The notes under the pieces are model-generated. The model was given only the letters and a program-made list of their open reading frames with translations, was not told where the DNA came from and did not search any database. DNA of 64,000 nt, from positions 1,612,001 through 1,676,000 of the forward strand of contig NZ_CP051515.1 in NCBI RefSeq assembly GCF_012689525.1, in the 5' to 3' direction. The translations under genes and the position numbers were made by a program. The first letter of the stretch is position 1. Every line of letters starts with the position of its first letter. The stretch is from Paraburkholderia aromaticivorans (GTDB lineage: Bacteria > Pseudomonadota > Gammaproteobacteria > Burkholderiales > Burkholderiaceae). This document shows, piece after piece, positions 1 through 64,000 of the stretch.

Positions 1-197
1 CCGACATCCAGATGCCGGGCAAGCTCAACGGCATCGACCTCGCGGAGAAGGTGCGCAGCGCGTGGCCGTCGCAGAAGATCGCCTTGATGACCGGCTACGC
101 CGACGAACTCGAACGCGCGCGTCGGCTGGGCGTGGCGATCCTCGCCAAGCCGTTCAATATCGACGAGTTGCACGCTCTGGTGGTATGCGAGCCGTAA
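1..197 (+). CDS. Response regulator receiver domain, C-terminal part (gene begins upstream of window)
   Basis: This is the 3' end of a gene that begins before the window. The reading frame is open from base 3, and the first residues read D-I-Q-M-P-G, the usual phosphoacceptor loop, so codon 3-5 is probably the phosphorylated Asp. The later T-G-Y-A and A-K-P-F motifs supply the conserved Thr and Lys of the receiver fold, and the protein stops about 60 residues after the Asp. The receiver therefore forms the C-terminus, as in a hybrid histidine kinase or a single-domain regulator. The ATG at 12 is internal and not a start. Partner and output cannot be told from this fragment. Confidence 0.8.
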   Translation, partial: DIQMPGKLNGIDLAEKVRSAWPSQKIALMTGYADELERARRLGVAILAKPFNIDELHALVVCEP

Positions 198-340
198 AGC
201 TGGCCCAGTGCGGCACACGGTCTTGCATGTTCGAAGTATTTCATGACTCGCGGCACACCCCTTGCTGAAACAAGGGCGAGGTAGGCGTATCTGGCTGAAC
301 CGGCTGGCGCAACCCGCTTCTTTTCGCACAGGAGAAAGTC

Positions 341-637
341 ATGAACTTCAGAAACAAGACTCGCAGTGCAGTCCTCATCTCGGCCTTGCTCGCCGCTTCC
401 TCGATCGCGATGGCGCAAGGCAGCGGGGGCGGCGGGGGCGGTCCGGCCGGCAACGATCCGAATGGCGGCACCGATGCCGGCGCGACCCGCGAGGGCGGCG
501 ACATGCAGGCATCCGGTGCGATGGCGCATTCGAAGTCAACGAAAAAGCATCACATGAAGTCGTCGAAGACGAAGCCGGCAGCCGATTCGACCAATATGCC
601 GGGCGCCGATGCGAGCAGCGGTACGAAGGGGCAGTGA
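341..637 (+). CDS. Small secreted glycine-rich protein, function unknown
   Basis: A 98-residue protein starts at an ATG placed 6 bases after AGGAG (330-334). The N-terminus has a basic head and a hydrophobic stretch ending in A-M-A, a typical Sec signal peptide with cleavage near residue 25. The mature part is low complexity: a run of glycines, then a polar segment, then a Lys/His/Ser-rich tail. No enzymatic motif is visible. Small secreted proteins of this composition are common in Burkholderiaceae and remain uncharacterised. It stands alone between the receiver gene and the esterase gene. Confidence 0.6.
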   Translation: MNFRNKTRSAVLISALLAASSIAMAQGSGGGGGGPAGNDPNGGTDAGATREGGDMQASGAMAHSKSTKKHHMKSSKTKPAADSTNMPGADASSGTKGQ

Positions 638-772
638 CGCAGCCGTCGCCCGCATTGCATGCCATTCACAGGTATAGCGCTTGCTGAAATTGACCGCATG
701 CACGGTTGTCGAGCGCCAATCATGAAAGCCTCCGATGAGCCCGTGCCCCTCATTATCTGCAGGAGCATGGAC

Positions 773-1795
773 ATGACACTCGGCGATACGATCAAAGGCA
801 TGGTCGGCATGGATCCAACGGGACATGCCGATCCCGACATGAAAGCGGTGCTCGACGCACTCAAGAGTCTCGACTCGAAGCCCATCGAAGATTGCACAGT
901 GGAGGAGGCGAGGCAGCAGCCCACGCCCGCCGACGCCGTCAGAAAACTGATGCAGGACCCGGCGTTTAGCGCGCGGCCTGCGCTGGAACTGGAGGCGGTG
1001 CGCACGCAAGACATCATGATTCCGGGCGCGGCCGGCAGCAATCCGGCGCGGGTCTACACGCCGCAAGGCGAGGGGCCGTTCCCGCTGATTCTGTATTTCC
1101 ACGGCGGCGGCTGGGTGATCGCCGATCTCGATACCTACGATGCCACACCGCGCTCAATGGCCGCGCAGAGCCGGGCGATCGTGGTGTCCGCGCACTACCG
1201 GCAGGCGCCGGAGCACCGATTGCCGGCCGCGCATGACGACGCGTTCGCCGCATGGGGCTGGCTGATCGGGAACGCGGCGAGTCTCGGCGGCGACCCGAAC
1301 AAGATCGCGATCATGGGCGAGAGCGCCGGCGCCAATCTGGCGATCAACGTATCGATCCGCGCGCGCAATACGGGCATCCGCATGCCGATGCACCAGGCGC
1401 TCATCTATCCGGTGGCGAGCAACAACATCGTGTCGATCTCTTATGAAGAGAACCGCAACGCCAAACCCTTGAACAAGCCGATGATGCTGTGGTTCGTGCA
1501 TAACGTTATCAACAGCGAGAGCGATCTCACCAGTCCGTTGATCGACGTGGTGAGCGTGGATCTGTCACGCTTGCCACCGGCGGTGGTGGTGACGGCGGGC
1601 ATCGATCCGCTGCGCTCGGACGGTGAGAAGCTCGCACAGAAGCTGCACAGCGCGGGCGTGCCCGTCGAGCATCGCAACTATCGGGGCGCGACGCACGAGT
1701 TCTTCGGCATGGCAGCGGTGCTGCAGGCGGCGCGCGATGCGCAGGCCTTCGTGTCGCTCGCGCAGCGCCAGGCATTCGGCGGGGCGCCGCTTTGA
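773..1795 (+). CDS. Alpha/beta hydrolase, hormone-sensitive-lipase type esterase
   Basis: This is a cytoplasmic carboxylesterase-like hydrolase of about 340 residues. It has the HGGGW oxyanion-hole motif near residue 110, the nucleophile elbow G-E-S-A-G near residue 182, an Asp in the segment A-G-I-D-P-L and a His in G-A-T-H-E-F, which completes the Ser-Asp-His triad. These features define the HSL (group IV) family, which hydrolyses short acyl esters. I chose the ATG at 773 because AGGAG at 761-765 precedes it by 7 bases; the frame is open further upstream without a better ribosome site. The natural substrate is unknown. It converges on the yjbQ-type gene. Confidence 0.85.
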   Translation: MTLGDTIKGMVGMDPTGHADPDMKAVLDALKSLDSKPIEDCTVEEARQQPTPADAVRKLMQDPAFSARPALELEAVRTQDIMIPGAAGSNPARVYTPQGEGPFPLILYFHGGGWVIADLDTYDATPRSMAAQSRAIVVSAHYRQAPEHRLPAAHDDAFAAWGWLIGNAASLGGDPNKIAIMGESAGANLAINVSIRARNTGIRMPMHQALIYPVASNNIVSISYEENRNAKPLNKPMMLWFVHNVINSESDLTSPLIDVVSVDLSRLPPAVVVTAGIDPLRSDGEKLAQKLHSAGVPVEHRNYRGATHEFFGMAAVLQAARDAQAFVSLAQRQAFGGAPL

Positions 1796-1803
1796 TGCGG
1801 TGA

Positions 1804-1846
1804 GCGGTCCGTTGTCCTCGATCGATCTTCGGGGGCAATGGACCGC
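1804..1846. terminator. Hairpin between convergent genes (possible bidirectional terminator)
   Basis: Eleven-base arms (1804-1814 and 1836-1846) are complementary apart from one G-U pair and lie between the stops of the esterase and yjbQ-type genes. No T tract follows on either strand, so intrinsic termination is only a suggestion. Confidence 0.35.
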
Positions 1847-1850
1847 GCCG

Positions 1851-2270
1851 TCATTCGCCGATCAGATGCAGCACGATGTCCCGATGCTGCGTGTGGCGGC
1901 GATGCTCGAACAGATACAAGCCCTGCCACGTGCCGAGCACCATCTGCCCGTGTTCGACCGGTACCGACAATTGCACTTGCGTGAGCGCGGTGCGCAAATG
2001 CGCCGGCATGTCGTCCAGGCCCTCGGCGTCGTGCTCGTAGCGCTCGGCGTCTTCGGGCGCGAGGCTCGCGAAGTAGCGCTCCAGATCGCGCTGCACCGAA
2101 GGGTCGGCATTCTCCTGAATCAGCAATGAAGCGGACGTATGCCGGCAAAACAGCGTCAGCAGGCCAGTATCGATGGCCTGCGCGACGACGAAGCGGCGCG
2201 CTTCGTCGGTGAATTCGACGAGGCCGCGACTCCGGGCCTTGACGCTCAGGTGATGGATGGCTTGTCGCAT
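1851..2270 (-). CDS. yjbQ: YjbQ family protein (UPF0047)
   Basis: A 139-residue protein matches the YjbQ/UPF0047 family along its whole length. It has the segments C-R-H-T-S-A-S-L and N-A-D-P-S-V-Q-R-D-L, and the C-terminal G-T-W-Q-G-L-Y-L-F-E-H-R that forms the conserved active-site cavity. Members are small cytosolic proteins with weak thiamine-phosphate-synthase-like activity in vitro; the in vivo role is not settled. The thioredoxin-like gene lies just upstream on the same strand with a short gap, so the two may be co-transcribed. The family call is firm and the function is not. Confidence 0.9.
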   Translation of the reverse strand: MRQAIHHLSVKARSRGLVEFTDEARRFVVAQAIDTGLLTLFCRHTSASLLIQENADPSVQRDLERYFASLAPEDAERYEHDAEGLDDMPAHLRTALTQVQLSVPVEHGQMVLGTWQGLYLFEHRRHTQHRDIVLHLIGE

Positions 2271-2327
2271 GATCAGTGTCGGGTTGAGATGGCGCGGCGC
2301 ATAGAACGTGGCGTGCGCTGCTCGACC

Positions 2328-2648
2328 TCAGAGCGACGTGAGAACGTCCGCGATTGCCGCGGCGTTGGCCGGGCGGACCACGCGCGCGACTTCCGTGCCG
2401 TCGCGCATCAGGATCAGCGTGGGCCAGTGTTTGACCTTGAACGAGCGGCCGAGCGGCCGGCCCGGGCCGTCTTCGATCTTCAGATGCCTGAGGCCGTCGT
2501 GCGGTTCGAGGGCCTGGGCAATCGACGCTCGCGCGCCCTGGCAGTAGCCGCACCAGTCCGTGCCGAATTCGACGAGGGTGGCGCCCGGCAGGGCGTCGAG
2601 TTGGGCTCGCGAGGGGGCTTTGGAAGAATAGGCTGTCTGGGTTGCCAT
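2328..2648 (-). CDS. Thioredoxin-like protein with CGYC active site
   Basis: This is a 106-residue thioredoxin-fold protein. The redox motif W-C-G-Y-C places its cysteines at residues 33 and 36, and the cis-proline sits in the W-P-T-L segment. I chose the start at 2648 because GGAG lies 7 bases upstream of it, although the frame is open further to 2822. It has no signal peptide, so it should act in the cytosol as a disulfide reductase or oxidoreductase. CGYC differs from the CGPC of housekeeping thioredoxins and is closer to glutaredoxin or DsbC-like sites. It lies directly upstream of the yjbQ-type gene on the same strand. Confidence 0.8.
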   Translation of the reverse strand: MATQTAYSSKAPSRAQLDALPGATLVEFGTDWCGYCQGARASIAQALEPHDGLRHLKIEDGPGRPLGRSFKVKHWPTLILMRDGTEVARVVRPANAAAIADVLTSL

Positions 2649-2901
2649 GCGTGCTCCGGAGCGGTTTAACCTGTGCAGGGAGGGGTATGCGCCGTCGTGG
2701 CGTCCCCTGCGGGTGGATTTGCCAAGAGTAGCAGCTATCCCCGGAATCGTCAGTGAGCGTGGCCTCGCCGTAATGCGCGGCGCGGCTTGGTGCGCGGCGG
2801 TGTGAATTTCACGCAAACTCATATTCTTGCCGGCATGGCGTGTTAAACATCGTCCGGTGTCGCCGGAAGGCGGCGAATCATCGAGGTCGGAAAGGAAAGA
2901 A

Positions 2902-3198
2902 ATGGGCGAAAGGATTTATCTGCGGTATCCCGGCAAGGACGAAACCGTCGCGGTGGCCACCGGTTTCAGTTGGGGCGCGTGTCTGCTGGGCTTCGTGTGG
3001 GCGTTGTCGAAGAAAATGTGGTTTGCCGCTTTCGTCATGCTGGCGATCAATCTTTTGCTGTTCTGCTCGGGCCTGTGGGGCGAAACGGCCGACCTGATCG
3101 GACTGGTGCTCTCGGTGCTGTTCGGCATCGCTTGCGGGATGTATGGCAATCAGTGGCATCGGTGGACATTGGAGAAGCGCGGCTACGTCGTGCTGTAG
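2902..3198 (+). CDS. DUF2628-like small membrane protein
   Basis: A 98-residue protein begins at the ATG preceded by AAAGGA (2891-2896). It has a short polar N-terminus, then G-F-S-W-G-A-C-L-L-G-F-V-W-A-L, followed by two or three hydrophobic helices and a basic tail. The motif F-S-W-G-A, a W-A-L segment and clustered membrane helices are typical of DUF2628 inner-membrane proteins, whose role is unknown. The frame is open to 2827, but no ribosome site supports that longer form. Confidence 0.65.
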   Translation: MGERIYLRYPGKDETVAVATGFSWGACLLGFVWALSKKMWFAAFVMLAINLLLFCSGLWGETADLIGLVLSVLFGIACGMYGNQWHRWTLEKRGYVVL

Positions 3199-3335
3199 CA
3201 CGGCCTGTAATGCGCCGCCGAAGATCGCTGCGCGGGAGCAGATATTGCTGGCCACACGCCGCGCCTACGCGCATCAAAACAACCAAAACGAAACGCATCG
3301 TCGAACCTGTTCCCAATGCGTCATGGAGGCATCCC

Positions 3336-3848
3336 ATGCCCAATGCAGTTGCTGCACGCCGTTCCGCCGTGTTGTCCAACCCGCTGCGCCGCAGCCTGGC
3401 TGGCGTGGCGCTGGCCGTGTCGCTCGGTATCGCGCCGCTTGCGCATGGCGCCGACCCGAGCGCAGCGCCGGGCGCGGGGATGACCAGCGCACCCGGCGCT
3501 TCGAGCGCCACCGCACCTGCAACATCCGCCGCGTCAGCGCCCGACGACACCTTCCTGCTCACCATCTTCCTGCGTCACGACGAGTCTAAACCGCTGCCGA
3601 AGATCAACGACCAGTTGCGCGCACAAGGATTCTTCAAGACCTTTCCGCCGCCCGGCATCGAAGTGGTGTCGTGGTACGTAATGATGGGCATCGGCCAGGT
3701 GGTCACGCTACGCGTGCCGGCGAGCCGTCTGCGCGAAGTCAACCGGGCGATCGAAACGACCGCGTGGGGCGGCTATCGCACCGAGTTTTATCCGACCTAC
3801 GACTACAAGGCGCAAGCGCAGCAAATGCGCGCAACGGACGGCAAGTAG
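3336..3848 (+). CDS. Periplasmic protein of unknown function with signal peptide
   Basis: This protein has 170 residues and starts at an ATG preceded by GGAGG (3325-3329). Residues 1 to about 38 form a signal peptide (basic head, hydrophobic core, A-H-G-A cleavage region). An Ala/Pro/Ser-rich linker follows. The C-terminal 110 residues look folded and contain T-F-L-L-T-I-F-L-R-H-D-E-S-K, a P-P-P-G-I-E-V segment and a closing F-Y-P-T-Y-D-Y. I do not recognise the domain by name. Similar small secreted proteins are common in Burkholderia. It is monocistronic in appearance. Confidence 0.65.
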   Translation: MPNAVAARRSAVLSNPLRRSLAGVALAVSLGIAPLAHGADPSAAPGAGMTSAPGASSATAPATSAASAPDDTFLLTIFLRHDESKPLPKINDQLRAQGFFKTFPPPGIEVVSWYVMMGIGQVVTLRVPASRLREVNRAIETTAWGGYRTEFYPTYDYKAQAQQMRATDGK

Positions 3849-4021
3849 CGTGCTCCACGCCGTCAGTTGTGCGGCAACGGTGCGGTCTGCAATTTTGGGA
3901 TGCGGTGGTGCGGGTTTACGCGCCCGCGAGCTAGGCCGATAATGCCCCGGTCGTTCCGGCCACGAAGTGTGCGGCGTGCATTGCGCGTCGCAAGCTCGCT
4001 TTCCCTGACTCACCGCCCCTC

Positions 4022-5350
4022 GTGTTAAAAACCTCACGTTTTTTCGATCTACTGCGCATTCCCGGCTTCAAGCCGCTCGCCGCCGCGACGCTCATGCTCG
4101 GTGTGGCGATGTCGTTCACCGCTCCCTATCTCTCCCTGTTCGGCGTCGAGCGCGCCGGCATGACGCCGTTCAGGCTCGGCATCTTCATGACGCTGATCGC
4201 GGCGAGCGGGGTGCTCGCCAGCACCTTCGCGGGCCGCTGGAGCGACGCGAGCGGACGGCACCGGCCCTTGCTGCTGGCCGCGCTGATCGCGGCGGCGCTC
4301 GGTTATCTGTGTTTATGCGTCGTGCGTGACTACCGGCTGCTGCTGGTGGTCGGGATCGTCTTTATCGGCGCGGGCGGCTCGGCCATTTCGATGGTGTTCT
4401 CGTTCAGCCGCGCGGCCTTGCCCGTATCGGACCCGGAGGAACGCGTTTTCGCCAGTGCGACCTTGCGGACCATTCTGTCGGCGGCATGGGTGTTCGGGCC
4501 GTCGGTGGGCGCGCTGGTGCTCGCCGCCAGCAGCTTTTACGGGCTCTTCCTGTTCGCCGCCGCCAGTTTCGGCGCCTGCGCGACGATCGTCTGGCGCATG
4601 CGCGAGCCGCAAGGCCATCTCGGCGATCACACGGTGGAAGACACCGCGTCGGAGCCGTCGGCGTCGATCACCGTGCCGCCGCTGACCACGCCCGGCGAAG
4701 AGGCGCACGAAGATTTGCCGGGCGTCGCCTCGGCCAACGACATCGGCCGCGCGGTCGCCGCGCTCACCTTGCTCGGCCTCGCCGCGAACGCGACCATGAT
4801 CGTGCTGCCGCTTTACATCGTGCACGGGCTGAACGGCACGCATCTGGACGTGTCGGTGATGCTCGGCCTCGGCGCCTTGATGGAGATCCCGATGATGCTC
4901 GCGCTCGGCGCGAAGTCGTCGGCGCTGCACAAGCCCAACTGGCTGGCCGCCTGCGCCGCCGTGCACGCGGTGTATTTCGTCGGCATGTCGCTGGCGGGGA
5001 CTGTCCACGTGCTGATCCCGATGCAAATGCTCAACGCCTTCGTGGTCGCCGTGACCTCGTGCCTCGGCATGACCTATGTGCAGGACCTGATGCCGCACGC
5101 GCCCGGCCGCGCCACCGCGCTCTTCTTCAACGCGGCGCGCGTCGGCTCGATTCTCTCGGGCGTGTTGTCGGGTTTGCTGGTGCAGGCGTTCAGTTATCGT
5201 GGCACGTTTCTGTTCTGCGGCTTGCTGGCGCTGTGCGCGCTGGTGCTATTCGCCGTGCCGGGCGATCGCTATCCGTTGATGTGGAATGCCGTAAAGCGTT
5301 TTGCGCGTTCGCAATATGGCAAGCTCCAGGCACGGCAGCGACAGCGCTAG
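4022..5350 (+). CDS. MFS transporter, sugar-efflux (SetA/SetB) type
   Basis: This is a 442-residue inner-membrane protein starting with GTG at 4022. It has about 12 hydrophobic helices in two halves split by a polar loop near residues 190-240. The G-R-W-S-D-A-S-G-R-H-R-P segment after helix 2 is the MFS loop 2-3 signature. The pattern resembles the SetA/SotB sugar efflux branch, which exports sugars or sugar analogues by proton antiport. The central loop is longer than usual for the family. Substrate is not determinable from sequence, and the gene appears to be transcribed alone. Confidence 0.75.
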   Translation: MLKTSRFFDLLRIPGFKPLAAATLMLGVAMSFTAPYLSLFGVERAGMTPFRLGIFMTLIAASGVLASTFAGRWSDASGRHRPLLLAALIAAALGYLCLCVVRDYRLLLVVGIVFIGAGGSAISMVFSFSRAALPVSDPEERVFASATLRTILSAAWVFGPSVGALVLAASSFYGLFLFAAASFGACATIVWRMREPQGHLGDHTVEDTASEPSASITVPPLTTPGEEAHEDLPGVASANDIGRAVAALTLLGLAANATMIVLPLYIVHGLNGTHLDVSVMLGLGALMEIPMMLALGAKSSALHKPNWLAACAAVHAVYFVGMSLAGTVHVLIPMQMLNAFVVAVTSCLGMTYVQDLMPHAPGRATALFFNAARVGSILSGVLSGLLVQAFSYRGTFLFCGLLALCALVLFAVPGDRYPLMWNAVKRFARSQYGKLQARQRQR

Positions 5351-5724
5351 ACGCGCCGCCGCCAACGGCAAAACGAACTGTAAGAAGGCAGTCAGCGGAA
5401 TCGAAGCCTGTGCGAGCCATGCCTGGCAACCCAGCCCACCCCCAACCCCAACCGCCAGGAACTTTACGCCGCGCAAAACCTCTGCAAAAGGGCGTATCGT
5501 CTTTCGATGCATGCGGCGATGCCCGCTTCGCTGCAAGAGCGATTCAGGGCTGCTACCGTGTGCCCGGCGCACGCGAAAAAACATCACTACAGTAAGCGTA
5601 GCCACATGCGATCCTTGGCGCCGCGACTGAAGCGCTCAGCGAAAACGCAGCATAGCCGCAGTAGAACGAAGCAAATCACCGAAGCACATCCAGCAGCGCA
5701 ACGAGGCACTTTCCGGAGCGAGAT
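5351..5724. other. Intergenic region, no gene seen
   Basis: This 374-base gap separates the MFS gene from the dehydrogenase gene. Reading frames here lack the third-position GC bias of neighbouring genes, and I see no RNA gene. It presumably carries the promoter of the downstream gene pair. Confidence 0.5.
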
Positions 5725-6762
5725 ATGCAGCTAGGCATGATTGGATTGGGGCGCATGGGCGCCGACATGGTGCGGCGCCTGACGAAGGGCGGTCAGCACT
5801 GTATCGCCTACGACGTGCAGCCGGCGGCGGTCGAGAAGCTGAAACAGGACGGCGTGGCGGGCGCGGCATCGCTGGAAGACCTCGTCGCGCAACTCGACAA
5901 GCCGCGCGCCGTGTGGCTGATGGTGCCGGCCGCCGTGGTCGACATGACGTTGGAGAAACTCGTGCCCTTGCTGGAGCCGGGCGATATCGTGATCGACGGC
6001 GGCAACTCCTACTATCACGACGACATCCGCCGCGGCACTGAGCTGGCCGGGCGCAAGCTTCACTATGTGGACGTCGGCACCAGCGGCGGCGTGGCGGGCC
6101 GCGAGCGCGGCTACTGTCTGATGATCGGTGGCGAGCCGGAGATCGTGAAGCGGCTCGAACCGATTTTCGCGACGCTCGCGCCGGGTGCAGGCTCAGAGCC
6201 GGCCACACCCGGCCGTACCGCCGGAGCGAGCACCGCGGAGCAGGGCTTCCTGCATTGCGGGCCGCAGGGCGCGGGGCACTTCGTCAAGATGGTCCACAAC
6301 GGCATCGAGTACGGCATGATGGCCGCGTATGCCGAGGGCTTGAACATCCTGCATCACGCGGACGCCGGCAAGCATGCGCGCGAAGTCGATGCGGAAACTT
6401 CTCCGCTGCGCCGTCCCGAGCTGTATCAATACGATCTGAATCTCGCCGACGTCACCGAGGTCTGGCGGCGCGGCAGCGTGATCAGTTCCTGGTTGCTCGA
6501 TCTGATCGCCGGGTCGCTCGTCAGCGACGTCGATCTGAAGAACTACGCAGGACGCGTATCCGATTCGGGCGAGGGGCGCTGGACCGTGGCGGCCGCCATC
6601 GACGAGGGCGTGCCTACGCCGGTGCTGAGCGCGGCGCTGTTTGCGCGTTTTAGTTCGCGCGGCGAGGCGGATTTCGCGAACCGGGTGCTCTCGGCCATGC
6701 GGAATGATTTCGGTGGCCACGCCGAGAAATCGGCCACACCGTCCGATACGCCGAAAAGCTGA
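5725..6762 (+). CDS. gnd: 6-phosphogluconate dehydrogenase, decarboxylating, short (NAD-type) form
   Basis: This enzyme oxidises and decarboxylates 6-phosphogluconate to ribulose 5-phosphate. It has 345 residues, compared with about 470 for the classical enzyme. That length matches the short GndA/YqeC branch, which usually prefers NAD. Visible are the Rossmann motif G-L-G-R-M-G at residues 7-12, the D-G-G-N-S-Y loop and the catalytic segment K-M-V-H-N-G-I-E-Y. A polar insertion near residues 155-170 is rich in Gly, Ala and Thr and looks like a loop expansion. The HAD gene follows after 15 bases, so the two are probably one transcript. Confidence 0.9.
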   Translation: MQLGMIGLGRMGADMVRRLTKGGQHCIAYDVQPAAVEKLKQDGVAGAASLEDLVAQLDKPRAVWLMVPAAVVDMTLEKLVPLLEPGDIVIDGGNSYYHDDIRRGTELAGRKLHYVDVGTSGGVAGRERGYCLMIGGEPEIVKRLEPIFATLAPGAGSEPATPGRTAGASTAEQGFLHCGPQGAGHFVKMVHNGIEYGMMAAYAEGLNILHHADAGKHAREVDAETSPLRRPELYQYDLNLADVTEVWRRGSVISSWLLDLIAGSLVSDVDLKNYAGRVSDSGEGRWTVAAAIDEGVPTPVLSAALFARFSSRGEADFANRVLSAMRNDFGGHAEKSATPSDTPKS

Positions 6763-6777
6763 TTCCAGGGAGCCGCG

Positions 6778-7470
6778 ATGCCAGCCACTACCTCTACGCC
6801 GCACGACGTCGTGTTTCTGTTCGACTGCGATAACACCTTGCTCGACAACGACCACGTGCTGTCGGATCTGCGCGCTCACATGACGCGCGAGTTCGGCGCG
6901 GAGAACAGCGCGCGGTACTGGGAAATCTTCGAGAACCTGCGCGCCGAGCTTGGCTACGCCGACTATCTGGGCGCGCTGCAGCGGTATCGCTCGGAGCGTC
7001 CACGGGACACGCGGCTGCTGTTGATGTCGTCGTTCCTGATCGAGTATCCGTTTGCGAACCGCCTGTATCCGGGCGCGCTGGATGCGCTCCGGCATGTGGG
7101 CGAGCGCGGCCCCACGGTGATCCTCTCCGACGGCGACGTGGTGTTCCAGCCGCGCAAGATCGCCCGCTCGGGGCTATGGGACGAGGTCGGAGGGCGCGTG
7201 CTGATCTACATCCACAAAGAGTTGATGCTCGATCAGGTGATGGAGTGTTATCCCGCGCGCCACTATGTGATGGTCGACGACAAGCTGCGCATTCTCACGG
7301 CCATGAAAAAGGCGTGGGGCGCCAAACTGACGACGGTGTTTCCCCGCCAGGGGCACTATGCATTCGATCCGAAAGAGATCGCCAGTAATCCGCCGGCGGA
7401 TGTGACGGTGGAGCGGATCGGGGAGTTGGCGGAGATCGACGTGGAGTCTTTGTTGGCTGAGAAAGGCTAG
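6778..7470 (+). CDS. HAD family hydrolase
   Basis: This is a 230-residue soluble phosphatase-like protein. Motif I is F-D-C-D-N-T-L-L-D with the Asp nucleophile near residue 16. Motif II is in I-L-S-D-G-D, and motif IV has the acidic pair in M-V-D-D-K near residue 164. A helical cap region lies between motifs I and II. The gene starts 15 bases after the 6-phosphogluconate dehydrogenase stop, which suggests a role with sugar phosphates; this is context only. The exact substrate is unknown. Confidence 0.85.
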   Translation: MPATTSTPHDVVFLFDCDNTLLDNDHVLSDLRAHMTREFGAENSARYWEIFENLRAELGYADYLGALQRYRSERPRDTRLLLMSSFLIEYPFANRLYPGALDALRHVGERGPTVILSDGDVVFQPRKIARSGLWDEVGGRVLIYIHKELMLDQVMECYPARHYVMVDDKLRILTAMKKAWGAKLTTVFPRQGHYAFDPKEIASNPPADVTVERIGELAEIDVESLLAEKG

Positions 7471-7475
7471 CGGTT

Positions 7476-7534
7476 CGCGGCGCTTTGCGCGTCCCCATGT
7501 ACGTGTCATGCACAGGGAGAGCGAGAGCGCCGCG
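7476..7534. terminator. Long-loop inverted repeat between convergent genes
   Basis: Perfect 9-base arms (7476-7484 and 7526-7534) flank a 41-base loop between the HAD and ankyrin gene stops. It might help end both transcripts, but the long loop and missing T tract make this weak. Confidence 0.25.
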
Positions 7535-7552
7535 GGCCAATGACGGTTCGCT

Positions 7553-8089
7553 TTATGAACCGAGTTCCTTCAGGCGCGCTTGCGCATCGCCGGCGCCCAT
7601 GCGGCCGGCTGCATCCATTGCCGTCACGCCGTTCGCATCGCGGGCCTTCGGGTCCGCGCCATGCGCAATCAGCAACTCCATGATCGCCGTGCGATTGAAC
7701 ATCGCGGCAATCATCAACGCGGTGCGTCCGTCCGGCGACGCGCCTTCCACATCCGCGCCATGCGCGAGCAAGGTTTCGACGACCTTGTCGAAGCCCTTGA
7801 ATGCCGCGCCCGCAATCGGCGTTTGTCCGTTGTCGTTACGCAGATTCGGATCGGCGCCGCGTTCGAGCAGCGTGCGCACGGCATCCACGTGACCGTGGTA
7901 GCTGGCGAGCATGATGAGGCTGTCACCTTTGTCGTTGCGCAGATTCGGTGGAACGCCTTTTTCGATCACCGCCGCGAGCATGGCGGCGTCGCCGCTCCGC
8001 GCGAGGTCGAAAACTTGATGCGCCAGTTCGAGCAACTCCGGATCGATCGGCTGGCCGGACGGCGGGGAAGTATCAGCGTGGTCCGTCAA
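7553..8089 (-). CDS. Ankyrin repeat protein
   Basis: This is a 178-residue protein with about four ankyrin repeats covering residues 40-165; the recurring G-A-D-P/V and G-x-T-A/P turns mark each unit. The start codon appears to be TTG at 8089, with AAGGAG 6 bases upstream and no suitable ATG nearby. There is no signal peptide or membrane segment, so it is likely a cytosolic protein-binding scaffold. Single-domain ankyrin proteins are common in Burkholderiaceae, and their partners are usually unknown. It may share a transcript with nothing else, since the small membrane gene upstream has its own spacing. Confidence 0.85.
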   Translation of the reverse strand: MTDHADTSPPSGQPIDPELLELAHQVFDLARSGDAAMLAAVIEKGVPPNLRNDKGDSLIMLASYHGHVDAVRTLLERGADPNLRNDNGQTPIAGAAFKGFDKVVETLLAHGADVEGASPDGRTALMIAAMFNRTAIMELLIAHGADPKARDANGVTAMDAAGRMGAGDAQARLKELGS

Positions 8090-8213
8090 TGGAATCTCCT
8101 TGCAATGAAGCCAGGCGCCCCAGGTCTCGGGAAAGCAGGAGACCCTGCGTGAAGGCGCCGGGAAGATTGCTCAGGATACACATTTTGCGCCGGCGACGCC
8201 CACGCGGCGGCGC

Positions 8214-8339
8214 TCAGGCGTGACCGAACAGCTTGACCAGCAAACCGAACACGCCGATCAGAATGGCGACACCCGCAAACAGGAACACGAATGTCAGAAC
8301 GAGGATCAACGGCGCTTTGAGGCGGCTGGGTGTCGGCAT
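8214..8339 (-). CDS. Very small single-span membrane protein
   Basis: A 41-residue product is read from the ATG at 8339: a basic N-terminus, then one long hydrophobic helix (L-I-L-V-L-T-F-V-F-L-F-A-G-V-A-I-L-I-G-V) and a short tail. The frame continues upstream to 8432, but that extension is Arg/Pro-rich and looks non-coding. No strong ribosome site is visible. It could be a real small inner-membrane protein; the call rests only on the membrane helix. Confidence 0.4.
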   Translation of the reverse strand: MPTPSRLKAPLILVLTFVFLFAGVAILIGVFGLLVKLFGHA

Positions 8340-8736
8340 GATTGAGCGTTCAGGTAAGGGGCGAGCAAAGCGGGATGCGCCAGATGCGGTCCGCCGTCGC
8401 GCATGCGGCATCAGGAGCTTAAAGGCATTCACTTAAATGCGCTTGAAGTCTAGCGCATGCGGCGTGAGGCCGACGGTTGCCGCTGTCGCGAAGTCGCGGT
8501 TGGATCAAGCTTTGGACGATTGTGTCGAACCATGCGGCGCGCTTCCTGTCACACTGACGATCATCCGGCAAGGCTGCTAGAGCCCGCTGTCACGGGCCTT
8601 TGTCCGTACGCTTTCGTTATGTCATCCGCATGACAGGATGGCCGGTCTCGCGGATTTCTTTCGCGCCGGCCACCTCGTGAACCATCGTTGCCGCATTCGC
8701 CAACCTGCCTGACAGTCCTTTTCAAGGAGTGACGCC
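8340..8736. other. Intergenic region upstream of phosphoketolase
   Basis: This gap of almost 400 bases precedes the phosphoketolase-acetate kinase genes. It contains a perfect 6+6 inverted repeat with a 4-base loop at 8620-8635 (TGTCAT/ATGACA) and a GCCCG/CGGGC hairpin at about 8582-8597. Either could be a regulator site or leader structure for the operon. No coding frame or RNA gene is convincing. Confidence 0.4.
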
Positions 8737-11130
8737 ATGGCCGAAGCAACCTCTCATCCCACGCCGCCGCAAACGCTGGACGCCGACACATTACGCAACA
8801 TGGATCGCTACTGGCGGGCCTGCAACTACCTCTCGGGCGGCATGATCTATCTGCGCGACAATCCGCTGCTGCGCGAACCGCTGAAGCCCGAACACATCAA
8901 GAACCGCCTGCTGGGCCACTGGGGCTCGGACCCGGGGCAAAGTTTCCTGCTCGTGCATCTGAACCGGCTGATCAAAAAGCTCGATCTGAATGTGATCTAC
9001 GTGGCCGGTCCCGGTCATGGCGCACCGGCCACGCTGGCCAATTGTTATCTGGAAGGGCACTACTCGGAAATCTATCCCGACCGCAGCCAGGACTTAGCCG
9101 GCATGCAGCGCTTCTTCCGGCAGTTCTCGTTTCCCGGCGGCATCGGTTCGCATTGCACACCGGAGACGCCCGGCTCGATCCACGAAGGCGGCGAACTCGG
9201 CTATAGCCTCTCGCATGGCTACGGCGCCGCGTTCGACAATCCCGATCTGATCGTCGCCGTTATGATCGGCGATGGCGAAGCGGAAACCGGTCCGCTCGCC
9301 ACTTCGTGGCATTCGAACAAATTCCTCAATCCGATCCGCGACGGCGCGGTGTTGCCGGTGCTGCATCTGAACGGCTACAAAATTGCTAATCCGACCATTC
9401 TCGCGCGCATTCCCCGCGAGGAACTCGAAGCGCTGCTAACCGGCTACGGCCACAAACCGTATTTCGTCGAAGGCGACGATCCCGCCGTCATGCATCAGCA
9501 GATGGCCGCGACGCTCGAACAATGCGTCGGCGAAATCCGCGCGATCCAGCAGCATGCGCGTGAGAGCAACGACGCCTCACGACCGCGCTGGCCGATGATC
9601 GTGCTGCGTTCGCCCAAAGGCTGGACCGGTCCGAAGGAAGTCGACGGACACAAGGTGGAAGGCTCGTGGCGCGCGCATCAGGTGCCCGTGCCCGATCCGG
9701 TGACCAACAGCAAAAGCCTGAAGCTGGTCGAGAGTTGGCTGCGCAGCTACGAGCCCGAAACGCTGTTCGACGAAGCAGGGCGCCTCGTGAAAGAACTGCG
9801 CGAACTCGCGCCCGAAGGCGCGCGCCGCATCAGCGCCAATCCGCATGCGAACGGCGGTCTGCTCTGCAAGACGCTTGACATGCCGCCGTTTCGCGATTAC
9901 GCAGTGGTGGTGAAAAAGCCAGGCGGCTCGTACATATCGCCGACCGAGGTGCTCGGCAAGTTCCTGCGCGACGTGATGCGCAACAACATGACGAACTTCC
10001 GCGTGTTCGGCCCCGACGAGACTTCGAGCAACAAGCTGACCGCGATCTATGAAGCGTCGGAAAAAACCTGGCTCGCGCAAACCGAGCCGAGCGACGCGGA
10101 CGGCGGCGAACTCGCGGTGGACGGCCGCGTGATGGAAATGCTCAGCGAACACACGCTCGAAGGCTGGTTCGAAGGCTACGTGCTGACCGGCCGCCACGGT
10201 CTGTTCGCCACCTACGAGGCGTTCGTCCACGTGATCGATTCGATGTTCAACCAGCACGCCAAGTGGCTGGAGAAAGCCAAGCGCGATCTCGGCTGGCGTC
10301 AGCCGGTGCCGTCGATCAACCTGCTGATCACGTCGCTCGTCTGGCGTCAGGATCACAACGGCTTCACGCACCAGGACCCCGGCTTTCTGGATGTCGTCAC
10401 GAATAAAAGCCCGGACGTGGTGCGCATTTATCTGCCGCCGGACGCGAACTGCCTGTTGAGCGTCGGTGATCATTGCTTGCGTTCGCGCGATTACGTCAAC
10501 GTGATCGTCGCCGACAAGCAGCCGCATCTGCAGTATCTCGACATGGACGCGGCGGTCACGCATTGCACCAAGGGCATCGGCATCTGGGACTGGGCGTCGA
10601 CGGACCAGGGCGTCGAGCCCGACGTGGTGATGGCCTGCGCGGGCGACATCGCGACCATGGAGGCGCTCGCCGCCGTGCAGATTCTGAAGGAGCAGTTCGC
10701 CGACCTGAAGATCCGCTTTGTCAACGTGGTCGACCTGTTCCGGCTGATGCCCGAGCATGCGCATCCGCACGGCCTGTCCAACCGCGATTTCGATTCATTG
10801 TTTACCGCGACCAAGCCGGTGATTTTCAACTTCCACTCGTATGCGTCGCTGGTGCACAAGCTGACCTATAGCCGCACGAACCACGACAACCTGCATGTGC
10901 ACGGCTACCACGAGAAGGGCAACATCAACACGCCGCTCGAACTCGCGATCATCAACCAGGTCGATCGTTTTTCGCTGGCGATCGACGTGATCGATCGCGT
11001 GCCGAAGCTGCGCGGTGTCGGTGACCATGCGAAGGAATGGCTGCGTGGCCAGATCATCGAGCATCTGGCTTATGCGCATGCCGAGGGCATCGATAAGGAA
11101 GAAATCCGCAACTGGACGTGGAAAGGCTGA
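8737..11130 (+). CDS. xfp: Phosphoketolase (xylulose 5-phosphate / fructose 6-phosphate)
   Basis: This thiamine-diphosphate enzyme splits xylulose 5-phosphate (and often fructose 6-phosphate) with phosphate, giving acetyl phosphate plus glyceraldehyde 3-phosphate or erythrose 4-phosphate. The 797-residue length is normal for the family. It has the N-terminal P-G-H-G-A-P motif, the [11 protein letters not shown] cofactor motif and the H-Q-D-P-G-F segment. The start has an AAGGAG site upstream. The acetate kinase gene follows directly, so acetyl phosphate made here can be converted to acetate and ATP. This bypass is a common carbon-overflow or stress route. Confidence 0.96.
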
Positions 11131-11143
11131 GCGAGGCATGACC

Positions 11144-12304
11144 ATGCACACTCAAGACTCCACGCAGGATCAAACGATTCTGGTGTTGAACAGCGGTTCG
11201 TCGTCGCTGAAGTTCGGGCTGTTCCGGCATGCGGGCGATGACGAATCCCTATTGCTGGAAGGCAGCGCGGAAGGCATCGGGCGCGACGACGGCAGTTTGC
11301 GGATCAAGGCGCCCGATGGCCGCGTGCTGGTGCAGCAGGAGCGCGTGCTCGAATCGCAGATCGACGCGTTGCAAAAGCTCGCGCAGGTGCTCACGGAACA
11401 GCACCATGCGCGGCCTTCGGCGGTGGGGCATCGGGTGGTGCATGGCGGACCGCATTTGCGCACGCATCAGCGCATTACCGCCGACGTGCGCCGTCAATTG
11501 CATGATGCCGTGCACTTCGCGCCGCTGCATATTCCGCCGGCGCTTGCGTTAATCGACGAGGCGGAGAAGATTTTCGGCGACGCGCCGCATTTCGCCTGTT
11601 TCGACACGGCGTTTCACGCCACGCTGCCGCCGCGCGCGGCGCACCTTGCGTTGCCGCGCCGTTATGCGGAAGCCGGTGTGATGCGCTACGGTTTTCACGG
11701 GCTGTCGTACGAATCGCTGGTGACGCGGCTCGGCGCCGACTTGCCGGCGCGCGCGGTGTTCGCGCATCTCGGCAACGGTTCGAGTGTGTGCGCGTTGCGC
11801 GACGGCCAATCGATCGATACGTCGATGGGTTTGACGCCGACCGGCGGCGTGCCGATGGGCACGCGCAGCGGCGATCTCGACCCGGGCGTGCTGCTGTATC
11901 TGATGCGCGTGGAGAAGCTCGATGCCGGCGCATTGGAGACGCTGCTGAATCGCCAGAGCGGCCTCGCCGGTTACGCGGACGGCGAAAGCGATATGCAGGC
12001 GCTGGAAAAACGCGCCGCCGCGGGCGATGCGAATGCGTCGCTGGCGCTCGACGCGTTTGCGACCGCTGTGCGCAAGACGATCGGCGGCTATGCGGCGCTG
12101 CTGGGCGGAATCGATATGCTGGTGTTTACCGGCGGCATCGGCGAACACAGCCAGGAGATTCGCAAGCGCGTCTGCGACGGGCTCGCTTTCATGGGGCTGA
12201 CGGAAAGCGATCCGGCAGGCAAGGTGAGAGCGATTCACACCGAAGAGGAAAAGCAGATTGCGCGGCATTGCCGCACGCTGTTGCGGCAAACGCAGGCAGA
12301 CTGA
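11144..12304 (+). CDS. ackA: Acetate kinase
   Basis: Acetate kinase transfers phosphate from acetyl phosphate to ADP, giving acetate and ATP. The protein has the N-terminal L-N-S-G-S-S-S-L-K-F phosphate loop, the H-R-V-V-H-G-G motif, G-F-H-G-L-S-Y and the F-T-G-G-I-G-E-H motif, all characteristic of the family. Two ATGs lie close together, at 11138 and 11144. I chose 11144 because GAGG (11133-11136) is 7 bases upstream of it; the longer form adds only two residues. It sits 13 bases after the phosphoketolase stop and completes that pathway. Confidence 0.95.
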   Translation: MHTQDSTQDQTILVLNSGSSSLKFGLFRHAGDDESLLLEGSAEGIGRDDGSLRIKAPDGRVLVQQERVLESQIDALQKLAQVLTEQHHARPSAVGHRVVHGGPHLRTHQRITADVRRQLHDAVHFAPLHIPPALALIDEAEKIFGDAPHFACFDTAFHATLPPRAAHLALPRRYAEAGVMRYGFHGLSYESLVTRLGADLPARAVFAHLGNGSSVCALRDGQSIDTSMGLTPTGGVPMGTRSGDLDPGVLLYLMRVEKLDAGALETLLNRQSGLAGYADGESDMQALEKRAAAGDANASLALDAFATAVRKTIGGYAALLGGIDMLVFTGGIGEHSQEIRKRVCDGLAFMGLTESDPAGKVRAIHTEEEKQIARHCRTLLRQTQAD

Positions 12305-12307
12305 CCT

Positions 12308-12568
12308 TCATTTAGCCTTGACGACGGTGTGATCCGATACGCCAGTTACACCGAACAGGCGCGTCACGTCTTCGAGCGCCGCAGTGCGTTGCTGATCGCG
12401 TTGCAACTCGCCACGCAGCGTAATGCGGCCGCGCGAGACGTGGACTTTCACGGCGTGTTCGGGGACCGCGGCGTCCCAGGCGAGACGCCGCGTCGCCTCC
12501 GCGGCGATCTGCGCATCGCTCAGACGTGCGCTGTCTGCCTTGTGTTTCTCTGCTCGGGCGTGAGGCAT
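12308..12568 (-). CDS. BON domain protein
   Basis: This 86-residue protein is almost entirely one BON domain: D-A-Q-I-A-A-E-A-T-R-R-L near the start, then V-S-R-G-R-I-T-L-R-G-E and a closing V-x-G-V-S-D-H-T-V. BON domains bind membranes or phospholipids and occur in OsmY-like stress proteins. No signal peptide is visible, unlike OsmY, so it may be cytosolic. The start has GGAG 6 bases upstream. It converges on the acetate kinase gene with only a 3-base gap between stops. Confidence 0.85.
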   Translation of the reverse strand: MPHARAEKHKADSARLSDAQIAAEATRRLAWDAAVPEHAVKVHVSRGRITLRGELQRDQQRTAALEDVTRLFGVTGVSDHTVVKAK

Positions 12569-12689
12569 GGGTTTCTCCGCTGCGCTGATACGTATGGGGA
12601 GAACACTAGCAGAAGTGGCGAATTTTGCATTCGGCGGCGGCTGCCGTGACCTCGGGCTACCGCCGCCCGCAGAACGCTGTCAGCAAGCG

Positions 12690-13901
12690 CTACTGAATCG
12701 CCCCCGCCAGCACCTGCGCCGTCGCGGCCGACAACGTCCAACCGAGATGTCCATGCCCGGTGTTGTAGAACACACCGCGCCGTTTGCCACGGCCCACCTT
12801 GGGCAACATGCTCGGCAGCATCGGCCGCAAGCCCGCCCACGGAATCACGCGCGAGGTCGACACCTCGGGGAAATGACGCCGCGTCCAGTCCACCAGCGGC
12901 GCGATCCGGTCCGAACGGATATCGCGGTTGAAGCCGTTGATCTCCGCCGTGCCGGCCACGCGAAAGCGATCCACGCCGAGGCGGCTCGTGACGATCTTCG
13001 CGCTGTCGTCAAGCAGGCTCACCCACGGCGCGCGCTGCTGGCTGAGTTCGTCGTCGAGACAGACCGTGATCGAATAACCTTTGACGGGGTAAATGTTCAC
13101 GTGGTCGCCCAGCATCGACGCGAAATCCCTGCTCTTCACGCCCGCGCACACGACGATCCGCTCGAACGCGAACCGCTGCGACTCGCCTTCGAGATCGACC
13201 GTCAACGTAAAGCGGCCCTCGGCAGGCTGCTCGATCGACGTGATCTGCGCGTCGTAATGAAACTCGACGTCGTGCCGCACGCACGCCTCAGCGAGCCCGC
13301 GCGTGAACTTGTGAATATCGCCGGTCGAATCGGACGGCGTGAAGAAGCCGCCGTAAAAATCGCCGTGCAGCGTGGGCTCGATGCCATGCAGTTCGCTCGT
13401 CGTGACCGGATTGCGGTCGAGCCCGCCTTCGCGCAGCAGTTCGTTCACCTTGCTCGCGGCATCGAATTCCTTGCGGGACTTGTAGATGTGCAGAATGCCG
13501 CGCCGCTCCAGATCAAAGTCGATGCCCTCGGTCTCGGCGATCGAAAACAGATGCTCGCGCGCGGTGATCGCGAGCCGCACGGTTTCGACGGTGTTCGCCC
13601 GGTAGTGCGGAATCTGGCGCAGGAATTCGCCCATCCACGAGTACTTGTGCCAGTTCGGTGTGGGATTGAGCAGCAGCGGGGCGTCGCGTGTGAGCATCCA
13701 GCGCAGGCCTTTCATGACGGTGGCCGCGCTGTTCCAGACTTCGGCATTGCTGGCGGACAACTGGCCGCCGTTGGCGAACGAGGTCTCCATCGCCGCATAG
13801 CGATGGCGCTCGAAGACGGTGACGTGGTGGCCGCGCAGAGCGAGGGCGTGAGCGGTCGTGACGCCGGTAATGCCGGCGCCGATGATGGCGATTCGTGACA
13901 T
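12690..13901 (-). CDS. dadA: D-amino acid dehydrogenase (DadA-type FAD oxidoreductase)
   Basis: This is a 403-residue DAO-family flavoprotein. It has the N-terminal FAD-binding motif G-A-G-I-T-G-V-T-T-A, the segment S-F-A-N-G-G-Q-L-S-A-S typical of DadA, and the C-terminal G-L-R-P-M-L-P and G-H-G-H-L-G-W-T motifs. DadA oxidatively deaminates D-amino acids to 2-oxo acids at the inner membrane and passes electrons to quinone. The leader carries a tandem glycine riboswitch, which suggests that this copy serves glycine (or D-alanine/glycine) oxidation rather than the alanine racemase pathway. No alr gene is adjacent. Confidence 0.88.
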   Translation of the reverse strand: MSRIAIIGAGITGVTTAHALALRGHHVTVFERHRYAAMETSFANGGQLSASNAEVWNSAATVMKGLRWMLTRDAPLLLNPTPNWHKYSWMGEFLRQIPHYRANTVETVRLAITAREHLFSIAETEGIDFDLERRGILHIYKSRKEFDAASKVNELLREGGLDRNPVTTSELHGIEPTLHGDFYGGFFTPSDSTGDIHKFTRGLAEACVRHDVEFHYDAQITSIEQPAEGRFTLTVDLEGESQRFAFERIVVCAGVKSRDFASMLGDHVNIYPVKGYSITVCLDDELSQQRAPWVSLLDDSAKIVTSRLGVDRFRVAGTAEINGFNRDIRSDRIAPLVDWTRRHFPEVSTSRVIPWAGLRPMLPSMLPKVGRGKRRGVFYNTGHGHLGWTLSAATAQVLAGAIQ

Positions 13902-13923
13902 GACATGGTCCAGAGTAGTTGAG

Positions 13924-13962
13924 CATCACCGGTGTCGATTTCGTGTCGAAACCGGCGTCGAT
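13924..13962 (-). promoter_or_regulatory. Leader hairpin between riboswitch and dadA-type gene
   Basis: An imperfect stem (CCGGT and TCGA blocks in both arms) lies between the second glycine aptamer and the start codon. It is a candidate expression platform. No T tract follows it, so control may be translational. Confidence 0.4.
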
Positions 13963-13964
13963 GC

Positions 13965-14180
13965 CCCATCTGTCCATGTACCTGAGAGTTTCTTCCCCAC
14001 GCCAGCCGGGCCCGATGCGAGCCGTGTGCGGGGAATCCCCTTCGGTGGGCGCATAGGCATTCGCCAATGCGCCGCTCTCCAGATGTTCCTGCTGCGCGGT
14101 CCTTTTGCCTGAGAGTTTCCGGGGCGGTTGCTCCGTCGGCGTCGTCACGAACGTCTGACGATCTCTCCCGCGCTGCATTG
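13965..14180 (-). promoter_or_regulatory. Tandem glycine riboswitch
   Basis: Read on the minus strand, two glycine aptamers follow one another. The first (about 14180-14095) has GGGAGAG, a GCCGACGGAGCAA junction and CTCTCAGGCAAAAGGAC. The second (about 14094-13965) has GGAGAG, a CCACCGAAGGGG junction and CTCTCAGGTACATGGAC. These are the conserved cores of the class. The element ends about 65 bases before the dadA-type start codon. Glycine riboswitches generally switch expression on when glycine is abundant, so the downstream oxidase is probably glycine-induced. Edges are approximate. Confidence 0.93.
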
Positions 14181-14400
14181 CAGAACGGCTCGACAATACC
14201 GTTCAAAAAATTCCGCCGCAAGTCTTTCCTGCGATGCACTGCGCAAGCGGCGGTCAGACACTGCGCGCCCGCGGATGAATGCGGCTCATGCTTCGATGCG
14301 GATTTTTCAAGCCCGGCTGCAAGGCTGAAATCGCTCGCATCGGCTATATTGTGCGGCACTGCCCGACTTCCAAGACTTCCAGTTCAAAGAGGAGAATGAC

Positions 14401-15033
14401 GTGCCCGCCTTCACAACACTGCTCGCCTTCGGTCTGATCTCGCTCGGCATGGTGCTCACGCCGGGGCCGAACATGATCTATCTGATCTCGCGATCGCTCT
14501 GTCAGGGGCGGCGCGCGGGTCTCATATCGCTCGGCGGCGTCGCGCTCGGCTTCGTGTTCTACATGTTCTGCGCCGCGTTCGGCATTACCGCGCTGCTGTT
14601 GACGGTGCCGTACGCGTACGACGCGTTGCGCTTCGGGGGCGCGCTCTATCTGCTGTATCTGGCGTGGCAGGCGGTCAAGCCGGGTGGCCGTTCGCCGTTC
14701 CAGTTGCGCGATCTGCCGCACGACAGCCGCCGCAAGCTCTTCACGATGGGCCTCGTCACCAACCTCGCGAATCCGAAGATCGCGGTGATGTACCTGTCGC
14801 TGCTGCCGCAGTTCATTTCGCCGGGGCACGGCAGTGTGCTCTCGCAGTCCGTCGCGCTTGGCTGCGTGCAGATCGTCATTAGCGTGACGGTCAATGCGCT
14901 GATCGCGAGCATGGCGGGTTCGATCGCCGTGTTTCTCGGCGGCCGGCCGGTGTGGCTGCTGGTGCAACGCTGGCTGATGGGCACGGTGCTCGCCGGACTC
15001 GCGGTACGCATCGCGCTCGATTCGCGTCGCTGA
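14401..15033 (+). CDS. LysE/RhtB family amino-acid exporter
   Basis: This is a 210-residue inner-membrane protein with about six hydrophobic helices. The segment T-P-G-P-N-M-I-Y-L-I-S-R-S after helix 1 and the later N-L-A-N-P-K-I-A-V-M-Y are hallmark motifs of the LysE/RhtB exporters, which expel amino acids or their analogues. The start is GTG at 14401, preceded by GAGGAG. It is divergent from the glycine-riboswitch transcript, with which it shares an intergenic region; whether it exports glycine-related compounds is only a guess. Confidence 0.88.
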   Translation: MPAFTTLLAFGLISLGMVLTPGPNMIYLISRSLCQGRRAGLISLGGVALGFVFYMFCAAFGITALLLTVPYAYDALRFGGALYLLYLAWQAVKPGGRSPFQLRDLPHDSRRKLFTMGLVTNLANPKIAVMYLSLLPQFISPGHGSVLSQSVALGCVQIVISVTVNALIASMAGSIAVFLGGRPVWLLVQRWLMGTVLAGLAVRIALDSRR

Positions 15034-15177
15034 GCTGTCTCGATGCGCGCTATCCGTTGCGCGACCTGAACACCCAGCCGTTGAACAGCGCCCCGCAGAG
15101 CATCAACGCGCTGCTCATGATCGGCCGTGCACTACCCGCGCCCGCGCATCTCTTATCTCGAACACAAAGGCCCGCCC

Positions 15178-15573
15178 ATGTCCGACTTTCCCATCGACAA
15201 CCCGTTTCTCGAATCGCTCGGCGTTCGTCTCACGCAATGGCGCGATGGCTACGCCGAACTGCTCATGCCGATCGATGCCAGCAAGCTCAATCGCCAGGGC
15301 GTGCTGCAAGGCGGCGCCATCGCGACGCTGCTCGATGCGGCGGCGGGCTATGCGGGACTCTTCGCAGCAAGCGGCGCCCCGGCGCGGCATGCTTTCACGC
15401 TCTCGCTGACCACCAACTATCTCGACAAGGGACTCGGCGAGTCCGTCACCGCGAAGGGTTTTCTGGAGCGCGCGGGCCGTTCGATTTTCTTCTCGCGCGG
15501 CGAGGCCTGGGTGGACGGCAAGCTGCTGATCGCCAGCGGGCAGGGCACGTTCAAGTATTCACGGCCGGCTTGA
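15178..15573 (+). CDS. PaaI-like hotdog thioesterase
   Basis: This is a 131-residue hotdog-fold protein. The core shows N-R-Q-G-V-L-Q-G-G-A-I-A-T-L-L-D-A-A-A-G, the helix-start motif of PaaI/4HBT thioesterases with the catalytic acidic residue in the helix, and the later L-S-L-T-T-N-Y-L strand. These enzymes hydrolyse acyl-CoA thioesters. I chose the ATG at 15178, which follows an AAAGG site; the upstream frame is open but lacks one. The natural acyl-CoA substrate cannot be assigned. It converges on the GNAT gene. Confidence 0.85.
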   Translation: MSDFPIDNPFLESLGVRLTQWRDGYAELLMPIDASKLNRQGVLQGGAIATLLDAAAGYAGLFAASGAPARHAFTLSLTTNYLDKGLGESVTAKGFLERAGRSIFFSRGEAWVDGKLLIASGQGTFKYSRPA

Positions 15574-15599
15574 GGCGTAGCGACCGATTTGCAGGCTCG

Positions 15600-16127
15600 T
15601 CACTGCGCCTTGTACATGATCGTGGTCGCGTCGAACTCGTGGCTATGCGTGCCACGAGCGTAGCCGGGGATCACGCCGGCTGTCCGATAACCCAGTCCGG
15701 TATAAAGCGGCTCCGCGTGGTCGCCAGTGCGGGTGTCGAGCGTGAGGAGGCTGCGCTGCAATCCATGCGCATGGCGTTCGAGTTCCGTCATCAGCAACCG
15801 CGCGATGCCCCGGCGGCGGAAGCCTGGATGAACCAGCAGCTTGCGCACCTCGGCGCGATGCCGCTGATTCGGCATCGTGTCGTAGGCCAGTTGCACGGTG
15901 CCGGCGATCGTCTCGCCTTGACGCGCGACCAGCAACACCAAGCCACCGGCACGCAGCGACGACAGCACGTTGCCGCGCCAGAACGATTCACTCTCGTCGA
16001 CGCCACAGGGCATGACAAACCCGACGCTGGCGCCGTCATGCACGCAGGCACGCAGCAGTGCGCCGAGTTCGGGAACATGACGCACGAGGTCGTCGGCGGT
16101 GAACGTGGTGATGGTGGTCTTGCTCAT
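15600..16127 (-). CDS. GNAT family N-acetyltransferase
   Basis: A cytosolic acetyltransferase of about 175 residues. The acetyl-CoA site is seen in V-H-P-G-F-R-R-R-G-I-A-R-L-L, followed by the usual L-D-T-R and A-x-x-L-Y-x-x-L-G-Y-R of GNAT proteins. An in-frame GTG at 16139 would overlap the stop of the upstream regulator gene; I prefer the ATG at 16127, but coupling to the regulator makes either possible. The acceptor substrate is unknown. Being co-transcribed with an XRE-cupin regulator suggests the regulator senses a small molecule that this enzyme may acetylate. Confidence 0.85.
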   Translation of the reverse strand: MSKTTITTFTADDLVRHVPELGALLRACVHDGASVGFVMPCGVDESESFWRGNVLSSLRAGGLVLLVARQGETIAGTVQLAYDTMPNQRHRAEVRKLLVHPGFRRRGIARLLMTELERHAHGLQRSLLTLDTRTGDHAEPLYTGLGYRTAGVIPGYARGTHSHEFDATTIMYKAQ

Positions 16128-16135
16128 GCTCTGGC

Positions 16136-16708
16136 TCACACGATGAAGAGAAGGTAGCGGGCGCCGCTATGCGCGGGCGTCACGAAAGCGCTGGGGCCGA
16201 ACAGCTGATAGCGCAGGCAGTCGCCCGGTTGCAGGTCGTGACGCTGGCCGTCGACGGTGATGCGCAGTTGTCCGTCGAGCAGGATCAGATGATGTTCGAG
16301 CCCAGGCCGCGGCGACGCGTCGTAGGTGATGCACACGCCCGCGTCGAGTTGGCACTCCAGCACCTCGCCGCTCAGCGCCTGCGCGGGCGGCGACACGGAG
16401 CGCCGCCGGAAGCCGACGCTGGCGTCGGTCCAGAGCGGCTGGGCGCCGCGTGGCACGAGCGGCGCGAAGTCTTCCTCGACCATGTGCATCAGGCGTGACA
16501 TCGGCAGACCGTACGCGACGCAGAGCTTGCCGAGCACGCTCGCCGTCGGGCTCACGGCGGCGTTTTCGAGGCGTGACAAGGTCGCGCGGCTGACGCCGCT
16601 GAGTTTGGCGAGATCGTCGAGCGACCAGTTGCGCTCGGCGCGCAACGCCCGCAGCCGCTGGGCGATGCGGCGGTCGATGGCGTTGTCGTCGGGGAGAGTG
16701 TTTTCCAT
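16136..16708 (-). CDS. XRE-cupin transcriptional regulator
   Basis: This is a 190-residue two-domain regulator. Residues 12-70 form the helix-turn-helix: L-R-A-L-R-A-E-R-N-W-S-L-D-D-L-A, then S-R-A-T-L-S-R-L-E-N. Residues 110-185 form a cupin barrel with P-G-L-E-H-H-L-I-L-L-D-G and L-Q-P-G-D-C-L. Such proteins bind a small ligand in the cupin and control neighbouring metabolic genes. I start it at ATG 16708. No Shine-Dalgarno sequence is present there; instead a large inverted repeat covers the start, which fits autoregulation. Its stop overlaps the GNAT gene. Confidence 0.88.
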   Translation of the reverse strand: MENTLPDDNAIDRRIAQRLRALRAERNWSLDDLAKLSGVSRATLSRLENAAVSPTASVLGKLCVAYGLPMSRLMHMVEEDFAPLVPRGAQPLWTDASVGFRRRSVSPPAQALSGEVLECQLDAGVCITYDASPRPGLEHHLILLDGQLRITVDGQRHDLQPGDCLRYQLFGPSAFVTPAHSGARYLLFIV

Positions 16709-16739
16709 ATCAGGGAAATTATCTCGAATATGGAAAACA
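16699..16739. promoter_or_regulatory. 12-base inverted repeat over the XRE-cupin start codon (candidate operator)
   Basis: Perfect arms TGTTTTCCATAT (16699-16710) and ATATGGAAAACA (16728-16739) are separated by 17 bases. The start codon of the regulator at 16708 lies inside one arm. The arrangement suits an autoregulatory operator or an RNA hairpin that hides the start. Confidence 0.6.
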
Positions 16740-17090
16740 GTCAACAGCGAAAAAAATGCGCCGGATGTCCAGCCGCCCAAGCAACACCGCTTGCCAGTGC
16801 CGGGTCATGCGCCGCATCGACGTGTCGCAACCGGGCGGGCTGACATGCTCGATCAGAGCTTCTATCACGCTTGCGCCGAGTGTGGCGTCACGCTCGAGAG
16901 AATCCACAGACAGCGCCCGCTCGGCTCTTGCCACGCGGCCTCACGCCTGTCGCGCAGTAGCGGAGATTCGTACACCTGCGCGGCCTGGGCCGTTTATCAT
17001 AGTGCCCACAAACCAGAAAGCGCCGCCCGGCTGTGCAGCGGTCAAGCACATCATCCACGAGACCCGGCGGCTCATGCCGCGACATCATTT
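16740..17090. other. Intergenic region, no gene seen
   Basis: About 350 bases lie between the divergent XRE-cupin and yceH genes. Open frames here show no ribosome site and no coding bias. It must hold the promoters of both genes, but no convincing core promoter stands out. Confidence 0.45.
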
Positions 17091-17795
17091 ATGAACTCCA
17101 CTCCCGACGCTTCTTCCCGTCCTTCGATCCGTGCGTTGACCCTGCTTGAAGGACGCGTGCTCAGCGTGCTCGTCGAGAAGCAGCACACGGTGCCGGACAG
17201 CTATCCGCTCTCGCTGAACGCGCTGACCTTGGGCTGCAACCAGAAAACCGGCCGCGCGCCGGTGATGAACGCCACCGAAGCCGAGGTGCTGACCGCCATC
17301 GACGGATTGAAGCGGCTGAGCCTCGTGATGGAAGGCAGCAGCAGCCGCGTGCCACGTTTCGAGCACAACATGAATCGGGTGCTGGGGTTGCCGAGCCAGT
17401 CGGCGGCGTTGCTCACCACCTTGCTGCTGCGTGGTCCGCAAACCGCGGCCGAGTTGCGCCTGAACAGCGCGCGTCTGCATGGCTTCGCGGATATCTCGTC
17501 GGTCGAGGCATTTCTCGACGAACTCGCGGCCAACGATCCGCCGCGGGTCGTAAAACTCGCCCGCGTGCCAGGCGAGCGCGAGAACCGCTGGACGCATCTG
17601 CTATGCGGTGAAGTGAGCGCGAGCGAATTGGCGCAGCCGGGCGATGAAGACGACTCGGTGCCGCTGTCCGCGTTCGAAGCGGTCAAGGCCGAACAGAAGC
17701 GTCTCGCCGACGAAGTGAGCCGGCTGCAGATCGTGGTGCGTCGCATGGCGGAGGAACTGGGCATCGATGCCGCCGATCTCACAGCAGGCGAATGA
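17091..17795 (+). CDS. yceH: YceH family protein (UPF0502 / DUF480)
   Basis: This is a 234-residue protein matching YceH along its length: L-E-G-R-V-L-S-V-L-V-E-K-Q-H-T-V-P-D-S-Y-P near the start, N-Q-K-T-G-R-x-P-V, then R-F-E-H-N and L-R-G-P-Q-T-A-A-E-L-R. The fold is a tandem winged-helix pair, and the C-terminus (residues 200-225) is a short coiled coil. The family is conserved in proteobacteria without an agreed function. The start at 17091 is set by similarity; there is no strong Shine-Dalgarno sequence. Confidence 0.92.
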   Translation: MNSTPDASSRPSIRALTLLEGRVLSVLVEKQHTVPDSYPLSLNALTLGCNQKTGRAPVMNATEAEVLTAIDGLKRLSLVMEGSSSRVPRFEHNMNRVLGLPSQSAALLTTLLLRGPQTAAELRLNSARLHGFADISSVEAFLDELAANDPPRVVKLARVPGERENRWTHLLCGEVSASELAQPGDEDDSVPLSAFEAVKAEQKRLADEVSRLQIVVRRMAEELGIDAADLTAGE

Positions 17796-17805
17796 CGTTC
17801 GCATG

Positions 17806-17837
17806 GCCTGTTGCGCGTGACGTTACGCGTAACAGGC
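17806..17837. terminator. 13-base hairpin between convergent genes
   Basis: Arms 17806-17818 and 17825-17837 pair fully except for one G-U, with a 6-base loop, right after the yceH stop and before the MipA stop. The stem is strong, but no T tract follows on either strand. It may still block read-through or protect the transcript ends. Confidence 0.5.
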
Positions 17838-17852
17838 GAGAAAGCGGCCAGC

Positions 17853-18683
17853 CTAGAACTTGTAGTTCACGGAAGCGAGCGTATTGAGTTCGAAGCGCTT
17901 TTCGGTAATCGGGCTGTTCGCCGCATCGTGTTGAAGACGCCCGAAGGTCGCGGCGACCGAACCATTCCAGTGCCGCGAAAAATCAACCGTCACCATCGCG
18001 TTCATATGAATGTCCCGCACGCCTGCGCTCGTGCTGTAGGCGGGCAATCCCGACGCGGCGCTTTGCTGGTCCGACACGCCGAAGAAGGTCCGCGTATACG
18101 TGCCGTTCGCCCACGTGAAACCCGGACCCACTGAAAACAGCCAGCCGCCCACCGGCGCCGACGCCAGCAAGTCGGTGGTGACCGTCGTCCCTTGATGATG
18201 TCCGGCAATATCCTGATACAACGCGACCGAGCCGGTGAACGCCCACCACGTGTAGTCGGCGAACAGTTTCAGCTTGGGGCCGCCGTCCACGTCGCCGAGA
18301 CCGTGCAGGCGCGGATCGTCCGACTCCTTGCGCGACTGGAAATCGAAACTCAGCGCGGCGCCCAGGTGATACTCGGGACCGCGCAGCACATTCACGCCGA
18401 GCACGTCCGGGCCTTGTGAGAAGAACCGGTCGTTGTAAGAGATATCGAGCGCCGGGAAGGGGATGTAGCTCAACTGCCGCGAGCCCGGATATTTCGGCGT
18501 TATCACGACGCCGGGGCCGACGCCGATCTTCCATTTGCTGTCGGCGGCGGTGCTCGTGCTGGCATCGGCATTCGCGGTCGAAGCGGCGTCGTCCGCGCGA
18601 GCGGTTTGTGCCGCCGAAAGACCCAGCGCCGCGGCGAGCAGCAACGATACCGGCGTTGGCCTCACAGGCTTGCGCGCCGTCAT
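17853..18683 (-). CDS. MipA/OmpV family outer-membrane protein
   Basis: This is a 276-residue protein with a Sec signal peptide (residues 1-31, ending A-R-A-D). The rest is made of alternating amphipathic strands and ends in the aromatic F typical of beta-barrel outer-membrane proteins. G-P-G-V-V-I-T-P-K-Y-P-G-S near the start of the mature part and D-I-S-Y-N-D-R-F-F match the MipA/OmpV family, which scaffolds murein enzymes or acts as an antigenic porin-like protein. Its ATG overlaps the stop of the upstream hydrolase gene, so it is translationally coupled as the last gene of a three-gene operon. Confidence 0.88.
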   Translation of the reverse strand: MTARKPVRPTPVSLLLAAALGLSAAQTARADDAASTANADASTSTAADSKWKIGVGPGVVITPKYPGSRQLSYIPFPALDISYNDRFFSQGPDVLGVNVLRGPEYHLGAALSFDFQSRKESDDPRLHGLGDVDGGPKLKLFADYTWWAFTGSVALYQDIAGHHQGTTVTTDLLASAPVGGWLFSVGPGFTWANGTYTRTFFGVSDQQSAASGLPAYSTSAGVRDIHMNAMVTVDFSRHWNGSVAATFGRLQHDAANSPITEKRFELNTLASVNYKF

Positions 18684-19579
18684 ACGCGCTCCTTGCCGAG
18701 CGCTGCGAGTTGCCTCAGGCGACGCGCCAGCGCCTTCGAAACGACCGGTTGTTTGCCGCCTTCGTCGCCGCTGTGAGCGGCTTCGCTTTCGCGCAAAAAC
18801 AGCGCGGTTTCGCGCGCGACGATCTCGCGTTCGTTGTCGGACGTAATCATGTGATACGAATCGTCCAGCCAGATCGTGCGCAAGAAGGCCGCGCCGATAT
18901 GTCTGGCGACGAAGCGGGCATTGCGCGGGCTCGACGTTTCATCGTCGATGGCATGGACGATCAGGCAATCGGTCTTGATGTCGCGCACCAGCGTGCGCAC
19001 ATTCGACGCGAGGCGGCTCGCTTCGTGCAACGCGGGCAAGGAGATCGTCGACGGCCCGACTTCGCTGAAGTCGCTGCGCTGCATGGCGCGGGCGATCTTC
19101 GCCCGGAGCGCTTCGTTGCGCAGCCCGAACGGCGCGGCTTCGCGGTAACGCCAGCGCTTGCGCAGCGGCGTGTAGTACGCCCAGTTGAGCAGGAAGCGAT
19201 ACCACGGGATGGCCCAGCCGTCGTACGAGAGCGTGAGCGAAAGCAGCACGAGCGACTGCGCCTGCGGGCGGCGCTGCGCCAGCGCGAGCGCCAACGCCGC
19301 GCCGATCGATAAGCCGCAGATCGACACGCGCGCGAAACGCGCGGTCAGCGCATCATACTCACGCACGGCGGCCTCGATCCACGTTTCCATCGCGGCTTCG
19401 TTGGAACCGGCGCTATAGCCGGGCAACAGCGGCGCGCAGGTGGTGAAGCCTTCGGCGTTGAGAAAGCGCGCGAGGAACCGCAGTTCGAGCGGCGAACTTG
19501 AGAGGCCGTGCAACATCAGCACGGCGTGGTCGTCGCCGGGGAAGAACAGCGCGCTCGGCTGGGTGGTCGGGTGGCTCAT
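18680..19579 (-). CDS. Alpha/beta hydrolase (carboxylesterase / lysophospholipase-like)
   Basis: This is a 299-residue soluble hydrolase. The oxyanion region is V-L-M-L-H-G-L-S-S-S near residue 20, the nucleophile elbow is C-G-L-S-I-G-A near residue 88, the acid is in H-A-I-D-D-E and the base is H in D-D-S-Y-H-M-I-T. The pattern matches the carboxylesterase/monoacylglycerol lipase group. The start at 19579 has GGAG 8 bases upstream. It is the middle gene of an operon with a DUF4118-type membrane protein and a MipA-type barrel protein, so a link to envelope lipids or peptidoglycan is possible but unproven. Confidence 0.86.
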   Translation of the reverse strand: MSHPTTQPSALFFPGDDHAVLMLHGLSSSPLELRFLARFLNAEGFTTCAPLLPGYSAGSNEAAMETWIEAAVREYDALTARFARVSICGLSIGAALALALAQRRPQAQSLVLLSLTLSYDGWAIPWYRFLLNWAYYTPLRKRWRYREAAPFGLRNEALRAKIARAMQRSDFSEVGPSTISLPALHEASRLASNVRTLVRDIKTDCLIVHAIDDETSSPRNARFVARHIGAAFLRTIWLDDSYHMITSDNEREIVARETALFLRESEAAHSGDEGGKQPVVSKALARRLRQLAALGKERV

Positions 19580-19582
19580 GGT

Positions 19583-20353
19583 TCAGGCTCCGATCCGCAG
19601 CACGAGGAAGTCGCCGGCGTGCGTCGTGAAGCGCTCGCATACGCATTCGGTCAGCTTCGCGGCGCCGTCGCCGCTTTTCATACGCACGCGATGGCTGCCC
19701 GGCCACATCCCCTTGCTGAGCCGCTGAATGTCGTCGGGATCAGCATCGGCAAAGCGCGGGCCCGGCGCGATTTGATTGGGCAAACGCGGCAGTGCGCCTT
19801 GCGGCTTGACGTCGTCCACCGGTTGCAATGCATTGCGCTCGAGCGCCTGAATGAAAATAAAGGTCTTGTGATGATGCGACAGATGCCGCAGCAGCCGATG
19901 TGTTTCGTCGGCGGCGCGCCGTGCCAGCATGCGTTCGTTATCGTGACGCAGCAGCATTTCATAACGCGACTGCGCGACCGAGGCAATGAGCTCCGCGCGA
20001 AACTGCGAGCGCCGCAAACGCTCGATCAGAACGATCACCAGCAGCGTGACGAGCGGATAGGAAATCAGCAGCGCCAGGTCTGCTCGATCGAATACGGTAA
20101 TGTCCGCGTAAGGCGGCACGAACAGATAGTCGGCAATACACAAGCCGAGCAGCATGACCGTCAATGCCGGCGCCAGCCCGAAAAAATACTCGACTAGCGA
20201 TGCCGCAATACAAAAGGCGGAGCCCGGCAGAAATGGGCCGATGAACGGATGGAGCAACAGACGCACACCGCTGGCAATCGCCAATGCGGCAGCGGCGGCA
20301 AGCCAGGCGCGCGTTCCCCGTGGTGCCCAGCGTCGGGCGTTTTGAACTTCCAT
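19583..20353 (-). CDS. DUF4118-type membrane protein without a kinase domain
   Basis: This protein has about 256 residues. Residues 10-110 contain four hydrophobic helices, with V-P-P-Y-A-D-I-T-V between helices 3 and 4. This is the DUF4118 sensor region known from KdpD-like kinases. The rest is a soluble tail with a helical segment (residues 105-150) but no histidine kinase boxes. It could be a stand-alone sensor or anchor. The start is uncertain: I used ATG 20353, but the frame is open to 20407. It leads an operon with a hydrolase and a MipA protein. Confidence 0.7.
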   Translation of the reverse strand: MEVQNARRWAPRGTRAWLAAAAALAIASGVRLLLHPFIGPFLPGSAFCIAASLVEYFFGLAPALTVMLLGLCIADYLFVPPYADITVFDRADLALLISYPLVTLLVIVLIERLRRSQFRAELIASVAQSRYEMLLRHDNERMLARRAADETHRLLRHLSHHHKTFIFIQALERNALQPVDDVKPQGALPRLPNQIAPGPRFADADPDDIQRLSKGMWPGSHRVRMKSGDGAAKLTECVCERFTTHAGDFLVLRIGA

Positions 20354-20781
20354 GATATTTATTTCTAGGGAGCGGTGACGCTTCCCGATTGAGTGTGGCG
20401 TGCGCATTCAAGCGCAGGCCGGACAATACCATAAGCGCGCAGACTCAAAATCGGGTAAATGTAAAAATTCGAAATGTTCACGTGCAAATGTCGCATTTCG
20501 ATTGGCTGACAAAAATAGGCGCCGGTGAAGCGGGCTATTTTCAGCGTGATGAATGATGGGGCATTTGAGCTTAAGCGATGCTTAAGCTCGATTGGGCGGT
20601 CTTTGGGATACCTTCGGCAATGGGCTTAAAATCGTCCAAACCGCTTTCGCATCAACGCGCAAGAACAGAGACACAAGCCGGCACGTTCGGCATTCGTAAT
20701 GTACTTGTATCCGATGTGTGCCCATTCCAGTTAAGGCTATTTACACATGATACAAAACATTGACGACGATCCGATCACGCA
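20354..20781. other. AT-richer intergenic region with a perfect hairpin
   Basis: This gap of about 430 bases is visibly less GC-rich than its surroundings. A perfect 10+10 inverted repeat with a 3-base loop (GAGCTTAAGC/GCTTAAGCTC) lies at 20567-20589. A 61-codon frame starts within it at 20578, but its codon use is unlike neighbouring genes, and I do not call it a gene. The promoter of the DUF4118-type operon must lie here. Confidence 0.5.
20567..20589. repeat. Perfect 10-base inverted repeat
   Basis: The arms 20567-20576 and 20580-20589 are exact complements around GAT. No T tract follows. It may be an operator or a transcript-end hairpin for the gene at 20782. Confidence 0.55.
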
Positions 20782-21300
20782 TTAGTCGTCGCGGTTGCGC
20801 TGCGGACCCGCGGACAGCGTCCGCTGCGTGCGGTAGAAAACGCGCGGCGGCACGTTGGGCGAATCTTCGGCGAGCCGGTCGAGTTCGTCGCGGATTGCGG
20901 TGAGGTAGTGGCCGTCGCGCGCATCGGCATCGCCCGCGAAGATCGCTTCGAGCCTGCGGCGCACCGCGCCATAGCGCGCGCCGGCCGCGCGATGCTTTTC
21001 CGCGCGCTCGGCGTAGCGCAGGAAGGTCTGCAGTGCGGCGGAGACCGCGGCCGTCACGCTCACGAGGCCGACGAAAATCCTGAGTCCCGGCGAAACCGCG
21101 GACGAATTCAGCGATGCAAACACCGCCGTGCCCACGAAAGCGGTCAAGGCGGTCACCAGCCAGCCGACCTGGCGGTCGCGCGCCGACAGCAGATCGGCCA
21201 TGTCGTAATGGCTCATCTGGGATTCGCGCGCGCGCCGGATCCATTTCAACAGAAGCTGGTTCTCGTCGACCGGCGGCTCGTAGGCAGGCAAGTTCTTCAT
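20782..21300 (-). CDS. SLATT-like two-helix membrane protein
   Basis: This 172-residue protein has an amphipathic N-terminus (W-I-R-R-A-R-E-S-Q-M-S-H-Y), two membrane helices at about residues 45-65 and 75-95, then a charged helix A-E-R-A-E-K-H-R-A-A-G-A-R-Y and a basic/acidic tail. This layout is that of SLATT (SMODS- and SLOG-associated two-helix) effector proteins, predicted to form pores in defence or stress systems. I see no neighbouring nucleotide-synthesising gene, so here it would be an orphan. The frame extends to 21363 with no better ribosome site. The family call is by layout only. Confidence 0.55.
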   Translation of the reverse strand: MKNLPAYEPPVDENQLLLKWIRRARESQMSHYDMADLLSARDRQVGWLVTALTAFVGTAVFASLNSSAVSPGLRIFVGLVSVTAAVSAALQTFLRYAERAEKHRAAGARYGAVRRRLEAIFAGDADARDGHYLTAIRDELDRLAEDSPNVPPRVFYRTQRTLSAGPQRNRDD

Positions 21301-21393
21301 GTCGCTCGTCAGGGCTGTTCGGTTGCGCAAGCTTAGCGCATGCATCTGACGATACTGTGCCACATGAAGCCGGCGACCCGCGCGGCAGCGGTC

Positions 21394-22671
21394 TTATGCC
21401 GTTGCCGTTGCTGCTTCGGTCACTGACACTGCTTCCCGCGCCACACCAAAGCGCTCGTTATGCGCGTTGCCGTTCAGGTAAAAATCACCAATCGCGGCCT
21501 CGCGAATGATCGCGGGATTGTGCGACGCCAGCACGCGGGCATTGCGCCAATAGCGATCGAAACGGTGCGTCTCGCTGGTCGCCGATGCGCCGCCCACTTC
21601 GAATAGCAGCGTCGCCGCCTGCAACGTCTGCTCGATGACGATCTGTTGCGCCTGGAAGGTCTGGATGTCGAGGTTGATGTAAGTCTGTTCGTTGGTGCGG
21701 CCTTCCTGTCGCGCGACCGAGACGTCGTCGATGGCACGCGCGAGCGACGCGCTGATGCTCTGCGTCGAGTAAGCCAGGCTCGCGAGCCGCCCGACCACGC
21801 GATGCACGAGCGGATTGTCACGCGGACTCGATTCGCCCGGAACACCGAACGTGCGAGTTTTGGCTTGCGTGAACGCGACCGCGTCGCGCAACGCCGCACG
21901 GCTTATGCCCGCGAGGTTCGCGACATGCAGCGCCTGGTAGTAAGCCGTCAGCAAACTATTGCGACGCGGCTCGGAGGCGTGATAGCGCCGGTAGAGGTTG
22001 TCGAGCGAAACCGGCACGTGGGTGAAGCGCGCCGTGCCGCTGCCCGTGAGCCGTTGCCCGAAACCATCCCAATCGTCGATGCGTTCGAGGCCCGGCGTGT
22101 CGGCTTTGACTAGCACGCGCACATCGCTCTGGCCGTCGTGCGCGGTGACGTCGACCCAGTCCGCGTAGAGCGTGCCGGTGGTGTAGTACTTCTCGCCATC
22201 CAGATGCCATGCGCCGTCCGTTGTCGTGAGTCGCACGCTGTTGTTGGTGACGCCGGTGCGCTCGGACACCGCGCCACCGACGATCTGACCTTGCGCAACA
22301 CGCGTGAGCCAACGGTCGCGCAACGATTCGTCGCCTTGTTCCAGCAGCGATTCGATAAAACCACCATGCACGCGCAGGATTTGCGGCAGATTCGAATCCG
22401 CTTCGCCGAGGCGTGTAACCAGCGCGAAGAACTGCGCGAGCGAGATGCCTTCGCCGCCGTATTGTTTGGGTACACGCAGTTTAGTGTAGCCCGCTTCGCG
22501 CAGCCACTCCACCGGCGCATAAGCGAGTTCGCGATGCTGCTCGCGCTCGACCGCGCCCTCGGCGATACGCGCGAAAACCGGCGCGAAGCGGCGGGTCAGC
22601 GGGTCGTCGCCGAAGAGTTGCGCGGCGTCGGCGATGCTGTGATCGGGATTCGTTGATTGAACTGCGGACAT
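21394..22671 (-). CDS. SfnB/DszC-like flavin-dependent oxidoreductase (acyl-CoA dehydrogenase fold)
   Basis: A 425-residue protein of the acyl-CoA dehydrogenase superfamily. Visible are P-K-Q-Y-G-G-E-G-I-S near residue 65, G-G-A-V-S-E-R-T-G, L-D-G-E-K-Y-Y-T-T-G-T-L-Y-A-D-W, and an F-E-V-G-G-A-S-A-T segment near residue 365. The Y-Y-T-T-G-T-L-Y-A-D-W motif is typical of the SfnB/DszC branch, reduced-flavin monooxygenases acting on organosulfur or similar compounds rather than on CoA esters. The start has GGAG 6 bases upstream. No sulfonate transporter is adjacent, so the substrate is open. Confidence 0.82.
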   Translation of the reverse strand: MSAVQSTNPDHSIADAAQLFGDDPLTRRFAPVFARIAEGAVEREQHRELAYAPVEWLREAGYTKLRVPKQYGGEGISLAQFFALVTRLGEADSNLPQILRVHGGFIESLLEQGDESLRDRWLTRVAQGQIVGGAVSERTGVTNNSVRLTTTDGAWHLDGEKYYTTGTLYADWVDVTAHDGQSDVRVLVKADTPGLERIDDWDGFGQRLTGSGTARFTHVPVSLDNLYRRYHASEPRRNSLLTAYYQALHVANLAGISRAALRDAVAFTQAKTRTFGVPGESSPRDNPLVHRVVGRLASLAYSTQSISASLARAIDDVSVARQEGRTNEQTYINLDIQTFQAQQIVIEQTLQAATLLFEVGGASATSETHRFDRYWRNARVLASHNPAIIREAAIGDFYLNGNAHNERFGVAREAVSVTEAATATA

Positions 22672-22811
22672 GGGTTCTCCGAAACGGGGTGCGCGCGAGG
22701 CGCAATCAGAGAACGGTAAGGGACGCGACTGGGTGCTAGCAACGAAGTATTTGGCCGATTCTTAGCAGCAGGAGTGAAATGGTTTGAGGCGCGCCGCGAT
22801 AAACGCGCGGC

Positions 22812-23717
22812 TTATTTCAGTCCCGCCGCCGCACGCCTGCGCGCCAGCAATCGCACGGCGAGCAGACACACGCCCATCACGGTCAGCGACAACACCGTCG
22901 TCATGGTGCCCAGCGCGTAGATCACCGGTGTGGTCACCGACGTGGTGAGCCCCTGAAGCTCCAGCGGCAAGGTGTTCTGATCGCCGATCGCCTGCGACGT
23001 GCGGGCAATTTCGTCCCATGAGAGCGTGAAGCCGAACATGGCGACGCCCACCACCGACGGACCGATGATCGGCAGCACCACGTGCCGGAAGCTCTGCCAT
23101 GGCGTCGCGCCCAGATCGCGCGAGGCTTCTTCGTAAGCGGGATTGAAGCGGTTGAACACCGCGAACATGACGAGCAAACCGAACGGCAGCGTCCACGTCA
23201 GATGCGCACCGAGTGCCGAGGTGAACAAGCCCATCGACGTGGTATAGCTGTCGGCAAAAGACTGATAACCCCACGCGGTGGCGAAGTACTTCACGCCGTT
23301 ATCCAGCAGACGGAACGTCAAGCCGATGCCGAGCGAAACGATAATCGACGGCATGATCAGACTGGCCACGGAGACATAAAACACCGCTGTATCGCCGCGA
23401 AATTTTCTGCGAAACGCGAGACCCGCCGCGACGGAAAACAGCACAGTCAGCACCGTGACCGCCAACGCGAGCCGCACGGACCGCCCGAACGCGGCCCAGA
23501 TATCGACATCGCCGACGCCATCGCGCAGCACGGCGAACCAGTGTAGCGACACACCGCGCATCGGAAACGTGAGGCCGCCCTCGGGACCCTGGAACGACAG
23601 AATGAAAATCGTGATCACGGGTCCATAGAGAAACAGCACGAACAGGCCGAACAGCAGCGCGAGCCAATAGAAACTCGCCGGACGGCGTTCCCGATGTTTA
23701 AGACGAATGGCCTGCAT
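22812..23717 (-). CDS. ABC transporter permease (PotC-like)
   Basis: A 301-residue inner-membrane permease with about six helices. The cytoplasmic coupling loop reads E-A-S-R-D-L-G-A-T-P-W-Q-S-F, the EAA motif of binding-protein-dependent importers. It starts at ATG 23717, with AGGAG 8 bases upstream; the stop of the preceding permease gene lies just before it, with a gap of two bases. It is the last gene of a spermidine/putrescine-type operon and pairs with the first permease to form the channel. Substrate is not certain. Confidence 0.9.
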   Translation of the reverse strand: MQAIRLKHRERRPASFYWLALLFGLFVLFLYGPVITIFILSFQGPEGGLTFPMRGVSLHWFAVLRDGVGDVDIWAAFGRSVRLALAVTVLTVLFSVAAGLAFRRKFRGDTAVFYVSVASLIMPSIIVSLGIGLTFRLLDNGVKYFATAWGYQSFADSYTTSMGLFTSALGAHLTWTLPFGLLVMFAVFNRFNPAYEEASRDLGATPWQSFRHVVLPIIGPSVVGVAMFGFTLSWDEIARTSQAIGDQNTLPLELQGLTTSVTTPVIYALGTMTTVLSLTVMGVCLLAVRLLARRRAAAGLK

Positions 23718-23719
23718 CT

Positions 23720-24634
23720 TCACAGCTCCTTGCGGATGTCGACGACCCGCGTCAAGCCCCACACGATCATCAGCACCACGGCCAGCAGCATGATCGCATT
23801 GGCCGCCGCGGCGGGAAATTGCAGGTAGCCGGTTTGCACCTGAATGATCTTGCCCACCGACGCGATCTGCTGGCCGCCCATCACGCCGACGGTCAGGAAA
23901 TCGCCCATCACGATCGTGATGACGAAGATCGAGCCGATCACGATGCCGGTTTTCGACAGCGGCAGAACCACGTCGCGCACCACTTGCCAGCCGCTTGCGC
24001 CGGCGTCGCGCGCGGCTTCGAGGAGAGAGCGGTCGATCCGCATCATCGCGTTGAAGATCGGCACGATCATGAAGAACGTGTAGAGATGAACGAAGGCGAG
24101 CACCACCGAAAAGTTCGAATACAGCAGCCATTCCAGCGGCTGGTCAATCAGATGCGCGCCGAGCAAAGCCTGATTCACGAGACCGTTGCGCCCGAGCAGC
24201 GGCATCCACGAAATCATGCGGATCACGTTCGAGGTCCAGAACGGAATCGTGCAGACGAGGAACAGCACGGTCTGCATGCTCGTGGTACGCACATGGAACG
24301 CGAGGAAGTAGGCGATCGAAAACCCCAGCAGTAGGGTCACCGCCCACACGATCGCGCAGAACTTGAGCGTCGACCAGTACGTCTTGAAGGTGACGCAAAC
24401 GTCCGTCAGCGACGAACACCCGTTGAAGATCGCCGCGTAGTTCTTCAGCGTGAATGCGGGAATGATCTGGTATTCGTTGAAGTCCCAGAAACTGACGATC
24501 AGCGTGATGACCAGCGGCACGATGAAAAACAGCAGGAACGTCAGCGAGAGCGGTGTCGCCTGCAACCAGGCCGGCGCGCGGCGGTGTTTGACAGGCTCGT
24601 CCTGCGCGTGCGAGGGAAGGTCGATCGTTGCCAT
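23720..24634 (-). CDS. ABC transporter permease (PotB-like)
   Basis: A 304-residue inner-membrane permease with about six helices. The coupling loop is seen in E-A-A-R-D-A-G-A-S-G-W-Q-V, a full EAA motif. A long first periplasmic loop, including a C-x-x-x-x-x-x-C-x-T-F segment, is typical of PotB/PotH-type proteins. It lies between the binding-protein gene, from which it is separated by a hairpin, and the second permease. The four transporter genes together form a spermidine/putrescine-type importer. Confidence 0.9.
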   Translation of the reverse strand: MATIDLPSHAQDEPVKHRRAPAWLQATPLSLTFLLFFIVPLVITLIVSFWDFNEYQIIPAFTLKNYAAIFNGCSSLTDVCVTFKTYWSTLKFCAIVWAVTLLLGFSIAYFLAFHVRTTSMQTVLFLVCTIPFWTSNVIRMISWMPLLGRNGLVNQALLGAHLIDQPLEWLLYSNFSVVLAFVHLYTFFMIVPIFNAMMRIDRSLLEAARDAGASGWQVVRDVVLPLSKTGIVIGSIFVITIVMGDFLTVGVMGGQQIASVGKIIQVQTGYLQFPAAAANAIMLLAVVLMIVWGLTRVVDIRKEL

Positions 24635-24680
24635 GGGCGTATTTCTAAGGAATGACTATTCGTTCATTCGGACAGGTGGT

Positions 24681-24709
24681 GACAGCCGGCGTGTTGCGTG
24701 CCGTCTGTC
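24681..24709 (-). other. Intercistronic hairpin after the binding-protein gene
   Basis: A 10-base stem with one mismatch (24681-24690 against 24700-24709) sits 20 bases beyond the binding-protein stop. Hairpins in this position often stabilise the binding-protein message relative to the permeases. Confidence 0.45.
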
Positions 24710-24728
24710 ATATCGAACCGCGCGCCAA

Positions 24729-26024
24729 TCAGGCCGCGATGAACTCGTTCCACTTCTGGACCATGTAGATGTTCTCGTCCATCACCGCGTTCCAGCAGGC
24801 AATCGCGCCCATGCGCTGGTTGTACGAGCCGCCGTCGCGCACGGTGCCGGTTTTTTCGAGCAACTGGCCGTCCGGCGCCTTGATATCCTGCGCGGCCGGC
24901 TTGCCTTCGATCCAGTAGTCCCACTCGTACGGCTGCATGTGCGTTTTCGCGGTCTCCAGCACGCCCGAGTAATAGCCCTGGCGCATCAGATAGGCACCCG
25001 CCCAGCCGTCCTGGAACCAGTTGACGAACTCATAGGCGGCGTCGAGCTTCTTGCCTTGCAGCGAACGCGGGAAACCGAAGCCGGATGCCCACGAGCGATA
25101 ACCTTCCTTGAGTGGCTGGAACTTGCAGGCGACACCCATGGTGCGGACTTTCGTGACCGCTGGCGACCACATCGACTGGATCACCACTTCGCCCGACGCC
25201 ATCAGGTTGACGCTCTCGTTGAAGTCCTTCCAGAACGCGCGGAACTGGCCGGCACGCTTTGCTTCGATCAGGATCTTGATGGTTTGATCGATCTCGGCCT
25301 TGGTCATGTTGCCTTTGTCGCCGTATTTCATGTGACCCATCGCCTCGATCGCCATGGCCGAGTCCATGATGCCGATCGCGGGAATGTTCAACAGCGCCGC
25401 CTTGCCCTTGAACTGCGGATTGAGCAGTTCCGCCCAACTGTCGATGGGCCGTTTGATCAGGTCAGGGCGAATGCCGAGCGTATCCGCGTTGTAGGTGGTT
25501 GGAATGAGCGTCATCCACTCGGTGGGTGTCGCAGAGAATTCCGTGGAGCGCGGGCCGGTGAGGAACATCACTTTCTTCGGCGCGGTGCCTTGATCGCCGA
25601 TCTTCTTGCCGTTGACTTCGCCGCGCGTCAGCACCGGCGTGATCTTGTCAGCGAGCTTGATGCGCTTCGCGTCCATGCCGGCCAGCGTGCCGGCCGGAAT
25701 CAGTTTCTTGAGCGCGAAATATTCCGTGTCGACGATATCGAACGAGTTTGGCTGGGTGATGATGCGTTTGGCGACGTCGTCGGTGGTCACCGGCACGTAT
25801 TGAATCTCGATGCCGGTGTCTTCCTTGAATTTCTTGGCGATGTCGGCGCTCTGATTGACCGCCGTGCCGAGGTAGCGCAACGTGATTTTTTCCTGCGCGT
25901 GCACGTACGGAAAACCGGCAATGCCGGCCGCCGCCACGGCGCCCTTGATGAACGTGCGGCGCGACAGGCCTTTTTCCTTCACATCGGTTGCGGCCGCTGC
26001 CGGGCTTTCGTTCGCTTCACTCAT
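24729..26024 (-). CDS. ABC transporter binding protein, Tat-exported (PotD/PotF-like)
   Basis: A 431-residue extracellular solute-binding protein. Residues 20-46 carry a twin-arginine signal (L-S-R-R-T-F-I-K-G, hydrophobic core, V-H-A-Q), so it is exported folded through Tat. The mature part begins I-T-L-R-Y-L-G-T-A and resembles group 1/PotD proteins. The start at 26024 has GGAG 6 bases upstream. Its size, larger than PotD (about 350), points to a ligand other than simple polyamines. It belongs to the operon with one ATPase and two permeases. Confidence 0.88.
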   Translation of the reverse strand: MSEANESPAAAATDVKEKGLSRRTFIKGAVAAAGIAGFPYVHAQEKITLRYLGTAVNQSADIAKKFKEDTGIEIQYVPVTTDDVAKRIITQPNSFDIVDTEYFALKKLIPAGTLAGMDAKRIKLADKITPVLTRGEVNGKKIGDQGTAPKKVMFLTGPRSTEFSATPTEWMTLIPTTYNADTLGIRPDLIKRPIDSWAELLNPQFKGKAALLNIPAIGIMDSAMAIEAMGHMKYGDKGNMTKAEIDQTIKILIEAKRAGQFRAFWKDFNESVNLMASGEVVIQSMWSPAVTKVRTMGVACKFQPLKEGYRSWASGFGFPRSLQGKKLDAAYEFVNWFQDGWAGAYLMRQGYYSGVLETAKTHMQPYEWDYWIEGKPAAQDIKAPDGQLLEKTGTVRDGGSYNQRMGAIACWNAVMDENIYMVQKWNEFIAA

Positions 26025-26103
26025 TGCTTTCTCCTCAGTTGACGTTCGATTGACGTTCGATATACGTTCCGTTCGCGCTTGTTCGATGCGCGAGGCTCGA
26101 CGC

Positions 26104-27162
26104 TCAGGCTGCGAGCGGATGCGCGTCCTGCTCCTCCCACCAGACCACCACGCGTGCCTCGGGACCGAGCCGCGCCGGGTCGTAATCGTTATCGCTGACG
26201 AGCGAGACGAGTTCGGGCGACCCGTCGAGCGGATCGAGCGTCACGCGCAGATGCGTGCCTTGATATTCGGCTTCACGCACCGTGCAGGGCACGCCGCCGA
26301 TGCGCGTCATGCCGTTGTCGCCGCTCGCGTTCTGCACGGGCGTAATGCCATGCGGCACGACGCGCAGATGATCGGCGCGCACGGTAAACGACCGGCCATT
26401 GGTATTGAAGACGTTGTGACCGCCGAGAAAGCGCGCGACGAATTCAGTGCGCGGACGGTTGAAGACTTCATGCGGCGTGCCGCTCTGCTCGATACGTCCA
26501 TGGCTCATCACCACGACGAGATCGGCCAGCGCCATCGCTTCTTCCTGCGAATGCGTGACGTGCACGAAAGTGATGCCGAGTTCTTTCTGCCAGCGCTTGA
26601 GTTCCGCGCGCATCTGCACACGCAGGAACGGGTCGAGCGCGGACAACGGTTCGTCGAGCAACAGGCAGCCCGGCTGATTCAGTAACGCGCGGGCGAGCGC
26701 GACACGTTGCTGCTGGCCGCCGGATAGCTGAGCCGGTTTGCGTTCCGCGTACGCCGACATGGCGACCAGGTCGAGCAGCTCGGCGGCGCGCTTGCGCCGT
26801 ACGTCTCTGGCGATGCCGCGCATCTTCAGGCTGAAGGCGACGTTGTCGAGCGCACTCAGATGCGGAAACAGCGCGTAGTTCTGGAACACCATGGCCGTGC
26901 CGCGAGCAGCGGGTTCGGCGCGCGTGACGTTGCGGCCGGCAATCAGAATGTCACCGTCGGTGACCGATTCATGCCCGGCGATCATGCGCAAGGTCGAGGT
27001 CTTGCCGCATCCCGACGGCCCGAGCAGGCAGCAGTACTGGCCGCCGGCGATGCGCAGATCGATCGCGTCGACGGCAAGCGAGTCGCCATATTGCTTCGAC
27101 ACGTGCACCAGTTCGATGTCGGCGGCTTTGGTTTCGAGCACCGTTGAAGCAGGCTGAATCAT
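26104..27162 (-). CDS. ABC transporter ATP-binding protein (PotA-like)
   Basis: A 352-residue ATPase. Walker A is G-P-S-G-C-G-K-T-S-T near residue 55, the signature is L-S-G-G-Q-Q-Q-R-V-A, Walker B is C-L-L-L-D-E-P, and the H-loop is in V-H-V-T-H-S. After about residue 250 it has a TOBE regulatory domain, as in PotA. I start it at ATG 27162, preceded by GAGGA. It is the first gene of the ABC operon and is divergent from the deacetylase-GntR unit, sharing its promoter region. Confidence 0.92.
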   Translation of the reverse strand: MIQPASTVLETKAADIELVHVSKQYGDSLAVDAIDLRIAGGQYCCLLGPSGCGKTSTLRMIAGHESVTDGDILIAGRNVTRAEPAARGTAMVFQNYALFPHLSALDNVAFSLKMRGIARDVRRKRAAELLDLVAMSAYAERKPAQLSGGQQQRVALARALLNQPGCLLLDEPLSALDPFLRVQMRAELKRWQKELGITFVHVTHSQEEAMALADLVVVMSHGRIEQSGTPHEVFNRPRTEFVARFLGGHNVFNTNGRSFTVRADHLRVVPHGITPVQNASGDNGMTRIGGVPCTVREAEYQGTHLRVTLDPLDGSPELVSLVSDNDYDPARLGPEARVVVWWEEQDAHPLAA

Positions 27163-27479
27163 GAAGGGGTGTCCTCGTGAACGACGAAAAAGCGGGGCGC
27201 ACGAAAACCAACGCGGCGCCTGAACGAGACCAGGCAAATGCAAGACATGTGCCATCGTTTGCATCGCGATGCCCGATTGATTGCCGACGCGCCGGTGTGC
27301 TTAACGTCTACGAGTTGGCTCGCATATTGCAAACGATCCGCAGCGTCGATCGTTAGCGATTCCAACGATTCTTTTGCGCGATCGCGGTGCGTGCCGGGTC
27401 CGTCGCGGGGCATGAACTGGCCATTCCGGTTCATGCGCTCACGCGGCCCGGCGCTTTCTCTCACCCACGGCTTTTTCAA
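27163..27479. other. Divergent promoter region with a candidate operator
   Basis: This 317-base gap separates the ATPase gene and the deacetylase gene. It holds an inverted repeat AACGATC-9 bases-GATCGTT at 27332-27354 and a related AACGATTC at about 27364. These could be sites for the GntR regulator encoded nearby. No gene or core promoter was recognised with confidence. Confidence 0.4.
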
Positions 27480-28445
27480 ATGAACGACATACGGAACATG
27501 CCCGCCGCAGAGAATCGCGCGCGTCAATTGCTTGCCACGCATGGCCGCTTCGCGTACCGCCCGATCACCGACAGCGACGCGTACCGCTGGCCCGGCGGCA
27601 GCGGGCTCGCGGTCTATCTGGGTTTCAACATCGAACACTTTGCCTTTGGTGAAGGGCTCGGCGCCGCGCTCGGTCCGATCTCGCCGCAACCGGATGTGCT
27701 GAACCATAGCTGGCGCGAGTACGGCAATCGCGTCGGTGCATGGCGCTGCATCGAACTGTTCGATCAACTCGCGTTGCCCGCGGGCACGCTCATCAACACC
27801 GCGCTCTACGATCATTGCCCGGAGTTGATCGCGGCCTGCGTGGCGCGCGGTGACGAACTGATCGGCCACGGCCATACGAACGCGCACCGTCAGAGCGACC
27901 TCGACGAAACCGGCGAACGTGAACTGCTTCTGCATTGCCGGGAAAGGATCGCTGAAGTGTCCGGCGTAGCGCCGCACGGCTGGCTGTCGCCGTGGATTTC
28001 CGAGTCCCATCTCACGCCCGACTTACTCGCCGAGACCGGCTATCGCTACACGCTGAACTGGTGTCACGACGACCGTCCCGTGCGAATGGCCACACGCGGC
28101 GCGCCGCTCTGGTCGATTCCCTATCCGCAGGAACTCAACGATCTGCCGATGATGGTGGGCCGCCAGATGGATGGCCACGCCTTCGCCGATATGATCGTCG
28201 ACCAGTTCGACGAGATGCTCGAACAGGCCAATCGCGGCGCGCAGCCGCAGGCGCTCGTGATGGGCATCGCCTTGCATCCGTATCTGGTGGGGCAGCCGTA
28301 TCGCTTGCGGCATCTGCGCCGCGCACTCGAGCACATCGCCGCGGCGCGCGCCCGAGGCGACGTATGGTTCACCACGCCGGGCGCCATTGCAAATCATATG
28401 GACGTGCTGGAGCGGGACGGCATCGTGCGCCCGGCCATCGCATGA
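27480..28445 (+). CDS. Polysaccharide-deacetylase-fold protein (PuuE allantoinase-like)
   Basis: A 321-residue metal-dependent hydrolase of the polysaccharide deacetylase superfamily. The segments H-S-W-R-E-Y-G-N-R-V-G-A-W-R, N-T-A-L-Y-D-H-C-P-E and G-H-G-H-T-N-A-H-R-Q resemble PuuE-type allantoinases and their unassigned relatives rather than sugar deacetylases. No signal peptide is present, so it acts in the cytosol on an amide or cyclic ureide-like bond. It starts at ATG 27480 and its stop overlaps the GntR start, so the two are coupled. The substrate is probably what the divergent ABC importer brings in. Confidence 0.78.
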   Translation: MNDIRNMPAAENRARQLLATHGRFAYRPITDSDAYRWPGGSGLAVYLGFNIEHFAFGEGLGAALGPISPQPDVLNHSWREYGNRVGAWRCIELFDQLALPAGTLINTALYDHCPELIAACVARGDELIGHGHTNAHRQSDLDETGERELLLHCRERIAEVSGVAPHGWLSPWISESHLTPDLLAETGYRYTLNWCHDDRPVRMATRGAPLWSIPYPQELNDLPMMVGRQMDGHAFADMIVDQFDEMLEQANRGAQPQALVMGIALHPYLVGQPYRLRHLRRALEHIAAARARGDVWFTTPGAIANHMDVLERDGIVRPAIA

Positions 28446-29233
28446 ACGCGAAAGCCGGCGCGGCCACCGCGAAAAAGCCCCTGAAAGACGACACGGATCT
28501 CGACGCACGCATCTATCAGTCGATTTTCGACGGCGTGCTGAATCATCGTCTGACGCCGGGCACGAAGCTGCCGGAGCCCGAGTTGTGCCAGTTGTTCGGC
28601 GTGGGCCGCGCGGTGGTGCGGCGCGTGCTGGAAAAGCTCGCGTATGACGGCATCGTCGTGTTGCGGCCGAACAAGGGCGCGGTGATCGCCGAACCCACGC
28701 CCGAGGAAACGCGCGAGATCTTCGAAGCGCGCCGCTCCGTCGAACGGATGCTGGTCGAACTCGCCGTGCAGCGCGCGAACGCCAAGGACATCAAGGCGTT
28801 GCGTCAACAGCTCGCGAGCGAACATGAAGCGATGCATCGCTTCGACCAGCCTTCGTGGGCGACGCTCGCCAGCGGCTTTCATATGCGCATCGCTGCGCTG
28901 GCCGGCAATTCGATCCTGCAAAACTATCTGAAGGAACTGGTCTCGCGCTGCTCGCTGATCGTCGGCGTGTACGAGCCGCCAGGGCACGCGCCGTGCGAAC
29001 ACGCGGAGCACGCGGCGATCGTCGATTGCATCGAGGCGCGCGATGCGGCAGGCGCGATGGCGCATATGGAAGCGCATCTGCGCGACCTCGAAGAACGGAT
29101 CGAAATCTCGCGGATGCGCGGCGAAAAGAGCCTCGGCCAGTTGCTCGGCATCACCGTATCAGTCACTCCCAACCAGGCGTCGACATGGAAATCAATTTCG
29201 AAGCGATCACCGAATACCAGCGTTACAAGCTGA
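28442..29233 (+). CDS. GntR family regulator (FCD type)
   Basis: A 263-residue regulator. The N-terminal winged helix (residues 22-90) has L-T-P-G-T-K-L-P-E, a recognition helix around V-G-R-A-V-V-R-R-V-L and the wing V-L-R-P-N-K-G-A. Residues 95-225 are an FCD-type all-helical ligand domain with F-E-A-R-R-S-V-E. The ATG overlaps the deacetylase stop (ATGA). The last 16 codons overlap the next gene, and the C-terminal tail looks unconserved. It very likely regulates this cassette. Confidence 0.9.
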   Translation: MNAKAGAATAKKPLKDDTDLDARIYQSIFDGVLNHRLTPGTKLPEPELCQLFGVGRAVVRRVLEKLAYDGIVVLRPNKGAVIAEPTPEETREIFEARRSVERMLVELAVQRANAKDIKALRQQLASEHEAMHRFDQPSWATLASGFHMRIAALAGNSILQNYLKELVSRCSLIVGVYEPPGHAPCEHAEHAAIVDCIEARDAAGAMAHMEAHLRDLEERIEISRMRGEKSLGQLLGITVSVTPNQASTWKSISKRSPNTSVTS

Positions 29234-29775
29234 TGGCGAGCCTGATCGTGCCGCGTCCGATCGCGCTCGTCACCACGCTCGGCGCCGACGGCACGATCAA
29301 CGCGGCGCCGTTCTCGATGTTCAACATGCTCGGCGAAGAGCCGCCGATCGTGATGATCAGCGTCAACCGCGTGGCCGACGGTACGCTCAAGGATACGGCG
29401 GTGAACATCGTGCGCACCGGCGAGTTCGTGGTGCATCTCGCGGACGAAGCCATCGCGGACAAAATGCATCGCTGCGGAGCAAGACTGCCGCCGAACGTGA
29501 GCGAACTCGCCGAAGTCGGCTTGACGCCGGTGCCGAGTTCGCACGTCAAGCCGCCGCGCATCGCCGAAGCGCCGGTCGCGTTCGAGTGCACGACATGGGA
29601 GACGTTGGAGACGACGAGCCGGCAGATTTTCATCGGACGCGTGCATCGGCTGCACGCGCGGGACGAGTTGATCGACACGGAAACGTGGCGTGTTCGGCTA
29701 CAGCATTATTTCCCGGTGGGCCGCTTCGGCGCGAGCGACTATGTGACGACGCGGGACCGCTTCAACCTCGGCTGA
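29185..29775 (+). CDS. Flavin-reductase-like FMN-binding protein
   Basis: A 196-residue protein with the split-barrel flavin reductase-like fold: S-L-I-V-P-R-P-I-A-L-V-T-T at residues 15-27, A-P-F-S-M-F-N, and N-I-V-R-T-G-E-F-V-V-H near residue 75. Such proteins bind FMN and either supply reduced flavin to a monooxygenase or act as oxidoreductases themselves. It starts inside the end of the GntR gene, overlapping by 49 bases. An adjacent monooxygenase is absent, although the DszC-like gene at 21394 could be a partner. Confidence 0.85.
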   Translation: MEINFEAITEYQRYKLMASLIVPRPIALVTTLGADGTINAAPFSMFNMLGEEPPIVMISVNRVADGTLKDTAVNIVRTGEFVVHLADEAIADKMHRCGARLPPNVSELAEVGLTPVPSSHVKPPRIAEAPVAFECTTWETLETTSRQIFIGRVHRLHARDELIDTETWRVRLQHYFPVGRFGASDYVTTRDRFNLG

Positions 29776-29804
29776 CATCCGGCAAACATGTGGCGCACAT
29801 CGCG

Positions 29805-31391
29805 TCACACCGCGAGCGCCCGGCCGTCGCTGCGAGGATCGTGCGCGCCCGAGGCCGATCCGTCCGCCTCGATGCGAATCACGCCCGGATGTCCGGCCAA
29901 CGGACTCTGCGCCGCGATCGCGCTGACTTCATGTCCGCGCGCGGCGAGCGCCGCGAACACGTCGGCGCCGGCGTCGGCTTCGAGCTTCAACGCGTCGCGC
30001 GTGTCGGAGAAAGTCTTGCCGAGCAGAAAACGCGGACGGGCGAGGGCGGTCAGCGGATCCATGCCGTAGTCGATCAGCCGCGTGAGAATCGCGGCGAGCG
30101 TTTGCGGCTGACCGTCCGCGCCTTGCGTGCCGAACAGCAGCTGCGGGCGGCCGTCCTTCACATACATGCCAGGATTGAGCGTATGGAACGGCCGCTTGCC
30201 CGGCTGCACGGCATTGTGATGCGCGGGGTTCGTGCTGAACGACGCGCCGCGGTTGTGCCACAGGATGCCGGTGTCGCCCGCTACCACGCCGCTGCCCCAA
30301 TCGAAGTAGACCGTTTGCAGCACGCTCACGCTGCGGCCTTCGCGATCCGTCGCGCCAATGAACACCGTATCCCCCGGACGAAACACGTGCGGCCACGCGC
30401 GCGCTTTACGCAGATGGATCGAGCGGGCGTGGGCATCGAGCGTGGCGGGCGAGAGCATCTCATCAACCGGCACGCTGTTGAACTCCGGGTCAGAGACAAG
30501 GCGGTCACGATCCACGAACGCGCATTTGACCGCTTCCACGAGCAGGTGATAGTAATCGGCGCTGCCTTCCGGAATCGATCCGAGGTCGAAACGCTCCAGC
30601 ATGCCCATGATCTGCAAGGTCGTCACGCCTTGCGTGGGCGGCTGCAAGCTCACCAGTTCGCCGCCGCGATAAGCGACCCGCAGCGGTGCTTCGTTGCGCG
30701 CATGCGTGCGGGCGAGGTCGCTTGCACTGAGTGGCGAACCGGCTTGCCGGAGACCATCCGCGATCCGCTCAGCCAGGTCGCCTTCGTAGAACTCACGCGC
30801 GCCGAAACGCGCAATACGGTCGAGGCTCTTTGCCAACGCCGGCTGAACGAAGCGCTCGTCGATCGCGGGAATAGGGCCGTGCGGCGCAAAGGTCGCCGCG
30901 AAGCCGGGCAACGCCTGCAATTCGTCGGCGCGCAGGGTTTGCCAGAAATGCTGCGACGGCGTGACAGGAAAGCCGTCGGCGGCAAACTCGAGCGCACGGT
31001 CGAACAGCGACGACCACGACTGCATGCCGCCCCAAACGCTTTGACTGATCTCGTAAGCCTGATGCCATGTATCAACGGTCGCGGCGGTGGTGATGGCAGA
31101 AGCCGGACCGCGCAATGGAATCGCACCGTTGAACTCCGGCAGTTGCGCCGCGGCCTGGCCGATGCCCGATAACGTGCGCAACGTCCCTTCACGGTCGCCG
31201 ATCACCCAGAAGGCGTCGCCGCCGAGGCCCGTGAAATGCGGGTACGTCACGCACAGCGCGGCGCCGATCGCGATGGCGGCTTCAATGGCATTGCCGCCCG
31301 CGCGCAGGACATCGCGGCCGGCCTCGCTAGCTAACGCATGCGGACTGGTGACCATGCCGCCATGAGTGCCGGCGGGTTTCAGATTGTGCAT
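29805..31391 (-). CDS. Gamma-glutamyltransferase family protein
   Basis: A 528-residue Ntn-hydrolase precursor. The N-terminal part has H-G-G-M-V-T-S-P-H-A-L-A-S and G-G-N-A-I-E-A-A-I-A-I-G, typical of the large subunit. A Thr near residue 350 in the segment G-D-T-V-F-I-G-A-T-D could be the autoprocessing nucleophile. N-P-G-M-Y and G-T-Q-G-A-D-G-Q-P-Q follow in the small-subunit part. No signal peptide is seen, which fits the cytosolic GGT-like branch. Start at 31391 has GGAG upstream. It converges on the flavin reductase gene and may act on the same substrate as that cassette. Confidence 0.85.
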   Translation of the reverse strand: MHNLKPAGTHGGMVTSPHALASEAGRDVLRAGGNAIEAAIAIGAALCVTYPHFTGLGGDAFWVIGDREGTLRTLSGIGQAAAQLPEFNGAIPLRGPASAITTAATVDTWHQAYEISQSVWGGMQSWSSLFDRALEFAADGFPVTPSQHFWQTLRADELQALPGFAATFAPHGPIPAIDERFVQPALAKSLDRIARFGAREFYEGDLAERIADGLRQAGSPLSASDLARTHARNEAPLRVAYRGGELVSLQPPTQGVTTLQIMGMLERFDLGSIPEGSADYYHLLVEAVKCAFVDRDRLVSDPEFNSVPVDEMLSPATLDAHARSIHLRKARAWPHVFRPGDTVFIGATDREGRSVSVLQTVYFDWGSGVVAGDTGILWHNRGASFSTNPAHHNAVQPGKRPFHTLNPGMYVKDGRPQLLFGTQGADGQPQTLAAILTRLIDYGMDPLTALARPRFLLGKTFSDTRDALKLEADAGADVFAALAARGHEVSAIAAQSPLAGHPGVIRIEADGSASGAHDPRSDGRALAV

Positions 31392-31879
31392 CGAGGCTCC
31401 GCTACTGAGGGTTCGCCGGAAGGTGCCGGGAGTATAGATCGCCAATTTTTGGGTGATCAGCCGTCGAGTAGCACGTAGGCCAGCGCGCTTCGCTAACGTC
31501 GAACATATCGCGCGATGTCTGCGCGGCGGGCGATTCGGCCCGCGCGGCGAACCGCGTTGCGTTGTCGGGTTCGTTGCGCTCGCGTGCCGCGAATGTTTCG
31601 GTCATACGCGTGAGCGGCAAGATCACAAAACGAGGCGCACAAGATGGCGCGCGCGTTCGTGGTGGCCGGTGCATCGCAGCCCGCGTTGCCGATGCGCGCG
31701 TCGGCGCGAATCCAGGGCGCGTGAGCCCCGAGTTGGTGAGCGCTGCACCATCGGCGGTTCGGGCGGGGTGTTTTCAGCAGCGCTTCGCGCGCGGCCGATC
31801 GGATGGAAGAGCCCCGCCCGGCAAGGGTTTGAAGCAGTTTATCGCGGCTAAACAAGCACTTGGCATAGCTCCTGCTAAG
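31392..31879. other. Intergenic region, no gene seen
   Basis: About 490 bases separate the divergent GGT and allophanate hydrolase genes. Several frames are open by base composition, but none has a ribosome site or coding bias. No repeat or RNA gene was recognised apart from the operator-like site at its end. Confidence 0.45.
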
Positions 31880-31913
31880 TTGAGTCCAAACTTGTATTCA
31901 AGATTGAACTCAA
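31880..31913. promoter_or_regulatory. Candidate operator upstream of allophanate hydrolase gene
   Basis: TTGAGTCCAA (31880-31889) and TTGAACTCAA (31904-31913) form an inverted repeat with one mismatch, with a smaller CTTG/CAAG pair inside. It ends 10 bases before the GTG start, a fitting position for repression by the GntR regulator at the operon end. Confidence 0.45.
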
Positions 31914-31923
31914 GGAAAAACAG

Positions 31924-33789
31924 GTGCCTATTTCTTCACCCATGACGGTCAAAGGTCTGCTCGCGGCATACGCTGCAGGGAGCCTGACGCCGACCGAAGC
32001 CGTGTCGTCGGCGCTGGCGCGAATCGACAAGATCGAGCGGCCGGAAGTCTGGATTCTGCGCGTGCCGGCAGCCGACGTGCAGGCACGCGCGCAAGCGCTC
32101 GCAGCGTTATACGACGCGCAGGGTAGCGCCGTATTCGAACAGATGCCGCTCTTCGGCGTGCCGTTCGCCGTCAAGGACAATATCGACGTCGCCGGCTTGC
32201 CGACTACGGCCGCTTGCGACTCCTTCGCTTACACGCCGGACACGTCGGCGTTCGCCGTGCAGCGGCTCATCGATGCCGGCGCCATCCTGATCGGCAAGAC
32301 CAATCTCGATCAGTTCGCCACCGGCCTCGTCGGTACACGTTCGCCGTTTGGCGCCGTGCGGCACAGCGAGTCGCCGCTGCGCGTGTCGGGTGGTTCGAGT
32401 TCGGGCTCGGCGGTCGCGGTGGCGACGGGTTGCGTGGCGTTTTCGCTCGGCACCGACACCGCGGGTTCCGGCCGTGTGCCGGCCGGATTCAATGGGCTGG
32501 CCGGTCTGAAACCTTCGCTGGGACTGGTCAGCAAACGTGGCGTGGTGCCCGCGTGCCGAAGCCTCGATACGATCTCGGTGTTCGCCCACGACGTCGACGA
32601 TGCCTGGCGCGTGCTCAGCGAAATCGCCTGCTTCGACTCGCTCGACGGCTACTCGCGCAAGGTGCCGAGCCTTGGCCTGCTGCGTTCGGCTCCGCGCATC
32701 GGCGTGCCGGAGCGATTGGAGTTTTACGGCGACGCTATCGCGAGCCTGGCGTTTTCAACCGCATTCGACACGCTCACGACGCAGATCCATCTGCCAACGC
32801 AAGCGATCGACTTCGAGCCGCTCAAAGCGGTCTCCGCCTTGCTCTACGACGGCCCCTGGGTCGCGGAGCGGCGCGCGGCGCTCGGCACGTTCTTCGAAAC
32901 CCATCACGAAGCGATCGATGCGGTCGTGGCCAAAGTGATCGGCAAGGCCGAGCAGTTCAGCGCCGCCGATGCCTTCAACGGCCAGTACGCGCTAGCCGAT
33001 CTGAAGCGGCACGCCGAAGCGCTGTTCGAAACCATCGACATCCTGATCGTGCCCACCACGCCGACGCATCCGCTGATCGCCGACGTGCAGGCCAATCCCG
33101 TCGAATTGAACAGCCAGCTTGGCTATTACACCAACTTCGTCAACCTGCTCGATCTCTGCGCGCTGGCCGTGCCGTGTCAGCGGCGCAGCGACGGTTTGCC
33201 CGCCGGCGTCACGCTGATCGCACCGAGCGGCGCCGACCGCCGTCTCGCCGAACTGGGCGCGCGGATTCAGGCGTTGTTCGCGGACACCACCGAAATCGTC
33301 GAGGCATCAACAACAACGGCCACGCTCATCCAGCCGCTGCCGTTCCAGGAGCCCACCGTCACCCTCGCGGTGGTTGGCGCGCATCTGCGTGGCCAGCCGT
33401 TGAACTGGCAACTCCAGGAAGCCGGCGCGCGTTTCGTGAAAGCGACGCACACGGCACCCGGCTACCAGCTCTACGCGCTCGCCAACACCCAGCCGCCGAA
33501 GCCCGGCCTCGTGCGTTCAACGCAACAGCAAGGCCAGCCGATCGCCATCGAACTCTGGGAAGTGCCGCTGCGCAGCTTCGGCCAATTCGTCGCCGACGTG
33601 CCCGCGCCGCTCGGCATCGGCACGTTGCAACTCGCCGACGGCCACAGCGTGAAGGGCTTCATCTGCGAGCCGTCGGCGGTAAGCGAGGACAGCGGCGCGC
33701 TCGACATCACGTCGTTCGGCGGCTGGCTCGCGTATCTCGCCAGCCTCAAGGCCAACCCGCAAGCCGATACCCAGGCCAACGCTCTTTAA
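31924..33789 (+). CDS. atzF: Allophanate hydrolase, two-domain form
   Basis: Allophanate hydrolase breaks allophanate down to ammonia and CO2. Residues 1-450 are an amidase-signature domain with Lys84 (A-V-K-D-N), Ser158 in G-G-S-S-S-G-S and the nucleophile Ser182 in T-A-G-S-G-R. Residues about 455-615 are the C-terminal domain of full-length enzymes, which is thought to handle the N-carboxycarbamate intermediate. The start is GTG at 31924, 7 bases after AAGGA. It heads an operon with a BMP-type importer and two isochorismatase-like amidohydrolases. A second, shorter copy lies at 52114. Confidence 0.94.
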   Translation: MPISSPMTVKGLLAAYAAGSLTPTEAVSSALARIDKIERPEVWILRVPAADVQARAQALAALYDAQGSAVFEQMPLFGVPFAVKDNIDVAGLPTTAACDSFAYTPDTSAFAVQRLIDAGAILIGKTNLDQFATGLVGTRSPFGAVRHSESPLRVSGGSSSGSAVAVATGCVAFSLGTDTAGSGRVPAGFNGLAGLKPSLGLVSKRGVVPACRSLDTISVFAHDVDDAWRVLSEIACFDSLDGYSRKVPSLGLLRSAPRIGVPERLEFYGDAIASLAFSTAFDTLTTQIHLPTQAIDFEPLKAVSALLYDGPWVAERRAALGTFFETHHEAIDAVVAKVIGKAEQFSAADAFNGQYALADLKRHAEALFETIDILIVPTTPTHPLIADVQANPVELNSQLGYYTNFVNLLDLCALAVPCQRRSDGLPAGVTLIAPSGADRRLAELGARIQALFADTTEIVEASTTTATLIQPLPFQEPTVTLAVVGAHLRGQPLNWQLQEAGARFVKATHTAPGYQLYALANTQPPKPGLVRSTQQQGQPIAIELWEVPLRSFGQFVADVPAPLGIGTLQLADGHSVKGFICEPSAVSEDSGALDITSFGGWLAYLASLKANPQADTQANAL

Positions 33790-33812
33790 CCTTCGATCAG
33801 GAATTGGACACC

Positions 33813-34910
33813 ATGACCAGCCGCCGCAATTTCATCAAGAGCGCCAGCCTGTTGACGCTCGGCAATATTCTGCCCATCCAGTCGGTGTTCGCCGCGCCGA
33901 AGACCACCGTCGGCGTGATCTACGTCGGCGCGCGCGGCGACTACGGCTACAACCAGGCGCAGGCACAAGCCGCCGCGGTGATCAAGAAAATGCCCGACGT
34001 GAAAGTAGTGGAAGAAGAGAACGTGCCCGAAACCATCGCCGTGCAGAAGACCATGGAAGCGATGATCGAACAGGACGGCGCGACGCTCATCTTCGCGACC
34101 TCGTTCGGCTACTTCGACCCGCACGTGCTGAAGATGGCGGCGAAGTATCCGAAGGTGCGATTCGCCCATTGCGGTGGCTTGTGGAAGCAGGGCAACCCGT
34201 CGAACATCACCAGCTATTTCGGCTATATCGACGAATGCCAGTACCTGAACGGCGTGGTCGCCGGCCATATGACGAAGAGCAAGAAACTCGGCTTCGTCGC
34301 GGCCAAGCCCATTCCGCAGGTGCTGCGCAACATCAATTCGTTCACGCTCGGCGCGCAGTCGGTCGATCCGTCGATCACCACGCAGGTGATTTTCACCGGC
34401 GACTGGTCGATGCCGGTGAAGGAAGCCGAAGCCACCAACAGCCTCGTCGATCAAGGGTGCGACGTGCTGACCTGTCACGTCGACGGTCCGAAGGTCGTGG
34501 TCGAGACAGCGGAAAAACGCGGCGCGATGAGTTGCGGCTATCACGCGAGCCAGGCCGCGCTCGCGCCCAAGGGTTATCTGACCGGCGCGGAATGGGATTG
34601 GGCGACGCCGTACAAGCAACTGGTGACGGGCGCGCAAGCCGGCACGCCGCAACCCAACGTGCTGCGCGGCGGCCTGAAAGAAGGCTTCGTGAAGATGTCG
34701 CCGTACGGCGCGAAGGTCACGGCCGCCGCGAAGCAGAACGCCGACTCGATCAGAAGCAGCATGGTGGCCGGCAACTTCGTGATCTTCAAAGGCCCGATGA
34801 AGGACAACAAGGGCGGCACGGCGATCGCCTCGGGCGCGAGCCACAACCAGACCGACTACACGCTCGAAAGCATGAACTATCTGGTCGCGGGCGTCGTCGG
34901 CCAGATCTGA
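33813..34910 (+). CDS. BMP family ABC binding protein
   Basis: A 365-residue solute-binding protein. The N-terminus has S-R-R-N-F-I-K-S followed by a hydrophobic core, a probable Tat signal (cleavage near S-V-F-A). The mature part starts T-T-V-G-V-I-Y-V-G and contains D-Y-G-Y-N-Q-A, as in basic membrane protein (BMP/Med) lipoproteins that bind nucleosides or purines. No lipobox Cys is visible, unlike Gram-positive BMPs. It belongs with two permeases and a double ATPase downstream. In this operon the ligand may be a urea polymer or ureide rather than a nucleoside. Confidence 0.9.
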   Translation: MTSRRNFIKSASLLTLGNILPIQSVFAAPKTTVGVIYVGARGDYGYNQAQAQAAAVIKKMPDVKVVEEENVPETIAVQKTMEAMIEQDGATLIFATSFGYFDPHVLKMAAKYPKVRFAHCGGLWKQGNPSNITSYFGYIDECQYLNGVVAGHMTKSKKLGFVAAKPIPQVLRNINSFTLGAQSVDPSITTQVIFTGDWSMPVKEAEATNSLVDQGCDVLTCHVDGPKVVVETAEKRGAMSCGYHASQAALAPKGYLTGAEWDWATPYKQLVTGAQAGTPQPNVLRGGLKEGFVKMSPYGAKVTAAAKQNADSIRSSMVAGNFVIFKGPMKDNKGGTAIASGASHNQTDYTLESMNYLVAGVVGQI

Positions 34911-34984
34911 TGACGGCGATGTTGGCTTGACGATGTTTGTGTGGCGAGTTTGCGTGACGAATTTGCGTGGATCAAGGAGCCGTG

Positions 34985-36100
34985 ATGCGCCCCAATGCCT
35001 CTGCCGCGAGAGTGATGCTCTCGCTCCTGCCCGCGCTGCCGACCGTGCTGGCGGTGCTCGGCACCTTGCTGCTGTTCTCGCTGTTTCTGCTGGTGCAGGG
35101 ACAACCGGCGCCCGACGCGATCGCGCTGATTTTCCAGGGCGCGTTCGGCTCGTCGTTCGCCTGGCAAAGCACCTTACTGCGCGCCGCGCCGCTGATGCTC
35201 ACAGCCTTGTGTGTGGCATTGCCAGCACAGGTCGGGTTGATCGTGATCGGCGGCGAGGGCGCGCTTGCGCTGGGCGGCATGTGCGCCGCCATCGTCCCGC
35301 AGATGTTGCCGCATAACACGCCCTGGCTTATCGCCACACCGTTGATGGCGCTCGCCGGCATGCTCGCCGGTGGCGTCTGGATCGGCGCGGTCGGCGCGTT
35401 GCGGCAATGGCGTGGCGTCAACGAGACCATCAGCAGCCTGTTGATGTCGTATATCGCGATCGCCGTGTTCAAGCATCTGGTAGAAGGGCCGCTGCGCGAT
35501 CCCGCGAGCTTGAACAAACCGTCGACGCTGCCAATACCCGACGCAATGATGATCGGCTCGATCCCCGGCCTCGACACGCATTGGGGATTGGTCTGGGGCG
35601 TCGTCGCGTGCATCGCGGCATGGGTGTTCGTGAAGTTCAGCACCAAGGGCTTTGCCATGCGCGTAGTGGGCGGCAGCAATCGCGCCGCGCGTCTGGTCGG
35701 CTTGCCGGTCAATGCGCTTGCGCTGACCGCCTGCGTGCTGGGCGGCGCCGCGGCCGGCCTCGGCGGCATGTTCGAAGTTGCGGCGGTGCAGGGCAGCGCG
35801 AACGCGTCGCTGCTCGCGGGCTACGGTTACGCGGGCATTCTCGTTGCCTTCGCCGCGCGCCAGAATCCGCTCGCGATCATCGCGTGCGCGCTGATGATCG
35901 GCGGCATCGAGGCGAGCGGCAGTCTGCTGCAACGGCGCCTCGATCTGCCCGACGCCACCACGCTCGTCCTGCAAGGGCTGCTGTTCGCCAACCTGCTCGC
36001 CTGGGAAGCGCTCGGCGGCCGCATCGCCGCATGGCGCGTGAAATTGCAGGCCGCCGCGCAGACCGATCTCCCCGTGCAACTGGAGCAGACCCATGCCTGA
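34985..36100 (+). CDS. ABC transporter permease (BMP/ribose type)
   Basis: A 371-residue inner-membrane permease of the branched-chain/ribose class (BPD_transp_2) with 8-10 hydrophobic helices. The motif G-G-E-G-A-L-A-L-G-G and the later G-L-G-G-M-F-E-V are typical. The start at 34985 is 5 bases after AAGGAG; an in-frame GTG at 34967 is less likely. It overlaps the next permease gene by 8 bases. The pair forms the channel of the BMP-type importer. Confidence 0.9.
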   Translation: MRPNASAARVMLSLLPALPTVLAVLGTLLLFSLFLLVQGQPAPDAIALIFQGAFGSSFAWQSTLLRAAPLMLTALCVALPAQVGLIVIGGEGALALGGMCAAIVPQMLPHNTPWLIATPLMALAGMLAGGVWIGAVGALRQWRGVNETISSLLMSYIAIAVFKHLVEGPLRDPASLNKPSTLPIPDAMMIGSIPGLDTHWGLVWGVVACIAAWVFVKFSTKGFAMRVVGGSNRAARLVGLPVNALALTACVLGGAAAGLGGMFEVAAVQGSANASLLAGYGYAGILVAFAARQNPLAIIACALMIGGIEASGSLLQRRLDLPDATTLVLQGLLFANLLAWEALGGRIAAWRVKLQAAAQTDLPVQLEQTHA

Positions 36101-37019
36101 TATGCACTCGCCCATCGTCATTTTGTTGCTGTCGCTGTTCGCCGGAGCGATCCGCGTCAGCACGCCTTATCTGTTCGTCAGTCTCGGCGAGTGTCTGACC
36201 GAGAAGGGCGGACGCGTGAATCTCGGGCTGGAAGGCATTCTCGTGTCCGGCGCGATGAGCGGTTATGCGGGCGCCTTTTTGAGCGGCTCGCCGTGGATCG
36301 GCTTGCTCGCCGCCGGCGCGGTCGGCTTGCTGCTCGGCTGTCTGCACGGTCTTGTGTGCTCGTTGCCACGCGTGTCGGACATCGCCTTCGGCATTGCGTT
36401 GATGCTGCTCGGCACCGGACTCGCGTTCTATCTCGGCAAACCTTTTATCGAACCGCAAGCGCCGATGCTGCCGTTCATCGACCTCGGCGCATGGACTTCG
36501 TCGCCGCAACTGCATAACGCGCTGCATCTGAATCTGCTGTTCGTGATCGGCGTGGCGCTCGCCTTCGTTTTGCAATGGGGCTTGCGCAATACGCGCTGGG
36601 GCATGGTGCTGCGGCTCGTCGGCGATCACGCGGAAACGGCGCGTGCGATGGGCTATCCGCTCACGCGCGTTCGCATCGCCGCGACGGCAGTGGGCGGCGT
36701 GTTCGCGGGCGTCGGCGGCGCGTATCTGTCGCTGGTGTATCCGGGAAGCTGGAACGAAGGGCTTTCCAGCGGCCAGGGGCTGATGGCGGTCGCGCTGGTG
36801 ATCTTCGCGCGCTGGCAGCCGTTGCGCTGTTTGTGGGCCGCGTTGCTGTTCGGCGCTGCAGGCGCGCTCGGTCCGGCGTTGCAGGCGATCGGCGTGACGA
36901 GCGGCTACTACCTCTACAACGCCGCGCCGTATGTGCTGACGCTCGTGATCATGATCATCAATTGCCGTCCGGATCGCACGCTGGCGGGCGCGCCAGGCGA
37001 GCTGAGCCTGACTCGCTGA
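36093..37019 (+). CDS. ABC transporter permease, second subunit
   Basis: A 308-residue permease of the same class, with [21 protein letters not shown] near the N-terminus, the marker of the YufQ-like second subunit. It has about 8-9 hydrophobic helices. It starts inside the end of the first permease gene, with GGAG 7 bases upstream. The hydrolase gene begins about 60 bases after its stop, so all are likely co-transcribed. Confidence 0.9.
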
Positions 37020-37080
37020 GATGTTCGCGCCCATCCAGACTCTGCTGATTTTCATGAACCCAACCCAGGATATTCCGACC

Positions 37081-37773
37081 ATGACCCGATTCATCGAAGC
37101 GAGACCCTACCCGTGGCCCTACGACGGCGACCTGCGCCCGGACAACACCGCGCTCGTGATCATCGACATGCAGACGGATTTCTGCGGCCACGGCGGCTAT
37201 GTCGACAAGATGGGCTACGACCTCTCGCTCACGCGCGCGCCGATCGAGCCGATCCGACACGTGCTGAAAACGATGCGCGAGCAGGGCTTCACGATCATTC
37301 ACACGCGCGAAGGCCATCGTCCGGATCTCTCCGATCTGCCCGCCAACAAGCGCTGGCGCAGCCGTCGCGCGGGCACCAACGGTGTAGGTATCGGCGACGA
37401 CGGCCCGTGCGGCAAGATCCTCGTGCGGGGCGAACCGGGCTGGGACATCATCGACGAACTGAAGCCGCTCGCGGGCGAGATCGTCATCGACAAGCCGGGT
37501 AAAGGCTCGTTCTGCGCGACCGATCTTGAACTGATTCTGCGCACTCGCGGCATTGAGAATCTGATTCTGACCGGCATCACGACCGATGTCTGCGTGCACA
37601 CGACCCTACGCGAAGCCAACGACCGCGGTTTCGAATGCACGGTGCTGGCCGACTGCTGCGGCGCCACCGACAAAACCAATCACGACGCCGCCTTGCACAT
37701 GATCACGATGCAAGGCGGCGTGTTCGGCGCGGTGTCGGACTCCGGCGCGCTGTTGCAAACGCTAGGTGGATGA
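37081..37773 (+). CDS. biuH: Isochorismatase-like amidohydrolase, biuret amidohydrolase type
   Basis: A 230-residue cysteine hydrolase. The triad is Asp29 (I-D-M-Q), Lys138 (D-K-P-G-K-G-S) and Cys171 (T-T-D-V-C-V). P-Y-P-W-P-Y-D-G near the N-terminus, [10 protein letters not shown] and R-E-G-H-R-P-D-L match the biuret amidohydrolase branch closely. BiuH converts biuret to allophanate and ammonia. The allophanate hydrolase gene heads this operon, so the pair would give complete biuret breakdown. Ureidoacrylate and other cyclic or linear ureides are alternative substrates. Its stop overlaps an in-frame upstream ATG of the ATPase. Confidence 0.8.
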
Positions 37774-37775
37774 TC

Positions 37776-39386
37776 ATGTCGACCGTACGGCAAGCTCTCG
37801 GTGTTGAAGTGCTGAATGCGAGCAAGTCGTTTGGCGCGTTTCGCGCGCTGGACGGCGTCTCGATCAAGGTCAAGGCCGGCACGATTCACGCGTTGCTCGG
37901 CGAGAACGGCGCGGGCAAGAGTACGCTCGTGAAGGGCCTGGTCGGCTACGGCGTGCTCGACGACGGACAGATCGCCGCCGACGGCCGCGAAGTGCTCATC
38001 CACTCGCCGCGCGACGCGCAGGCGCTCGGCATCGGCATGGTGTATCAGCATTTCACGCTGGCCTCGGGCCTCTCCGTCGAAGAAAACCTGCTGCTCGCGC
38101 GCGGGCAGATGCCGTGGAAAATCGACTGGAAAGCGGAGCGCGCCGCGCTCATCGCATTCATGCAGCGCATGCCGTTCCGCTTGTCGCTCGATGCGCCGGT
38201 TGCGTCGCTCGCCGCGGGTGAAAAGCAGAAGCTCGAAATCCTCAAGCAGCTTTATCTGCAGCAGCGTTTCCTGATCCTCGACGAACCAACGTCCGTGCTG
38301 ACGCCGCAGGAAGCCGACGAAGTACTCGGCCTGATGCGCGACCTGACCACGCGCGGCGAACTGACCGTGCTGATGATCACGCACAAGTTCCGCGAAGTGA
38401 TGGCCTACGCGGACGACGTCACCGTGTTGCGCAAGGGACGCCAGGTCGGCACCAGTGCGGTGGCGAACACCAGCCGCGACGAACTCGCCGCGTGGATGAT
38501 GGGCACGGTGGCAACGAAGGACACACCTGTCATGGCTGCCGTGACGGAAGCGCGTGTTCAGCGCAAACCGCTCGACGAATCAGCTCAAGTGCGTCTCGCG
38601 CTGCACGACGTATCCGTGGAAGACGATCGCGGCCACACAGCAGTGAAGCACGCGACGCTGTCCGTGCGCGCGGGCGAAATTCTCGGGCTCGCGGGCGTTT
38701 CCGGCAACGGCCAGAAGGAACTGGTGGAAGCGCTGGTCGGCCAGCGCCGCGTGAAGACCGGCGACATGCAGGTGGCCGGCAAGCCATACCACGCGACGCG
38801 CGAGCAGATGACGCAACGGCGGGTCTTCGCGATCCCCGAAGAGCCGCTGAAAAACGCCTGCGTCGGCGCCATGAGCGTGGCGCAGAATCTCGCGCTGCGC
38901 GACTTCGATCGCGAGCCGTTGCGGCGCGGCGGCTGGTGGCTCGATCGCCGCGCCATGCGCGAGCGCGCCGCGCAGTTGATCGGCGAATTCAATGTGCGGC
39001 CGCCGGTACCCGAACGCGCGATCGGCACGCTGTCGGGCGGCAATGTGCAACGCGCCGTGCTCGCGCGCGAACTCGGGCAGCCGGTGGATGTGTTGATCGT
39101 CGCCAATCCCGTGTTCGGGCTCGACTTCGCGTCGGTGGCCGATATCCATGCGCGTCTGATGGCCGCGCGCGACGCGGGCGCGGCGGTGCTGCTGGTCAGC
39201 GAAGACCTCGACGAACTGCTCGAACTCGCGGACCGGATCATGGTGATCGCCGAGGGCGAACTGGTGTTCGAAACACCGGCGGCTCGCGCGGATCGCACCG
39301 TGCTCGGCCAGCATATGGCCGGCCACGGCGACACGCCGATGCAACCCGCCGCGCCGGCCGAAAAACTCAGGGAAGCCATCGGATGA
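37776..39386 (+). CDS. ABC transporter, double ATP-binding protein
   Basis: A 536-residue protein with two fused ABC domains, as in RbsA/YufO-type importers. Domain 1 has Walker [10 protein letters not shown] near residue 42 and Walker B L-I-L-D-E-P. Domain 2 has a degenerate Walker A (G-V-S-G-N-G-Q-K-E) and the signature L-S-G-G-N-V-Q. The start at 37776 follows AGGTGG by 6 bases. It powers the two permeases. Being flanked by two hydrolases indicates that import and hydrolysis of one compound class are coupled. Confidence 0.92.
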
Positions 39387-40078
39387 CATCGACCCACATA
39401 CAGACCATCGACGCCCAGCCTGGCCCATTCAGCTTCGACTCCGCAAAGACCGCCTTGGTCGTGATCGACATGCAGCGCGATTTCATCGAGCCGGGCGGCT
39501 TCGGCGAATCGCTCGGCAACGACGTCTCGCTGCTCGCGGACATCGTGCCGACGGTAGCCGCGTTGCTGGCCTTCGCGCGCAAGCACCACTGGTTCGTCGT
39601 GCATACGCGTGAATCGCACGCGGCGGATCTGTCCGACTGCCCGCCGGCCAAACGCCTGCGCGGTGCGCCGAATGCGCGCATCGGCGACGCCGGGCCGATG
39701 GGCCGCATCCTGGTTCGCGGCGAGCCCGGCAATGCGATCATCGAACCGCTCGCGCCGCTGGCCGGCGAACTCGTGATCGACAAACCCGGCAAAGGCGCGT
39801 TCTATGCGACCCGTCTCGGCGAGGAACTCGCGATACGTGGCGTCACGCATCTGGTGTTTGCCGGCGTGACCACCGAAGTGTGCGTGCAAACCTCGATGCG
39901 CGAAGCCAACGACCGCGGCTATGACAGCCTGCTGATCGAGGATGCCACCGCGAGCTATTTCCCCGCGTTCAAACAGGCCACGCTCGACATGGTGCGCTCG
40001 CAAGGCGGCATTGTCGGCTGGACCGCGCCACTTTCTTCGTTGATCGAAATCGACGAGACGACCCAAGCATGGAAGTAA
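39383..40078 (+). CDS. Second isochorismatase-like amidohydrolase (triuret hydrolase or guanylurea hydrolase candidate)
   Basis: A 231-residue cysteine hydrolase with triad Asp29 (I-D-M-Q), Lys134 (D-K-P-G-K-G-A) and Cys167 (T-T-E-V-C-V). It lacks the P-Y-P-W-P-Y start and the G-G-Y-V-D-K loop of the biuret-type neighbour, so the pocket should differ. Known pathways use two members of this family in series: triuret hydrolase then biuret hydrolase. Guanylurea hydrolase is also in this family. The gene overlaps the ATPase stop (ATGA) and the next gene by 10 bases. Which substrate applies here is inferred from context. Confidence 0.8.
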
Positions 40079-40464
40079 ATCAGCCCGAAATCGTGGCACA
40101 GGTCCACGCGGCGTTCATCGAATACGAGCGCGCGCTGGTCGACAACGACGTCGCGGCAATGAACGCGCTGTTCTGGCACACGACGGAAACGGTGCGCTAC
40201 GGCATCGCCGAAATCCAGCATGGTGGCGAGGCGATCCGCGCGTGGCGCGAACGCTGCGAGCCGGTGCCGAAATCGCGCAAGCTGCATCGAACCGTGGTGA
40301 CGACGTTCGGCACCGACTTCGCCACCGTCAGCACCGAATTCACCAGCGACGCCACGCCCTTGCTCGGCCGGCAGATGCAAACGTGGGCGCGGCTCAGTCC
40401 CGACGATGGCTGGAAAATCGTCGCTGCGCACGTGAGCCTGATCAATTCTCCGGCCAGCCCATGA
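40069..40464 (+). CDS. AtzH/HpxZ-like protein (DUF3225, SnoaL-like)
   Basis: A 131-residue NTF2/SnoaL-fold protein with [12 protein letters not shown] near residue 12, an [11 protein letters not shown] segment, and a C-terminal [10 protein letters not shown]. This matches DUF3225 proteins: HpxZ of oxalurate/purine breakdown and AtzH of cyanuric acid/biuret operons. The proposed role is hydrolysis or deamination of a carboxylated urea intermediate next to AtzF. It starts inside the upstream hydrolase gene (10-base overlap). Confidence 0.85.
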
Positions 40465-40499
40465 AACGCCGATAATAAGAAAAAAGGGACCTTGGCATC

Positions 40500-41231
40500 A
40501 TGAACGACGACCCGACGAATCTGCTGGAGACGCCTGCCGCGCCGGCTGCGGCCAACCCGCTTGCCGAGCAGGTGTATCAGCAACTCAAGACCGATATCTT
40601 CAGTTTTCGCCTGTTTCCCGGTGACCGTTTTTCGGAGAACGGCATTGCGCAACACTATGGCGTGTCACGCACGCCGATGCGCGACGGCCTGTTTCGTCTG
40701 CAACGCGAAGGCTACCTGGAAGTCGGATTCCGGCGCGGCTGGAAAGTGTCGCCGATCAACTTCGACCAGCTCGATCAGCTCTACGATTTGCGCATCGTGC
40801 TGGAAGTCGCGGCGGTGGAGCGGGTCGGCGCGGGCGGCGATACCGCGCATGCGGCCGTCGAGGCATTGAAGGCGATCTGGTGCGTCGCGCCCGAGTTGCG
40901 CGAGAGCGATCCGGTGAAAATGTTCGGCATGGACGAAAACTTTCACCGGCAACTCGTCGCCGCCACCGGCAACGCGGAAATGCTGCGCGTGCATAACGAA
41001 GTGACCGAGCGCATCCGCATCGTGCGGCGGCTCGATTTTCTGAAGCCGCACCGCACCAGCGCGACTTACGACGAGCATTCCACCATGCTCAACCTGATCG
41101 AACGCAACCGCCTGACCGAAGCGATCATTCTGCTGCGCGCGCATATCACGCAGAGCAAGCTGGAAGTGCGCAAGATCACGCTGTCGATGCTCGCCGCCGC
41201 GCGCGATAGCAAACTGCCGTTCGTGTCGTAA
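40500..41231 (+). CDS. GntR family regulator (FCD type)
   Basis: A 243-residue regulator with an N-terminal winged helix (residues 20-85; L-F-P-G-D-R-F-S-E-N and V-S-R-T-P-M-R-D-G-L) and a C-terminal FCD helical ligand domain (residues 95-225; F-H-R-Q-L-V-A-A-T-G-N and an E-H-S-T-M-L histidine). It is the last gene of the amidohydrolase-importer operon. It probably represses the operon until its substrate or a breakdown product binds. The inverted repeat at 31880-31913 is a candidate target. It converges on the mreB-type gene. Confidence 0.9.
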   Translation: MNDDPTNLLETPAAPAAANPLAEQVYQQLKTDIFSFRLFPGDRFSENGIAQHYGVSRTPMRDGLFRLQREGYLEVGFRRGWKVSPINFDQLDQLYDLRIVLEVAAVERVGAGGDTAHAAVEALKAIWCVAPELRESDPVKMFGMDENFHRQLVAATGNAEMLRVHNEVTERIRIVRRLDFLKPHRTSATYDEHSTMLNLIERNRLTEAIILLRAHITQSKLEVRKITLSMLAAARDSKLPFVS

Positions 41232-41261
41232 GCGGTTTAAGCGTACCGACGCGTAACAAGC

Positions 41262-42428
<1,167 letters not shown>

Positions 42429-42462
42429 TTAGCGGTTGCGATTACGGCGCCTTGCGGGCCGC

Positions 42463-43530
42463 TTACTGCGCGTTGGCAAGCGCCGGATCGATATAGGCGC
42501 TCACGTTCTGCGACTGTTTGTACACGGCGTTGCGCACGTTGAACTTGTCGGCGTTCACGCTCGAACCGTACACGGAGTCCAGTCCGTCACCCTTGGTGAA
42601 GGCCTTTTTCGCGGCCGCGGCGTCGAGCAGGTGCGTGCCTTTCAGCAAGGGCAGGTACTGCGCCGGCGTGAGACCGACCCGCGCCGACATGATCTTGACG
42701 GCGTCCGGCTGCGTCTTCGGATCGTTGATATAGGCCACGCAGCGATACCAGACCTTGATCACCTTGGCCCAATCGGCCTTGCGCGATTGCAGGCTGACGG
42801 GATTGACCGTGATCGCGTCGTAGATCAGACCGGGGGCGTCGGCGGAGGTGAAGATCGGCCGCGAGCCCGGCACGCGCTTGAGCGCTTCGCCCGCGTTTGG
42901 TTGCCAGGCGCCGACCGCGGCGACGTCGCCGGACGAGGCGAGCACCTGCGGCAACTCGTTGGTCTTCGCATTGACGAGCGTGAGGTCCGATTCCTTCAGC
43001 GCATGTTTTTCGAGCGCCGTGTCGAGCAGCAGGTGATCGACGAGGCCCATTTCGACGCCGACCTTCTTGCCCTTCAATCCTTCCACCGTGCGTACCGGCG
43101 GCTTGGCGACGATCATGTCGTTGCCGCTGGAGTAGTCGGTGAGCAGGATCATCACGTTCTTCGCGCCGCTTGCGCCCGTCACGAGCGCGTCGCCGTTGGT
43201 CGCGCCGACCGCGTCGAGTTTGCCGGCGGAAAACGCATCGAGCGACGCGGAGTAGTCGAACCATTGGAAGTTGACGTCCACGCCGGCTTCCTTGAACCAG
43301 CCCTTCTCGATGGCGATCTGGAAAGCGACGAAGCCGGGCCAGTCGCTATAGCCGATGGCGAGCGGCGCGGCCGCAGCCTGCGCCGGGCTGGCGGCAGGAC
43401 CCGCGGCAAGACCGATTGTAAGGACGGCGGCTGCCGCCGCGAGCGCGCCGCGCACGCGCAGGGACGAGGCGAGGCGGGCAGGCGAGGTAAGGAAAGCAGG
43501 GGACCTACGAACGGATGCGAAACGTTTCAT
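42463..43530 (-). CDS. ABC binding protein (NMT1/TauA type) under a guanidine-I riboswitch
   Basis: A 355-residue solute-binding protein with a long Sec signal (residues 1-52, ending A-Q-A-A). The mature part begins [16 protein letters not shown], followed by [11 protein letters not shown] and L-T-D-Y-S-S-G, as in NMT1/SsuA-type proteins. GGAG lies 7 bases before the ATG. The leader has a guanidine-I riboswitch. Permease and ATPase of the matching class are encoded at 53555-55500 behind a second such riboswitch, so this should be the guanidine-binding subunit, located apart from its partners. Confidence 0.88.
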
Positions 43531-43563
43531 CGTTTTCTCCAGGAGACCGGTCAATTGCGATTG

Positions 43564-43629
43564 TTGAGTTGGATCGCGCGGCGACTGCGCGATGAAACAA
43601 CATGACCGGTACCCGCGAGAGAACCACAA
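43564..43629 (-). promoter_or_regulatory. Extended leader hairpin upstream of the binding-protein start
   Basis: On the minus strand ATCGCGC and GCGCGAT form the inner stem, with flanking complementary blocks (ACCGGTCA near 43604 and TGACCGGT near 43548) that extend it. The 3' block ends close to the GGAG of the gene. It is a candidate translational expression platform for the riboswitch; exact edges are approximate. Confidence 0.4.
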
Positions 43630-43691
43630 CGCGCGGAAACTGCGGGAGACAAACACCGGCCACGGAGAGGCACGATAGACATTGCTATCGC

Positions 43692-43830
43692 CAATCTCCC
43701 GGGCTTTTGTCCCGCCGTGTAGTGGGCTGGCGGTTCGTGCTTGCGATGAAACTCACAATCGAACCGGCCGGCGCACCGGGCTGCTCTCGGACCAGACATT
43801 CTCGCGAACCGGAACCCTAGCATCCCTAAG
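43692..43830 (-). promoter_or_regulatory. Guanidine-I riboswitch (ykkC class), copy 1
   Basis: Read on the minus strand, the conserved cores occur in order: CTAGGGTTCCGG, CTGGTCCGAGAG, then ACACGGCGGGACAAAAGCCCGGGAGA. These are the diagnostic segments of the guanidine-I class, which turns on export, breakdown or uptake genes when guanidine binds. It ends about 160 bases before the binding-protein start. The 3' GGGAGA (43700-43695) could alternatively pair with TCTCCC (43649-43644), a possible switch. Confidence 0.94.
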
Positions 43831-43938
43831 ATGCGACGCTGCCGCACCTCTCGGCAAGTTATCTAGCGAGAAATATGCCAGCGGGTTTCACTGCTCATGC
43901 CATACGGACGCTTCGACGCGAGCGCCGCGTAGTCGCCG

Positions 43939-44307
43939 TCAATCCAGCGCCGCGAACCGTTGATGCACATAGGCAAGAAACTGCTCCAGACGCTCCTCGA
44001 TCGACGCTGCGAGGCTCACCTGCTTGATGCGGCGATCCTCGGCGGAACTCGTCTCCAGCAGCCAGCCGCTGTCGATCAACTCCTGTACGTACCGCACGGC
44101 GGTGCGGCGGCTCACGCCCGGCATGAATTCGTAGAGCGCGGTCTTGGCGAAGTAGTCGTCCTGATCCACCCACATGCGGCAGAACAGATCGCTGTAGTTC
44201 AGGTCGTTCAGGCCGAGATCGCCGAAATGCGCGGACCACTGCCAGTCCATGTCGAGAATGGCGCGCGCGACGGCTTGCCCCTTGGTACGCGCAATTTTCT
44301 TCTTCAT
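43939..44307 (-). CDS. Small winged-helix regulator (MarR/TrmB-like)
   Basis: A 122-residue basic protein. Residues 55-105 form a winged helix: F-M-P-G-V-S-R-R-T-A-V-R-Y-V-Q-E-L, then D-S-G-W-L and E-D-R-R-I-K. The N-terminal part is a helix-rich dimerisation segment. The ATG at 44307 is the best start. It is divergent from the TIM-barrel and dioxygenase genes and lies upstream of the riboswitch-controlled binding-protein gene on the same strand. It probably controls the divergent pair. The exact family is uncertain. Confidence 0.72.
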   Translation of the reverse strand: MKKKIARTKGQAVARAILDMDWQWSAHFGDLGLNDLNYSDLFCRMWVDQDDYFAKTALYEFMPGVSRRTAVRYVQELIDSGWLLETSSAEDRRIKQVSLAASIEERLEQFLAYVHQRFAALD

Positions 44308-44404
44308 CGATTCACCACGAGGAGGAGGGCTGCACAGTTTAAGTGCTAATTGAGCCGAAAATCGGGCGCGCAAAAATAACGCGCGACCCCGTATGGATAG
44401 TTTA

Positions 44405-44453
44405 TTGACTCGTGCTTTTACTGTGTAATATTGCATGCAATTTTGCATGTAAA
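44405..44453 (+). promoter_or_regulatory. Promoter and palindromic operator candidate
   Basis: A TTGACT (44405-44410) and a TAATAT (44426-44431) with a 15-base gap resemble -35 and -10 boxes. The palindrome TTGCATGCAA (44431-44440) and a second TTTTGCATGTAA half directly follow. A repressor bound there would block transcription of the downstream genes. Confidence 0.45.
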
Positions 44454-44463
44454 TGGAGAGGCA

Positions 44464-45384
44464 ATGAAATTCGAATTGTTCAAGACGTTCTGGGGCTTCG
44501 ACGGCGGTCCTCGCGATGCGGCGCCACTCGTGCGGGCGGCCGGCTTCGATGGCATCGAAGCGCCGGTGCCGGCCGGCGGCGCGGCGCGCGACGCGTTTGC
44601 GCAGGCCATTGCCGACGAAGGCCTGGGTTTCATCGCGGAGATCACGACGGCCGGCAGCTATGTGCCGGAGCGCTCGGCGACGCCGGCCGATCATCTGCGG
44701 GACTTCGAGGAGAAGATCGTCTGGGGCAAGCCGCTCGAACCGCGCTTCTTCAACGTGATGGCCGGCTGCGACGCGTGGCCGGCCGCGACCCAGGTGGACT
44801 TCTTCGCGCGCGCGGTGGAGATCGCCGCGAAGCACGACGTGATCTGCAGCTTCGAAACCCATCGCGGGCGCTCGTTCTACAACCCGTGGATCACTCGCGA
44901 CGTCGCGCGCGCCGTGCCCGCGCTCAAGCTGACCTGCGACTTCAGCCATTGGGTGTCGGTGTGCGAGCGGCTGCTCGACAGCGAGTGGGACACGATCCTC
45001 GAACTGGCGCCGCATGCGCATCATCTGCATGGACGTGTCGGCTATCCGCAAGGTCCGCAGGTGCCGCATCCGGCCGCGCCCGAGTACGCGGACTGCCTCG
45101 CCTCGCATCAGCGGATCTGGGAGGCGCTGTGGACCGCGCAGATCGAGCAGGGCTACACCGTCACGACAATGACGCCGGAGTTCGGCCCCGACGGCTATCT
45201 TCACACGCTGCCGTTTACGAACGCGCCGGTGGCCGATCTGTGGGAGATCAATACGTGGATGGGGCGCGAGGAACGGCGCCATCTGGCGGCGTTTCTTGCC
45301 GACCGCGAAGGTCGCGGCGGGCGACAAGAGCAAATGCAAACGCAAACGCAAACGCAATCGCAGACCATCGCGCAGCTTGTCTAG
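44464..45384 (+). CDS. TIM-barrel isomerase/endonuclease-IV-like protein
   Basis: A 306-residue protein of the AP-endonuclease-2 TIM-barrel superfamily. Metal ligands are visible as Glu in S-F-E-T-H-R-G, Asp in C-D-F-S-H-W, His in H-L-H-G-R-V-G-Y and Glu in T-P-E-F-G-P-D. Relatives are sugar isomerases or epimerases, and this type often stands with dioxygenases in catabolic operons. The C-terminus carries a hexanucleotide repeat coding for Gln-Thr units (45336-45353). The start has GGAGAGG upstream. It is directly followed by the dioxygenase gene. Confidence 0.78.
   Translation: MKFELFKTFWGFDGGPRDAAPLVRAAGFDGIEAPVPAGGAARDAFAQAIADEGLGFIAEITTAGSYVPERSATPADHLRDFEEKIVWGKPLEPRFFNVMAGCDAWPAATQVDFFARAVEIAAKHDVICSFETHRGRSFYNPWITRDVARAVPALKLTCDFSHWVSVCERLLDSEWDTILELAPHAHHLHGRVGYPQGPQVPHPAAPEYADCLASHQRIWEALWTAQIEQGYTVTTMTPEFGPDGYLHTLPFTNAPVADLWEINTWMGREERRHLAAFLADREGRGGRQEQMQTQTQTQSQTIAQLV
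45336..45359 (+). repeat. Short GCAAAC tandem repeat in coding sequence
   Basis: Three exact GCAAAC units and a partial one (GCAATC) encode alternating Thr-Gln near the C-terminus of the TIM-barrel protein. Copy number could vary without breaking the frame. Confidence 0.7.
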
Positions 45385-45393
45385 GCACCTCTC

Positions 45394-46437
45394 ATGAACC
45401 AAACCCATACGAGCTTTCAGCAACTACCCATCGTCGACGTCAGCGGCCTGTTCAGCGATGACGGCGCCCAGCGCCTCGCAACCGCGCGCGAACTCGATCG
45501 CGCGGCACGCGAGGCCGGCTTCTTCTATGTCACCGGCCACCAGGTGTCGCGCGCGCAGCAAAGCGCATTGATCGAGCAAGCCAAACGCTTCTTCGCAGCC
45601 GAACACGAATGGAAGATGCGCTACTACATCGGCAAGTCGATGGCGCATCGCGGCTATGTGCCCGAAGGCGAGGAAGTTTTCGCGGGCGGCAAGCGCGACA
45701 GGAAGGAAGCCTTCGACACCGGCCGCGAACTGCCCGCCGACGACCCCGAGGTGAGCGCCGGCACGCCGATGCTCGGCCCGAATAGCTGGCCGGAACAAGC
45801 GGGCTTTCGCGAAGCGGTGGGCGGGTACTACGAAGCGGCGTTCGAACTCGGCCGCGCCTTGTTTCGCGGCTTCTCACTCGCGCTCGGCCTGCCTGAACAG
45901 CACTTCGACCCGTATCTGCGCAAGCCGCCGAGCCAATTGCGCCTGATCCACTATCCGCTCGATCCGTCGGCGGAAGACCGGCCTGGCATCGGCGCGCATA
46001 CCGACTACGAGTGCTTCACGATCCTGCTGCCGACCGCGCCCGGACTCGAAGTGATGAACGGCGAGGGCGAGTGGATCGATGCGCCACCGGTCGAGAACGC
46101 GTTCGTCGTGAACATCGGCGACATGCTGGAAGTGTGGACGGGCGGAACCTACGTCGCGACGTCGCATCGCGTGCGCAAGGTGAGGGAGGAGCGCTACTCG
46201 TTTCCGCTCTTTTTCGCCTGCGACTATCACACGGTCGTCGCACCGCTGCCGCAGTTCGCGACGCCCGAGGCGGTGGCGAAATACCCGCCCGTGTCGGCGG
46301 GCGACCATCTGTTCGCGCAGACGGCGCAGAGCTTCACTTACCTGAAGGAACGTCTCGAACGAGGAGAACTACTGTTGCCCGATGGTTCGAAAGCGTTGGC
46401 AAGCTTCGGTCAACAGGCGCGCTATGCGAGCACGTAA
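45394..46437 (+). CDS. 2-oxoglutarate/Fe(II) dioxygenase, isopenicillin N synthase family
   Basis: A 347-residue non-haem iron oxygenase. The iron ligands are His202 and Asp204 (A-H-T-D-Y-E) and His258 (T-S-H-R-V), with Arg267 and Ser269 (R-Y-S) for 2-oxoglutarate. All are intact. The family includes ethylene-forming enzymes and plant hydroxylases that release guanidine from arginine or homoarginine. The gene sits between two guanidine-I-riboswitch transcripts, so a guanidino compound is a plausible substrate; this is inference. It forms a pair with the TIM-barrel gene just upstream. Confidence 0.88.
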   Translation: MNQTHTSFQQLPIVDVSGLFSDDGAQRLATARELDRAAREAGFFYVTGHQVSRAQQSALIEQAKRFFAAEHEWKMRYYIGKSMAHRGYVPEGEEVFAGGKRDRKEAFDTGRELPADDPEVSAGTPMLGPNSWPEQAGFREAVGGYYEAAFELGRALFRGFSLALGLPEQHFDPYLRKPPSQLRLIHYPLDPSAEDRPGIGAHTDYECFTILLPTAPGLEVMNGEGEWIDAPPVENAFVVNIGDMLEVWTGGTYVATSHRVRKVREERYSFPLFFACDYHTVVAPLPQFATPEAVAKYPPVSAGDHLFAQTAQSFTYLKERLERGELLLPDGSKALASFGQQARYAST

Positions 46438-46915
46438 CTGGATGCCCAAGCCTGAGAGAGAACGCGTTGAGGCCGCATAGCAGAGCTTCGACGCGCAGCC
46501 TCACGACAACAACGCCGCTCTGACTACGAGCGGCGCTGTTGCTTTTGCAACTCGATGAAACGTGCCGACATCAAGGTGTAAAGCGCGCGTCGAATAGCGG
46601 CAAGCGTCGGCATGGTCGTGTGATAAAGGGAGTGGACGTGGCGCATTGATACGCACACACCATGCCATCGCTCGGAGCCCTATCTGGCGTCACGCGGACG
46701 CGCGTCGAGCCCAATCGTGGTGCCCGGCGCATCCAACTGGTGCGGATTCACCAACGGCGCTGGTGCGTGAACGATCGGCCCACACATACCTACCGGCCAC
46801 GCGCATCGCATCCAATCCCTTGCCACACCGCACTCGCCGCATCCTTATCACAACGCTGGCACACAACTCGCTTAGCTACGCAGCGAGAGGTGCGAAGTAA
46901 TTTGCATCATCTTCA
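46438..46915. other. Intergenic region, no gene seen
   Basis: About 480 bases lie between the dioxygenase stop and the riboswitch. Apart from the terminator-like hairpin near its start, no gene or repeat stands out. The promoter of the guanidine operon should be in the last 100 bases before 46916. Confidence 0.5.
46513..46550 (+). terminator. Terminator after the dioxygenase gene
   Basis: An 8-base GC stem (CGCCGCTC 46513-46520 with GAGCGGCG 46528-46535) with a 7-base loop is followed by CTGTTGCTTTT. This is a plausible intrinsic terminator for the TIM-barrel/dioxygenase transcript. Confidence 0.6.
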
Positions 46916-47045
46916 GGATCGCTAGGGTTCCGGTCGTACGCTTTCATGCGCACGATGCCTGGTCCGAGAGCAATCCGGTCTTGCCGCCCACCTTCTTTCA
47001 AGGCGCCGGCGAGGCTCCACGGAGGGATAAAAGCCCGGGAGGTCG
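46916..47045 (+). promoter_or_regulatory. Guanidine-I riboswitch (ykkC class), copy 2
   Basis: The conserved segments appear in order: CTAGGGTTCCGG (46922-46933), CTGGTCCGAGAG (46959-46970), then CACGGAGGGATAAAAGCCCGGGAGG (about 47018-47042). The aptamer ends about 55 bases before the first gene of the operon. GGAGG at 47038-47042 can pair with CCTCC at 47096-47100, just before the start codon, so a translational switch is possible. This element marks the downstream genes as guanidine-responsive. Confidence 0.95.
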
Positions 47046-47100
47046 CGATGTCGGTCAATCGCCCTCTCATGCTTATTCCCAACCGATACCTGGAGCCTCC

Positions 47101-47856
47101 ATGTCGACGCAATCCTCTGTCGATCTCGCACCGATCCCGCATGTGGCGTGGGAAACGGTGATTCCCGCCGGTACGCACTGGTCCGGCGTGCTGCGCCGTG
47201 GCATGGCGTTGCGCGTCGTCGATAGTGAAGGCGGCGCGAATCTGGCCGCCGTGTTCTACCGGCACGACGAACCGCTCGAACGCTACAACATGGCCGATAC
47301 GCTGAAGGCGCAGCACACCGCGCATCTGACGCGCGGCCACGTGCTCTACTCGGACATGGGCCGCGTGCTGGCCTCGATCACCGCCGACACGCTCGGCTGG
47401 CATGATCCGCTCGGCGGCGTCGGCGACGCGGAACTGTTCGCGGCGAAATACGGCGTGGCCCGCTATCAACAGCATCGCAATTCGATGATCCGCAACGGCC
47501 GCGACAGCCTGCTGCTCGAACTGGCGAAGCACGGTCTCGGCACACGCGACCTCGTCGCCAACCTCAACTTCTTCAGCAAACTCGCGATCGGCGACGACGG
47601 CGCGCTCGACTTCGTGGCAGGCCATTCGCCGGCCGGCGCCGCGTTCGATCTGCGCTTCGAAATGGACACGCTCGCCGTGTTTTCGAGCGCGCCGCATCCG
47701 CTCGACCCTTCCTCCGAATACGAACCGAAGCCCGTCAAGCTGATCGCGTACCGCGCGTATGCGGCCGACGCCTGCGTACCGGCCGACGATCCCTGCCGCT
47801 CGGCGTGCCCGGAGAACGGGCGCGGCTTCGTCAACACCGACCGTCTGTTCGTTTAA
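47101..47856 (+). CDS. DUF1989 protein, carboxyguanidine deiminase subunit (UAAP1-type)
   Basis: A 251-residue DUF1989 protein, historically named urea carboxylase-associated protein. It has [20 protein letters not shown], and a closing C-x-x-x-x-P-E-N-G-R-G-F. Two such subunits together form carboxyguanidine deiminase (CgdAB), which converts carboxyguanidine to allophanate and ammonia. GGAG lies 5 bases before the ATG. It is the first gene after the riboswitch. Which subunit letter applies I cannot tell from sequence alone. Confidence 0.88.
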
Positions 47857-47867
47857 GGAGACCCGCG

Positions 47868-48524
47868 ATGCCTATCATCGAAAGCAAACTCGATCACCGT
47901 CATGCGGTCTACGACCTCACGCTGCCATCCGGCGAACCGTGGCTGCATGAAGTCAAACGCGGCCAGGTGTTCCGCATTCTCGACCTCGAAGGTAATCAGG
48001 CCGTCGACACGCTGTTCTACAACAGCGCCGATCCGCTCGAACGCTATAGCGCGCAGGACACGATCCGCGCGCAACGCAATCTCTACCTGTCCGCCGGCAG
48101 CGTGTTGATGTCGAACCTCGGCAAGCCGATGCTGAGCATCGTCGCCGACACTTGCGGCCGCCACGACACGCTCGGCGGTGCTTGCGCCGCCGAGAGCAAT
48201 ACGGTGCGTTACGCGCTCGACAAGCGTCATATGCATAGCTGCCGCGACAGCTTCCTGCATGCGATCACGCATTGCACGTGCGGCGTGGGCACGCAGCTCG
48301 GCAAGCGCGACATCGTCAGCAACATCAACTTCTTCATGAACGTGCCGGTGACGGCGCTCGGCCAACTGACTTTCGAGGACGGCATCTCCGCGCCGGGCAA
48401 ATACGTCGAGATGCGCGCCGAGATGGATGTCACGGTGCTGATTTCGAATTGCCCGCAGTTGAACAATCCGTGCAACGGCTACAACCCGACGCCCGTGCGA
48501 CTGACGATATGGGACGCCCAATGA
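47868..48524 (+). CDS. DUF1989 protein, second carboxyguanidine deiminase subunit (UAAP2-type)
   Basis: A 218-residue paralogue of the upstream protein, with [23 protein letters not shown] and N-I-N-F-F-M-N. It contains more Cys and His residues (H-S-C-R-D-S, T-H-C-T-C-G), consistent with the metal- or catalysis-bearing subunit. AAGGAG lies 7 bases before the ATG. Its stop overlaps the carboxylase start (ATGA), so the subunits and the carboxylase are coupled. Confidence 0.88.
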
Positions 48525-51500
48525 GATTCCAAAAAGTCCTCATTGCCAATCGCGGCGAGATTGCTTGCCGTGTGATTCGCACGCTCAAGCGGCTCGGCAT
48601 TGCGTCGGTCGCGGTGTATTCCGAAGCCGATCGCCACGCCATGCATGTGATGCTCGCCGACGAAGCCGTGTGCATCGGCCCGGCGCTCGCGGCACAGAGC
48701 TATCTGAACAGCGCGGCGATTCTCGAAGCGGCGCGCGCGTGCGGCGCCGACGCCGTGCATCCCGGCTACGGTTTTTTGTCCGAAAACGCGGCCTTCGCGC
48801 AGGCTTGCGACGACGCCGGAATTCGCTTCATCGGCCCGACGCCGCTACAGATGCGCGAGTTCGGCCTGAAGCATACGGCGCGCGAACTCGCGCAAGCCAA
48901 CGACGTCGCCTTGCTGCCCGGCACCGGCTTGTTGCCTGACGTAAGCGCGGCACTGCGCGAGGCGGCGTCGATCGGCTATCCCGTGATGCTAAAAAGCACG
49001 GCGGGCGGCGGCGGGATCGGCATGTCGCTGTGCCGCGACGCCGCGCAACTGGAAAGCGTGTTTGCGTCGGTCGCACGGCTCGGCGAGGCGAACTTTGCCA
49101 ACGCGGGTGTGTACGTCGAAAAGTTCGTCGAAAACGCGCGCCATATCGAAGTGCAGATTTTCGGCGATGGCAAAGGCGGCGTGATATCGCTCGGCGAACG
49201 CGATTGCTCGGTGCAGCGGCGCAACCAGAAGGTGATCGAGGAGACGCCCGCGCCTGGGCTTACGAACGCGGAACGCAGCGCGCTGCATGCGAGCGCCGTG
49301 CGTCTCGCCCAGGCGGTGAAGTACAAATCCGCGGGTACGGTAGAGTTCGTTTTCGATGCCGACACGCGCCGTTTCTATTTCCTCGAAGTGAACACGCGAT
49401 TGCAGGTCGAGCATTGCGTGACGGAAGAAGTCACGGGTATCGATCTGGTCGAGTGGATGGTCCGCGAGGCCGAAGGCGAACTCGCGCCGCTCGATACGCT
49501 GGCGCCCGTGCCGCAAGGCGCGAGCATCCAGGTGCGGCTGTACGCGGAAGACCCGCACAAGCAGTTTCAGCCGAGTGCGGGCCTGCTGACGCATGTCGCG
49601 TTCGCCGCCGACGCGCGGGTCGAGACGTGGGTCGATTCCGGCACGGAAGTCAGCGCGTTCTACGATCCGTTGCTCGCCAAGCTGATCGTCAAAGGCGCGA
49701 CGCGCGAGGCCGCGCTCGCTGCGCTGCGTGCCGCACTGGAACAAACGCAGTTGTACGGCATCGAGACCAACCTCGACTATCTGCGCGCCATTGCCGGGTC
49801 GGCGACGTTTGCGCGCGCTGAGCAGACCACCGCGTTCCTCGGGCGCTTCATGTTCGCGCCGCATACCATCGACGTGCTTGACGGCGGCGTGCAGACCACC
49901 GTGCAGCAGACGCCAGGGCGCACGGGCTACTGGGACATCGGCGTGCCGCCGTCGGGCCCGATGGACGATCTGTCGTTCCGACTCGCCAACGAACTGCTCG
50001 GCAATCCCGCCGACGCCGCGGGCCTCGAATGCGCGATGGTCGGCGCCACGCTGCGCTTCAACACCGCGACGCTTTTCGTGCTGGGCGGCGCGCCGCTCGC
50101 CGCCACGCTCGACGGCGCACCGCTCACGTTGTGGCAAGTCACGCGCGCGCCGGCGGGTTCGGTGCTCAAGCTCTGCGGCGTGACGGGCGCCGGCATGCGC
50201 GCGTGTCTCGCGTTGAAGGGCGGCTTGCAAGTGCCGGACTATCTGGGCAGCAAGGCGACCTTCACGCTCGGCCAGTTCGGCGGCCACGCGGGGCGCGCAT
50301 TGCGCAAGGGCGACGTGCTGCATCTCGCCGACGGCGCGGGCTCGGGCGAAGCGGGGGCGCAACTGGACGCGGCGCGTGTGCCGGTCCTGACGCACGACTG
50401 GGCGCTCGGCGTGCTCGACGGCCCGCACGGCGCGCCCGATTTCTTCACGCCCGACGACATCGCGATGCTCTACGGCACGCGCTGGACCGTGCACTACAAC
50501 TCCAGCCGCACGGGCGTGCGGCTGATCGGCCCGAAGCCGCAATGGGCGCGCACGGACGGCGGCGAGGCGGGGCTGCATCCGTCGAACATTCACGACAACG
50601 CGTACGCGGTCGGTGCAGTGGATTTCACCGGCGATATGCCCGTAATTCTCGGCCCTGACGGTCCGAGCCTCGGCGGTTTCGTGTGTCCGGTCACGGTGGT
50701 GGGCGAAGAGTTATGGAAGCTCGGCCAACTGCGTCCGGGCGATACGGTGCGCTTCGAACGGGTGCCGGTCAAAGCGGTGCAACGCTCGCCGCTCGCCAGC
50801 GAAGCGGCCCACGATTGCATCCTCTATCGCGACCCGACAGCAGGCGAGGGCACCGGCGTGGTCTATCGCCGTTCCGGCGATCAGAACGTGCTGATCGAAT
50901 ACGGTCCGCTCGTGCTCGACCTGAACCTGCGCTTTCGCGTGCATGCATTGATGCACTGGCTCGACGCGCACCGGTTGCCGGGCATCATCGATCTGACGCC
51001 GGGCATCCGTTCATTGCAGGTGCATTTCGATCACCGCATGCTGTCGCACGACACCTTGCTCGCCCATCTGCAGCAAGCCGAGCGCGAACTGCCCGCCGTG
51101 GACGCGATGCGCGTGCCGAACCGCATCGTGCATCTGCCGCTCTCGTGGGACGACCCGTCGACGCGAATCGCGATCGAGCGCTACATGCAATCCGTGCGTC
51201 CCGACGCGCCGTGGTGCCCGAGCAATATCGAGTTCATTCGCCGCATCAACGGGCTGAATAGCATCGACGACGTGAAGCGCATCGTGTTCGACGCGCGCTA
51301 CCTCGTCATGGGTCTCGGCGACGTCTATCTCGGCGCGCCGGTCGCGACGCCGCTCGATCCGCGTCACCGGCTCGTCACCACCAAGTACAACCCGGCGCGC
51401 ACGTGGACGCCGGAGAACGCGGTAGGCATCGGCGGCGCGTATCTGTGCGTGTACGGCATGGAGGGGCCGGGCGGCTATCAGTTCGTCGGCCGTACCGTGC

Positions 51501-52117
51501 AGATGTGGAACCGCTATCGCACGACGCGCGAGTTCGAGGCGGGCAAGCCCTGGCTGCTGCGCTTCTTCGATGAGATCCGTTTCTACGAAGTCAGCGAGGC
51601 CGAGCTGGCCGAACTGCGCACGGATTTCATCGCGGGCCGCGCGAGTCTGAAGATCGAGGAGTCCGTGTTCGACCTGGGTGCGTATAACCGCTTCCTGAAG
51701 GACGAAGCCGACTCGATCGCCACCTTCAAAAGTACGCAGCAAGCTGCTTTCGACGCGGAACGCGAGCGCTGGGATGCGGCTGGACATGCTGAATACGTCG
51801 GCGAAACGGATGGCGATGCAGCCACTGCCGGCAACCTGGCGAACGACGCGCTGGCGGCCGGCCAGCAAGGCATTGTCGCCGACGTGTCGGGCAGCGTGTG
51901 GAAGCTGCTCGTCAAGGAAGGCGAACGGGTCGGCGACGGGCAGGTGCTCGCGATCGTCGAGTCGATGAAGATGGAAATTTCCGTCACCGCGAGCGGCGAC
52001 GGCGTCATCGAAACGATCGACTGCGCGGAAGGCGCGGCGGTCGTCGCAGGTCAACGATTGATGGTGATGCGCGCCGGCGTTGCAGCCGACGCCACCGAGG
52101 AGGTTACGTGCAAATGA
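48521..52117 (+). CDS. Biotin-dependent guanidine carboxylase (urea carboxylase family)
   Basis: A 1198-residue multidomain enzyme. Residues 1-445 are biotin carboxylase ([13 protein letters not shown]-grasp [10 protein letters not shown]). Residues 465-1000 are the two KipA/KipI-like carboxyltransferase parts. Residues 1115-1198 are the biotin carrier with Lys1150 in S-M-K-M. The family includes urea carboxylase and guanidine carboxylase. The riboswitch and the DUF1989 partners favour guanidine: ATP-dependent carboxylation to carboxyguanidine. The specificity residue was not checked by alignment. Confidence 0.88.
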
Positions 52118-53568
52118 AATCCCACGACGATCTGTTCCAGTCCATGTCGATTGCCGCGCTGCGGGCGCGCTATCGCGCCGGCAGCCTCACGCCGGCGCAA
52201 CTGGTGGAAGCCATCGCCGCGCGCACGTCGGGCGACGATCCGCACCACGCATGGATCCGCCCATTGAGCCGCAACGAGATGATGCGTTACGCCGATGCGC
52301 TCGAAGGCCGGGACATGGACACCTTGCCGCTCTACGGCGTGCCGTTCGCCATCAAGGACAACATCGACCTGGCCGGCATTCCGACCACCGCCGCCTGTCC
52401 CGCCTATGCGTACACGCCGACGGCCAGCGCGCCGGTGGTCGCGCGCCTGATCGCCGCCGGCGCGATCCCGGTCGGCAAGACCAATCTCGACCAGTTCGCC
52501 ACGGGTTTGTCCGGCCAGCGTTCGCCGCACGGTGCGTGCCGCAACGCGCTCGATCCGCGCTACGCGTCGGGCGGATCGAGTTCTGGTTCGGCGGTATCGG
52601 TCGCGCTCGGGCTGGCGGCGTTTTCGCTGGGCACCGACACGGCAGGATCGGGACGCGTGCCCGCTGCATTCCACGGCCTGTTCGGACTGAAGCCGACCAA
52701 GGGCGTGCTGAGCACGCTCGGCGTGGTGCCGGCGTGCAAATCGCTCGACTGCGTGTCGATCTTCGCGCGCTCGGTGGACGACGCGCAGAGCGTGTTCGAT
52801 GCCGCGCGCGGCGTGGCGCCGAGTGATCCTTATGCGCGCGAATTCCAGCCGCCGCCGGGTGCCGCGCAGCTTGGCGCGCAACCGTCGCTGCGCGGTGTGC
52901 GCTTCGGCGTGCCGCGCGCGAACCAGCTCGAATTTTTCGGCGACACTTCGTACGCGCACGCTTTCGATGCCTCGCTCACGCGTTTGCGCGCAGCCGGCGC
53001 CGAACTGGTCGAGATCGACTTCGAGCCGTTCCTTGCCACCGCGCGGCTGCTTTACGAAGGGCCGTGGGTGGCGGAGCGGCTCGCGGCGATCCGCGAGTTC
53101 GTGGAGACGCAGCCCGACGCGCTGCATCCGGTGATCCGCGAGATCATCGGCGGCGCGGCGCGCTGGAGCGCGGCCGATGCGTTCGCCGCGTTCGACCGCC
53201 TCGCGTTGCTGCGCATGCAGGCGGCGCAAGTCTGGCAGCGGATCGACGCCATCGTCACGCCGACGTCGGCGACGACCGCCACCGTCGACGAACTGGAAGC
53301 GGACCCGATCCGCGTGAATTCGCGCTTCGGCTACTACACGAACTTCGTCAACCTGCTCGATCTGGCCGCGCTGGCGGTGCCGGCCGGCGTCTGCACGGTC
53401 GGCAAACATGCGGGCTTGCCGTTCGGCGTGACCTTCGTCGCGCGCGCGCATGAAGACATCGTGCTGCTCGATCTGGCGCGCGCGTGGCTCGACGAAACGA
53501 CCGCCGCTTCAGGGTCCGCACACGGCGCAAGCGCATTCAGCCTCGGAGAATCACATGGCAGTCATTGA
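52114..53568 (+). CDS. atzF: Allophanate hydrolase, amidase domain only
   Basis: A 484-residue amidase-signature protein with Lys81 (A-I-K-D-N), Ser155 in G-G-S-S-S-G-S and nucleophile Ser179 (T-A-G-S-G-R). Full-length AtzF has about 600 residues; this copy ends after the amidase domain, lacking the C-terminal domain present in the gene at 31924. The first reaction, allophanate to N-carboxycarbamate and ammonia, should still occur, and the product may decay unaided. GAGGAGG is 10 bases upstream; GTG 52108 is an alternative start. It overlaps the permease start by 14 bases. Confidence 0.9.
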
Positions 53569-54526
53569 CAGAACCGAATGGTTCGCGGTGCGCCGCGAAC
53601 TCTCCGTCCGCGGTAAATGGCTGTTGGGCGCGGGCTCGTTCCTGTTGCCGCTCTTCGTCTGGTGCCTGGTCAGCTACGTGCCGTTCATCTGGCATCCGCA
53701 GGTGCTGATCGAGAGTCCGGGCAGCGTCGACTATTTCCAGCCGGGCATGCGTGTCGACAAGGACGTGTTCGCCGACGAACTCGCCCACGCGCGCGATGCC
53801 CATGCGGCGTTGCCGGCCGGCGAACCGGTCAACCCGGTCTATCTGCCCGCGCCCCATGAAGTGCTGCGCGCGTTCTACACCGCGTTCACCACGCCGCCCG
53901 CATCGCGCGACGGCGTATGGCTGCATCAGAGCCTGTGGCACAGCATTCAGGTGATCTTCTGGGGCTTCGTGCTGTCGTCCGTGATCGGTGTGCCGATCGG
54001 CATCGTGTGCGGCACGTACAGCGCGATCGCGCGCTTGCAGGAGCCGTTCTTCGAGTTCTTCCGCTACTTGCCGGCGCCCGCGTTCGGCGCGCTGATGGTG
54101 GCGATCCTGGGCATTTACGACGGCCCGAAGATCGCGATCATCGTGATCGGCACATTGTTCCAGCAGGTGCTGATCGTGGCCAACACCACCCGCAAGCTCG
54201 AGTACAGCCTGTTCGAAGCCGCCATGACGCTCGGCACGAAGAAGTTCAAGCTGCTCACCCATGTGGTGATTCCCGGCATCCTGCCGGACCTGTACCGCGA
54301 CCAGCGCATTCTGCTCGGCTGGGCATGGACGTATCTGATCGTGGCGGAACTGGTGGGCACCAGCTCCGGCATCACCTGGTACATCACGCAGCAGGCGCGC
54401 TACCAGCATTTCGACAACGTCTACGCGGCAATCATGATGATCGGCATCATCGGCCTGGGCACCGATCTCGTGCTGGCCTTTCTCGGCCGCAAGCTGTTTC
54501 CGTGGGACCGCACGCTCAAGACGTAG
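53555..54526 (+). CDS. ABC transporter permease (nitrate/sulfonate/taurine type)
   Basis: A 323-residue inner-membrane permease. It has an N-terminal helix, a long polar periplasmic insertion (residues 45-110) and then about five helices with the coupling loop [12 protein letters not shown]. The T-L-G motif and the G-I-L-P-D-L-Y segment fit the SsuC/TauC class. It is in the guanidine riboswitch operon with the ATPase. The matching binding protein is the gene at 42463, so together they form a guanidine importer. Confidence 0.9.
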
Positions 54527-54585
54527 CGGACGGCTTCGTGACACGGCTTATCGCATGCACCGCACCGCATTCAAAGGATTCCATC

Positions 54586-55500
54586 ATGTTAAATCCGCAA
54601 CCCGTTCCGTCGTACCTGATCCAGTCCGAAGCGGTACGCGAGCGTTTCGACCGTCTGAAGTCGCGCGAAGTGATTCTGGAGGTACGCGACCTCGGCAAGC
54701 GCTTCGAGACGCCCCAAGGCGAGTGCACGGCGCTCGACGGCATCAGCTTCAAGACGCACCGGCGCGAGTTCGTCTGCGTGATCGGACCGTCGGGCTGCGG
54801 CAAGTCCACGCTGATCCGCATTCTTGCCGGCCTGGAGGCGCAGACGAGCGGCAGCGTGCTGCTCGACGGCAAACCGGTGCGGGGCCCGGGTGCTGACCGC
54901 GGCATGGTGTTTCAGGGCTACACGCTGTTTCCGTGGCTGACGGTCAAGAAAAATGTCATGTTCGGTCTCAAGATGAACGGCCACAGCACCCTGCATGCGG
55001 AACGCGAGGCGCTGCAATGGCTCGATCTGGTCGGTCTGACGAAATTCGCCAACGCCTATCCGCATCAGTTGTCGGGCGGCATGAAGCAGCGCGTGGCGAT
55101 TGCCCGCGCACTCGCCAACCGGCCGCGCATTCTGCTGATGGACGAACCCTTCGGCGCGCTCGACGCGCAAACGCGCGCGAAGATGCAAGCGCACCTGCTC
55201 GATATCTGGCGCAACATCGACGTGACTGTGCTGTTCATCACGCACGATCTGGACGAGGCGATCTTTCTCGCCGACCGCATTCTGGTGCTGAAGGCGAATC
55301 CCGGCGAGGTGCAGGAGTTGATCGAAGTGCCGGTGCCTCGGCCGCGCGATTACTCGCAGGTCACGTCGCCGGAGTTTCTGGCGACCAAGGCGCGGCTGGA
55401 AGCCTTGATCCATCCGCCCACAGAGACCCGTGACGACGAGGACGACGTCGTCAAACCGCACATGATCCGTATGACCGATGTAGCGGACAACGTCGAATAG
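54586..55500 (+). CDS. ABC transporter ATP-binding protein (nitrate/sulfonate/taurine type)
   Basis: A 304-residue ATPase: Walker [10 protein letters not shown] near residue 69, Q-loop V-F-Q-G-Y, signature L-S-G-G-M-K-Q-R, Walker B I-L-L-M-D-E-P, H-loop I-T-H-D. The extra N-terminal 28 residues and acidic C-terminal tail are unusual for the class. It follows the permease after about 60 bases and ends the guanidine operon. It drives uptake by the permease at 53555. Confidence 0.92.
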
Positions 55501-55681
55501 ATCGCAGCGCTTGCGGCTCTGTGCTGCGGCGCCGCATGCGAGTGAAGGCGCCGGCCACGCAAGATTCGTCGCAAACGCGCGCCGCGCATCCCGAGCGAGC
55601 GCATCAACATTACCGGATCGTAATCACCCGCGCGAGTGCTTGACGGTATGATTTCACCGTCAACGCAAAGCGGAGCAATCG

Positions 55682-56359
55682 ATGCGAATCCTGGTAATCG
55701 AGGACGAGCTGAAAACAGCGGCCTACCTCAAGAACGGCCTGGAAGAATCCGGCTATGCCGTCGACGTGGCCAACGACGGGCCGCAAGGGCTGATCCTCGC
55801 TCTGGAAGAAGAGTACGACGTGATCGTGCTCGACGTGATGCTGCCCGGCATGGACGGCTGGACCATCGTCAAGACCTTGCGCGCCAAGCGCACCACGCCC
55901 GTGCTGTTCCTTACCGCGCGCGACGACGTCGACGACCGCGTGCGCGGCCTCGAACTCGGCGCGGACGATTACCTCGTCAAACCCTTTGCCTTCGTCGAAT
56001 TGCTGGCGCGCGTGCGCACGCTGGCGCGCCGTGGCCCGCCGCGCGAAAGCGAACTGATCAAGGTGGGCGATCTGGAAATGGACGTGAACCGCCGTCGCGT
56101 GAAACGTGGCGGCACGCGGATCGACCTCACGCCGCGTGAATTCTCGCTGCTGCAACTGCTCGCGCGCCGTCAGGGTGAAGTGCTGAGCCGCACGCAGATC
56201 GCGTCGTATGTGTGGGATATGAATTTCGACAGCGACACCAATGTGGTCGAAGTCGCGATCCGCCGCTTGCGCACCAAGATCGACGACAACTTTCCCGTCA
56301 AGCTGATCCACACCGTGCGCGGCGTGGGCTATGTGCTCGAACTGAAGGACACCGCTTGA
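55682..56359 (+). CDS. OmpR-family response regulator (CusR/IrlR type)
   Basis: A 225-residue regulator. Residues 1-115 are the receiver, with phosphoacceptor Asp51 (V-L-D-V-M-L-P-G) and Lys in V-K-P-F. Residues 125-222 are an OmpR-type winged helix with L-T-P-R-E-F-S-L-L and [11 protein letters not shown]. It resembles the CusR/CopR/IrlR metal-response branch. Its stop overlaps the sensor-kinase start by one base. The adjacent convergent RND operon is the obvious target. Confidence 0.92.
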
Positions 56360-57819
56360 TGCGCGGCCGCTCGCTTGCCGCGGCGCTCGCGCTGGCGTTC
56401 GGCGCCACCACGCTGACGGTTTTCGTGCTCGTCGGCAGTTTCCTGTATGTCGCGCTCGAAAAGCAGATCAAGGCGCAGGACAATCTCGACATCGTGCTCG
56501 CCGCGCGCCACGCACGGCGGCTCGCCGAGGAACTGGATTCGGCGCAAGGGATTCGCGAGCACAGCGAGCGGCTGACCAGCATCGTGCTCGGCAACGAAGC
56601 CATGTCGATGGAAGTGTTCGATCCCGACGGCAAGCGGGCGATCGAACACAACATCGCCGGCGCGCTCGCCGTGCCGGATGCGGCAAGCGGCGCCGCGACC
56701 ATCGCGGCATTGCCGCCGCTCGCACGCGTTGCCGCGACGGCGCGCATCACCGAGACCGATATCGGCGACTGGACCGGCCGCGACGGCGCGCCGATCCGCG
56801 GCATTCTCACGGACGCGCGGCTGCGTGACGGCAACACGGCGAGTGTGCTGGTGGCGCGCAACATGAGCGACCGCTGGCTGCTGCTGGACCGTTACCGCGA
56901 CAAGCTCAACCTCGCGGGCGTGGCCGGCGTGGTGCTGGCCATGCTGCTCGGCTACCTGCTGATTCGTGCCGCGCTGCGGCCGTTGCGCGATATCGCGGCG
57001 AGCGCGAGTCTGGTCACGGTGAATCGCCTCGATACGCGGATCGCGGTGGCGCGCGTGCCGAGCGAACTTGAAGCTTTGGTCGCCGCGCTGAACGCGATGC
57101 TCGAACGGGTCGAGCAGGGTTTCCAGCGTCTGTCGCGTTTCACCGCCGACCTCGCGCACGACATGCGCACGCCGCTCAGCAACATGCGCGGCGCCGCCGA
57201 AGTCGCGCTGGCGCGGCCGCGTTCCGTCGATGAATACGAAACGCTCCTCGCCTCGAATCTGGAAGAGTGCGACCGGCTCGCGCGCATGATCGAGAACGTG
57301 CTGTTTCTGGCGCGCGCCGAACATCCGCAGTTCGTCAAGCAATTGCGCGCGTTCGACGCGGGGCAGGAGTTGACGCATATCGCCGACTACTTCGAAGGCA
57401 TTGCCGAAGAAGCGAATGTGCGTTTGCGCGTGAGCGGCGCGGCCAGCGTGACGGCGGATCTCGAGTTGTTCCGCCGCGCCGTGAGCAATCTGCTCGCCAA
57501 CGCCATTCGCTATACGCCGCCGGGCGGCGAGATCGTGCTGGACGCAAGCGCGTCGGCCGACGCGGTGCGCGTGACCGTGGAGAACCAGGGACAGCCGATT
57601 CCCCCCGAGCATCTCGAACGGATTTTCGACCGCTTCTATCGGGTCGATCCGTCGCGCAGTTCGCTGCCGTCTTCAGGACTGTCGCAAGGGTCCACGGGTT
57701 CGACCGGGCTCGGGCTTGCCATCGTGCGCACGATCATGGAGCTGCACGGCGGCTCGGTGCATGCGGAAAGCGATGCGCGCGGTACGCGGTTCGTGCTGAG
57801 GTTCCCGCGCGCCAGTTGA
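56359..57819 (+). CDS. Sensor histidine kinase (CusS/IrlS type)
   Basis: A 486-residue membrane kinase. Helix 1 (residues 5-28) and helix 2 (about 183-203) flank a periplasmic sensor region; a HAMP segment follows. The H-box is A-H-D-M-R-T-P-L with His267. The N-box (N-L-L-A-N-A-I-R-Y-T-P) and G-boxes (R-I-F-D-R-F-Y-R; G-L-G-L-A-I-V) lie near the C-terminus. A Ser/Gly-rich insertion precedes the G2 box. It pairs with the response regulator, and metal or drug sensing is inferred from relatives. Confidence 0.92.
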   Translation: MRGRSLAAALALAFGATTLTVFVLVGSFLYVALEKQIKAQDNLDIVLAARHARRLAEELDSAQGIREHSERLTSIVLGNEAMSMEVFDPDGKRAIEHNIAGALAVPDAASGAATIAALPPLARVAATARITETDIGDWTGRDGAPIRGILTDARLRDGNTASVLVARNMSDRWLLLDRYRDKLNLAGVAGVVLAMLLGYLLIRAALRPLRDIAASASLVTVNRLDTRIAVARVPSELEALVAALNAMLERVEQGFQRLSRFTADLAHDMRTPLSNMRGAAEVALARPRSVDEYETLLASNLEECDRLARMIENVLFLARAEHPQFVKQLRAFDAGQELTHIADYFEGIAEEANVRLRVSGAASVTADLELFRRAVSNLLANAIRYTPPGGEIVLDASASADAVRVTVENQGQPIPPEHLERIFDRFYRVDPSRSSLPSSGLSQGSTGSTGLGLAIVRTIMELHGGSVHAESDARGTRFVLRFPRAS

Positions 57820-57833
57820 GGGCCTTTAACCGC

Positions 57834-59336
57834 TTACGCCGACCCCGGCGCGCTCTTGCCTTCATCACTCCACGTCCCACCCAACGCCTTCAACAACAAT
57901 ACGCTCGACTCCAACTGCCGCGCGGCGATCTGATCCGCGATGCGCTGGTTCGTCAGCGCAATCGTCTGCGCGGTCACCACGTCGAGGTAGCTGACCGCGC
58001 CCGCGTTGAAGCGGTTCGTCGTGAGCCGCAACGACAGGTCCGCGGCGGTGGTGGCGCGCTGCTGGCTGGCGGCTTCGTCGGCGAGGGAATGCAGGGCGGA
58101 CAGGTTGTCCTCGACCTGCTGGAATGCCACCAGCACTGACTGTCGATAGTCCGCGACGGCGCCGTCGTATTGCGCGGTGGCGCCGTGCAGGGTGGCTTTG
58201 CGCTTGCCGCCGTCGAACAGCGTGCCGGCCAGTTGCGGACCGAGCGACCAGAACAGGCTCGGCGCGCTCAGCCATGGCGCGAAAAAAGTGCTTTCGAGAC
58301 CCGCGCTCGCGGACAGCAGCAGATCCGGAAAAAACGCCGCATGCGCCACGCCGATCTGCGCATTCGCGGACGCCACGCGCCGTTCGGCTGCGGCGATATC
58401 GGGGCGCCGCTCCAGCAGTTGCGAGGGCAAACCAATTGGAATAGCCGGTGGCGTCACGGCCGAGCCGTTCGGCGGAAGCGTGAAGGTCGATGCCGGTTCG
58501 CCGATCAGCGTCGCAATCGCGTGCTGCATCTGCGCGCGCGTCACGTCGATGTCGGTGTCTTGCGTCCGCGTCGCTTCGAGTTGCGTCGTGGCCTGCGCGA
58601 CGGCGGAGGCATCGATCGCGCCGTTCTTCAACTGCTGCTGCAACAGCTTCAACGCGGCGGCGTAGGCGTCCACGCTGTCGTCGAGCAGCTTCTTCTGCGT
58701 GTCGAGCGAGCGCAGCGAGAAGTAGTCGGCGGCCAGATCGGCGCTCATCGACAGGCGCACGCCTTCGAGGTCCGCCTCGCTCGCCTGGGCGTCGGCCTGC
58801 GCGCCGTTCACGCTGTCGCGGACCCGTCCGAACAGATCCGGCTCCCAACTCGCTGACACGCCCGCCGAGTAGTCCGGCACGGTCTTGCCCGCGAGCGATT
58901 TCCCTTCGACGTTCTGCGAGGTCCGGTAACGGTCCTGCGCGACACCGGCGGTGATGGTGGGGAAGAAGCCGGCGCGCTGATAGTCCACCATCGAGCGCGC
59001 CTGCTGAACCTGCGCGACCGCCTTGCGCACGGTCTGGTTCGATACATCGATGCGCGCCTCCAGTTGGTTCAGTACGGGATCGTCGAAGATCGTCCACCAG
59101 GGACCGCGCGGCGTGGCGTCGGCCGGCGTGGCCTGCGCCCAGCCGGGCGCGGCGCCCGCATGCACGGCGCCCGTATGCACGGCGCCCGTATGCACGGCGC
59201 CCGCATAGTGCGCCGGAATGTCGGCGCTCGGGCGTTGATACGGAGGCAAGGTCGAGCACGCGCTGAGCAGCGCGCCGATCAGCGTGGCCGCCAGCGCGCG
59301 GCTCGGCAAAGGCCGGGAAAGAGACAGGGAAAACAT
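57834..59336 (-). CDS. RND efflux outer-membrane factor (NodT/OprM type lipoprotein)
   Basis: A 500-residue outer-membrane channel. The signal ends in L-L-S-A-C-S, a lipobox, so the mature protein is lipid-anchored. Paired alpha-helical and strand segments (two OEP repeats) follow, with P-D-I-A-A-A-E-R-R-V near residue 335. A Gly-Ala-Val-His-Thr tandem repeat lies at about residues 45-62. AGGA is upstream of the ATG at 59336. It is the last gene of the RND operon. Confidence 0.92.
   Translation of the reverse strand: MFSLSLSRPLPSRALAATLIGALLSACSTLPPYQRPSADIPAHYAGAVHTGAVHTGAVHAGAAPGWAQATPADATPRGPWWTIFDDPVLNQLEARIDVSNQTVRKAVAQVQQARSMVDYQRAGFFPTITAGVAQDRYRTSQNVEGKSLAGKTVPDYSAGVSASWEPDLFGRVRDSVNGAQADAQASEADLEGVRLSMSADLAADYFSLRSLDTQKKLLDDSVDAYAAALKLLQQQLKNGAIDASAVAQATTQLEATRTQDTDIDVTRAQMQHAIATLIGEPASTFTLPPNGSAVTPPAIPIGLPSQLLERRPDIAAAERRVASANAQIGVAHAAFFPDLLLSASAGLESTFFAPWLSAPSLFWSLGPQLAGTLFDGGKRKATLHGATAQYDGAVADYRQSVLVAFQQVEDNLSALHSLADEAASQQRATTAADLSLRLTTNRFNAGAVSYLDVVTAQTIALTNQRIADQIAARQLESSVLLLKALGGTWSDEGKSAPGSA
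59150..59206 (-). repeat. 15-base tandem repeat in the outer-membrane factor gene
   Basis: Four units of a 15-base sequence (core GCACGGCGCCCGTAT on the plus strand) encode repeated G-A-V-H-T/A just after the lipoprotein anchor. The units are nearly identical, a sign of recent expansion. Confidence 0.8.
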
Positions 59337-59363
59337 CGGCAAATCCTTTCTGTGACGAAGCAC

Positions 59364-60734
59364 TCAGCTGTGCATGGCCGGCATGATCTGAACCATCTGC
59401 CCGGTGGAGAGCGAATCGCCGGGGTTGTCGATTACGCGGTCGGTGGCGGCGAGTCCCGTGGTGATTTCCACGTGCGTGCCGAAATCGCGGCCGATATGCA
59501 CGGTCTTGAGCAGCGCCCGGCCGCTGCCGTCGACCACGGCGACCGTCACGCCGTCCGGCCGGAATAGCAGGGCGCTGACGGGCAGATCGAGCGCCGGCGT
59601 GGTCGATTGCAATTGCAGATGCACCTGCGTGTAAGCGCCCGGCATCAGCGCGCCGTCCTTGTTGTCGACGTCGACCTCGACGCGCAGCGTGCGGCTCGAC
59701 GGATCGATCGAACCAGTGCTGCGCGCCACCTTCGCCGCGATGCGGCGGCCCGGATACTGCTGCGCGGTCAGATATACGCCGGTGGCCGGGGTGACGTACG
59801 GCGCGTCGTTCTGCGGCACGTCGACGAACACGCGCAGCACGCCGTTCTGCTGGATATGGAACAGCTCGCCCGACATGCCCGCGGCGCCGGGCGTGCCGCC
59901 CGCCGTCACCAGCGCGCCGACGTCGACGTTGCGCGCGGTGATTACGCCGTCGAACGGCGCGGTGATCTTCTCGTACGAGACCAATTCGGCGAGATGCGCG
60001 ACATTGGCTTGCGCCGACGCCAGCATCGCGCGGTGCGCTTCCATGTCGCTGACCTTGGTGTCGGCGTCCTGTTGCGCGACCGATTGGGTCTTGAGCATCT
60101 CCTGCCAGCGTTGCGCGGTGGTCTTCGCGTAGTCGAAATTGGCCTGCGCGGTGGCTTCGTCGGCGCGGGCCTGGCGCAGTTGCGCGTCCAGATCGGGGGC
60201 TTCGATCGTCGCGAGAATCTGACCGCTTTTCACCTGCGCGCCGATGTCGGTGTTCCAGTGAGCGAGGTAGCCGCTCGTGCGCGCGTAGATGGAGGCTTCG
60301 GCGAACGGCGTGACGGCGCCCGGCAGCAGCAGTTCGTTGACGGCCGGCGCGGCGCGCGGCGCGACCACCGACACGCTGAGCATGCTTTGCGCTTGTGTTT
60401 GCTGCGTGAGCGCGGCGCTTGCGTGCAGACGCGGCACGATGCCGATGATCAGCAACGCCGCGGCTAGACCGCTCAGCGCGAATGGCCAGAGACGTCGGCG
60501 CGGTTTGGCGTGTGTCTCGCGGTGCGAAACGGCGTCAGCGGTCGCTCTGTCTCGCGTGGATTCCGCGGACGGAGCGGCATGCGCGCGGGCGTCGCGGTCT
60601 GATTCCCACGCGGGCGAAGCTGCTGGCGCAGGCTCAGCCGCGCGAGCGGCGACAGCCGCGTGAGTTTTTTCAGCGGCGTTGGCAGCCTGTTCGGCCTGCC
60701 CACCCAACTTCGGCGGAAGTGATGAATCGTTCAT
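59364..60734 (-). CDS. RND efflux periplasmic adaptor (HlyD/MexA type)
   Basis: A 456-residue membrane-fusion protein. It has a long Ala-rich cytoplasmic N-terminus (about 85 residues), one membrane helix (L-W-P-F-A-L-S-G-L-A-A-A-L-L), then the barrel-sandwich and helical hairpin regions (S-G-Q-I-L-A-T-I-E-A-P-D and K-I-T-A-P-F-D-G-V-I). It links the pump to the outer-membrane factor. The N-terminal extension is longer than in typical MexA-like proteins. It lies between the two other RND genes. Confidence 0.92.
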   Translation of the reverse strand: MNDSSLPPKLGGQAEQAANAAEKTHAAVAARAAEPAPAASPAWESDRDARAHAAPSAESTRDRATADAVSHRETHAKPRRRLWPFALSGLAAALLIIGIVPRLHASAALTQQTQAQSMLSVSVVAPRAAPAVNELLLPGAVTPFAEASIYARTSGYLAHWNTDIGAQVKSGQILATIEAPDLDAQLRQARADEATAQANFDYAKTTAQRWQEMLKTQSVAQQDADTKVSDMEAHRAMLASAQANVAHLAELVSYEKITAPFDGVITARNVDVGALVTAGGTPGAAGMSGELFHIQQNGVLRVFVDVPQNDAPYVTPATGVYLTAQQYPGRRIAAKVARSTGSIDPSSRTLRVEVDVDNKDGALMPGAYTQVHLQLQSTTPALDLPVSALLFRPDGVTVAVVDGSGRALLKTVHIGRDFGTHVEITTGLAATDRVIDNPGDSLSTGQMVQIMPAMHS

Positions 60735-60753
60735 AAAAAAGGTCTCGTCGAAA

Positions 60754-63700
60754 TCAAAGAGTGCGGGCGGTGACGGCGGCTTCCTGCTTTTCGCTGCGTG
60801 CCGCGCGGCGTTTGTCGAGCCACGCATGCACCATCCCGTAGACGACCGGGACGAACAGCAAGGTCGACACCGTGCCGAGCGCGAGGCCGCCGATCACGGC
60901 GCGGTCGAGCGGCGCGTTCTGTTCGCCGCCGTCGCCGAGGCCGAGCGCCATCGGCAGCATGCCGATCAACATCGCGAGCGCCGTCATCAGCACCGGACGG
61001 AAGCGGCTGAAGCCGGCTTCGAGCGCGGCCACGAGCGGCGGCTTGCCGCCGTCGTGCAATTCACGCGCGGTGTTGATGACCAGAATGCTGTTGGCCGTGG
61101 CGATGCCGATGCACAGAATGGTGCCGGTGAGTGCCGGCACGCTCAGGCGAGTGCCGGTGCTGAACAGCATCCACGCAATGCCCGCGAGCGAACCCGGCAG
61201 GCCGCTGATGGTAATGAACGGGTCGAGCCACGACTGGAAGTTGACCACCATCAACAGATACACGAGACCGATGGCGAACACCAGGCCGCTCGCGAGACCG
61301 CTGAACGAATCGTGCATGGCCTGCACCTGGCCGCGTACGACGATGGACGCGCCCGGCGGCAATTGCGGCCGGATCTGCTCGACCAGCCGGTTCACGTCCA
61401 CCGCCACGCCGCCGAGATCGCGCCCTTGCGCCGACGCGAAGATATCGAGCACCGGCTGCACGTTGTAGTGCGAGACGACGGCTTGCTGCGTGCCGCGCGT
61501 CAGCGTGCTCAACGCGCCGAGCAGATTCTGCGGCGCGGGGCCTGCGCCGCTTGCCGAACCAGCCGCCGTCGTCGCGCCGGAACTGCCGCCGTTCTGCGCG
61601 ACCGGAATATTGGCGAGCGCCTGCAGCGAGTTGACGTCGTACTGCGGCATCATCGCCATCAGCGGATAGCTCACACCGTTGCGCGGATCGAGCCAGAAAT
61701 TCGGCGAGGTCTGCGAGCTGCCGGAGAGCGCGATCAGCAGATTCTGCGACACGTCGCGTTGCAACAGGCCGGCCTGAATCGCCCGGGTGCGGTCGACGTT
61801 CACGTTGATCGCGGGCGCGTCGCCCGGCTGTTGAATGCGCGCGTCGACGAGACCGCGCACGCCGCGCAGTTGCGCGAGCAGGTGGTTCGCCACCACGCGG
61901 TTGGCGTCGAGCTTGTTGCCGACGATCTGGATATCGATCGGCGCGGGCAGCCCGAAGTTGAGAATCTGGCTGACGATGTCGGCGGGCAGGAAAGCGAACG
62001 TGACGCCGGGGAAATCTTTCGTCAGCGTCGTACGCAGCGTCGCCACGTATTGCGCGGTCGGCTTGTGTTTCGGCGCGAGCGTGACCATCACGTCGGCATC
62101 TTCGGGGCCGATCGGGTCCGACGAGTCATAGGTCAGATTGATGCCGCTCACCGGCACGCCGATGTTGTCCAGCATCGCCGAGAGTTCCTGCTTCGGAATC
62201 ACGTCGCGCACGCGGGCTTCGACCTGATCGGTAATGCTCGCGGTGTCCTCGATGCGCGTGCCGGTCGGCGCGCGCAGATGCAGGCGGATTTCGCCGGTAT
62301 CCACAGCCGGGAAAAAGTCGCGTCCGGCAAACGGCACCAGCGCGAGCGAGCCGATGCAAAGCACGAGAAAGATCGCGATGAAGCGCTTCGGGCTCGCTAT
62401 CGCCGCGCCGAGCACGCCGCGATAGCGTTCGCGCAGCGCTTCGAAGCGTTGCTCGAAGCCGGCCTGAAAGCGGATCAGGCGCGCAATCGGACCGTTGCCT
62501 TTGACCGGCGCATTGCTGCGAGCGCGCATCAGATACATCGCAAGCGTCGGCACTAGCGTGCGCGAGAAGAAGTACGACGCGATCATCGCGAACACCACCG
62601 CTTCGGCGAGCGGCACGAACAGATAGCGCGCCACGCCGGAGAGCAGGAACATCGGCACGAATACGATACAGATCGACAGCGTCGAGACGAAAGTCGGCAC
62701 GGCGATTTCGCCAGAACCGTTCAGGATCGCGTCGTGCAACGGCTCGCCGTTCTCCAGATGATGCGTGATGTTTTCGATGGCGACGGTGGCGTCGTCGACG
62801 AGAATTCCCACGGCGAGCGCGAGGCCGCCGAGCGTCATGATGTTGATGGTCTGGCCGAGCGCGGACAGCGCGATCAGCGAGGTCAGCACGGCGAGCGGAA
62901 TTGACACCGCGATGATCAGCGTGGCGCGCCAGCTGCCGAGAAACAGCAGGATCATCACGGCGGTGAGGGCGGCGGCGATCAGCGCCTCGCGTGCCACGCC
63001 CACCACCGCCGACTTCACGAACACGGATTGGTCGGACAGCGCGGTGATGTGCAGCGCGCTCGGCAGACCGGCCGCGATATGCGGCAGCATCGCCTTGACC
63101 TGCTGGATGATGGTCAGCGTCGAGGTGCTGCCGGATTTTTCGACGGTCAGGAGCGCGGCGCGTTTGCCGTCGCTGCGCACGATGTTGGTTTGCGGCGCGT
63201 AGCCGTCGCGCACATGGGCGACGTCGCGCACGTACACCACGCCGCCGGCCACGGTCTTGATCGGCAGATCATTGAGCGCGGCTACGGTGTCGGTGCTGCC
63301 GTTCATCTGCACGTTGTATTCCTTCGTGCCGATCTTCGCCGTGCCGCCCGGCAAAATCAGGTTCTGCGCGTTGACCGCGTTGACCACGTCGAGCGGGGCG
63401 AGTCCCTTGGCCTGCAATGCGCGCGGGTCGATATCGACCATGATCTGCCGCACTTTGCCGCCGAACGGCAGCGGCACCGACGCGCCTTGCACCGTCGCCA
63501 GTTGCGTGCGGATCTGGCTGTTGCCGAGGTCGTAGAGTTGCTGTTCGGAGAGCGTGTCACTGGAGAGGCCGAGTTGCAGGATCGGCACCGTCGAGGCGTT
63601 ATACGTAATGATGTTCGGCGGCAACGTGCCGGGCGGCAGCACGCGCAGGATCGACGCCGAGTTGGACGCCGCCTCGGCAATCGCGCGATTGATGTCCGCG

Positions 63701-63996
63701 CCCGGATGAAAAAAGATCTTCACCACCGAGACGCCGTTCAGCGATTGCGACTCGATGTGCTCGATATCGTCGACGTCCGAGGTCAGCGCGCGCTCGTAGT
63801 TCGAGGTGATGCGATTGGCCATGTCCTGGGCGGAGAAGCCGTTATAGCTCCAGACGATGCTGACCACCGGGATATCGATGTTCGGAAAAATATCGGTCGG
63901 CGTGCGCAGTATCGCGAGCGGGCCGACGATAAAGATCAGCACGGCGAGGACCACGAAGGTATAAGGGCGGCGCAGCGCCAGGCTGACAATCCACAT
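60754..63996 (-). CDS. RND efflux pump, inner-membrane subunit (AcrB/HAE1 family)
   Basis: A 1080-residue proton antiporter, complete in the window. It has twelve membrane helices and two large periplasmic loops. The N-terminus R-R-P-Y-T-F-V-V is typical. The paired Asp residues of helix 4 are in G-I-L-V-D-D-A-T-V-A-I-E-N, which points to the HAE1 drug-efflux group rather than heavy-metal CzcA types. An Ala/Gly/Ser-rich insertion lies near residue 810. It is the first gene of the three-gene efflux operon, next to a convergent two-component system. Confidence 0.94.
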   Translation of the reverse strand: MWIVSLALRRPYTFVVLAVLIFIVGPLAILRTPTDIFPNIDIPVVSIVWSYNGFSAQDMANRITSNYERALTSDVDDIEHIESQSLNGVSVVKIFFHPGADINRAIAEAASNSASILRVLPPGTLPPNIITYNASTVPILQLGLSSDTLSEQQLYDLGNSQIRTQLATVQGASVPLPFGGKVRQIMVDIDPRALQAKGLAPLDVVNAVNAQNLILPGGTAKIGTKEYNVQMNGSTDTVAALNDLPIKTVAGGVVYVRDVAHVRDGYAPQTNIVRSDGKRAALLTVEKSGSTSTLTIIQQVKAMLPHIAAGLPSALHITALSDQSVFVKSAVVGVAREALIAAALTAVMILLFLGSWRATLIIAVSIPLAVLTSLIALSALGQTINIMTLGGLALAVGILVDDATVAIENITHHLENGEPLHDAILNGSGEIAVPTFVSTLSICIVFVPMFLLSGVARYLFVPLAEAVVFAMIASYFFSRTLVPTLAMYLMRARSNAPVKGNGPIARLIRFQAGFEQRFEALRERYRGVLGAAIASPKRFIAIFLVLCIGSLALVPFAGRDFFPAVDTGEIRLHLRAPTGTRIEDTASITDQVEARVRDVIPKQELSAMLDNIGVPVSGINLTYDSSDPIGPEDADVMVTLAPKHKPTAQYVATLRTTLTKDFPGVTFAFLPADIVSQILNFGLPAPIDIQIVGNKLDANRVVANHLLAQLRGVRGLVDARIQQPGDAPAINVNVDRTRAIQAGLLQRDVSQNLLIALSGSSQTSPNFWLDPRNGVSYPLMAMMPQYDVNSLQALANIPVAQNGGSSGATTAAGSASGAGPAPQNLLGALSTLTRGTQQAVVSHYNVQPVLDIFASAQGRDLGGVAVDVNRLVEQIRPQLPPGASIVVRGQVQAMHDSFSGLASGLVFAIGLVYLLMVVNFQSWLDPFITISGLPGSLAGIAWMLFSTGTRLSVPALTGTILCIGIATANSILVINTARELHDGGKPPLVAALEAGFSRFRPVLMTALAMLIGMLPMALGLGDGGEQNAPLDRAVIGGLALGTVSTLLFVPVVYGMVHAWLDKRRAARSEKQEAAVTARTL

Positions 63997-64000
63997 GACG

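Follow-up and report, generated by a model that had tools for sequence, protein, structure and literature searches.

The locus analysed here raises the question of why three genes lie between two divergent guanidine-I riboswitches, downstream of neither, and on which compound their products act. It belongs to a window of 64,000 nt from Paraburkholderia aromaticivorans (contig NZ_CP051515.1), whose numbering is used throughout. The first-pass annotation had described a guanidine uptake and breakdown locus with two riboswitches and an importer split over two transcripts. Protein families, matches to Rfam RF00442 and Asp701 of the carboxylase support that description, and its gene limits are retained (Table 1). 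As an interpretation of the whole locus it holds for the guanidine pathway but is incomplete, in that it left out the three genes between the riboswitches, one of which encodes a dioxygenase orthologous to MgdH, a methylguanidine hydroxylase.

Table 1. Features of the locus, in window coordinates
Feature	Position	Strand	Support
NMT1-family substrate-binding protein of the ABC importer, 355 aa, encoded behind aptamer 1	42463..43530	-	
Predicted hairpin, candidate expression platform, overlapping aptamer 1 3′ end	43643..43701	-	z -1.26, weak alone
Guanidine-I riboswitch aptamer 1	43831-43694	-	RF00442, 70.4 bits, E 1.8e-10, full length
Small cassette regulator, 122 aa, weakly MarR/winged-helix-like	43939..44307	-	HTH_36/MarR_2 below cut-off; SlyA/MarR E 0.3-0.5
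Candidate operator, palindrome TTGCATGCAA	44431..44452	+	starts 33 bases before TIM gene
TIM-barrel protein of the AP_endonuc_2 (xylose-isomerase-like) family, 306 aa, candidate N-(hydroxymethyl)guanidine lyase	44464..45384	+	
2OG/Fe(II) dioxygenase orthologous to MgdH, 347 aa, candidate methylguanidine hydroxylase	45394..46437	+	
Guanidine-I riboswitch aptamer 2	46911-47043	+	RF00442, 74.5 bits, E 2.1e-11, full length
Predicted hairpin, candidate expression platform, overlapping aptamer 2 3′ end	47031..47074	+	z -1.31
Carboxyguanidine deiminase subunit UAAP1, DUF1989 (cgdA/cgdB pair)	47101..47856	+	TIGR03425 350.8 bits, cut-off 206
Carboxyguanidine deiminase subunit UAAP2, DUF1989 (cgdA/cgdB pair)	47868..48524	+	TIGR03424 350.5 bits, cut-off 285
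Guanidine carboxylase Gca, 1198 aa	48521..52117	+	TIGR02712 1827 bits, cut-off 1304; Asp701
Allophanate hydrolase AtzF, 484 aa, without AH_C C-terminal domain	52114..53568	+	
ABC permease	53555..54526	+	
ABC ATPase	54586..55500	+	

Riboswitches and guanidine breakdown genes

Running the Rfam guanidine-I covariance model over both leaders gave a match at each above the gathering score of 63, and the conserved cores are present in both aptamers, as had been claimed. The search of the genome yielded no guanidine-I aptamer beyond these two, and the Rfam scan of the window gave no guanidine-II match over threshold. RNA folds of both leaders have z values of about -1.3, and the hairpins predicted across the 3′ ends of the aptamers are compatible with an ON switch. 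By inspection, relatives carry arms similar to those of the aptamer 1 hairpin.

Downstream of aptamer 2 the genes are arranged cgdA-cgdB-gca-atzF-permease-ATPase. The binding protein encoded behind aptamer 1 has as its best NCBIfam match TIGR03427 (putative urea ABC substrate-binding protein), at 138 bits and thus under the cut-off of 334. Gca has the architecture of the urea-carboxylase family, and its Asp701 aligns with an Asn of the Kluyveromyces (K. lactis) urea amidolyase chain. The column meant by the Asp/Asn rule for these enzymes is, we assume, Asn1330 of the K. lactis enzyme. Asp in place of Asn at the substrate position marks guanidine, not urea, carboxylases, according to the available text of PMC12186494; because Gca carries Asp there, identification as a urea carboxylase was dropped. 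The guanidine half of the locus is an established pathway that has already been published.

The cassette between the riboswitches

The inner cassette consists of a small regulator gene that diverges from the TIM-barrel and dioxygenase genes. Paraburkholderia xenovorans LB400 (L100) shares this layout of the locus. The dioxygenase is 61% identical over 341 aa to MgdH of Vreelandella boliviensis, which we identified by its place in the strain LC1 locus (guanidine-I, SBP, ATPase, cgdA, cgdB, guanidine-II, gca, dioxygenase, MgdL with D49 and R51, atzF) as given in the accessible part of PMC12508155. According to the same text, MgdH was characterised in 2025 as a methylguanidine hydroxylase. There are 14 positions that separate the MgdL-linked group of dioxygenases from a second clade, and the window protein has the MgdL-linked residue at 12, that of the other clade at 1 and neither at 1. 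Sequence comparison thus argues strongly that this protein is the MgdH orthologue, a probable methylguanidine hydroxylase, and because the cassette encodes such an orthologue, the locus most likely handles methylguanidine besides guanidine. An assignment as ethylene-forming enzyme was dropped, as most PDB chains so named score about 70-77 bits by phmmer against 433 bits for MgdH by BLASTP, which is on a different scale; one further chain of that name, 9ovh_A, reaches 227 bits by phmmer.

The TIM-barrel protein matches Pfam PF01261 at 39.3 bits (cut-off 31.1), and its predicted structure, with a pLDDT of 92.6, alternates strands and helices. Residues E131, D159, H162 and E239, presumably metal ligands from what is known of the AP_endonuc_2 family, are invariant in 34 rows of the alignment. 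A profile built from this alignment found no solved structure at E 1e-4. MgdL, the partner of MgdH, differs in family from the TIM protein, with no Pfam match at E 0.1. No MgdL homologue was detected in this genome at E 0.001, while the same query found matches in three of six other genomes (G136, G057 and V. boliviensis).

No family scored above its cut-off for the regulator. The palindrome TTGCATGCAA before the TIM gene is followed 12 bases further on by a copy with one mismatch, and 22 of the 32 distinct spacers compared carry it without mismatch; across the window, one-mismatch matches occur at the level of chance (3 against 2.2 expected). Scans for terminator-like and promoter-like elements were likewise near chance (5 found against 3.6 expected, and 1 against 0.7), and the lone promoter-like element lies at 44405-44432, before the TIM gene.

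Partners of the dioxygenase and of a desaturase-like protein

Of the 96 distinct loci with the dioxygenase, 54 pair it with a TIM protein and 38 with MgdL (the weakest of these MgdL assignments being about 25-28% identical), 4 have neither partner and none has both. The dioxygenase tree needs only two changes of partner, so that this exclusivity rests on few evolutionary events. The rows with a TIM partner were joined in none of 200 bootstrap trees. A first AU test, which retained the partnerless row L152 lying inside a TIM group, rejected a single TIM clade (p 0.0007), whereas leaving out partnerless rows and the outgroup gave no rejection (p-AU 0.33). Given this reversal, we gave up telling the number of TIM origins.

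In other γ-Proteobacteria, relatives of the TIM protein adjoin a fatty-acid-desaturase-like protein (L187 and L189-L192). The partner of this protein, counted over 16 loci, is TIM in 5, MgdL-like in 8, neither in 3 and both in none. These TIM cassettes share with the window the TIM family, a binding protein 58-65% like that of the window (L187, L190, L191 and L192) and, in L187 and L192, cgdA, cgdB and gca. They differ from it in that the desaturase-like protein replaces the 2OG dioxygenase and in that a guanidine-II aptamer lies just upstream of the cassette in three loci (L189, L190 and L192). In V. boliviensis it is the guanidine-II riboswitch class that binds methylguanidine, according to the text available from PMC12508155.

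A proposed mechanism and its alternatives

The account that best explains the observations as a whole, and that we regard with some reserve as probable, is that the locus degrades both guanidine and methylguanidine, with the TIM protein as a second lyase in a cassette run by its own regulator. Starting from the gene content, the orthology to MgdH, a genome in which no MgdL was found and a conserved operator-like site, all read from the DNA itself, we infer the substrate, the lyase role of the TIM protein, the repressor role of the regulator and the uptake of methylguanidine. Guanidine, and probably methylguanidine, would be imported, and both would end as ammonia and CO2. Using Fe(II), 2-oxoglutarate and O2, the dioxygenase would hydroxylate methylguanidine at its methyl group, yielding N-(hydroxymethyl)guanidine, a hemiaminal expected to decay slowly; the m/z 90 intermediate of methylguanidine hydroxylation is reported in the available part of PMC12508155 to have a half-life of more than 1 h. 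The TIM protein would then split this compound into guanidine and formaldehyde, the task of MgdL in Vreelandella, and binding of the released guanidine to the two riboswitches would increase expression of the importer and of the Gca-CgdAB-AtzF route. The regulator is probably a repressor whose binding sites are the TTGCATGCAA copies that precede the TIM gene. The cassette would have its own regulator because guanidine-I does not sense methylguanidine, as the consulted text of PMC12508155 states for the Vreelandella switch.

That the TIM protein is another N-(hydroxymethyl)guanidine lyase, unrelated to MgdL, is suggested by its position and by the mutual exclusion with MgdL. Alternatively, the dioxygenase could be a methylguanidine hydroxylase and the TIM protein no lyase, dealing instead with formaldehyde or another by-product while the hemiaminal decays alone or through another enzyme. 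Our literature search found no AP_endonuc_2 protein with hydroxymethylguanidine lyase activity, which, with the lack of a solved relative noted above, speaks for this alternative; however, TIM and MgdL do not overlap in either set of loci, and a formaldehyde enzyme would give no reason for MgdL to be excluded. We consider it unlikely, though still worth keeping in mind. It is decidedly less probable that the substrate of the two enzymes is a guanidino compound larger than methylguanidine, 4-guanidinobutyrate for example, or a methylated relative. A guanidinobutyrase-like enzyme is encoded near TIM-dioxygenase pairs in L075-L077, L088, L142, L169, L178 and L193 (that of L076 scores 645.6 bits to PDB 3nio), but trees place both window proteins outside the guanidinobutyrase-linked clade, from which the 12 MgdL-linked residues also set the dioxygenase apart. 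Where a locus includes a guanidinobutyrase and a transporter of the Lys/Arg type, such a substrate may apply.

That the three genes are an unrelated insertion into an ordinary guanidine locus, between divergent operons, seems very improbable. Among 144 genomes of the genus, 31 carry the divergent guanidine-I pair; it is bare of the cassette in three (L047, L052 and L060, the last at a contig end), and in L080 the two switches are separated by 12 kb that hold other genes, the locus having the TIM gene but no dioxygenase. In one genome (L074) the cassette sits at a site without any guanidine gene. Against these cases, 28 genomes of the genus encode this dioxygenase at an identity of at least 72%, and 27 of them keep the complete cassette between the two switches. 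Relatives, the assayed MgdH among them, lie within gca operons of other families.

Relation to known systems

The MgdH/MgdL gca operon of V. boliviensis, as far as the available text of PMC12508155 describes it, shares with the window the dioxygenase, the guanidine carboxylase pathway, an ABC importer and guanidine-I control. The window has a TIM barrel where V. boliviensis has MgdL, and its importer is split between two divergent switches. In V. boliviensis the two genes lie inside the operon, after gca and behind an internal guanidine-II, whereas the window cassette has its own regulator. The guanidine carboxylase operons of enterobacteria and others, in the portion of PMC12186494 available, likewise contain cgdA, cgdB, gca, atzF and an importer under guanidine-I control; the window differs by having no guanidine-II match over threshold, a separate transcript for the binding protein and the added methylguanidine cassette. 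Our literature search found one methylguanidine-demethylating system, in halophiles, and on a link to TIM or desaturase-like proteins nothing beyond PMC12508155.

If the proposed account is true, the TIM protein would represent a new family of hemiaminal lyases, a testable candidate for a second family that carries out a chemically unusual reaction, and orthology would extend methylguanidine demethylation to soil bacteria, Paraburkholderia among them. More tentatively, methylguanidine demethylation might be assembled by mix and match, with MgdH or the desaturase-like oxygenase combined with MgdL or a TIM lyase, all four combinations being present in or near guanidine loci, and with the Paraburkholderia cassette placing a repressor that senses methylguanidine upstream of the RNAs that sense guanidine. 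With two oxygenases and two second-step enzymes drawn into riboswitch-controlled loci, methylated guanidines are perhaps common natural substrates. TIM-dioxygenase pairs also occur where neither gca nor GbuA was found nearby, namely in most Acetobacter and several Pseudomonas loci, and for this reason the TIM protein may do something broader.

The two riboswitches and the genes around them

The two guanidine-I aptamers that the first-pass annotation had placed on opposite strands both score over the Rfam threshold, and they are the only two found in the whole 10.8 Mb genome. Downstream of the minus-strand aptamer is a substrate-binding protein gene, and the plus-strand aptamer is followed by genes for UAAP1 and UAAP2 (the deiminase subunits, cgdA and cgdB), a urea-carboxylase-family enzyme, allophanate hydrolase, a permease and an ATPase. 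The carboxylase has Asp701 in the column that holds Asn in the K. lactis urea enzyme; in the text available of PMC12186494, Asp denotes the guanidine type and Asn the urea type. Asp fills this column in all 78 carboxylase stretches matched across the compared loci, duplicates counted. Gene families and Asp701 agree with the guanidine breakdown route that had been proposed, which is correct and already known. What the annotation overlooked is a three-gene cassette between the switches, comprising a 122-residue regulator and, divergent from it, a PF01261 TIM-barrel protein (TIM) and a 2OG/Fe(II) dioxygenase. A predicted hairpin downstream of each aptamer shares the aptamer's 3′ end, as expected of ON switches, with energies that are not significant by themselves.

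Features of the window and of compared loci (L-numbers)
Feature	Location	Coordinates	Strand	Remark
Glycine riboswitch aptamer	window	14180-14087	-	68.7 bits
Biuret-type cluster	window	31924-41231		adjoins guanidine locus
Guanidine-I aptamer	window	43831-43694	-	
Cassette regulator	window	43939-44307	-	
Promoter-like match	window	44405-44432		
TIM gene	window	44464-45384	+	
Dioxygenase gene	window	45394-46437	+	
Guanidine-I aptamer	window	46911-47043	+	
Guanidine-operon AtzF	window	52114-53568		
Orphan cassette	L074	9411-11906		genome G079
Desaturase-like/MgdL-like operon	L079	6705-12337		
Creatininase-family gene and glutamine synthetase	L191	9766-11947		
Creatininase-family gene and glutamine synthetase	L192	9965-12122		
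Second-clade locus	L076	8568-15057		
Jiella locus	L117	8642-14549		

Guanidine-I aptamers occur in 100 of 144 Paraburkholderia genomes, and 31 of the 144 carry a divergent pair on one contig. The cassette lies between the switches in 27 of these 31; three have a bare pair (L047, L052 and L060, the last at a contig end), and in one (L080) the switches are 12 kb apart, with a TIM gene present and no dioxygenase found. The division of the importer between two transcripts, also claimed earlier, is indeed seen; because the layout recurs, it is a trait shared within the genus and not an oddity of the window. At L078 and L082-L084 a single switch stands upstream of cgdAB-gca-atzF-SBP-permease-ATPase, where gca encodes the guanidine carboxylase, atzF allophanate hydrolase and SBP the binding protein. 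For an orphan copy of the full cassette (L074), the nearest 8 kb or so gave no match to any guanidine gene; an operator-like site is kept.

Relationship of the dioxygenase to methylguanidine hydroxylase

An alignment of seven cassette dioxygenases was searched against one genome per species, and the best 80 of at least 572 confirmed loci were used. In Vreelandella boliviensis LC1 (L130) the order is guanidine-I, SBP, ATPase, cgdA, cgdB, guanidine-II, gca, dioxygenase, a further gene and atzF, the permease being unmatched by the query used. The further gene encodes Asp49 and Arg51, named in the available text of PMC12508155 as residues of the lyase MgdL, and L130 is the operon described there; from gene order and these residues, its dioxygenase is therefore the methylguanidine hydroxylase MgdH. 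The window dioxygenase is 61% identical to it (209/341 residues, gap-free). The available text assigns expanded operons of this kind to Vreelandella and Salinisphaera, and its main text, searched by term, does not mention Burkholderia or Paraburkholderia (PMC12508155). The methylguanidine part of the window is a variant of this system, published in 2025, for whose partner enzyme, regulation and host group we found no earlier description. Nothing linking the TIM or desaturase-like family to methylguanidine was found in the open-access literature, where most subscription papers are missing.

Candidate partner enzymes of two proposed oxygenases

Partners were sought within 3 kb with two Halomonadaceae MgdL and two TIM sequences (E 0.01 and 1e-8, respectively). 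Among 113 dioxygenase loci of at least 55% identity, duplicates included, 71 have TIM, 38 MgdL, four neither and none both; after duplicate removal the 96 rows divide into 54, 38, four and none. The weakest MgdL matches have about 25-28% identity. In one partnerless row (L120), inspection by eye shows an MgdL-like ORF that is divergent and has no Pfam family, and another (L158) is a contig just 4.4 kb long. MgdL was not found in the window's genome; the same query matches three of six other genomes, V. boliviensis included. The dioxygenase rows cannot be counted as independent, as two partner changes suffice on their tree; TIM rows were joined in 0 of 200 bootstrap trees, and a single TIM clade was not rejected with partnerless rows and outgroup left out.

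An independent context comes from a sample of the class: TIM matches at E 1e-60 occur in eight of 369 genomes, the window's own among them. In five of the remaining seven (L187, L189-L192), TIM and a fatty-acid-desaturase-like protein lie less than 2 kb apart; all five except L189 carry a binding protein 58-65% like the window's, and cgdA, cgdB and gca are present in L187 and L192. Of the other two, L188, a contig of 4 kb, shows a window-like binding protein and TIM but no desaturase, and L193 carries guanidinobutyrase, TIM and dioxygenase together. Upstream of the desaturase-like gene there is a guanidine-II aptamer, which ends 8 bases from it in L190 and 16 bases in L192; the distance in L189 is about as short, with some uncertainty over the start codon. 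Six genus genomes (L079, L091, L095, L097, L215, L216) combine a guanidine-I switch with NMT1 binding, desaturase-like, creatininase-family and MgdL-like proteins, and no 2OG dioxygenase was matched in these operons. Among 16 desaturase-like loci (10 from the class sample, six from the genus), five have TIM, eight an MgdL-like protein, three neither (L211, L213, L214) and none both; the MgdL-like proteins are 29-38% identical to the better of two Halomonadaceae sequences in seven and 26% in L210, and the L212 gene lies almost 5 kb off. Each partner is found with each oxygenase, and the distribution is therefore as expected of interchangeable second-step enzymes.

The six genus operons also encode a permease and an ATPase. 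L191 and L192 carry a distant creatininase-family gene, 22-26% identical to that of L079, and also a glutamine synthetase of type III, seen by scan in L192 and by eye in L191.

Nine residues are invariant in 34 aligned TIM sequences (E131, T132, H133, R134, D159, S161, H162, E239, F240), and the predicted structure is confident (pLDDT 92.6). Metal sites of Glu, Asp, His and Glu are usual in TIM folds of this kind. An enzyme in a study of β-elimination reportedly has the same fold, so lyase chemistry by TIM, the proposed alternative N-(hydroxymethyl)guanidine lyase, would not be without precedent.

Methylguanidine or a larger guanidino compound

A second TIM-dioxygenase clade (Pseudomonas, Acetobacter, some Paraburkholderia) is without gca, and some of its loci, such as L076, encode a transporter of the Lys/Arg type along with a guanidinobutyrase-like enzyme, so the substrate could differ, a larger guanidino compound being an unlikely alternative for the window. 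We aligned 38 dioxygenases: 21 MgdL-linked rows, 10 second-clade rows (guanidinobutyrase nearby in five), five of the window's own group and two partnerless. Fourteen positions separate the MgdL-linked from the second-clade rows at 80% or more, and the window enzyme agrees with the MgdL group at 12 of them, with the second clade at one (I210) and with neither at one (G250). In trees, the window's dioxygenase and TIM both fall outside the second clade. Residue pattern and tree placement thus favour methylguanidine as the probable substrate.

The scanned L076 locus holds TIM, dioxygenase, a polar amino-acid type ABC transporter and the guanidinobutyrase-like enzyme together; similar sets occur in L075, L077, L088, L142, L169, L178 and L193, with the L075 and L077 transporters assigned by layout only.

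Control of the cassette

According to the available text of PMC12508155, the V. boliviensis guanidine-I aptamer showed no methylguanidine binding in the range tested, and the guanidine-II aptamer binds it. The window cassette lies upstream of both aptamers and has its own divergent spacer. Among 32 distinct regulator-TIM spacers, with L179 standing for the window, TTGCATGCAA is exact in 22 and TTGCATGCA is present in 25; the core-to-TIM-start distance equals the window's in 19, and the L074 spacer contains TTGCATGCAC. In the window the exact palindrome is found a single time, and 12 bases further on there is a copy with one mismatch; the number of one-mismatch copies overall is at chance level. 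The sole promoter-like match in the scanned stretch ends at the palindrome; chance also predicts one. This arrangement suggests that the regulator is a putative autoregulating repressor.

Neighbouring and related loci

The biuret-type cluster encodes full-length AtzF with an AH_C domain, two BPD_transp_2 permeases, a GntR regulator, BiuH, a biuret amidohydrolase scoring 410.7 bits (cut-off 370), together with a BiuH-like paralogue under the cut-off, and a protein that is AtzH-like per Pfam and HpxZ per NCBIfam. The guanidine-operon AtzF is without AH_C; this domain follows 18 of 38 close AtzF rows and is absent after the other 20, counted with duplicates and without rows near locus ends. No atzF was matched in the operon of nine genus genomes that have divergent switches; each of the nine has one AtzF (51-52% identity), which lies less than 20 kb from the switches. 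The Jiella locus combines guanidine-I, a binding protein, MgdH-like and MgdL-like (34%) proteins, an ATPase and a ureohydrolase matching 7esr/7oi1 at 533.8 bits, entries that bear the name probable agmatinase 2 and that we take to be the cyanobacterial guanidinase; demethylation may here be coupled to a guanidinase route.
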